From Fimbriimonas sp. (lineage in GTDB: Bacteria > Armatimonadota > Fimbriimonadia > Fimbriimonadales > Fimbriimonadaceae): a stretch of 39,247 nucleotides of DNA. Positions 1 through 39,247 of the stretch are shown here, one piece after another. Position numbers and translations under genes: made by a program. Position 1 is the first letter of the stretch; each line of letters begins with the position of its first letter. The stretch lies in the NCBI GenBank assembly GCA_031292555.1, contig JARLGV010000010.1:1-39247 (forward strand), in the 5' to 3' direction. Below the pieces are notes generated by a model. It saw only the letters and a program-made list of their open reading frames with translations, made no database searches and was not told the origin of the DNA.

Positions 1-1
1 C

Positions 2-208
2 ATGAATCAGACGCCGGAGACCGCGGCCCGTCGGTACCTCCAGGCGTCGGAGTTCGGAACCGACGTCTCAGGGCAGTTCTTCGCCTCGGCTAAGGGGAAA
101 TTCACAGGCCCAATTGAGGCACAGCGCCACCCGCACCTCCACGATCGCGCCAGCCAGGAAGCCGCGTGGAAAGCCGTCGTCAGTGTCTCCGGCGTCGACT
201 GGCCTTAA
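2..208 (+). CDS. SDR-like oxidoreductase, C-terminal fragment (gene runs off the left edge)
   Basis: The last 68 residues read like the C-terminal tail of a short-chain dehydrogenase: a TPETAARRYL helix, the VSGQFFAS strand that ends the Rossmann fold in many SDR proteins, and a tail with PHLHD and QEAAWKAVVSVSGV. The NAD-binding and catalytic parts would lie upstream of the window, so the first Met here is probably internal. The reaction and substrate cannot be told from the tail. The gene converges on the anti-sigma gene with about 70 bp between stops. That gap has a GC-rich GCCCC/GGGGC pairing around an A-rich loop, too weak to call a terminator. Confidence 0.6.
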   Translation: MNQTPETAARRYLQASEFGTDVSGQFFASAKGKFTGPIEAQRHPHLHDRASQEAAWKAVVSVSGVDWP

Positions 209-279
209 CCATCATCCTAAAGCAAAGCCGCCCCGCCCCAAAAAAGAAGTGGGGGCCCTGTTCGTCCCAAGAGACACGG

Positions 280-510
280 CTACGAGCTTCCCAGCGATGC
301 AAAGACACGTTCGACCAGATCAGAGGGAATCTCGGTGTCAGAAAGGGTGCGACCAATTTTCCGCAGCACCCTCAACTCAAACTCGAACTCTTCACTACAG
401 ATTCCACAACTGTCGAGGTGATCTTTGACCAGCGCCATCTCCCTTGGCGAGAGCTCGCGATCCAGATAGTCCTGCATCCGCTTGTAGGTTTCTTCGCAGT
501 TTAGGTTCAT
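280..510 (-). CDS. Zinc-finger anti-sigma factor (ZAS/zf-HC2 type)
   Basis: A 76-residue soluble protein carrying the HxxxCxxC zinc motif of the anti-sigma ZAS domain (His31, Cys35, Cys38, with Cys5 as a likely fourth ligand). ZAS proteins bind and hold an ECF sigma factor, often releasing it on redox or envelope stress. There is no membrane segment, so this is the short cytoplasmic form. The start overlaps the stop of the sigma gene by ATGA, so the two are translationally coupled, as expected of partners. Because the upstream gene of the operon encodes a thioredoxin-like protein, a thiol-redox signal is plausible but not shown. Confidence 0.85.
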   Translation of the reverse strand: MNLNCEETYKRMQDYLDRELSPREMALVKDHLDSCGICSEEFEFELRVLRKIGRTLSDTEIPSDLVERVFASLGSS

Positions 511-1109
511 ACGGACTCCTGAGCTGGGACGTATCCGCGCTCTTCAGCGATCTCCCATAGGGAAACCTGAAGCAGCCTTCTTGCCCGATGAAGGCGCGAG
601 CGTATCGTGCCGACCGGAACTTCCAGTGTTTCCGCGCACTCCGCGTAAGACATCTCGGTCACAAAGTGAAGGGTCGCTGTCTCTCGATATTCCGCCGGCA
701 GTCGCACCAACGCATCGGAAACCATCTGGGCGTCGGCTTTGCCCAGAATGACCTCTACCGGATCGCTCTTCATGGGGAGCCCAATTCTCTTGGCTTGGAG
801 ATAGAGATACGACTCGGGAGCATCAGCCAGAGCAACGGTAGAGCGCCGTTCTTCGCTTTGTCTAGTTCGGTAAAAGCGATGCATGAGAATCCTCAAGAAC
901 CACGCCTTAAAGTTTGTGCCTGGCACAAATTGATGGAAGGAACGAAACGCCAAAAGGCTTGCATCCTGAACGAGGTCCATCCCCGCTTCTCGGTCACCTG
1001 CAAGCCGTACGGCGAAGCGGAAGGCCAGCGGAAGAACTGGCCGAAGTTGGTCCTCAAAGTCGCTTCGATCGACCACCGCCCAAGGAACGTTTGGCCCGTC
1101 AGCCATCAT
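507..1109 (-). CDS. ECF-family RNA polymerase sigma factor
   Basis: A 200-residue sigma-70 family protein. Region 2 spans about residues 20-88, with the DLVQDASLLAFR helix and the FKAWFLRILMHRFYR stretch that melts and reads the -10 element. Region 4 spans about 128-182, with LPAEYRETATLHFVTEMSY followed by the helix-turn-helix VPVGTIRSRLHRARRLL that reads the -35 element. There is no region 1 or 3, which defines the ECF class. It is the middle gene of a three-gene minus-strand operon with ATGA overlaps to the redoxin upstream and the anti-sigma downstream. ECF factors usually transcribe their own operon; I could not pick out a convincing matching promoter upstream of the redoxin. Confidence 0.93.
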   Translation of the reverse strand: MMADGPNVPWAVVDRSDFEDQLRPVLPLAFRFAVRLAGDREAGMDLVQDASLLAFRSFHQFVPGTNFKAWFLRILMHRFYRTRQSEERRSTVALADAPESYLYLQAKRIGLPMKSDPVEVILGKADAQMVSDALVRLPAEYRETATLHFVTEMSYAECAETLEVPVGTIRSRLHRARRLLQVSLWEIAEERGYVPAQESV

Positions 1110-1672
1110 TTTTCAGCAAGAACTTTATCAAGCACTTCGCCGATTTTCTTCTCTCCGCCTGCGCCTTGCCAATTCAGTTCGCCAAACCAGTGATAGCGGA
1201 CAATCCCATTTCTATCGATTACATAAAGTGAGGGCCACATATTCACATGCCACTTCTTCCAGTTGGAGCCGTCGTTATCGATAAGGACGGGATAGTCGAT
1301 TTGGTCTTCGGTAACGTGCTTTGCCACCTCATCCACTTTGCGCTCAATCGCCATTTCGGGCGTATGCACCGAAATCAACTCCACTCCCTTTTCCCGGTAC
1401 TTGCTTAAGAGCCTTGAGTAGGCGGGAAAATTGTGCTGACAGTTTTCGCAAGCGAAGGTCCAAAACGCGACCAGCGTTGGCTTCCCCCGCCGAGATTCAA
1501 GGGTGACTGGCTTGCCGTCCTTCGTGTTTATCCACGGCCCTCCGACGAGTTCAGGGGCCCGATTCGGATCTTTCTTATTCTGGCCCGAGCGGAAACCGGC
1601 AAAACCGAACGTCAGGGCCAGGATGAGAGGTGACGCAAAAGCCAGCATCGAGAACTTCAGGATTTGTTTCAT
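1106..1672 (-). CDS. Membrane-anchored or secreted thioredoxin-like protein (redoxin/TlpA family)
   Basis: A 188-residue protein. The chosen ATG gives an N-terminal hydrophobic segment (residues 6-27) acting as a signal anchor or signal peptide, then a thioredoxin fold with the active-site motif WTFACENC (Cys75 and Cys78), a VELISVHTPE strand and a cis-Pro region MWPSLYVIDRNG. WTFxCxNC is the form found in DipZ/TlpA-type extracytoplasmic reductases. The open frame continues upstream by 100 codons, but that part has no family features and precedes the signal segment. The stop overlaps the sigma-factor start (ATGA), making it the first gene of the redoxin-sigma-anti-sigma operon. Its substrate is not known. 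Confidence 0.88.
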   Translation of the reverse strand: MKQILKFSMLAFASPLILALTFGFAGFRSGQNKKDPNRAPELVGGPWINTKDGKPVTLESRRGKPTLVAFWTFACENCQHNFPAYSRLLSKYREKGVELISVHTPEMAIERKVDEVAKHVTEDQIDYPVLIDNDGSNWKKWHVNMWPSLYVIDRNGIVRYHWFGELNWQGAGGEKKIGEVLDKVLAEK

Positions 1673-2012
1673 GGTTGCTATCGGAAGCAAAAGACCGGCT
1701 CCGCCCAAATGGTTCCAAGAAAAATCTCCGTGATCTTCAATTCTGTGCATTCCATTTGGAGGGAGCCGGTCGAAGTTGGCCAGAGCCTTGTAGACACCCT
1801 TTGGGCAACGAGCCTCGCCGGTGGCCCCAAACCTGATGATCGGCAAGTGTCGGGGTGGCGTAGGCAAAAGCGAATCCCTGCTTTCGAGTTCCCGGCGACT
1901 CGTTATCCGCCATAGTGTCCGATAAGAGCCTCTCAATTGTCTGAGGCAAACTGAGACGTCAAGAGGCAGCATTCAAATCCTAAGTTCTTCAGGTGTGTAG
2001 TTCCCAATACAG
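1673..2012. other. Non-coding stretch upstream of the redoxin operon
   Basis: About 340 bases between the redoxin start and the tRNA-like repeat. It should hold the promoter of the redoxin-sigma-anti-sigma operon on the minus strand, but I see no clear -35/-10 pair. Open frames here on both strands have no recognisable protein features. Confidence 0.5.
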
Positions 2013-2050
2013 TGTAGGGGTCACAGGTTCAAGTCCTGTTCCGCCCACCA
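2001..2050 (+). repeat. tRNA-Val-like 3' half, left copy of the flanking direct repeat (attL/attR candidate)
   Basis: Reading back from CCA at 2048-2050 gives discriminator A2047, an acceptor 3' strand TCCGCCC, a perfect 5-bp T stem (ACAGG 2023-2027 with CCTGT 2035-2039) around the loop TTCAAGT, a variable loop GGGTC, and the anticodon-stem 3' strand TGTAG (2013-2017). The seven bases before it place TAC at anticodon positions 34-36, the valine UAC anticodon, though base 33 is A rather than the usual U. The 5' half (acceptor GGGCGG, D arm) is absent upstream, so this is a fragment. Bases 2013-2037 are identical to 14581-14605. Confidence 0.75.
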
Positions 2051-2141
2051 AATCCAAACCCAGTTCTTGCGTTTCGTGGTGAGTTATTCGCCACAAACGC
2101 TACATGCATCTCAGCGGTCACACAACGATTGACACCGACTA

Positions 2142-2336
2142 ATGCTTTATCCGCGAATTGGAGCTCAACGCGAAGGTGTCAAATCGAAGCACCAGTTGGT
2201 CGGTCTGCCCCACCGTTTCGGCAATGACCATCCATGTAGGCATACCCATTCCGACTACGCAAAAGAAGGCGTGGAATCCCAGCGATATCGCCGTCATCGA
2301 GCGTGCCGCTTCGAAGGAGCTCGCGTCCGGTTCATG
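2142..2336 (-). pseudogene. Remnant of a cytochrome bd-type oxidase subunit I (cydA-like) N-terminus
   Basis: The minus-strand translation contains AARSMTAISLGFHAFF followed by CVVGMGMPTWMVIAE. This matches the first transmembrane helix of cytochrome bd/CIO subunit I, with the conserved SLGFH histidine region and the GxxMPxxMVIAE end as I recall the family. A normal subunit I is about 450 residues. Here the similarity fades after some 50 residues and stops at 2142, and no good start codon lies in frame just before it. It sits between the left tRNA-like repeat and the phosphoketolase gene. A search of this translation against CydA would settle it; the reading is by eye. Confidence 0.5.
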
Positions 2337-2529
2337 ATTGCATGGCGGGCATGCCAAAACATACCTACTGCCGCGTTGTCCTCCACTGAACACAAAGCCT
2401 TGGGAGGGACAAGTCTCGCTCGCCGGTGTCTATGGAAACGCGGACATGGAGGGGACGTCAGACGATTTTGGGACTGGTCTAGGAGTCAACCTGTTGGAAT
2501 ACTGTGGTGTTGGCGGCCCACGGCGATCC

Positions 2530-4926
2530 ATGCAAAATGCAACACTCACACCAGAAGAAATCGACCTAACGCTTTCACCAGAACTGCTTCGCCGGATGAA
2601 CGCTTACTGGCGTGCAGCAAACTATTTATCGGTTGGACAGATATATCTCTATGACAATCCGCTCCTAAGAGAACCGCTGACACTCGAACATGTGAAGCCG
2701 TTCGTAGTCGGTCATTGGGGCACAACGCCGGGGCAGAACTTTATTTACGTTCACTTGAACCGGGTGATCAAGAAATATGACATCGACATGATATACATTG
2801 CCGGCCCTGGACATGGTGGTCCGGCGATTGTCGGCAATGTATATCTGGAAGGCACCTGGAGCGAATTCTATCCCAACGTCGGTCAAGACAATGCTGGCCT
2901 CAAGAAACTCTTCAAGCAGTTTTCGTTCCCAGGAGGAATCTCCAGTCATGTCGCCCCTACAACTCCAGGTTCTATTCACGAAGGTGGCGAACTCGGCTAC
3001 TCGCTCAGCCACGCTTTCGGGGCTGTTTTCGACAATCCGGACCTGATTGTCGCCTGCGTCGTTGGAGACGGCGAGGCGGAGACTGGTCCATTGGCTACCT
3101 CATGGCAATCCAATAAGCTTCTCAATCCGATAACCGACGGCGCGGTTCTTCCAATCTTGCACCTCAACGGCTACAAGATCAGCAACCCAACGGTCCTCGC
3201 ACGAATCGAGCAGGAGGAATTGGAGCAGTTTTTGCGGGGCAATGGCTGGACGCCTTACTTTGTGGAAGGCGACGATCCGGAGCATATGCACGAGCTTATG
3301 GCAGCGATCATGGACCGTGTCATCGAGGAAATTCGAGAGATCCAAGAGAATGCGAGGAACCTAACCGACAACACTCGACGCCGATGGCCGATGATCGTGC
3401 TCAAGTCGCCCAAGGGCTGGACGGGACCGAAGGCAGTCGATGGCCTGCAAGTCGAAGGCACGTTCAGAGCGCACCAGGTCCCACTTCTCGTGGATGCGGC
3501 GCACCCGGATCACGTGCAGCAGCTCGAAGATTGGATGAAGAGCTATAAGCCCGAGGAGTTGTTCGATGACGACGGACGCCTGAACCCGGACCTTGCCGAA
3601 TTGGCGCCAAAGGGCGAGCGGAGGATGGGTTCAAATCCTCATGCGAACGGCGGAATCCTGTTGAAGGATCTGAAGATGCCGGACTTCCAAGTCCACGCGA
3701 TCGAAGTTCCGACGCCTGGCGCAGTCAAGGCCCAAGACTGCCTCGTCCTTGGAAGATTCCTCCGCGACGTCGCCAAGCTGAATCAGGATCAGCACAACTT
3801 CCGCATCTTCGGCCCGGACGAAACCCTCTCAAATCTACTCGGAGCAGTGTTTGAAGTTACGGATCGGCAATGGAATGCCCGCGAAGTCAGCAGCGACGAA
3901 TTACTCGCTCCGTCTGGCCAGGTTCTTGATTCGATGCTCAGCGAGCACCAGTGTCAGGGATGGCTCGAGGGATATCTCCTTACCGGACGGCATGGGCTGT
4001 TCAACAGCTACGAAGCATTCATTCGCATCGTCGATTCTATGTTCAGCCAACATGCCAAATGGCTGAAGGTCACCTCGGAGCTGCCATGGCGTCGCAAGAT
4101 TGCCTCTCTGAACTACCTTCTCGCTTCCCACGTTTGGCAGCAGGATCACAACGGGTTCACGCATCAGGATCCGGGATTCCTCGACCACGTCATCAATAAG
4201 AAAGCCGACATCGTGCGATGCTACCTACCGCCGGATGCGAACTGTCTTTTATCGGTATTCGACCACTGCTTGCGAAGCCGTCACTACGTCAATGTAGTCG
4301 TCGCTGGAAAGCATGCCCTTCCGCAATGGCTAACGATGGAACAAGCTGTCATCCACTGTACTGAGGGGATCGGCATTTGGGAGTGGGCGAGCAATGATAA
4401 GGGCTCCGAGCCGGATGTTGTGATGGCCTGCTGTGGAGACACGCCCACGCTTGAGATATTGGCCGCCGTATCGATCCTCCGCGAGCATCTTCCGGAATTG
4501 AAAATCCGTGTTATCAACGTCGTTGACTTGATGAAGCTGCAGTCTGAGAGCGAGCATCCTCACGGGCTCAGCGAACTCGACTACGATGCCCTCTTCACAC
4601 GAGACAAGCACATCGTGTTTGGGTTTCATGGATACCCCTGGCTGGTTCATCGGCTGACCTACCGCCGCTACAACCGGAACCTCCACGTCAGAGGCTACAA
4701 GGAAGAAGGGACAATCACCACCGCATTCGATATGAGGGTCCAAAACGATCTGGACCGGTTCCATCTGGTGCAAGACGTCGTGGATCGGCTGCCACAGCTA
4801 GGCGCCAAAGGCGCTTATCTGAAGCAAATGGTCAAAGACAAGCTCATTGAGCACAAGCAGTACATCGATGAGCACGGAGAGGATCTTCCAGAGATCCGGA
4901 ACTGGAAGTGGGCTGGTTCCCAGTGA
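2530..4926 (+). CDS. xfp: Xylulose-5-phosphate/fructose-6-phosphate phosphoketolase
   Basis: A thiamine-diphosphate enzyme that cleaves xylulose-5-P or fructose-6-P with phosphate to give acetyl phosphate plus glyceraldehyde-3-P or erythrose-4-P. The 798 residues match the family's usual length. Motifs: [15 protein letters not shown] (26-40), GHWGTTPG (61-68), GPGHGGP (92-98), ThDP-binding GDGEAETGP (179-187), and near the end [14 protein letters not shown] and HVRGYKEEG. The frame is open from 2338, but residues before Met at 2530 resemble nothing in the family and [10 protein letters not shown] is a normal N-terminus. The Shine-Dalgarno sequence is weak. It is first in the 13-gene operon and overlaps the next start by GTGA. 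It may use either or both sugar phosphates. Confidence 0.96.
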
Positions 4927-5678
4927 GCGCACCAAAACTTGGGGAGCGCGCGAAAGCGCTCTTCGCGAACTACAAAGGTCTGCTAGCTATGGACGAAAGC
5001 AATCCGACCTGCAATAAGCGGTTCGCCGCAACGGGAATTCCTCAGACGGTCGAGGCTCGCCAACTTGGCGAACGACTCAGCCTCATAGAATTCAGTCGGA
5101 TCTACTCCAGTCCACAGCAGCGCGCAAAGCGAACTTGCGAGTTGACGCTTCCAGAAACGGCTTTCGACACTGAGCCAGACCTCGCCGAGTGGAACTACGG
5201 CGACTACGAAGGAAAGCTCACCCAAGATATCTGGAAAGTTCGATCCAACTGGGATTTCTTTCGTGATGGATGCCCCGGCGGCGAATCTCCAAGGCAAGTT
5301 GCGGCTCGTGCCGATCGCCTAATCGGGCGGCTTCGAGTCCTCGGAGGGAACGTCGCACTCGTTACCCATGGTCAGTTTGGCAGCGTGGTGGCTATGAGGT
5401 GGATCGGACTTCCCGTGGCCGACGCCGAGCACTTCCCGCTAGGAACGGGCTCGATCAGCATCCTGGCTTTCGCTGCACATCACCCCGAAGTGGCCGTCGT
5501 GACACGGTGGAATACTCCAGGCGGTCCCTCGTTCGACCTTGGGAATTACCCAAGGATTGATCCTTTGACGGAAGCGAAACCGGTTGGAATTGCGCGATGG
5601 GAAAACGAAGGCGGCGAGATTTCAGCCCAGCCTCAAATTCCGTTGGAAGACACTGTGCGCGTAGGGGCAGTTCTTTGA
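4923..5678 (+). CDS. Chimeric ORF: class I aldolase N-terminus joined to histidine phosphatase C-terminal part
   Basis: A 251-residue frame starting at GTG in a GTGA overlap with xfp. Residues 1-45 are the start of a class I fructose-bisphosphate aldolase, with [17 protein letters not shown] at 18-34, including the Asp equivalent to rabbit Asp33. From about residue 46 the protein is a histidine phosphatase: [12 protein letters not shown] (60-71), EWNYGDYEG (89-97) and the second catalytic His in VTHGQFG (His149). The opening RHG motif carrying the phosphorylated histidine is missing, as are the rest of the aldolase and its Schiff-base lysine. The frame is intact, but neither enzyme should work. 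It looks like a deletion that fused two neighbouring genes at GTCGAGGCTCGC near 5050-5062, or an assembly error. Confidence 0.85.
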
Positions 5679-6450
5679 AAAAACTCATCGTGTTCGACCT
5701 TGACGGCACGCTCGCCGAAAGTAAATCGGCCCTCGATCCAGAGATGGCACTGTTCTTAGGTGGACTGCTCGACATCGTGAGGGTCGCTGTTATATCCGGT
5801 GGAGGTTGGCCACAGTTTGAAAGCCAGCTTCTTTCCAAACTGACTGTAGACGGAAGACTGGAAGACCTCTCTCTTCTTCCGACTTGTGGAACGAAGTTCT
5901 ATCACTACGAGTCCGGCTGGAAGCTCCTATATGCTGAAAACTTCACGGAAGCCGAGCGGATCAAGATCCTTACGTCTCTTAAGCAAGTCGTCGAGAAGTC
6001 CGATTTCAAAATCGAGAGAACCTGGGGCGAACAGATTGAAGATCGGGGCAGTCAGATCACGTTTTCAGCGCTAGGTCAGGCGGCGCCAATCGACGCAAAG
6101 AAAGACTGGGACCCGGATTTTGCTAAACGGCAGAAAATGAGGGAACGTTTGGGTCAGGTGATCCCCGAGTTTTCGGTTCGCCTAGGGGGAACGACGTCGG
6201 TGGACGTGACCCGGCCTGGCATTGACAAAGCGTATGGAATCCGAAAGCTGCGCGATACCCTCAGCATTCCCATTCACGAGATGGTTTTTGTCGGGGACGC
6301 CCTGTTTCCAGGCGGAAACGATTACCCGGCCAAGGAAGCGGGAGTCGTGTGCATCCAGGTGCGTGACCCAAATGAGTGTAAGCGAGTCATCGAAACCATA
6401 CTTGCATGCTTAACCGGCGAGAACCATCACAAGCCAATCGGACCTGCTTC

Positions 6451-6454
<4 letters not shown>
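5675..6454 (+). CDS. HAD-IIB protein of the eukaryotic-type phosphomannomutase family
   Basis: A 259-residue cytosolic HAD protein. Motif I is FDLDGTLAES (Asp8 nucleophile, Asp10). The cap carries IEDRGSQITFSALGQ (121-135), GGTTSVDVTRPGIDKAYG (171-188) follows, and the metal site is GDALFPGGND (207-216). These blocks line up with human PMM-type phosphomannomutase (DPEM, NGTVQY, RNGMLNVSPIGR, GGMISFDVFPEGWDK, PGGND), so mannose-1-P/mannose-6-P interconversion is the best guess; a sugar-phosphate phosphatase is the alternative. The start is a TTG forming a TTGA overlap with the chimeric gene; the upstream in-frame ATG adds 26 residues unlike the family. Beside a GH130 gene, mannose-1-P is a likely substrate. 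Confidence 0.8.
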
Positions 6455-9439
<2,985 letters not shown>

Positions 9440-9447
<8 letters not shown>

Positions 9448-9778
9448 GCAACCAAGCCCGAAGAACCCAAGCGAGCGCGAGGTCCTCGTCGGTCAAATCG
9501 ACGCTGAGGCATCGCGAAAAGCCAAGGCTCGCCGCAAGTCCGACCAGGCTGTCTGGTTTGGCTTGGGAATGATGGGGCTTGTCGGTTGGTCGGTTAGTGT
9601 TCCCACGTTGCTTGGCGCCGGGCTCGGCATCTGGCTCGATAGCAACCATCCAGGTGGTCACTCGTGGACGCTTGCCCTTTTGGTTGCGGGCTTGACTTTG
9701 GGTTGCTTTAACGCCTGGCATTGGGTTTCCAAGCAAGATCGTGCGATGCATGAAGATCCGGGAGGAGACGATGAATGA
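9440..9778 (+). CDS. atpQ: N-type ATPase accessory membrane protein AtpQ (AtpI-like)
   Basis: A 112-residue protein with a charged N-terminus (residues 1-38), then two hydrophobic hairpin segments (about 40-65 and 75-98). It has the P-T-L-L-G-A-G-L-G-I-W-L-D pattern typical of AtpI/ATPase gene-1 proteins, which help build the c-ring and may act in Mg2+ handling. Small membrane subunits Q and R between atpC and atpB are diagnostic for N-ATPases. It overlaps atpC by 8 nt and the start of atpR by 8 nt. Confidence 0.88.
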
Positions 9779-10085
9779 AGTCCTCGCTTTGGGCCTGATC
9801 TTGCTCTTTGGCGGCGTTTTAGGCGCATTCTTCTTCGGCGGTCTGTGGTGGACCGTTGGGAAGGCTGTTAACGCAAAGGCGCCCGCAGTATGGTTTCTCG
9901 GCAGCCTGATTCTCCGGATGGGTTTGACGGTCTCGGGGTTTTATGCCGCGTCGAGTGGAGGCTTGGAACAGCTCTTGACATGCCTGCTTGGTTTTCTGCT
10001 GGCGAGACAAGCCGTGATGTGGTTCACCCGACCGCCGCAGGAAACGAAGGGCTACGAGGCACAGGAGACCAGTCATGCGCCTTAG
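9771..10085 (+). CDS. atpR: N-type ATPase accessory membrane protein AtpR
   Basis: A 104-residue protein with three predicted membrane helices (about 3-28, 40-60 and 66-86) and a conserved arginine in the second (ILRM). AtpR occurs only in N-type ATPase operons. It was proposed to sit against the c-ring, where its arginines may meet the ring carboxylates; its exact job is unsettled. A good ribosome binding site (GGGAGGAG) lies just upstream, within atpQ. The 3' end overlaps atpB by 11 nt. Confidence 0.88.
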   Translation: MNEVLALGLILLFGGVLGAFFFGGLWWTVGKAVNAKAPAVWFLGSLILRMGLTVSGFYAASSGGLEQLLTCLLGFLLARQAVMWFTRPPQETKGYEAQETSHAP

Positions 10086-10794
10086 CGCCGATGGGCTGAT
10101 CTTTTGGCAGCACGGGATCCTCAAACTGAACGGGACGATCGTCTTCAGCTGGGCAATTATGCTCGTGCTGGTTCTGGGATCCCTTCTGGTGACGAGAAGG
10201 CTGTCAACGAGTTTGCAGCCGGCTCGATGGCAAAGTCTTTTGGAGATCGTCGTGACGACGATTGAGAGACAGATCGAAGACGTCGGACTCCGCAATCCGA
10301 GGAAATACCTTCCGTTCCTGGGCACACTTTTCCTGTTCGTCGCGACCGCAAGCCTGTTCACCGTCATCCCCGGCTACGAGCCTCCGACCGGTTCTCTCTC
10401 GACTACGGCAGCACTGGCCCTGTGTGTGTTCGTAGCCGTTCCGCTCTTCGGGATCGAGGATCGGGGCTTTGGCGGTTACGTGAAGTCCTACCTGGAGCCG
10501 ACGGTAATCATGCTGCCCTTCAACATCATCAGCGAGCTTTCCCGTACCCTCGCCCTGGCGGTTCGCCTTTTCGGCAACATGATGAGTGGGGCAATGATCA
10601 TCAGCATTTTGCTGACGATTACTCCCTTTATCTTCCCTGTCGTCATGACCCTTCTCGGCCTACTGACGGGCATGGTCCAGGCCTACATCTTTACGATTCT
10701 CGCCGCTGTCTATATCGCCGCCGCAACCAGCTCGCGCAAGGCAAAGAAGCCTCCAAATGGCGCCGCCACACCGAGTCCAGTTCCTGCAACTTGA
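10075..10794 (+). CDS. atpB: N-type ATPase a subunit
   Basis: The 239-residue stator subunit of the membrane motor, with five or six membrane helices. The essential arginine facing the c-ring is Arg164 in RLFGNMMSG. The last long helix carries the Q-A-Y-I-F pattern (202-206), which helps form the ion half-channels. The start lies inside atpR with AGGAG upstream. The tail is short, Lys/Pro-rich and cytoplasmic. It is followed by a 31-nt gap, the largest in the ATPase block, before the c-subunit gene, whose own ribosome binding site probably allows the extra translation needed for a multi-copy ring. Confidence 0.95.
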   Translation: MRLSADGLIFWQHGILKLNGTIVFSWAIMLVLVLGSLLVTRRLSTSLQPARWQSLLEIVVTTIERQIEDVGLRNPRKYLPFLGTLFLFVATASLFTVIPGYEPPTGSLSTTAALALCVFVAVPLFGIEDRGFGGYVKSYLEPTVIMLPFNIISELSRTLALAVRLFGNMMSGAMIISILLTITPFIFPVVMTLLGLLTGMVQAYIFTILAAVYIAAATSSRKAKKPPNGAATPSPVPAT

Positions 10795-10825
10795 CGCACT
10801 TCAACCAGTAAAAAAGGAAATCTTC

Positions 10826-11107
10826 ATGGATAGCACCACCGTCATCGCCGTCGCCTCAATTACTACGGCCGGACTCACGATCAGCATTGGCTGCATCGCC
10901 CCGGCGCTGGGCGAGGGCAAAGCAGTTTCGACTGCACTGAGTTCTCTAGCCCAGCAGCCTGATGCTGCACCGACGATTACTCGCACCCTGTTCGTCGGTC
11001 TGGCAATGATCGAATCTCTGGCGATTTACTGCTTTGTCGTTTCCATGATCCTCATCTTCGCCAATCCATTCTGGGGCCACTTCTTAAGTCAGACCGCTCA
11101 CAAGTGA
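10826..11107 (+). CDS. atpE: N-type ATPase c subunit (rotor ring)
   Basis: A 93-residue hairpin of two membrane helices that forms the rotor ring. The ion-binding carboxylate is Glu63 in AMIESLAIY, with Ser64 and Tyr68 beside it. Helix 1 carries a second carboxylate, Glu30 in ALGEGKA, where the Na+ ATPase of Ilyobacter tartaricus has Gln32. The loop has QQP in place of the usual RQP. The start at 10826 has a clear AAAAAGGAAA ribosome binding site; the longer upstream frame overlaps atpB and adds unrelated residues. Four bases separate it from atpF. Confidence 0.95.
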   Translation: MDSTTVIAVASITTAGLTISIGCIAPALGEGKAVSTALSSLAQQPDAAPTITRTLFVGLAMIESLAIYCFVVSMILIFANPFWGHFLSQTAHK

Positions 11108-11111
11108 TCTC

Positions 11112-11966
11112 ATGCTCATTGATTGGTTCACCGTTTGTGCCCAGGTCATCAACTTCCTCATCCTCGTGTGGTTGATGAAGCGGTCTCTTTACAAGCCCAT
11201 TCTCTCCGCAATCGAGACAAGGGAGAAAAAGATTGCCACTGAGATTGCGGCAGCCGATGCCAAGAAGGTCGACGCACAACGAGAGCACGACGAGTTTCAA
11301 CACAAGAACGAGGAGTTCGATAAGAAGCGAGCCGCTCTCATGACAAAAGCCCACGGCGACGCGAAGGCGGAACGTGAGCGGCTGCTAGGTGAAGCCCGAA
11401 CCGCCGCCGATGAGTTGACCGCGAAGCGTAAAGAATCACTGCGCGCCGAATCAATAAAGATCAATGAGGCGCTGAGCAGCCGTGCGCGTCAAGAGGTTTT
11501 TGCAGTCACAAGGAAGGCGCTAGCAGACCTGGCCACGACGAGTTTGGAAGAGCGAATGGGCGAGGTGTTCACCAGACGTCTGCTCGAACTCGACGCGAAG
11601 GCCAAGGAGGCTATCGGAGAGGCATTGAAAACTGCTGGATCGCCTACGGTAATCAGGAGTGCTTTCGACCTTCCCGATCAAGAGCGCACGGCGATCCAAA
11701 ATGCGGTTAACGAAACGTTCTCGACCTCTGTCGATCTCCGGTTTGAGGCTTCGCCAGCTCTGATAAGCGGAATTGAACTGAGCGTGAACGGGCAAAAGGT
11801 CTCATGGAGCATCGATGACTACTTGACATCCCTGGAGAAAGACGTCGATGAGCTTTTGACCGCTAAGAAATCGCCAGAGCCTGCAAAAATCGCGAAGCCG
11901 ACAAAAACTGCAAAGCTGACAAAAGCCGCTAAGAACGCAAAGACTGCAAAGGCTGCAAGCAAGTGA
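11112..11966 (+). CDS. atpF: N-type ATPase b subunit with delta-like C-terminus and a basic repeat tail
   Basis: The 284-residue peripheral stalk subunit. An N-terminal membrane helix (4-25) leads into a long charged coiled coil (about 30-160). Residues 175-250 then look like the C-terminal part of a delta subunit, including [20 protein letters not shown] and YLTSLEKDV. This fits the absence of a separate atpH in the operon, a known N-ATPase trait. The last 35 residues are an alanine/lysine/threonine tail with repeated AK-x-T/A-K units, similar in style to histone H1-like tails, which I do not know from other b subunits. The GTGA overlap couples it to atpA. Confidence 0.92.
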
Positions 11967-13516
11967 GCTTTAAGACTGAGAGTTTAGAGGCGGTCATCGA
12001 TCGCACGTTTGACGGAATGAGTCAGGCGCGTGAGTCGTTCACGGCTCAGCTTGTGGCTCACGAAGTAGGCACGATCAAGTCCGTCTCAACCGGAATCGCC
12101 ACCGTCACCGGACTGCCCGGCGTCGGATTTGAAGAGCTGATCAAGTTTCCTGGCGGAGTCTACGGCATCGCCTTTAACGTCGACGAAGAAGAGATAGGCG
12201 TCGTCTTGCTCGGAGAGCATTGGCGCCTCCACGTTGGCGACGAGGTTGAGCGGACCGGTCGAGTTATGGATGTTCCGGTAGGCGACAGCCTCCTCGGAAG
12301 AGTTGTTGACCCTCTTGGTCAGCCGCTTGACGGAAAGGGAGCGGTGGCCGAACGCGCACGACTTCCGATCGAACGTCCGGCGCCTCCGATCATGGATCGA
12401 GCGCCAGTCACCATCCCACTCCAGACCGGCATCAAGGTGCTAGACGCTTTGATACCGATTGGACGAGGTCAGCGCGAGTTGATCTTGGGTGATCGCCAAA
12501 CGGGCAAAACGGCGATTGCCATAGACACAATCCTCAATCAGGGCGACAAGAACGTCGTTTGCGTTTATTGCGCGATCGGCCAGCGGGGTTCCGCTGTCGC
12601 CAAGGCAATCGCGGTCCTGCGAGAAGAGGGGGCAATGGACTACACGGTTGTCGTAGTGACTGAAGGCAATGACCCTCCCGGCCTGGCCTATATCGCTCCG
12701 TACGCTGCAACAAGTATTGCGGAGCACTTCATGGAAGCGGGACGCGACGTCCTGATTGTCTACGACGACCTTACTCAGCACGCGCGCGCCTATCGAGAGC
12801 TTTCGCTTCTCCTGCGAAGGCCCCCCGGACGCGAAGCTTTTCCTGGGGACATCTTCTATATCCACTCGCGCCTGTTAGAGAGAGCCACTCGCTTGGGAGA
12901 GGACCAGGGAGGCGGGTCGCTTACAGCGCTGCCCATCATTGAAACCGAAGCCCAAGATATTTCGGCGTATATTCCGACCAATCTGATCTCAATTACGGAC
13001 GGGCAGATCTATTTGTCACCGTCTCTATTCGAGTTGGGAGTGCTTCCTGCGGTCGATGTAGGCAAATCTGTATCTCGTGTTGGGGGTAAGGCTCAGCGCG
13101 CCGCGTTCCGTGCCGTCGCTGGAGACCTAAAGCTCGCATACGCACAGTTCGAGGAGCTTGAGGCCTTTTCGCGATTTGGCGCTCGCCTTGATGACGACAC
13201 TCGGAAGACCATTGAGCATGGCAAGCGAATTCGTGCATGTCTGAAGCAGGCGGAGCATTCACCCGTTTCTGTGCCAGGGCAAATTGCCGTGCTTTTGGCC
13301 CTCACTGCGAAGCTCTTCGAGTCTGTCCCTCTAGAGAAGATGACAGACGCCGTGAACGCAGTAAGTTCAGGGGACTCAGGCTTACCTAAGGAGATACGGG
13401 ACCGATTTGAGGTTGCCACCAAGCTGAGCGATGAGGATCGAGATAAAGTCATCGAAATCGCAAGCAAGTCGCTTGCCGACTTTGGCGTGGCCACGAAACC
13501 TGAGGAGAAGCCATGA
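11963..13516 (+). CDS. atpA: N-type ATPase alpha subunit
   Basis: The 517-residue non-catalytic nucleotide-binding subunit of the F1 head. It has the Walker A motif GDRQTGKT (176-183), the [10 protein letters not shown] region, the Walker B end [12 protein letters not shown], and the arginine-finger region preserved as [12 protein letters not shown]-like [15 protein letters not shown]. The start is GTG at 11963, overlapping the atpF stop; no better start exists, and the N-terminus lacks the longer helix that housekeeping alpha subunits use to bind delta. Its stop overlaps atpG by ATGA. Confidence 0.96.
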
Positions 13517-14406
13517 GCGACTCTGTCGCAAGTTTACGCAAGAAGATCGAGAACGCGGGAGATCTTCAGTCCGTGGTCCGAACGATGAAGGCCTTGGCTG
13601 CATCCAGCATCGGGCAGTACGAAGCTTCGGTGTTAGCCTTGGCGGATTACGCCCGGGCCCTGGAAATGGGCTTGACCGTGTGCTTCAGGGAAATTGGAGC
13701 GACGCCGACTGCATCGGAGCCATTTCGCAAGTCAGATAGCGGTGACCTGACTGCGGTCGTTTTCGGGTCGGATCAAGGTCTCGTCGGCCAATTTAACGAG
13801 GCTATCGCCGACCATGCGATAACAGCGCTCAAGGCTCTCCCGGGCGAGCCTCAGGTCTGGGCGGTCGGAGAGCGCGTCCGATGGTTATTGGCGGACGCCA
13901 AACTAGATGTGAAGGGGCTATTCGCCGTTCCCACCTCCGTACAATCGATTACCCAACTCGTTGGGGAGGTTCAGTTGGCAGTTGAGGCCCGCGGTGCGGC
14001 AACTCCGAATGCGAGTGTCTATGTCTTCCACAATCAACCCAGACCCGGTGCTCTCTACGAACCGATTGGCGAACGATTGCTGCCCCTCGATGACAGGTGG
14101 CGGGCCGAACTTGTCAAGATTGACTGGCCGACTGGAAATCTGCCCGAACTGCTTTGCTCCAGCGCGGCTACTCTAGGCGCGCTCATCAGCGGGCACCTGT
14201 TTATTGCCGTGTTCAAAGCTTGCGCGGAGTCGCTCGCAAGCGAAAATGCAAGCCGCCTTGCCGCGATGCAACGTGCCGAAAAGAACATCGATGAACTGTT
14301 AGAAAGCCTTCAAGGCAAGTTCCATAGCTTGCGCCAAAGCGGTATCGACGAAGAACTCTTCGACGTGGTCTCAGGGTTCGAAGCCCTATCAGGAACCAAA
14401 AACTAG
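13513..14406 (+). CDS. atpG: N-type ATPase gamma subunit
   Basis: The 297-residue central shaft. N- and C-terminal helices ([21 protein letters not shown] at the start; [20 protein letters not shown] near the end) form the coiled coil turning inside the alpha/beta ring. The Rossmann-like body has [12 protein letters not shown], the counterpart of the usual SDRGLCGxxN. It is the last gene of the operon; the right-hand tRNA-like repeat follows 175 bp downstream. Confidence 0.93.
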
Positions 14407-14481
14407 TGGCATGACGGGTCAACGATGTGGTGCTTCGAACCCTCAGGCATGACCGGAGAACCTCGTGAATCACCAGCTCGG

Positions 14482-14517
14482 TCTCTCAAGGGTCCCTCAA
14501 TTACCAGGGACAGAGAG
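14482..14517 (+). terminator. Hairpin downstream of the ATPase operon, possible terminator
   Basis: GTCCCT (14492-14497) pairs with AGGGAC (14506-14511) across an 8-nt loop, and outside this CTCTC (14483-14487) pairs with GAGAG (14513-14517) with an uneven internal bulge. It lies about 85 bp after the atpG stop, a sensible place for transcription to end, but no U-tract follows, so it may be a processing or stability hairpin instead. Confidence 0.35.
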
Positions 14518-14568
14518 GGACGATCATGGACGCAGTGGAACTCAAATCTTGTGCTTTTACGTGTAAAA

Positions 14569-14619
14569 TTCCAATGACACTGTAGGGGTCACAGGTTCAA
14601 GTCCTCTCGGCCGCGCCAT
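14569..14619 (+). repeat. tRNA-Val-like 3' half, right copy of the flanking direct repeat (attL/attR candidate)
   Basis: Bases 14581-14605 repeat 2013-2037 exactly. Before it, 14574-14580 read ATGACAC, a proper anticodon loop with U33, anticodon GAC (valine) and A37, flanked by TTCCA and TGTAG, which pair at four of five positions. After the T loop the match ends: the T-stem 3' side is CCTCT (one mismatch to ACAGG) and the acceptor part is CGGCCGC-G-CCA, which has no 5' partner upstream. It is therefore also a fragment, with the D arm and acceptor 5' strand absent. The partial match to the left copy extends back to about 14569. Confidence 0.72.
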
Positions 14620-14782
14620 CGCTCAGATCTTGCCGCGTGGTTCTTTTGCGAACGCGAGAGAAATGCGTTTCGCGGAACGGACTGCAACGCATTTGACAAT
14701 CGCTCCAGTCGTGAGGTCTAGTTCAAATCTTCCGAACGCGAACTTGACCATGCAAGCAGGCAAACTGCCTTTCGGTCTTTGA

Positions 14783-18124
<3,342 letters not shown>

Positions 18125-18661
18125 TCGTATGCTCGGTGTGGGCACGATGGAGCCATATAGGAAGTCGATGCCCCTCGAAGTACAGTGGCCTTACTTGGTC
18201 ATGGCTGGTGGGATACATAACGTTGGACCGGAGTTCGCCACTTATATTTGAGCCATCTTTCTAGGATTACCTGGCCGTCACGGATGAAGATTCTGGTCGT
18301 GGAGGACGATGCCAAGATCGCAGTCGGGGTCCGGGAGGGGTTGGACGACGTGGGCTACAACTCACGGCGTCTGCGGCGGTGAAGGTGCTTTGACGATGGC
18401 CGAGACGACTGCATATTTACTTATCGTTCTGGACCTGGTCCCTCCCGTCGTTGAACGTCATGGAGATCTGACGCAGGCTCTAGGCATTAAGCCCTTTATG
18501 GGGCATTCTGTCGTCCCCGCTGATACGCACTGGCCGCTTGTATGCAGCCACCCTACTGCGCGATCTATGCGACAAGTCCGACGAAGACGGTTCATCGCAA
18601 ACTCAACGACCCGTCGAATGTGCACGAGGCGAGAACGGTAATCGCTCCCGCCATTCGATTC
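18125..18661. other. Gene-poor gap containing the response-regulator relic
   Basis: Apart from the receiver relic at 18284-18460, the stretch shows no coding pattern on either strand that I can recognise. It may hold further decayed parts of the same regulator. Confidence 0.5.
18284..18460 (+). pseudogene. Broken response-regulator receiver domain
   Basis: ATG at 18284 begins MKILVVEDDAKIAVGVREGL, the N-terminus of an OmpR-type receiver with its acidic pair, but the frame stops at 18382 after 32 codons. In another frame the sequence continues with GGEGALTMAETTAYLLIVLD, matching the receiver stretch that ends in the phospho-acceptor Asp. After that the similarity is lost, and no DNA-binding domain or histidine kinase follows. 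It is a frameshifted and truncated gene. Confidence 0.75.
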
Positions 18662-19531
18662 CTATTGCCTGCCTGGTTTCCATGTGTAGGTGTAGGTAGC
18701 GGGAGATCGTCCGAGATTGCCGCCGCTTCGGTTCGCGATCACGATCTGGTTCCCGTTGCCCCCTTTGCCGACCGTAAATCCGCATGAGGCGCTCGATTCG
18801 GTGCTCAATTGGCCCGTGCTCGCATAGCCGGCGTACGCCTTCTGCAACGTAATGGCGGTCACGTCGCCGTTCACCTCCCATCGAACCGTCATCCCGACGC
18901 TGGGATGATACAGTGGCGCAAAGGATGCGGTGGCAGTGCCAAACAAATGATAGGTTTGACCGGGTAGAAGCTCTGCTGGCGGCGTGTCCCAGGTGCCTTT
19001 CAGCATCGCCAGCTGGTTGCCAGAGTTTGGGTCGACCTCTGTCTCGGTAAGGCTTGCCGCATCCATGACGCCGCTCCAACCCCGATCTCGCTGCGGCTGA
19101 CTGCCGTAGTCCGTTTTTGTCAACACGTACCGGCCGTTACTGACGGTTACGCGCGAGAGCGCGAATTGCTGCGTGACAATATCGAGTTCCAACTTGTTCG
19201 TCGAAGTGTTCCACGTTCCGCGCAGGTTGCCCGGCTGGGGTGGATCGCTCAGCCTCAGGTACTGGCCGACTACGCGTTCCTTGTCGATCAGGGTACCGTC
19301 GAATACGTAGTCCTGTTCATCAGCATCTTGGGATACCCTGACCCTGGCAAAGCCGCGGATGGCGAAGCTTCCATCCGCCTTCTGGGTCAAGGCGACTCGG
19401 GTACTGACCCAATACTCGAACTTGGAGGCGTTGTTCGCAGTGGTATAGGTGTAGATTCCAGCCTCAGGCGGCCCAGCCAGTGCGGCGCAAGCGATGAATA
19501 GAAGGAAGCCTAAGCAAAGCGATCTGAGCAT
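18662..19531 (-). CDS. Secreted protein of unknown function
   Basis: A 289-residue protein with a clear signal peptide (MLRSLCLGFLLFIACAALAG). The chosen ATG has AGGAG at good spacing; a start five codons upstream is possible. The mature part is rich in beta-prone Thr/Ser/Gly segments and contains repeated G-T-W-(N/D)-T units (LRGTWNTST near residue 110, MLKGTWDTPP near 185), suggesting two related beta-sheet domains. I do not recognise the family. Nothing in the neighbourhood assigns a role. Confidence 0.7.
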   Translation of the reverse strand: MLRSLCLGFLLFIACAALAGPPEAGIYTYTTANNASKFEYWVSTRVALTQKADGSFAIRGFARVRVSQDADEQDYVFDGTLIDKERVVGQYLRLSDPPQPGNLRGTWNTSTNKLELDIVTQQFALSRVTVSNGRYVLTKTDYGSQPQRDRGWSGVMDAASLTETEVDPNSGNQLAMLKGTWDTPPAELLPGQTYHLFGTATASFAPLYHPSVGMTVRWEVNGDVTAITLQKAYAGYASTGQLSTESSASCGFTVGKGGNGNQIVIANRSGGNLGRSPATYTYTWKPGRQ

Positions 19532-20002
19532 AAGAACTCCTAGCAAAACACACAGGATTCTACGACAGGTGCGTGGACGGCAACAAGGTATTGATTACGC
19601 GAGACAACCGCGCAAGTCGTTCTATCCGCCAACGGGTCGACTTGCATAGGCCGATCGATCAAGCTGCCCAAGTACCTGTCCGTCGCCGAGAAGAATTGCG
19701 ACAAATATTCCCTCGTCTGCAAGGGTCGGGCGCACGCCTTGCTCTGGAAGGCGTGCGGAAGCTCATCGGCGAAGCAGCAGGCTCCTTCGAGGCCCGCTCT
19801 GAGGATATGGCCGACTAGTCAACAGACCTCATTTCTAGCTTTCTCGGCACTGAAGCAATGCAACCAAGGCAAGCGTGCATCGGCTGTCGGCAGTCCAAGC
19901 AGGGACCATGTTCTGTGAACGTCACAGACTGCTCGCAGCCGGCCCCCCAAAGAACGGGTCCCTCTTGGCCCTTAGCCATTTCGGGACCCATTTACTCAAG
20001 TC
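19532..20002. other. Gap with acetyltransferase relic
   Basis: Some 470 bases between two minus-strand genes. The relic at 19668-19815 is the only thing recognised. The promoter of the secreted protein gene should lie at the left end on the minus strand, directly before its AGGAG site; no clear -35/-10 was seen. Confidence 0.5.
19668..19815 (+). pseudogene. Relic of a GNAT-type acetyltransferase, paralogue of the gene at 22222
   Basis: Bases 19668-19738 match 22346-22416 at about 77% by eye (GTCCGTCGCCGAGAAGAA is shared), and 19739-19815 match 22594-22674 (CTCTGGAAGGCG, GAGGATATG and others). The roughly 177 bases between the two blocks in the intact gene are missing here, and the join shifts the frame, so KGRAHA is followed out of frame by LALEGVRKLIGEAAGSF. 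No start region survives. It is a deleted duplicate. Confidence 0.75.
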
Positions 20003-21049
20003 CTAGTTCCCGCAGGCAGGGTGCGCCCCGTCCGCGTCTGTCGTCCAGTAGCAGATATTGCCGACGGTCTGACGCCAGTCAAGTGACTTGGCATGCCCAT
20101 CCGTCCACATGACGTTAAGTTTGCCGGCATGGCGGCTTTGGATGCCGCTCGCGCTTAGGGCCAGCGCAACTTCCTGGGGGGTCGAGTTGCCGGAGGAATT
20201 GCCATCGGCGGCGAAGGTCCAGGCAACGCCGCCTCCAAGACCGCCGCCCTGGTTCATCCAATAGTGAGCATAGAAAGGATTCGGGTTGGTCGACCCACCC
20301 GTGGCCCACGTAAACTCGTTGCCGTTCAGCTTCGTCGGATCGACGACTCCGGACTCGCCGGTGGGTCCTGCCGAACCTCCGGCTGCAGACGATGTCACAT
20401 CCGGACCCGTGCCATAGGAACTGCCGTCCACAATCATAATGGTGCTGGCAACTCGGGGGATCGAAGTGGTGGTTGGCGGAACCGGAAGGTTGCTTGTTAC
20501 ACCGCCAGTTGTACTTGCTGCAGGCGACAGGTAGAAGTCATTGTGCGCATAGCTGTTCTGCCCTCCGTAGTTGAAGCCAGTCTGGGCGCCGTTGCCTTTG
20601 TATGTATTCTGGGTCGTGTTGCTGCCTGGGTAGAAATCTTTACTTTGGTCAGGGCAGTGGAAGAGCGGATTGCTCTTGGTGTACGGCGCAAGCATATACA
20701 CCCAAAAGAGGCGCGCGTTAACCGGGGCGCCAATACCGCCGGCTTGGTCTGGGGCAGTCGAATTGAGGCCGTTGGCCTGGTTCCCAAGATACTCTTGACA
20801 TGTTGTCGTCGCAGCATAGTTGTTAGCGGGGTTCCCACCGCAATTCCAACGATGTCCGTACAACATGTCGTCGTAGTCGTTCGTATACAAGTAAGTCGCC
20901 GTGCCGCCCTGCTTGAGGTTGGAGAGACAGGAGGTCTTCTTTGCAGCCTCCTTCGCCTGGGCGAATACGGGGAAAAGAATGGCGGCAAGAATCGCTATTA
21001 TCGCGATTACTACGAGAAGCTCGATAAGGGTAAATGCTCGTCGGATCAT
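20003..21049 (-). CDS. DUF1559-type prepilin-like protein with H-X9-DG motif
   Basis: A 348-residue type II/IV pseudopilin-like protein. The N-terminus [20 protein letters not shown] is a class III signal cut before Phe by prepilin peptidase, followed by a hydrophobic helix that anchors or assembles the protein. The body (Gly/Ser/Thr/Asn-rich) ends in the H-X9-DG motif [18 protein letters not shown]. Planctomycetes and Armatimonadota carry many such paralogues of unknown role at the cell surface. ATG 21049 is preceded by GGAGGCGAGGAG; the frame is open 28 codons further upstream, but the prepilin signal fixes the start. No assembly genes are adjacent. Confidence 0.93.
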
Positions 21050-21198
21050 GTGGTTTTCTCCTCGCCTCCGACGATAAAAAGACCACATTAAGGTGGCATT
21101 AAGCGATTTCGCATGAGAATATATTCTTAACACGTGAGGAGGCCTATTGCTTCCCTATTCGCATGAATGCTGCCCAGCGAGCGGACCGGTTTTTGCAC

Positions 21199-21720
21199 CT
21201 AGACGGCGAGATGCCGAAGAGATTTGCTCCTTCTGAGCCTGCGTCTGGCGCAAGGTCTGAGGCCGAGCCACCGCGCAGTCGGGCCGGTGCTTTCGTCGCA
21301 GCATCCACCATCCTCAACGACCAATTCTGTGCCTTCGCGCTCGGATTCTGCCAGGACCGCTCGGCCCCTCGGGCTTGCGCACCATTGATTGACGCGCTTC
21401 TTGAGCTCAATTCCAAGAAGTTTGGTGTCTCGCGTCACATCCTGGTCCCAGCTAATGGTCTCGTCAAACGCTTCAAAGACGGTCTCCACAAGATCCACGT
21501 AATGAGTGTGGATCCGGTAGGCGAGCCATTGACCACGCCTACGAGTTCGCACGATGCCGGAGTCCCGCAGCTTCCTGAGTCGAAGGTCCACAACGCTTCT
21601 ATCCTCGCCAAGAACATGCTGAACCTCGCAAATGCAGAGCTCTCCTTGCCTCAAGAGAGCAAGCACCCTTATCGTGAGCGGGTCGCCCAGACACTGACCG
21701 AACAGTACGACATTGTGCAT
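21199..21720 (-). CDS. ArsR-family transcriptional regulator with CxC metal-site motif
   Basis: A 173-residue protein with a winged helix-turn-helix in the first 75 residues (LGDPLTIRVLALL, then ELCICEVQHVLG, then VVDLRLRKLRDSGIV, then RRGQWLAYRI). ELCxCEL is the form used by arsenite/antimonite sensors, whose Cys pair binds metalloid and releases DNA. The C-terminal 90 residues go beyond the usual ~110-residue length and include a GGCCDES Cys pair, possibly a second thiol site. It is divergent from a second ArsR gene across 78 bp. No ars resistance genes follow. Confidence 0.85.
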   Translation of the reverse strand: MHNVVLFGQCLGDPLTIRVLALLRQGELCICEVQHVLGEDRSVVDLRLRKLRDSGIVRTRRRGQWLAYRIHTHYVDLVETVFEAFDETISWDQDVTRDTKLLGIELKKRVNQWCASPRGRAVLAESEREGTELVVEDGGCCDESTGPTARWLGLRPCARRRLRRSKSLRHLAV

Positions 21721-21754
21721 CCCAGTCCCCCAATCTTAACATAAGTCGCTCCAA

Positions 21755-21776
21755 CGTTTCTAAGAATAACGAAACC
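21755..21776. promoter_or_regulatory. Inverted repeat between the divergent ArsR genes, candidate operator
   Basis: GTTTC (21756-21760) and its inverse GAAAC (21771-21775) flank TAAGAATAAC within the 78-bp shared promoter region. The position suits a shared ArsR operator, but the repeat is short and the match to known ArsR sites is only general. Confidence 0.35.
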
Positions 21777-21798
21777 AATCGAAAGGTAATCTTCCAAG

Positions 21799-22146
21799 AT
21801 GGATTTGTCCGAGGAGCGGGCCGTAATGTTCAAGGCCTTGGGGGATAAAACCCGAGTGACCATTCTGGACTTTCTGCGAGAGCGGTACTGCAGCGTGGCG
21901 CTTGGCGACCGGGGGGACGTCCATCGGGTCGAAGGTCCTTCGGTAGGAGAGATCTGCTGCCACATTACTGGTAAAGACAAGATCAACTCAACTATCTCGT
22001 TCCACATCAACGAACTCAAGGATGCCGGTCTCGTCGCCGTCGAGCGTCGCGGCAAATACATGATTTGTAGCGTCAATCGCGTTGCTCTGGCTCGGCTCGC
22101 CACTTACCTCGGCGATGATGCGGCCAAGACGGAGGAATGCTGCTGA
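21799..22146 (+). CDS. ArsR-family transcriptional regulator, cysteine-rich
   Basis: A 115-residue winged-helix regulator. It shows MFKALGDKTRVTILDFL (helices 1-2), GEICCHITG leading into the recognition helix STISFHINELKDAGLV, and the wing VERRGKYMICSV. The tail ends in EECC. Cysteines at GEICC and in the tail suggest a thiol or metal sensor, but the spacing differs from the classic ELCVC site. An insert of about 20 residues (RYCSVALGDRGDVHRVEG) lies before the recognition region, longer than usual. It probably controls itself, the divergent ArsR gene and perhaps the acetyltransferase that follows 75 bp downstream. Confidence 0.85.
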   Translation: MDLSEERAVMFKALGDKTRVTILDFLRERYCSVALGDRGDVHRVEGPSVGEICCHITGKDKINSTISFHINELKDAGLVAVERRGKYMICSVNRVALARLATYLGDDAAKTEECC

Positions 22147-22221
22147 CCTCGTACATCCACGGACCGTATGTCGTACGGACCTGTTATCCTGGCAACGATC
22201 TCAAAGGAGAGCGAATCGAAC

Positions 22222-22806
22222 ATGAGTGACTTCGTCGTCAAACCCCTCGACTCATCCGCGTGGCCCGCCTATGCGGATCTGATCGAACGGCACAACGGCG
22301 TCTGGGGAGGGTGTTGGTGCATGGGGTTCCAGAAGGATGAAAAGCCCAAATACGGGTCCGTCGCCGAGAAGAAAGAGGACAAGCACTCACTCATTTGCAA
22401 AGGTCGGGCACACGCGGCGGTAGTGTTTGATGGGGACACCGCCGTAGGCTGGTGTCAGTACGGGCGGAGCGACGAAATTGCCCCCCGCAACAAGTTCAAG
22501 AAGACCTATTTACCAGGCCTGGAGGCTGAGCCCGACTGGAGGATTACCTGCTTCTTCGTGGATCGAAAGTACCGCGGCAAGGGAGTCGCCAGCCTGGCTC
22601 TGGAAGGCGCGCTCAAGCTCATCGCCGAAGCGGGCGGAGGCTTTGTCGAGGCGTACCCTGAGGATATGACCGACAGGACTACAAACCAGTCATTCATCTG
22701 TCTAGGCACCACCGCGATGTTTGAGCGAAGAGGCTTCGTTCGTCAGCGGCAAGTGGCAAAGCACCACTGGGTGATGACCAAGGTCGTGCCGATGATCTCC
22801 CTTTAG
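22222..22806 (+). CDS. GNAT-family N-acetyltransferase
   Basis: A 194-residue cytosolic acetyltransferase. The acetyl-CoA loop is RGKGVASLALEGAL, preceded by the strand WRITCFFVDRKY and followed by TTAMFERRGFVRQRQVAKHH, the usual C-terminal GNAT layout. The N-terminal half has HNGVWGGCWCMGF, a W-G-G-C-W-C-M signature I recall from a GNAT subfamily of unknown substrate. ATG 22222 is preceded by AAAGGAGA, which decides the start over the frame opening at 22168. A deleted copy of the gene lies at 19668-19815. Confidence 0.87.
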   Translation: MSDFVVKPLDSSAWPAYADLIERHNGVWGGCWCMGFQKDEKPKYGSVAEKKEDKHSLICKGRAHAAVVFDGDTAVGWCQYGRSDEIAPRNKFKKTYLPGLEAEPDWRITCFFVDRKYRGKGVASLALEGALKLIAEAGGGFVEAYPEDMTDRTTNQSFICLGTTAMFERRGFVRQRQVAKHHWVMTKVVPMISL

Positions 22807-24124
22807 GGCCCTTGACGCCGCCGACCAGATGGCAAGGAACCCCGATACCGTCTTCAGGAGAGCCCTACGGCGGAGCTCCCGTCCAGCATGTCGTCGCGCC
22901 ACCAGCCGCCCTGGTGAAGACGAGTACCGAATGGAATTATCGTAGGTGGCCAGCACTCTTCAGCTGGGTACTCAGAGATTAGGGACACCGCGACCACCTT
23001 TGTGCCCCTTCGACTCGTCCGAAGTGCAGTGCCTGCCCGTCGCTCTCCTAGGGATCTGTCCTGCGAGTCCGTGGTCGAAGGTCAGCGACTGCTCCCACAT
23101 TGCCTGACAGGTGGGACAGTCGTGTTTCGGCGGACGAACCGCCCTATATCTGGGATGCTCCTTGCACTTCACCATCGAGCCTCGCTTGACGTCAGTATGC
23201 ATTCGATGATAATCCTAAGGTGAGAGGCAGAGCGACGTATTGCTTGCGGGGGCAGCAGTGCAGGAGGCACGCAGCATCCTTCGAGGGGGAGTGCCCGAGG
23301 TTGCCTCTTGCAGTCGCGGAGGTAGGAGACGTCATCGTATACGAGCCGATATCCAACGCTCCTGTCGTCGAGGCTCTCGTCAATCTTGAGGCGGCGCGCT
23401 TCCTTAAGCCGTATCTAGCTCTGCTCTCGCTTTTGAGAGCAATTATGGCTATCGGCGTCTTGATCCTTCCGGGGTAAAAGTGTTGTCCCGCGGTGTGTGG
23501 CAGGGAGTGGCGACGATCCTCACTTTCAGTCATTGTCCATCGATAAGGGGCTCCTGGCCCATCAGACCAGCATCGACCAACGTGGCGCCTTTCGCTGCAT
23601 CTAGGAACAGGCACACGGTCTCAACGACGAGCGTCTGCCACAGGTCATTGGGAGAGCCACACCTAGGCGAATGCCTGCGAGAACGTTCCCGATACATCGC
23701 GCAGGTTCTCGCATGGATTTGGTCATATCAGGCCATGATCCGACCGGTTAGAATGGTGTTTCGGGGGGCTCGTGCTGGGCTATTCTGGACCGCGTCAGCC
23801 TTCGTACTGTGGACTTACACTCCAAGATGCAGTGTGGATGGATAACACGTGTTGGATGAGCTGGTTTTTACGTCAGAGCCGAGTCTTCTTTCCAAGCCCG
23901 TCCTGATGATGTAGGGGACTATGGCGGAAGATGCCGTTTCTGCAGACGATGTGTTTAGTGCAAGCAACTCCGTCTACATCACACTTGCACGACAAAGACC
24001 TATCGTTATCGCAGCCTCCGCTATGGCTGGGTGCTCTGTCTACAGGTTGCCGAGTCTGCTTCAGAGCGCACTTGCCTAGGTATTGGTGATTAGTGCATCG
24101 AGTACGATTTGGCATAGGAACCCT
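22807..24124. other. Gene-poor stretch of 1.3 kb
   Basis: Apart from the small zinc-ribbon frame at 22972-23175, I see no protein family on either strand and no RNA gene. Frames near 23220-23477 (plus) and 23520-23700 (minus, ending near 23533) have protein-like short runs but no recognised match. The composition fits old, decaying DNA beside the TIR gene. Confidence 0.5.
22972..23175 (-). CDS. Small zinc-ribbon-like hypothetical protein
   Basis: A 67-residue frame starting MVKCKEHPRYRAVRPP and continuing KHDCPTCQAMWEQS. It has paired Cys/His (C-x2-H and C-x2-C) around a Y-R-A-x-R-x-P-K block that I associate with small conserved proteins of phages and planctomycete-like bacteria. The second half (after residue 35) looks unordered. 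A GAGG lies before the ATG at 23175. It is the only frame in a gene-poor 1.3 kb, so it could be real or a remnant. Confidence 0.45.
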   Translation of the reverse strand: MVKCKEHPRYRAVRPPKHDCPTCQAMWEQSLTFDHGLAGQIPRRATGRHCTSDESKGHKGGRGVPNL

Positions 24125-27100
24125 GTGGCACGTATATTTCTCAGTTATGGTCACGACGACTCGGTAGAGATTGCCCGAATACTGAAGGCCTGGCTTGTGG
24201 AGCGGGGCCATCGAGTGTGGCTCGATGAGGCTGACTTGGCACGCCGGTTGTCTGTGGATTGGGAACGGGAAATCGAAAGCGAAATCCTCGATTCTGACGT
24301 GTTTCTCGCCTTGCTTTCGCCGAGATCGGTCCAACCGGATAGCTTCTGCAGGAATGAACTTGCGCACGCCCATGATGCGCGCAAACGGATTGTTCCTGTT
24401 ATGGTCCGACGATGCGAGCTTCCCCTACGAATCAACACTCTCCAATACTTGGATCTAGATGGCTGGGAGAGGCGAGATGGCCTTCTCCACTATCTGATGG
24501 ATGCTCTAGTAGAGGCCGTCGAATGCGGTGTTCCCGAGGACCCTCACCAATCCGATTTGCGACGACAGTTTCCGGCAATCGACTTCAGCGAGGACTTTGC
24601 ACGGCATCGTTGCTTCGCAGGACGATCCGAGGTGTTTTCGCGAATCGACGCCTGGGCGCATTCGCCTTCGGCCTCACCCGTCCTATTCATCCTAGGCCCG
24701 CCGGCAATTGGCAAGAGCGCGCTTATCGCGAACTGGGTTTCGAAGCGCCTCGGCGTTGGAGCCGTTCACTTTTGCCGCCACGACAGAACAAGTACGCGTA
24801 GGTTGGAGGATTTTGCGCGGTCGGTTGCCGCTCAAATCCTCCAGCTTGGGCTAGACGGCTATGCTGAAAGTCTCCGCAGCATCAAGGTCGATCGCCTCGA
24901 TCCGAACTCGGACGAGTTCTTCGTTCGAACCGTTGCCGCCCCTTTGCGCGACTTGCCAGCAGGGCGATCATGGACCCTCGCCGTCGATGCGCTAGACGAG
25001 GCGGAGCCGGCCCTTGCGAACATGTTGGGCCGTGTCTGGCGAGATCTCCCATCAAACCTTCGTTTGCTAGTTACTTCGCGTCCCGGCTGGCAGATCGAAG
25101 AGAAATTCCCCAAACCCCTGGTGCTCGATGCGGCAAGCGCAGACAATCGGCGGGATCTTGCCGCGCACGTTCAGGCGGAACTGTCGCTCGGACGCCTAGG
25201 CGAGCGCCTTCGCTCGTCAGGGGCCGATCCGAACAAGATCGCCGAAGCGATAGGAGCTCGGGCGGAAGGGACGTTTCTCGTTGCGGTCGAGATCCTCCGC
25301 GCCTTAACCGACGGCGATCTCGCGCTAGATCGGTTGGACGAGTGGCCGCAGGGGCTAGGGGGCCTACACCGTCAGTACCTGGAGAGACAGTTTCCACATC
25401 GAGACTCCTTTGACGTGGCCCGCATGCCCCTGGCCCTTCATCTTTCGGCGCTTGAACCGGTGACCGATGCCGATGTCGCAGAAGTGTGCGGCCAAACGGT
25501 CAGAACGGTGCAGGCTGCAATGGACTGTCTAGGATCTCTAATGCCGGAGAGCGCTGACGGTCGCCGATCTGCATGGCATAAGTCGTATTTCGACTGGATG
25601 AGCGATTTGAGGGCTGGCGATGACTTTGCCGTGGACTTGAATGACAGCCATGTTCGTTGGGCGGCCTGGTGCGAGTCGCACCTGGGCAAGGAATATGCAC
25701 TACGTTTTGCGGTCGCCCACCGACTGATCTCAAACGATGAGATCGGGGCTCGTTCCTTGCTCTGCGACTGGTCCTACCTCAGGCGTCGCGTGCGCTCTGG
25801 GTTGATATGGCAGACGATCGAGGAGACGTTGCAGATCAACGAATTGCCTGACGGTCGCCTCGATCCGGTTAAAGCCGTTGAGAAGGTCATTCGGACAAAA
25901 GCAAGCGAGCTTGCCGACGATCCTGGAAGCTTCGATTCGATTCTGGCGAGCGACTTACCGATTGCCGCTTTGGAAGGTCTCTCTGCCAGCATCCAGTTTG
26001 ATCATGCGGTAGCAGTTCGTGTGAACCGTAGCCGCCCCACGGTTGAGAGGATGCGTCTCATCCATCCACCCTTCGACCATATCGGATGGGTCGATTACTC
26101 GCCATATGGAAAACTAATTGCTACGGCAATACTTTACGCAGTAAATCTTTGGGATTCCGCGACGGGAAGGCATTCTCGCCGGCTGAACGCGGGCGAACAC
26201 ATTCTGGATTGCGATTGGTCGCCAAACGGCGAGAGGATAATTGCGGGAACGATGGGGCACAAGGTGCATGTTTGGGATGTCCAATCTGGGAACACGATTA
26301 TTACCCTACGTGGACATACCGACTGGGTTCATGCAGTGGCTTACTCGCCAGACGGACGGACTATCGCCAGTGGCTCAGGAGATAGCACCGTCCGCCTTTG
26401 GGACGCGCAAACGAGCGAGCCACTTCATTCGTTTGGCACGCGAGGACGGGTGGTCGAAATCAGTTTCTCGCCCGATGGACGAAGGGTTGCCGCACTTTCG
26501 CACATTGCCCTGCAGCTTTGGGATGTTGAGACTGGAGAGTTGTATGGATCCCTAGAGGCGGGGGAGTTTGACGGTGGGGCTCGACTTGGCTACCAGATGA
26601 CCTACCTTGCCGACGGACGCATTCTCTTCGTCGCCGACGTCTTTGGGCACGAGCAGACCATTCGGATTTGGGATACAGAGAATCGGCCTGCGTTCACCAC
26701 CGTACTGGCCGGTTTTGAGAAGATCAATTGCCTGTCGCTGTCCCGCGATCAACGGCGGATCGCCGTTTCGAGCACTGGTGGCGTGGTCGACATCTGGGTG
26801 GTCTCATCGTGGGAGAAGCTCGGGAGCTACGTAGCAGGATGTGACGCAAAGCGTGGCATTTCGTTCGCACCGGACGGACACAGTTTCGCAACCCAATCCT
26901 ATAGCGACGAAGTTCGGGTTTGGGACCTGCAAAGGAAAGGGTCCGAGGTCTCAATGGATCATTTTGGAGGCATCGAAAGCCTCGACATCTCTCCAGACGG
27001 CCGATGGCTTTGCGGTGGAACACAGGCAGATGTAGTCGGGATTTGGGATGCTCAAACAGGAGCCCCCACGAAGTCCATGCAACACTCAACAGGCCACGTT

Positions 27101-27862
27101 TGGAAAGTCCAGTTTTCACCCGACGGACGGCAAGTATCGAGCGGCCACTGGGACGGAACCTATAGGATTTGGGACGTCGAAAGCGGAGCACAGACTATGG
27201 AATTTGCCAGTCCAACCGAGGCCATCTATCAAGCCGCTTTTCACCGAGACGGCAAGATCCTGGCAAGTTGCTCCGAGGAAAGGTTGGTAAGGCTATGGGA
27301 ACTCGAAACCAGGAAGGAAATTGGGGTGCTCGATGGGCATACCGCCGAGGTGGAGAGCCTTTGCTTTTTCCCGGATGGGCGGCGCATCGCGAGTGGGTCG
27401 TTGGACAATACAATTCGGGTCTGGGACCTAGAGACCAAGGAGACGTTGCTTCTTATCGATGGTTTCGATGGCGCAATCGACAAGCTTGCCGTTTCCCCGG
27501 ATGGGAAACAAGCTCTGGCCGGCTGGTGGCACGAGACGTTCTTCCTCTTTGATCCCAACACTGGCGTGATTTTGCGCACGTTTGATGGTCACGAGGCACG
27601 AGTTACCAGTTTGGCCTTTTCGCCCGATGGACGAACGATCGCTAGCGCGGCTTACGATCGTACAATCCGGCTTTGGGATGTGGAGTCAGGCAAGGAAGCG
27701 TACCGAATCCATACCGACGATGCTAACGTTCATGCAGTGTTCGATCCTTCTAGTCCGGCGCGACTATTGGCGGCAGTAGGCCGCCGGATATGGGTTATTC
27801 AGATTCTGCCTCCCGGGCAACTCGACATGGACATCTTCGCTCTACCCTTGCAAGCGGTGTAG
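24125..27862 (+). CDS. TIR-STAND NTPase-WD40 protein, candidate conflict/cell-death sensor
   Basis: A 1245-residue protein. Residues 1-135 form a TIR domain: RIFLSYGHDD at the start, LARRLSVDW, FLALLSPRSV, the catalytic glutamate position in CRNELAHA (Glu78), and LDLDGW. Next comes a STAND/NACHT-like NTPase with Walker A GPPAIGKS (191-198) and Walker B VDALDEAE (287-294), then a helical region to about 640. The rest is 14 WD40 units (SPDGR...VRLWD pattern), enough for two seven-bladed propellers. GTG 24125 gives MARIFLSYG after a near AGGAA; a TTG at 24083 would add 14 odd residues. Proteins of this plan sense a trigger through WD40, oligomerise by the NTPase, and in studied cases degrade NAD+ by TIR. 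An antiphage role is inferred. Confidence 0.92.
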   Translation: MARIFLSYGHDDSVEIARILKAWLVERGHRVWLDEADLARRLSVDWEREIESEILDSDVFLALLSPRSVQPDSFCRNELAHAHDARKRIVPVMVRRCELPLRINTLQYLDLDGWERRDGLLHYLMDALVEAVECGVPEDPHQSDLRRQFPAIDFSEDFARHRCFAGRSEVFSRIDAWAHSPSASPVLFILGPPAIGKSALIANWVSKRLGVGAVHFCRHDRTSTRRLEDFARSVAAQILQLGLDGYAESLRSIKVDRLDPNSDEFFVRTVAAPLRDLPAGRSWTLAVDALDEAEPALANMLGRVWRDLPSNLRLLVTSRPGWQIEEKFPKPLVLDAASADNRRDLAAHVQAELSLGRLGERLRSSGADPNKIAEAIGARAEGTFLVAVEILRALTDGDLALDRLDEWPQGLGGLHRQYLERQFPHRDSFDVARMPLALHLSALEPVTDADVAEVCGQTVRTVQAAMDCLGSLMPESADGRRSAWHKSYFDWMSDLRAGDDFAVDLNDSHVRWAAWCESHLGKEYALRFAVAHRLISNDEIGARSLLCDWSYLRRRVRSGLIWQTIEETLQINELPDGRLDPVKAVEKVIRTKASELADDPGSFDSILASDLPIAALEGLSASIQFDHAVAVRVNRSRPTVERMRLIHPPFDHIGWVDYSPYGKLIATAILYAVNLWDSATGRHSRRLNAGEHILDCDWSPNGERIIAGTMGHKVHVWDVQSGNTIITLRGHTDWVHAVAYSPDGRTIASGSGDSTVRLWDAQTSEPLHSFGTRGRVVEISFSPDGRRVAALSHIALQLWDVETGELYGSLEAGEFDGGARLGYQMTYLADGRILFVADVFGHEQTIRIWDTENRPAFTTVLAGFEKINCLSLSRDQRRIAVSSTGGVVDIWVVSSWEKLGSYVAGCDAKRGISFAPDGHSFATQSYSDEVRVWDLQRKGSEVSMDHFGGIESLDISPDGRWLCGGTQADVVGIWDAQTGAPTKSMQHSTGHVWKVQFSPDGRQVSSGHWDGTYRIWDVESGAQTMEFASPTEAIYQAAFHRDGKILASCSEERLVRLWELETRKEIGVLDGHTAEVESLCFFPDGRRIASGSLDNTIRVWDLETKETLLLIDGFDGAIDKLAVSPDGKQALAGWWHETFFLFDPNTGVILRTFDGHEARVTSLAFSPDGRTIASAAYDRTIRLWDVESGKEAYRIHTDDANVHAVFDPSSPARLLAAVGRRIWVIQILPPGQLDMDIFALPLQAV

Positions 27863-27970
27863 TAGAGATCCGATCCCCTTCGATTCTGTCGACGGTTTCG
27901 CAACCTTTCCAAAGTAGTCACCGACTCTTGGACTTGTATGTGACCACAAGTTCAGTCCCAGAACCGAGCA

Positions 27971-28726
27971 TTACCATTTGGAGCCCAATCCGACACTTCG
28001 TAGTGAATTGCTCGCCACGAGATACTGCCTGGATCTCAGATGACCCTTCTGGAGGGCCTTCAGGAAAGACCTACTGTAGAGCATCGGTTTGTCAGGCACT
28101 CGAGTCATGCTCGGATCAGATCCGCTATTGAGAGCGGCTGGCTCTGCTTCCAGATCGATGAGAAATCGAAGCTCGCCGTTCCGAGCATCGTCGTTCGACA
28201 CACCGCCCAACAGCACTCCCCCATTCCTTTCGATCACTTTTCGCGAAGCTATGTTGGCTGGGCCGCAGGTGGGCATCAGCTTGTATATCTTCAGCTTCCG
28301 CGCCTCATCCAGTAGACACTGAAGTGCCTTGGTCGCGTACCCCTTTCGGCGCTTGCTCGGACGTACGGCATAGCCTACGTGATGTCCAACTCTCTCGGGG
28401 CTGGGTGTGAAAGAAAGACCCAGGATGATCCGGCCCGCGTAGCCGTCATCGTCGATGATCCAGAACTCCATTGAGGGAATATGTCCTGCCTTTAGGTCCT
28501 TGCCAGCGGCTAGATCGTGGAGTTTCTGCACGTAGCCGGGAAACTGCTCTCGGGTCATGCTTTTTGAGTATTGGTGGTCTCCGACACGCTCAAATTCAGT
28601 CATTGCCTGAAAGAAACTGTCGATATACTTTACGGACGGGAGCTCGAGGCGTATCTGGGCCGACTGAGATTCGGCCTGAGGGCCAACCATATGGGAATGA
28701 TCGTCAAATGGCGGTTCTGAATTCAT
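27971..28726 (-). CDS. GNAT-family N-acetyltransferase
   Basis: A 251-residue protein. The acetyltransferase core (about 30-190) shows GRIILGLSFTPS, VGYAVRPSKRRKGYATKALQ (the acetyl-CoA loop RRKGYA) and CGPANIASRKVIERNGGVLL, the layout of RimJ-like acetyltransferases. About 55 residues follow the core without recognisable features. ATG 28726 is preceded by TTTAGGAAC; the frame is open 37 codons upstream without family features. It is convergent with the TIR-WD40 gene, with about 110 bp between stops. The substrate is unknown. Confidence 0.82.
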   Translation of the reverse strand: MNSEPPFDDHSHMVGPQAESQSAQIRLELPSVKYIDSFFQAMTEFERVGDHQYSKSMTREQFPGYVQKLHDLAAGKDLKAGHIPSMEFWIIDDDGYAGRIILGLSFTPSPERVGHHVGYAVRPSKRRKGYATKALQCLLDEARKLKIYKLMPTCGPANIASRKVIERNGGVLLGGVSNDDARNGELRFLIDLEAEPAALNSGSDPSMTRVPDKPMLYSRSFLKALQKGHLRSRQYLVASNSLRSVGLGSKW

Positions 28727-29013
28727 GTTCCTAAAGCCTGGAGCCCGGGCGGACTCCGCCGCAAAGTGTGCATCAGCTTGATAGTACCAGTGGCAACGCC
28801 ACCCCAAGTGGGACCGGCGGAATGAAGCTCTGGACACCTCAGATCGTCAACAATCACTTCGATCGAACATCACTTGTATCTCAGACGGCACCGCCCGTTC
28901 CATGAACTGGGCCCCGTCAACCACTAGGCGATACGAACCACGAGAGAACTCCGACCCTCGTTAGTTCGACGTTGGACGGTCATGTACTCGGTCCTAGTTT
29001 GGCCATGTGGCGA

Positions 29014-31341
29014 TCAAGGGTTCGGGGTTAGGTGGACGTTGTCGAAACGGGCTTGTTCGATGGCCTGGGATTGGAGGATGAGACGGCGGACCGGGTCCTT
29101 GCCCCGTACGATCAGCGTATAGCTTGGGTCTTTGGGGGTCGCCCGTCGCTCGACAATGGATCCCAGACCCTGAGAGTTCCCATTGAGGGGAGTGAGTTGA
29201 ATGTCCCGGCCAGGGGAGATCGGAGGCACGCCGTCGAGGACAACTCGATAGGTCGTCCAAACATCTCCATCGGCGCCAACCTCCTGTTTTAGTCGCGTCA
29301 GATGCGCATGGCCCGCCCCAGGTCCGACAAGTTGGTCTGCGTGGTTTTGCCAGGAGCTTGTCCGAAGCACGACGGTGATCGGCGACACCCTCGTCGTCTG
29401 CAGAACGTTCAACGTGACGATTCCGATCCGCTCGTCAGGCTTGTCTGGAGTTGCCAGAAAGCCGCTCCGATCGCCATCCAGAGCGTAAGCTTCTCCGATA
29501 TTGGGCGCCAGCGTCGGTTGGAACCATGTCTTTCCATGCACCCGAAAGGCGAGGGTGAGCTTTTTGTAACCGGCATTCGCCGGCATGAAGGAGGTCATCT
29601 TGCCGACGGCCTTGGCGGGCGTGCCGTCGGGTAACCAGGCGCGATCGCCTTCCGATAGTCGGATGAGTTCGATCGAGTGCTTCGACTCGACCAGCTTCGG
29701 CGCGTTTAGTGGTCCTTTGGGTGCTAGCCGCAAATCAAAGGATGTAATCCGATAGGCGCGAGTCTCGATGCCAACGCTCCGAACGTGCGCTGGGTTGTCG
29801 ACTGCGATATAGACCGTCTTTGGGACCTCGTTTTCGTCATCGGTGTACTCGTATTCGTTGTCCCGCACCTCGACCCTTCCCTTGTCGGTGAGAACGAACA
29901 CGCGATAGTCGACATCCGCCAGTGCCGCTGGGAATCGAAAGTCGATCTTCGCCCCCGCAAAAGTGCCCTCTGGCCACGTAATCGGTTCGCTCGTGGCAGT
30001 AAAAGGAACCTTACCGGCGAAAGCGTGATAGGGGCCGGTCGCCCGTCCCACGCGAACCTGGGCTCGGGCTGCCTGGAGAGGCGCTTCCAACGTAAGCCCC
30101 AACGCTCCATCGTTCCGCCCTTCAGACGGTTGTCCATTCCCGTGCGGCGAGCCATAGACAACGACCGCCGCCGGTTTCTCCACCCAAATCCGCAGTTTGT
30201 CCGACTCGGTGAAGTGATCGACCGCGAACCGGACAGACATACGCTTCTTGCCCAGAGGAGTGAAACCACTGGCCGCCACCTGTGAGTCGCCCGCGACTTC
30301 GTCCGGCGTGAAGACCCCGAGCCCTTCGGCGTTCCAACGGCTAGAGGGGAACGGGCTTAGCTGGCGGACGTCCGCGAGCCTGACGGAAGATCCCGTCAAC
30401 AACTCCTCTTTCCCTGCAAGTCCCGCCACTGCGATCCCGGACACGAACAGCAAGGTCGCCAAGATGACGGTTGTGTGACGGCTGGGTGTGCGGCGGTCCT
30501 GGGTGGCGGCTAGGATTGCGACCACCCGGTCCTTGACGCCACCCCGGCGAGCCATGGCCAATGCGGGACCGACAGGTGCGGCCGATGCTGCCACGGCGAG
30601 CAACTCTCGGGCGTACTCGCTTGGCGTCAAGCCGTCGGCGAGCACGGCATCGTCGGCCGCCGCTTCGGCGGTGTCCCGCATGATCCGAATCAGCAGCCAG
30701 GCGAAGGGATTGAACCACTGGACGGTGGCGAGTCCTCCGGCGAAGGATTGCCAAAGCCAATCTCTTCGCCGAATATGGGCACGCTCATGCAATATAGCCG
30801 CCTGCAAGCGTCCCGCCGGCCAATCAACCGAACACTCGGGTACCAGAATCGTGCCGCCGTAAGTGGCAGGCACCAAGACGGCCGCTCGCCAAACGTCAGG
30901 ATCGCCGGTGGGAGCGGCCGATCGTCGAATCCGGGCAAGACCGGCCATACCCAGCGTCCATCTTAACAGGATGAGCCCGACTCCGATGCCGTAGACAAGC
31001 GACCACGGAAAAGTGACGGGCGCCGGAGACTTGGAGAGATCCGTAGTCGGATATGCGATCGACCTGGCCGGCCGCTGGGCCGGAAACGGCTTCGTCTTTG
31101 GTGAATCGACAACCGGTGGCATTGCCCTGGCGGAAGGAAATGCCCGGACCAGGTCGGTCGAAGGTAGTTCGATCCGGGGCGCAACCATCGCCATTACCGG
31201 CAAGAGCCAGGCGACGGCGATCGCGATCCGCAATACGAGATTTCGTTGGGCGGCGGAACGGCTGCGCATGAGCGCCAACGACGTGACGCTCAATGCTGCG
31301 ACTGCGATCGTCCGCAAAGACCAGATGAGAATCGCGATCAT
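29014..31341 (-). CDS. M56-family (BlaR1/MecR1-like) membrane metalloprotease with C-terminal beta-rich domain
   Basis: A 775-residue protein. Membrane helices lie near 5-25, 38-55 and 113-128. The zinc protease site is HERAH (185-189) in AAILHERAHIRRRDW, with the third ligand region in DTAEAAADDAV (about 224-233); a fourth helix is near 285-305. The remaining 460 residues should face outside. They have no penicillin-binding SxxK domain; instead they are beta-rich, with no family I can name. BlaR1-like proteins detect an outside signal and cut their BlaI partner inside. The gene overlaps its BlaI partner by ATGA, so the two form an operon. The signal is probably not a beta-lactam, given the missing sensor domain. 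Confidence 0.88.
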   Translation of the reverse strand: MIAILIWSLRTIAVAALSVTSLALMRSRSAAQRNLVLRIAIAVAWLLPVMAMVAPRIELPSTDLVRAFPSARAMPPVVDSPKTKPFPAQRPARSIAYPTTDLSKSPAPVTFPWSLVYGIGVGLILLRWTLGMAGLARIRRSAAPTGDPDVWRAAVLVPATYGGTILVPECSVDWPAGRLQAAILHERAHIRRRDWLWQSFAGGLATVQWFNPFAWLLIRIMRDTAEAAADDAVLADGLTPSEYARELLAVAASAAPVGPALAMARRGGVKDRVVAILAATQDRRTPSRHTTVILATLLFVSGIAVAGLAGKEELLTGSSVRLADVRQLSPFPSSRWNAEGLGVFTPDEVAGDSQVAASGFTPLGKKRMSVRFAVDHFTESDKLRIWVEKPAAVVVYGSPHGNGQPSEGRNDGALGLTLEAPLQAARAQVRVGRATGPYHAFAGKVPFTATSEPITWPEGTFAGAKIDFRFPAALADVDYRVFVLTDKGRVEVRDNEYEYTDDENEVPKTVYIAVDNPAHVRSVGIETRAYRITSFDLRLAPKGPLNAPKLVESKHSIELIRLSEGDRAWLPDGTPAKAVGKMTSFMPANAGYKKLTLAFRVHGKTWFQPTLAPNIGEAYALDGDRSGFLATPDKPDERIGIVTLNVLQTTRVSPITVVLRTSSWQNHADQLVGPGAGHAHLTRLKQEVGADGDVWTTYRVVLDGVPPISPGRDIQLTPLNGNSQGLGSIVERRATPKDPSYTLIVRGKDPVRRLILQSQAIEQARFDNVHLTPNP

Positions 31342-31721
31342 CGCCCCTCCTCCTCCGCCCGCTCCACCATCTTTCGAAGCTCCTCAAGCTCCTTTGGCGT
31401 GAGACGATCTTTCTCAACGTCCAGGAGCGTCGAAAGCACCGCAGTAACGGAACCACCGAAGAAGCTTGAGAGGAGGCGGTTGAGTTCGCCCCGAGCCACC
31501 GTTTCCCGGGGCCGGGTCGGCCGGTAGACGAATCGTCCTCCCTCCTCGACGTGCATCAGGTGCCCCTTGGCCTCCAGGGTTCGCAAATGGCCCCTGATCG
31601 CCGAGTTCGACAAGCCGTGAAGGTCGATTTCGAGTTCCGTGGCGACGATCGAACCGCGGGCGTAGACGAGATCCATGATCTGCGCCTCCCGTTTGCTAAG
31701 GTTCCCTGAGAGCTTCAACAT
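31338..31721 (-). CDS. BlaI/MecI-family transcriptional repressor
   Basis: A 127-residue winged-helix repressor. LSKREAQIMDLVYARGSIVATEL makes up the first helices; LSNSAIRGHLRTLEAKGHL is the recognition helix and wing lead; VEEGGRFVYRPTRPRE is the wing. The C-terminal part (80-127) forms the dimer helices seen in BlaI. It probably represses its own operon by binding the two 16-bp inverted repeats right before its start, and is released when cut by the M56 protease. No Shine-Dalgarno sequence is visible before the ATG. Confidence 0.9.
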   Translation of the reverse strand: MLKLSGNLSKREAQIMDLVYARGSIVATELEIDLHGLSNSAIRGHLRTLEAKGHLMHVEEGGRFVYRPTRPRETVARGELNRLLSSFFGGSVTAVLSTLLDVEKDRLTPKELEELRKMVERAEEEGR

Positions 31722-31725
31722 GAGA

Positions 31726-31741
31726 TGTCAGAATTCTAACA
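31726..31741. promoter_or_regulatory. Operator 1 of the BlaI-like repressor
   Basis: TGTCAGAATTCTAACA is a 16-bp near-perfect inverted repeat (one mismatched pair), 4 bp upstream of the BlaI start. On the minus strand it contains TAGAAT, a good -10 element, so repressor binding would block the promoter directly. Confidence 0.75.
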
Positions 31742-31757
31742 TACATTTCTCGACGTG

Positions 31758-31773
31758 TGTCGGTTTTCTGACA
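31758..31773. promoter_or_regulatory. Operator 2 of the BlaI-like repressor
   Basis: TGTCGGTTTTCTGACA has the same half-sites (TGTC and GACA) and the same 16-bp length as operator 1. The start-to-start distance is 32 bp, about three helical turns, which would put two repressor dimers on the same face of the DNA. Confidence 0.7.
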
Positions 31774-32080
31774 TCCTTTTCGTAGGCGTCTCGCTTGGCA
31801 CCGTCAATCAACGCCCCCACGTTCTTTCTGCAAACGTCTCAGCAGAGGCAGGTCTCCCTTCTGTGCGGTGCGATTGTCTCTCGGCACCCGACGCGCTAAC
31901 GCATTGAACAACGTTCGCCGAGACCGGAACAAGCGGTCTTCATAGGTAGATCGGAATGCGAATCAACCGCGAGTAACTCGACCCGCCTGTACCAGTAGTT
32001 GGGTGATCCGTTGCAACGCCCAGCTACTCGGGCCGTACTCCTGTTTGGATGAACTTGAGACAGGCTGGAGATTATTCGAG
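31774..32080. other. Gap between the BlaI operators and a small membrane-protein gene
   Basis: About 300 bases with no recognised gene. A minus-strand frame over 31896-32126 shows no family features. Confidence 0.45.
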
Positions 32081-32218
32081 ATGAAACATGTCGTCGACTG
32101 GGTGTGGAATGGAGAGTGGTGGACACCGATTATTGGAGCGTTCTACCTTTCGATTCTCGTCAGCATTGCGTTCGGGCCGATCATCGGCGCAATCAAGGCC
32201 AGCAAGAAGCAATCCTAG
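32081..32218 (+). CDS. Small membrane protein
   Basis: A 45-residue frame: MKHVVDWVWNGEWWTP, then one hydrophobic helix (about residues 17-38, IIGAFYLSILVSIAFGPIIG), then a basic tail KASKKQS. A GGAG lies about 10 nt before the ATG. Single-helix proteins of this size are common and this one has no known family. The hydrophobic block with positive residues after it favours a true gene, with the C-terminus inside the cell. Confidence 0.5.
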   Translation: MKHVVDWVWNGEWWTPIIGAFYLSILVSIAFGPIIGAIKASKKQS

Positions 32219-32520
32219 ATCTGGGCCAGGGCTACCGGCTAGGCTCTTGCCAACCGAGTTCGGCTGAAGGGCAATCGATCGATCGAGACAAGTTCAAAGC
32301 GTCTTTCAGATATGCGGCCCCGGTCTAGTGTAAAGCGAACGGTGGCCGCCTTCCCTTCTTCATGGATTGTGCGGAGTCGCCGCGAAAACCCCAGCCGAAC
32401 TTCGTTGGCCGATCTCATCGAGATTGGGCTTGAAGGTTGGCAAGTGAATACTGGGTAATGCCAGATGATCTGCAAACCAAGGTCGATGCCAGATCTGAAG
32501 TCAGGGTAGATTTTTGCCCT

Positions 32521-32949
32521 ATGAGCGACCTTGACGCATTCTTGGCTCCCTACCCGGCGCATGTCCGACACACCATGCTTGATGGTCGGGGAATCCTACT
32601 GAAAATGCTGGAGCCGGTCGGCGAGTTGCATTACGATGCCACCTCGGCGGTTTGCGCGGGGTTTTCCTACACTGGGGACCTTAAGGGCCTTTTCGTCAAC
32701 CTTGCCGCCTATTCGGACCATGTCACCCTTGTCTTTGCCCATGGCGCAAAGCTCATCGATATCGAAAGGAAGCTGAATGGAAAGGGCGCCCAGGTGCGCC
32801 ATCTACGGTTAGGGACCGCAGAGACCCTTCGAGACCCCTATGTCCAAGGCCTAATCGTGCAGGCTGCGGCCCAGGCGCCCAGACCCGACGTGCCGATCGA
32901 ATACGGCATCCTGGTTAAGGTCTATGACGGGCCAAAGCGTAGGCCTTAG
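32521..32949 (+). CDS. DUF1801 (YdhG-like) domain protein
   Basis: A 142-residue cytosolic protein matching the DUF1801 pattern: an N-terminal helix (DLDAFLAPYPAHVRHTML), a central strand block (GELHYDATSAVCAGF), LFVNLAAYSDHVTLVFAHGAKL, and the end HLRLGTAETLRDPYVQGLIVQA. The frame is open from 32437, with a possible ATG at 32458; I prefer 32521 because the family begins there. The ribosome binding site is weak for each option. The biochemical function of DUF1801 is unknown. A truncated SMI1/KNR4 gene follows closely. Confidence 0.7.
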   Translation: MSDLDAFLAPYPAHVRHTMLDGRGILLKMLEPVGELHYDATSAVCAGFSYTGDLKGLFVNLAAYSDHVTLVFAHGAKLIDIERKLNGKGAQVRHLRLGTAETLRDPYVQGLIVQAAAQAPRPDVPIEYGILVKVYDGPKRRP

Positions 32950-32982
32950 GGCGACGAGCAAACAACTTGGGCTGAGGACCAC

Positions 32983-33270
32983 GTGCCCCTCGAAGAGTTG
33001 AGCGGAATTGTCGTTGGGAATTCGATGCCCACGGCACTGAACCTCGTGGACAACGACTACATGTGCGAAGAGTGGGGACTACCGCCCAAGCAGGTTCTGA
33101 TTGCCGGCGACGGTCATTGGTGGATATCGCTGGACCATCGAAAGGGTCCAACGCCAAGCGTCGCATGGATCGACGTCGAGGGCGAGGAAGAGCTTCTTTT
33201 GGCTGCCACGTTTGCCGAGGTCATCGACAAGCAAGTCCCCGCCTCCGACTTTGACGTCGAGCAGAAGTAG
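32983..33270 (+). CDS. Truncated SMI1/KNR4-family protein
   Basis: A 95-residue frame with the C-terminal half of a SMI1/KNR4 (SUKH) domain: LVDNDYMCEEWGLPP, LIAGDGHWWISLDHR, PSVAWIDVEGEEE and LLLAATFAEVIDK. Complete members are about 130-160 residues; the N-terminal helix and first strands are absent and only 33 bases separate this GTG from the stop of the DUF1801 gene. SUKH proteins often serve as immunity proteins against contact-dependent nuclease toxins. No toxin gene is visible nearby, so this may be a left-over immunity gene. Confidence 0.65.
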   Translation: MPLEELSGIVVGNSMPTALNLVDNDYMCEEWGLPPKQVLIAGDGHWWISLDHRKGPTPSVAWIDVEGEEELLLAATFAEVIDKQVPASDFDVEQK

Positions 33271-33406
33271 CATCGAGAATTCGGTTCTTCTACAGAACGG
33301 CTGCACACCACAACCGGATCACCTCTGCGAGAACTCGTTCGAAAGCCGGCCACTTTCGTCATTCAGCGGCCGACTATTGACGAGCCAGCGTAATGGCGAC
33401 GAACCT

Positions 33407-34159
33407 CTAGCCGCCTGTGGCGTAATGGCCCGAAAAGGCGCCTGAGACGGTTGTGGCGCCTAACTTGCCTTTGAGTATTCCGTTGCAGGGGGTGCCGTTA
33501 CTTTGGGCCACGGTGAAGTTGCCCGTCGCCTCATAGGAGGTTTTGCCACTTTTGCCGGCGAACTTGAATGAGCCATTACTGTAGACGTTTCCCTTTAGTG
33601 TCACAGTGCTATCGGAGGCAGTGACGACCAATTGCCCGACAAACGCTCCACTAGTTGAGACATCGCCAAACCAACTATCGCTGTTCTTTCCTTGAGCGTA
33701 CGAACCCTCGTAGTGATTCGCGTATATCGTAGTGTCGGGATCGTGCAGAAATGCCGCATTGTAGTCTACGGAAATTGTTCCCGCAATGGTGCCTGAGGCG
33801 GTTCGCCCGAGACCGGTGCCCTTGAGGGTCCCGTTGACAGTGACTTGCTTCCCTCCGATGCCGTTACAAGTAATGTAGAAGCCACCGACGTGGTTCGCAA
33901 TTCCGGTTCCGCAGAACGTACCTTCGATCCCGTCCACAATCGTAATCGTAATCTGGCCGTTCGATGCTACGGAGAGGCTAAGCGTACCTGTCGAAAACGG
34001 TCGGACCGTTGGACCGGCAGACGAGTTGAATGAGCCACTGTAGCTTCCTGCGAAAGCGGCAAAGGAGGTGTTCGTACCGGTGCTTCCATTTCCACCGCAA
34101 CCACAAAGCAAACTTAACACGGCGACTAGATATATTGCGAACCCAATTCGAAATTTCAT
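33407..34159 (-). CDS. Lipoprotein of unknown function, beta-rich
   Basis: A 250-residue protein with a lipoprotein signal: MKFRIGFAIYLVAVLSLL followed by the lipobox LLCGC and a Gly/Ser linker. The mature part has repeated S-G-x-(F/Y)-S-G-x-F and GTLKGTG / GILKGKLG units, with strands of Thr/Ser/Gly alternating with hydrophobic residues. This suggests a two-repeat beta-barrel or sandwich on the cell envelope. ATG 34159 follows CGGAGAACTG; the frame opens 13 codons earlier, but the signal sequence settles the start. It has no named family that I can recognise. Confidence 0.8.
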   Translation of the reverse strand: MKFRIGFAIYLVAVLSLLCGCGGNGSTGTNTSFAAFAGSYSGSFNSSAGPTVRPFSTGTLSLSVASNGQITITIVDGIEGTFCGTGIANHVGGFYITCNGIGGKQVTVNGTLKGTGLGRTASGTIAGTISVDYNAAFLHDPDTTIYANHYEGSYAQGKNSDSWFGDVSTSGAFVGQLVVTASDSTVTLKGNVYSNGSFKFAGKSGKTSYEATGNFTVAQSNGTPCNGILKGKLGATTVSGAFSGHYATGG

Positions 34160-34717
34160 AGCAGTTCTCCGATAGCACCCTGAGGATCGTTGCCCCATGT
34201 CGCGTCAGCTGTTGGCGTTACGGTCAATTCGTCGATATTCGGGGTGTCGCAATTGTAACTGTCAATCCTCAAGGCGCCCTGTTACAGGATTTGAGCACAC
34301 GGCAGGACCCGCTTGTTTTTCACCAGTGAGAGAACGGTCCATGCAGGCTTCAAGTCAGCTAAGCAACGTTCCCTAACTCCCAACATCCCAGGGGTCTACT
34401 ATCGACCCTACCTTCTCGTTCTTGGTGGTGGCCCGATTGACGGTCTCAAATCACCGAAGGTGGCCGAACTTCGAGGCGGGTCCACAAAACAGGCTCAACG
34501 ATGACGCGTCTTCCTGCGCGGGCAACCGGAAGATGAGTGGTGCCCATCCGGGCTGAGTTTGCCAATCCGGCTCTCATAGAAATATGACAACGTCCAATCA
34601 CTATCAGGGCTAACATCCAGCGCGACCTAACAATTGACGATTATCTACCAGTAATGGCTAGTTTTGATGAGTACAGCGAATGGTGTCTATAGCCCATGCT
34701 AATAAAAAGGAGAGCTT
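34160..34717. other. Divergent intergenic stretch between the lipoprotein and AraC genes
   Basis: About 560 bases between divergently transcribed genes. It should hold both promoters. A plus-strand frame at 34313-34504 has no family features. I cannot point to a clear promoter or operator. Confidence 0.45.
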
Positions 34718-35626
34718 GTGGCATTTGCTCGTCTCGATCACAATAGGAACGTGAACCGCTACTATCGCATCGATCTAGGCGAACCGCCACGGGTGCGTCT
34801 CCTTGGATTCATGCACTTTGAGGACGGCGAGCGACGATGGCAGATACCGCCAGACCTGTGGCACCTCATGATGCCAGATCACCCGGGCATCCTACGACTC
34901 GGGAGCCGGATCCATCCGTTCGAAGGTGGATCGGTCTTGCTTTTGCCTCCTCGCGCCGCCGTGCGCCTGTCGTTCGAGGATCCTTCGATGAGCGGCCATT
35001 GGTACAGTCTGTTTGGCATGCCCGGCGGGCATGCCTGCTCCGTCGCGGTGGCTACCGTTAGCGATCTCGGACTGGAATACCATTGGTGGCGAGACCGGTT
35101 CACTTTTCTCACCTCGTGGTCCCATATCACGGATGCACATCGGGCGCCGCACATCTGGTCGATTTTGTGGCGCATCGCAAGGCCAGCGGAAGAGATTCGG
35201 CTCCATCCATACCTAAGGATGGCGGAGTCCATCATGCGCGAGAATCTGTCGAAGCCGCTCCGGATCGACGCCCTATGCGAAGAACTCCAGGTATCGCAAA
35301 GCCATCTGAACCGACTGTTCGTCGAGGAATTTGGAGTTGGTCCAAAGCGCTTCTTGCTAGATATGCGGGTGTCGAAGGCGGTTAGCCTGTTGAGAGGCAC
35401 CACCAAGCCTCTAAAGGAGATTGCGCTGGAGGTCGGTATCTCAGACATGCAGCAATTCAACAAAACATTGCGCCAATCGATCGGCCTTTCTCCCACAGGC
35501 ATCCGCCATAGTGCCGACAGCCATGCCGACTACTCGATCGCCACTCCCGAGGCCGGACTCCTCCCCGAAGACCGTCCTGAATACGGCCGCAAGAACAGCC
35601 TAAAAGCCATCAAACCACGCCCCTAG
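34718..35626 (+). CDS. AraC-family transcriptional regulator
   Basis: A 302-residue regulator. The N-terminal part (1-140) is a cupin-like sensor fold (GFMHFEDGERRWQIPP, GGSVLLLPPRAAVRL). Residues about 165-265 form the double helix-turn-helix: first LRIDALCEELQVSQSHLNRLF, written here as two blocks (LRIDALCEELQV and SQSHLNRLF), then LKEIALEVGISDMQQFNKTL with the closing GLSPTGIR. The 40-residue tail is disordered. GTG 34718 has AAAAGGAGAG upstream. It converges on a GH43-like glycosidase gene, and AraC regulators often control nearby sugar genes, so that is a possible target. Confidence 0.9.
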   Translation: MAFARLDHNRNVNRYYRIDLGEPPRVRLLGFMHFEDGERRWQIPPDLWHLMMPDHPGILRLGSRIHPFEGGSVLLLPPRAAVRLSFEDPSMSGHWYSLFGMPGGHACSVAVATVSDLGLEYHWWRDRFTFLTSWSHITDAHRAPHIWSILWRIARPAEEIRLHPYLRMAESIMRENLSKPLRIDALCEELQVSQSHLNRLFVEEFGVGPKRFLLDMRVSKAVSLLRGTTKPLKEIALEVGISDMQQFNKTLRQSIGLSPTGIRHSADSHADYSIATPEAGLLPEDRPEYGRKNSLKAIKPRP

Positions 35627-35771
35627 CATTGACCGCACGAGTGACGCAACTCAATCCGCAGCATAGCTTCAACTCGTTCACCCAACCCGTCACGGAGGGG
35701 CTGATGCGGCATACGCATCCAGTGCCACACCGGTCCATCATGGATCGAAGCGCGATTGGCTCAAGCGCAAT

Positions 35772-36830
35772 TCACTTGGCGTGCTTGTCGCGATCGCAGG
35801 TCATTTTCCCGTCGACGAGTTCGAGTTCGGCCACCTGAAGACTGGAGCGCTTGTATTCCGGGGAGTCGATGCGGCCCAGCACGGGGCCCTGCTGAACCAC
35901 GCGGCCGGCGTGGACATGATAGAAGACGAACGCGCGGTCTCCGGCAAGAGCGACTCCGGGGTGACTTCCTAAGTACCCGTCATCCTCTCGCTTGCCCGGT
36001 TTGTCCAAGATCAGCGAGTTGTGGGTGTAGTGGATGCCGTCCGGCGACTCGTAGACGCCGATCCCTTGCCACTCGTCTACGAATAGCCAGAACCTATCCT
36101 TCCAGAAGAGGACGACCGGCGCCTCGTGAGAGCTGCTTCCGGTCACGTCGCTCAGGCGCGTCCAGTGCTCAAGGTCTTTGCTGACGACTTTGGCGGACCG
36201 AACGCCGGCGTTTTGATCTCGGAACACCATCAGCCAGCGACCGTCGCGCAACTGGACAACGCCGGGGTCGATGACGTTGTCTGATTTGACGTCTACGTCT
36301 CCGAGGAACTTCCAGTTGGTGAGGTCCCTACTGGTGAAGTGTGAAATCTGACCCTTGCCGCTCCAATCTAGGATGGCGATCATGGGGATGAAGGCCACGA
36401 ACATGTGGTACTTGCCGTCGGCAAAAAACACATGCGGCGCCCAATAGGTCTCCGCCGGCAGTTTGTGCGACAGTCCTTTGGCGGTTCCGAAATAGTCCCA
36501 ATTGCGACCGCCGTCGACCGACTTCGCGATGCCGATCTTCGTCCCGTAGTACCACGAGACGCCAGGGAGAGCTTGGTTGGCTCGACGCTGGGTGTAGAAG
36601 ACATACCAAGCGTGCTCGCGCTCGTTCCATACGACCGACGGATCTGCGGCGCCATCGAAGATCGGGTCACGGAAGAAGGGCGCCGGCACGTTCGCGATGT
36701 CCAGCGCCCCCTCGGGAGCCCGGGCGAATCCACCGGATTGAAAGTCGCCTGAATGTGTTAGACGAGCGACCGTCGCCGAGATCACAGACACCGCCGCCGT
36801 CGCGGCAAGCAATCCTATTCCCATTGACAT
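35772..36830 (-). CDS. Secreted GH43-like glycosidase (five-bladed propeller)
   Basis: A 352-residue protein with a signal peptide or anchor (residues 1-26). The rest has the propeller signature of GH43-type enzymes: DGAADPSVVWNEREHAWYVF (Asp in ADPS as candidate base), GIAKSVDGGRNWDYFG, ETYWAPHVFFADGKYHMFVA, HFTSRDLTNWKFLGD and NVIDPGVVQLRDGRWLMVF, with HEAPVVLFWKDRFWLFV near the end. Each blade repeats a W/Y-x-(V/L)-F strand. The alternative TTG start two codons earlier is unlikely. The substrate is probably a plant-type oligosaccharide, not identified. It faces the AraC gene, with 145 bp between stops. Confidence 0.8.
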   Translation of the reverse strand: MSMGIGLLAATAAVSVISATVARLTHSGDFQSGGFARAPEGALDIANVPAPFFRDPIFDGAADPSVVWNEREHAWYVFYTQRRANQALPGVSWYYGTKIGIAKSVDGGRNWDYFGTAKGLSHKLPAETYWAPHVFFADGKYHMFVAFIPMIAILDWSGKGQISHFTSRDLTNWKFLGDVDVKSDNVIDPGVVQLRDGRWLMVFRDQNAGVRSAKVVSKDLEHWTRLSDVTGSSSHEAPVVLFWKDRFWLFVDEWQGIGVYESPDGIHYTHNSLILDKPGKREDDGYLGSHPGVALAGDRAFVFYHVHAGRVVQQGPVLGRIDSPEYKRSSLQVAELELVDGKMTCDRDKHAK

Positions 36831-36905
36831 TCGCAAAGTCTACCTATGACCATCTGACCGGTCCTTGGTGAATCCTCTTGACGCCCCAATTCGTATCGAC
36901 CAACG

Positions 36906-37352
36906 ATGGGTTGGATTATCGTGGCGGCGATTCTGAATACGATTTGGACGCTTTGGTGCGTTCAATTCCTTCCCCCGCGTGTCGCTACTCACTTTGGAAT
37001 AGGTGGGCAGGCGAATGGATGGATGTCGCGCAAGGGCTTTGCCTGGTTTAGCATCTTGTTCCCGCTAGCGCTATCCGTCTTTATTGTGTTCGTCGGGAGG
37101 GGTACCCAATCCAAGGAAGCGATGCCTACCGAGATGGAACGCCTGGCAGCTGGGCTTATCCTCTTTTTCTCCTTTCTCACTTGGAGCATTGCGCGATCGA
37201 ACAAGAAGAGCCCACCGCGGATGGATTACCCAAGCTTGGGGGTCAGCATCGCCGCTCTACTCGTCTACGTCTCGCTCTGGGTCGGCGGGCTCTCCAAGTC
37301 GTCGGACCACGAGAACCACGTTGCCACGGCGCCAAACAGCTCTCAGAGGTAG
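36906..37352 (+). CDS. DUF1648 integral membrane protein
   Basis: A 148-residue membrane protein with four hydrophobic segments (about 3-20, 46-63, 81-96 and 110-128). The loop after the first helix carries LPPRVATHFGIGGQANGWMS, which is the DUF1648 signature (LPxxVPxHFxxxGxxD-like). Related proteins occur beside GntR regulators in Firmicutes; none is present here. The start ATG at 36906 lies 75 bp from the divergent glycosidase gene. Function unknown. Confidence 0.8.
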   Translation: MGWIIVAAILNTIWTLWCVQFLPPRVATHFGIGGQANGWMSRKGFAWFSILFPLALSVFIVFVGRGTQSKEAMPTEMERLAAGLILFFSFLTWSIARSNKKSPPRMDYPSLGVSIAALLVYVSLWVGGLSKSSDHENHVATAPNSSQR

Positions 37353-37713
37353 CGCTCGCGGGACGCACTCCGTCGGCACGAATCGCGTCTGGCCCCGATC
37401 TCAAGTGCCCGAACGGGTGGTTCAGTCATTAGGTCACGGTGCCAAAGAGCCCCTGGCGCCTACGAATTCGGCAAGGACCGCAACCAGCATTTGCGCATCA
37501 GGCATCTGAAGCAAACTGATCTCACGACATAGCAACCGATGTTCAATTTCGGACGAGCGCGCCTTGCCGATTAGAAAGCAACTCCCGTGAAACTTTGCAC
37601 ATGCTATCCACTTGAATCCGGTTCCCGTGGATAGCGCTTCTTTTACTCCAGTGTCCAGTAGGAAGGTCCATAAGTTTAGTTGACTTGCCGACCACGCCTG
37701 TAAGATCTCACGT
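37353..37713. other. Gap downstream of the DUF1648 and dehalogenase-like genes
   Basis: About 360 bases between convergent genes. A minus-strand frame (37434-37733), overlapping the end of the dehalogenase-like gene, reads somewhat like protein (WSASQLNLWTFLLDTGVKEA; LLCREISLLQMPDAQML), but has only a TTG start and no known family, so I leave it uncalled. Confidence 0.4.
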
Positions 37714-38457
37714 TCATCTCCTACCCAGTACAAACTCGATGAGGCCGCTCAGGTCTGCCGACTGGCCGTCCGGCTTGACGCCCAGCCGCTCAAGAGGCGC
37801 ATTCGCTCGATTGACCCAGAAAGTGGGATATCCGAAGCTCTTCGCCCCGAACACGTCCCAGCCGCCGAACGCGGCGAACACGATCTCTGATTTCCTGAGG
37901 TGAAGGGCCTTCATTCCAAGTGCGTATGCTTGTGCCTCGGGCTTGAGGGTGCCATTCGCCTCTGTACTCAGCAGGCCATCGAATAGGGTACGGACACCTA
38001 CTCTATCGGCATTGGATCGGAGCATCATTGGGCTGAAATTTGCGATCGTGACGATCTTCACTCCGGCCGACCTCAGAGTTCGCATGGCCGAGACCGTGTC
38101 AGGCCAGGGAGTCAGCGAAAGATATGCTGTCAGTAAGCGGGACCGAGCCTCGGGATCCATCCTCAGATGCAGCGACTGAGCGGTATAGTCGAGCGCGTCG
38201 GCAGTGATCTGGAAGAAGTCCTCGTGCCGATGGGTGATCGAGCGAAGGAACCCATAATCGAATTGCTTGGCACGCCAAGCGCGCGTGAACTCGAGGCCGC
38301 GACCAGGGAACTCCCGCTCTACCTTGCTCGCCACTGAGTCGGCTTGAAAGAGTACGAAGTAGTCGAAGGCGACTGCTTTGAATCGTGGTCTTTGCGGCGC
38401 GTTAGCGCCGACAATCGGCCCAACCAAGGACCAAGCGGCGATCAGCGAAACGATCAT
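37714..38457 (-). CDS. Exported haloacid-dehalogenase type II-like HAD hydrolase
   Basis: A 247-residue protein. The N-terminus MIVSLIAAWSLVGPIVGANA looks like a signal peptide, unusual for this cytosolic family. The HAD core then shows VAFDYFVLF (nucleophile Asp in the place of FDAYGTLFD), TIANFSPMML (the Ser/Thr motif), GTLKPEAQAY (Lys motif), FGGWDVFGAKSFGYPTFWVN and RLGVKPD, all in type II haloacid-dehalogenase order. GTL of motif I is changed to FVL, so activity is uncertain. The ATG overlaps the DoxX stop (ATGA); a frame open to 38778 lies antisense-like over DoxX and is rejected. Confidence 0.82.
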   Translation of the reverse strand: MIVSLIAAWSLVGPIVGANAPQRPRFKAVAFDYFVLFQADSVASKVEREFPGRGLEFTRAWRAKQFDYGFLRSITHRHEDFFQITADALDYTAQSLHLRMDPEARSRLLTAYLSLTPWPDTVSAMRTLRSAGVKIVTIANFSPMMLRSNADRVGVRTLFDGLLSTEANGTLKPEAQAYALGMKALHLRKSEIVFAAFGGWDVFGAKSFGYPTFWVNRANAPLERLGVKPDGQSADLSGLIEFVLGRR

Positions 38458-38957
38458 CGAGTATTCACCTCGTTCATTCGATCGCCAACCGCCCGGCGCC
38501 TTCCTACCAGAGTGTCGAATGCGAAAGGGCCGGGCCCGCCAATCAAGATTGCGACCATACATGCCAAATAGAGAAGGTCGACTTCGTATCCGGGAGGTCC
38601 GAACTTGGCGCCGTACGGAGTGATCGCTTGAAGCTTGACCGAGCTGAACCCATAGGGCAAGTGCACGGTAAACATGGCCACGAGCAAGATCGTGGACATG
38701 AGCACTGAGGCGGCAGGCAAAAGTGCGCCCGCCAGCACGGCCGCTCCACAGATAATCTCGGCCAAGATCGTTGCCCAACCCAAGACTTGGGGCGCCGGGA
38801 TACCCATTGTCGCGATCAACCTATTGAAATTCTCAGGGCCGTGTTGGAGCTTCGCGACACCATGGGCGACAAAGCCAAACCCCACGATCAGACGGAGAGG
38901 AACAGCACTCCATCGCGCCTCTCGTAACAATGCAAACGTCCAGTTCTTCCCTACCAT
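38454..38957 (-). CDS. DoxX-family membrane protein
   Basis: A 167-residue membrane protein with four helices. The DoxX pattern is visible in LRLIVGFGFVAHGVAKLQHG, then ATMGIPAPQVLGWATILAEI, CGAAVLAGALLPAASVLMS, and a last helix LLYLACMVAILIGGPGPF with F-D-T-L. ATG 38957 has GAGAGGAGAAG directly upstream; an in-frame start at 38999 would add 14 residues without support. Family members are linked to quinone or thiol redox chemistry in membranes. It is the first gene of a pair with the exported HAD protein, by ATGA overlap. Confidence 0.88.
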   Translation of the reverse strand: MVGKNWTFALLREARWSAVPLRLIVGFGFVAHGVAKLQHGPENFNRLIATMGIPAPQVLGWATILAEIICGAAVLAGALLPAASVLMSTILLVAMFTVHLPYGFSSVKLQAITPYGAKFGPPGYEVDLLYLACMVAILIGGPGPFAFDTLVGRRRAVGDRMNEVNTR

Positions 38958-39247
38958 CGCTTCTCCTCTCATTCGCAGCGGAATGACTGACTCTGTCAAG
39001 ATCGTCTGTCTCGATCTGGAGTGCTAGTTCGATCAGATGGCGGGGACGGTTACAAATCGACGAGAGAAATGTAACTATTCGAGCCGGAACGACGAATTGG
39101 AAAACTGACGAAGCCCGGACTGGGCCAGCAACACAACCATGTCTCTTGTCGAGTAGCTATAGCACAAGGTTGCCAGAGTGCGATTGCATAGACGCCAGGC
39201 CAAGTTATCCTCAGAATGGTCAATCGGACGACAGACCACCGTCGCCA

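What the first reader, a model, noticed from the sequence alone, without database searches (positions are those of the whole stretch)
24125..27862. TIR-STAND-WD40 protein as a candidate antiphage or self-killing sensor
Seen: TIR domain with a glutamate in the catalytic position, P-loop NTPase with both Walker motifs, and 14 WD40 units. It stands alone beside 1.3 kb of decayed DNA. Known: TIR domains in several defence systems destroy NAD+ after assembly, and STAND ATPases act as ligand-triggered switches. Inference: the WD40 array is the sensor, making a one-gene abortive system.
Basis: partly seen in the sequence, partly recalled or inferred. Interest (0 to 1): 0.7.

Follow-up and report, generated by a model that had tools for sequence, protein, structure and literature searches.

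The report
NLR-like TIR–STAND–WD40 sensor protein
This gene encodes a bacterial counterpart of plant and animal cell-death receptors, with a probable NAD-destroying TIR enzyme, an ATP-driven switch and a 14-unit WD40 sensor in one chain; the layout was known in bacteria, its relatives swap the sensor and often sit beside two conserved partner genes that this copy lacks, and what it senses is untested.

Summary
A 1,245-aa ORF (GTG 24125..27862) reads TIR (1-115), NACHT/NPHP3_N-type STAND NTPase with intact Walker A and B, a winged helix, and 14 WD40 units about 42 aa apart. E78 is the right glutamate: it is invariant in 15 aligned TIRs and falls on catalytic E77 of the SPARTA NADase TIR-APAZ. 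In an AlphaFold model of residues 1-1200 the best PDB match is full-length Apaf-1; for the TIR-NTPase half it is plant RPP1. "One-gene system" needs a caveat. Across 18 relatives from several phyla the TIR-STAND core is kept while the sensor alternates between WD40 and TPR. Seven of the 18 have same-strand neighbours from two families, an AAA+/RyR protein and a SLOG-like membrane protein. This copy lacks them, but its genome carries such a pair on another contig. TIR-NBD-WD40/TPR architectures in bacteria are published, so this is a new, divergent member of a known kind with a testable multi-gene hint.

The parts
24125..27862 (+). TIR-STAND-WD40 gene, 1,245 aa, GTG start (AGGA at 24116-24119); alternative TTG start 24083
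24134..24469 (+). TIR domain (aa 4-115)
   Evidence: TIR_2 E=2.9e-24; own-genome scan gives these coordinates; AF2 pLDDT mostly 68-91
24356..24358 (+). codon of E78, predicted catalytic glutamate
   Evidence: invariant in 15 aligned TIRs; aligned with E77 of SPARTA TIR-APAZ
24695..24721 (+). Walker A (P-loop) GPPAIGKSA, aa 191-199
   Evidence: G196 and K197 invariant in every relative aligned over it
24980..25003 (+). Walker B AVDALDEA (D288, D291, E292)
   Evidence: D291 invariant, D288 and E292 in all but the divergent TIR-NB-ARC row
25073..25081 (+). TSR sensor motif, aa 317-319
   Evidence: conserved in the family
25388..25672 (+). winged-helix-like region of the STAND module (HTH_TANC1-like)
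   Evidence: Pfam HTH_TANC1 E=8e-6, 26.1 bits against a cut-off of 27; AF2 pLDDT mostly 84-97 there
26057..27844 (+). 14 WD40 units (about aa 645-1240), inferred two 7-bladed propellers
   Evidence: unit starts 659..1206; propeller folds in the model and in PDB matches
23304..23423 (-). remnant of an AraC-type regulator in the 1.3-kb upstream gap
   Evidence: 58% over 41 aa to L109:922-1671, with an in-frame stop

Best explanation
A bacterial NLR-like cell-death receptor. At rest the 14 WD40 units hold the STAND NTPase closed, as the propellers of Apaf-1 do. When the WD40 array binds an infection-linked or damage-linked protein, ATP exchange lets the NTPase oligomerise, the clustered TIR domains form active sites around E78, and NAD+ is cleaved until the cell stops growing or dies. 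Shown here: domain order, intact motifs, placement of E78, fold similarity, a conserved core with exchangeable sensors. Inferred: autoinhibition, oligomerisation, NAD+ cleavage, ligand and benefit against phage.
For: Domain hits. E78 placement and invariance. Walker and TSR motifs conserved in relatives. AF2 model with mean pLDDT 76 over residues 1-1200; best PDB match full-length Apaf-1, E=3e-34 over 1,259 columns; for the TIR-NTPase half, plant RPP1 TIR-NLR, E=4e-8 (from a low-confidence model). Sensor swap between WD40 and TPR on the same core (tree). Patchy spread, as for defence genes: none of 19 same-genus genomes has the TIR-NTPase core, and it is rare in the phylum. A related arrangement, the TIR-like DUF4062 domain plus NACHT plus WD40 of human TEP1, is a demonstrated NADase, and bacterial DUF4062 proteins are antiphage (PMC13174449).
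Against: No activity data. No defence genes recognised in the window. BB loop diverges: two-residue insertion and no glycine where most relatives have one. The chain lacks the N-terminal zinc ribbon of many relatives and sits on a long branch (1.55). Relatives often have partner genes that are missing here. Fold TM-scores are low because the match is not rigid over the whole chain.
Confidence: 0.6

Rival explanations
1. The same receptor mechanism, but triggered by non-self cells or internal stress (allorecognition or developmental death, as with fungal HET-E/HET-D) rather than by phage.
For: Fungal NLRs with the NBD-WD40 plan recognise a host-type protein through WD40 repeats (PMC12881547). 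Some relatives have near-identical WD40 units, as those fungal genes do: L169 mean 70%, L171 mean 60% identity.
Against: Window repeats are diverged (mean 24-27%), so no sign of ongoing repeat shuffling here; no aggregation or fusion biology is known for this organism from these data.
Confidence: 0.2
2. The TIR makes a signalling nucleotide (a cADPR isomer or similar) that switches on another protein, as in Thoeris, instead of depleting NAD+ by itself.
For: 7 of 18 relatives have an AAA+/RyR and/or SLOG-like membrane gene beside them; SLOG domains are described as relatives of TIR in nucleotide-centred conflict systems (PMC7159879). One relative carries a C-terminal NUDIX domain (L050).
Against: The window gene has no such neighbour. 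The SLOG assignment rests on motif reading; the best PDB profile hit, YpsA, is not significant (E=0.05).
Confidence: 0.2
3. A non-enzymatic TIR used only for assembly, or a gene on its way to decay.
For: Unusual BB loop; long branch; decayed DNA directly upstream.
Against: D34, E78 and all NTPase motifs kept; 1,245 codons open with coding-type composition.
Confidence: 0.12

Closest known systems
Bacterial TIR-NBD-WD40/TPR proteins (STAND family; reviewed in PMC9153377)
   Same: N-terminal TIR, central STAND NTPase, C-terminal WD40 or TPR
   Different: This core uses an NPHP3_N/NACHT-type NTPase with a TANC1-like winged helix; its nearest relatives found are at most about 36% identical over the core
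Apaf-1
   Same: NTPase, winged helix, then WD40 propellers; best fold match
   Different: CARD replaced by a TIR domain; 14 rather than 15 WD40 units (15 from general knowledge)
Human TEP1 / NWD1 and bacterial Swarozyc (DUF4062, PMC13174449)
   Same: TIR-like NADase in front of NACHT and, in TEP1, WD40; DUF4062-type genes lie near three relatives (L044, L052, L054) and a DUF4062-like WD40 protein is in this genome
   Different: This protein has a canonical TIR_2 domain, not DUF4062, and no other TEP1 or Swarozyc part
Plant TIR-NLRs (RPP1, Roq1)
   Same: TIR plus STAND switch; RPP1 is the best match of the TIR-NTPase half
   Different: LRR sensor and NB-ARC in plants; WD40 and NACHT-type here
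Avs and bacterial NACHT antiphage proteins
   Same: effector, STAND, sensor layout (from general knowledge and PMC10907252)
   Different: No Avs or bNACHT profile of PADLOC was hit; only TIR and repeat models were

Membership tests
STAND NTPase, NACHT-like clade | P-loop with GKS/T and Walker B of the form hhhhD[GAS]hDE | tested here: met
   GPPAIGKSA and LAVDALDEA, conserved in relatives
STAND NTPase, NACHT-like clade | Match to curated NACHT-type profiles | tested here: met
   NPHP3_N E=4.7e-16 and AAA_16 E=6e-9 above cut-off; Pfam NACHT itself below cut-off, 18 against 26.7 bits
STAND NTPase, NACHT-like clade | Ligand-triggered oligomerisation | not testable with these tools
   needs purified protein
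TIR NADase | TIR fold with glutamate at the catalytic position | tested here: met
   TIR_2 E=2.9e-24; E78 aligned with E77 of TIR-APAZ
TIR NADase | BB loop of the usual form | tested here: inconclusive
   two-residue insertion and missing glycine
TIR NADase | NAD+ cleavage | not testable with these tools
   no assay
WD40 two-propeller sensor (Apaf-1-like) | about 14 WD40 units after the NTPase | tested here: met
   14 units; Apaf-1 top fold match
WD40 two-propeller sensor (Apaf-1-like) | two closed 7-bladed propellers | tested here: inconclusive
   blades 690-790 and 950-1200 well modelled, 800-910 poorly; last 45 residues not modelled
Avs / bacterial NACHT antiphage system | match to a known defence profile over effector and NTPase | tested here: not met
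   PADLOC hits only TIR and HEAT/ARM repeat models
Thoeris | TIR ThsB plus separate ThsA effector | tested here: not met
   no ThsA-like neighbour recognised; only weak ThsB TIR similarity
Swarozyc / DUF4062 | DUF4062 NADase domain | tested here: not met
   N-terminus is TIR_2; DUF4062 not among the hits

The most novel reading that the evidence does not exclude
The TIR-STAND core belongs to a modular system with an AAA+/RyR protein and a SLOG-like membrane protein that respond to the TIR's nucleotide product, with WD40 or TPR sensors exchanged on one core; in this genome the gene has moved away from its partners, which sit on contigs C16/C105, and works with them from a distance.
Probability: 0.2. 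Interest if true: 0.6.

Novelty: new member of a known kind. Interest (0 to 1): 0.38.

Why it matters
It adds a divergent member, probably from Armatimonadota, to the bacterial counterparts of Apaf-1 and TIR-NLRs. The family shows one enzyme-switch core with exchangeable WD40 and TPR sensors, and a recurrent AAA+/RyR plus SLOG-like pair beside it, which would allow a direct test of whether such NLR-like proteins act alone or through a product-sensing partner.

Tried and rejected
Mobile-element origin: no relative in the phage or IMG/VR collections, only weak partial plasmid hits. Defence island in the window: none recognised; neighbours are metabolic, ATP synthase, GNAT and BlaR/BlaI-like genes. 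Empty-site test: flanking genes did not lead to a syntenic site in the two same-genus regions compared, so inconclusive. PADLOC PDC-S01 hits among relatives' neighbours: not on the AAA+/RyR or SLOG-like genes tested, not followed further. First AF2 job with four sequences gave pLDDT 54 and was followed by a deeper one. First genome-contig scan with the single protein found nothing. No paper testing a bacterial TIR-STAND-WD40 protein turned up in the library; most subscription papers are not held, and Kibby 2023 could not be read.

Full report
Check of the observation. The ORF 24125..27862 is real: 1,245 codons from a GTG with AGGA five bases upstream, coding-type GC by position, and about 3e-16 expected by chance. 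Pfam gives TIR_2 at 4-115 (E=2.9e-24), NPHP3_N (E=4.7e-16) and AAA_16 for the NTPase, a near-threshold TANC1 winged helix, and WD40. E78 is correctly placed: among 15 aligned TIRs F5, L24, D34 and E78 are the invariant columns, and in a profile search of the PDB the best hits are SPARTA TIR-APAZ, with AbTir, Cat1 and SARM1 further down. Counting along the printed alignment, E78 falls on residue 77 of TIR-APAZ, the residue whose E77A change is the catalytic mutant in PMC10474274. The upstream gap carries an AraC-type remnant with a stop and a 223-bp stretch 70% identical to a same-genus genome.

Relatives. Within 61 close genomes only the window's own genome has the full core, and among 291 genomes of its phylum three others carry long matches. 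A profile scan of GTDB contigs and a sample of 392 genomes of the phylum of L053 (Planctomycetota) gave 18 loci with the core besides the window. By their record titles and lineages they come from Armatimonadota, Planctomycetota, Desulfobacteraceae and another delta-proteobacterial MAG, Verrucomicrobiota, Acidobacteriota and a proteobacterial MAG. The core motifs are kept; in L172 the pattern for the glutamate motif did not match and was not examined further, and L054, L055 and L050 have broken frames. The C-terminal part changes: WD40 in the window, L045, L047, L052, L060, L169, L171 and, cut by the contig end, L172; TPR in L044, L046, L050, L051, L053 and L055 by profile, and TPR-like by reading in L168 and L170. 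On a tree of 12 members the two sensor types are intermixed, with at least three changes, but shuffled labels do as well, so the tree shows only that neither type is a single clade. Two members from the Planctomycetota sample have near-identical WD40 units (mean 60-70%), while the window's are diverged (24-27%).

Neighbours. Blast of relatives' neighbours against each other found two recurrent families: AAA+ proteins with a C-terminal RyR domain in L047 and L053 (a SLOG-like end in L044; a separate RyR gene in L045), and SLOG-like proteins with hydrophobic segments in L045 and L051 (SLOG by motif; best PDB profile hit YpsA, E=0.05). One or both are present in 7 of 18 core loci (L044, L045, L047, L051, L053, L168, L170), on the same strand as the core, and in 0 of 26 control loci holding more distant TIR or NTPase hits (one-sided Fisher 0.0008). 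That figure is biased, because five of the seven loci supplied the queries; the independent part is 2 of 13 core loci (L168, L170) against 0 of 26. The window has neither gene nearby. Its genome has a SLOG-like gene followed by an AAA+ gene running off the end of contig C16, and a RyR-bearing end of such a protein at the start of C105; that the two contigs join there is inference.

Structure. AF2 with 24 sequences models residues 1-1200 at mean pLDDT 76, the NTPase and winged helix mostly at 80-97, the 560-690 linker below 50 and blades 800-910 poorly. Foldseek ranks full-length Apaf-1 first; the TIR-NTPase half, from a weaker model, ranks plant RPP1 first. A second alignment was filled by single propellers. 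TM-scores are low, so this supports domain order and folds, not domain arrangement.

Mechanism and place among known systems. By analogy with Apaf-1 and TIR-NLRs the WD40 array should sense, the STAND domain switch and the TIR cleave NAD+. TEP1 and bacterial DUF4062 proteins show that a TIR-like domain in front of NACHT can be an NADase and that DUF4062 proteins can be antiphage (PMC13174449). TIR-NBD-WD40/TPR in bacteria is described (PMC9153377), so the architecture is not new. What is added is a divergent member, evidence for sensor exchange on one core, and a recurrent partner pair. Whether this protein defends against phage, recognises non-self or responds to stress cannot be told from sequence.

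Noticed in passing
L137:307-5070 (G000:C78): The same genome encodes a 1,588-aa protein that reads as DUF4062 at its N-terminus (by eye) with NPHP3_N and WD40 hits, the layout of human TEP1/NWD1.
   Followed up: partly
L135:4732-8919 (G000:C16 end) and L136:1-1045 (C105 start): SLOG-like gene followed by an AAA+ gene cut by the contig end, and RyR-bearing pieces at the start of another contig, the same partner families that flank relatives of the window gene.
   Followed up: partly
G000 whole genome: 13 TIR_2 matches, 11 over the curated cut-off, including three on contig C134:20322-22231; the same-genus genomes searched have none to five.
   Followed up: no
L169 and L171: TIR-STAND-WD40 relatives with near-identical WD40 units (mean 60-70%), as in fungal HET-D/HET-E, suggesting repeat exchange.
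   Followed up: partly
L050:4934-8044: A relative with TPR and a C-terminal NUDIX domain fused to the TIR-STAND core, which could act on ADP-ribose products; its N-terminus is broken by a stop.
   Followed up: no
window 19634-19893: Fragments similar to the GNAT gene at 22168-22806 with an in-frame TAG, likely a decayed duplicate.
   Followed up: no
window 2338-14406: Phosphoketolase followed by an ATP synthase cluster with ATP-synt_ab subunits at 7587 and 11963 and a gamma subunit at 13513.
   Followed up: no
window 29014-31721: BlaR1-type M56 peptidase and BlaI-type repressor pair; several same-genus genomes hold multiple copies of the peptidase.
   Followed up: no
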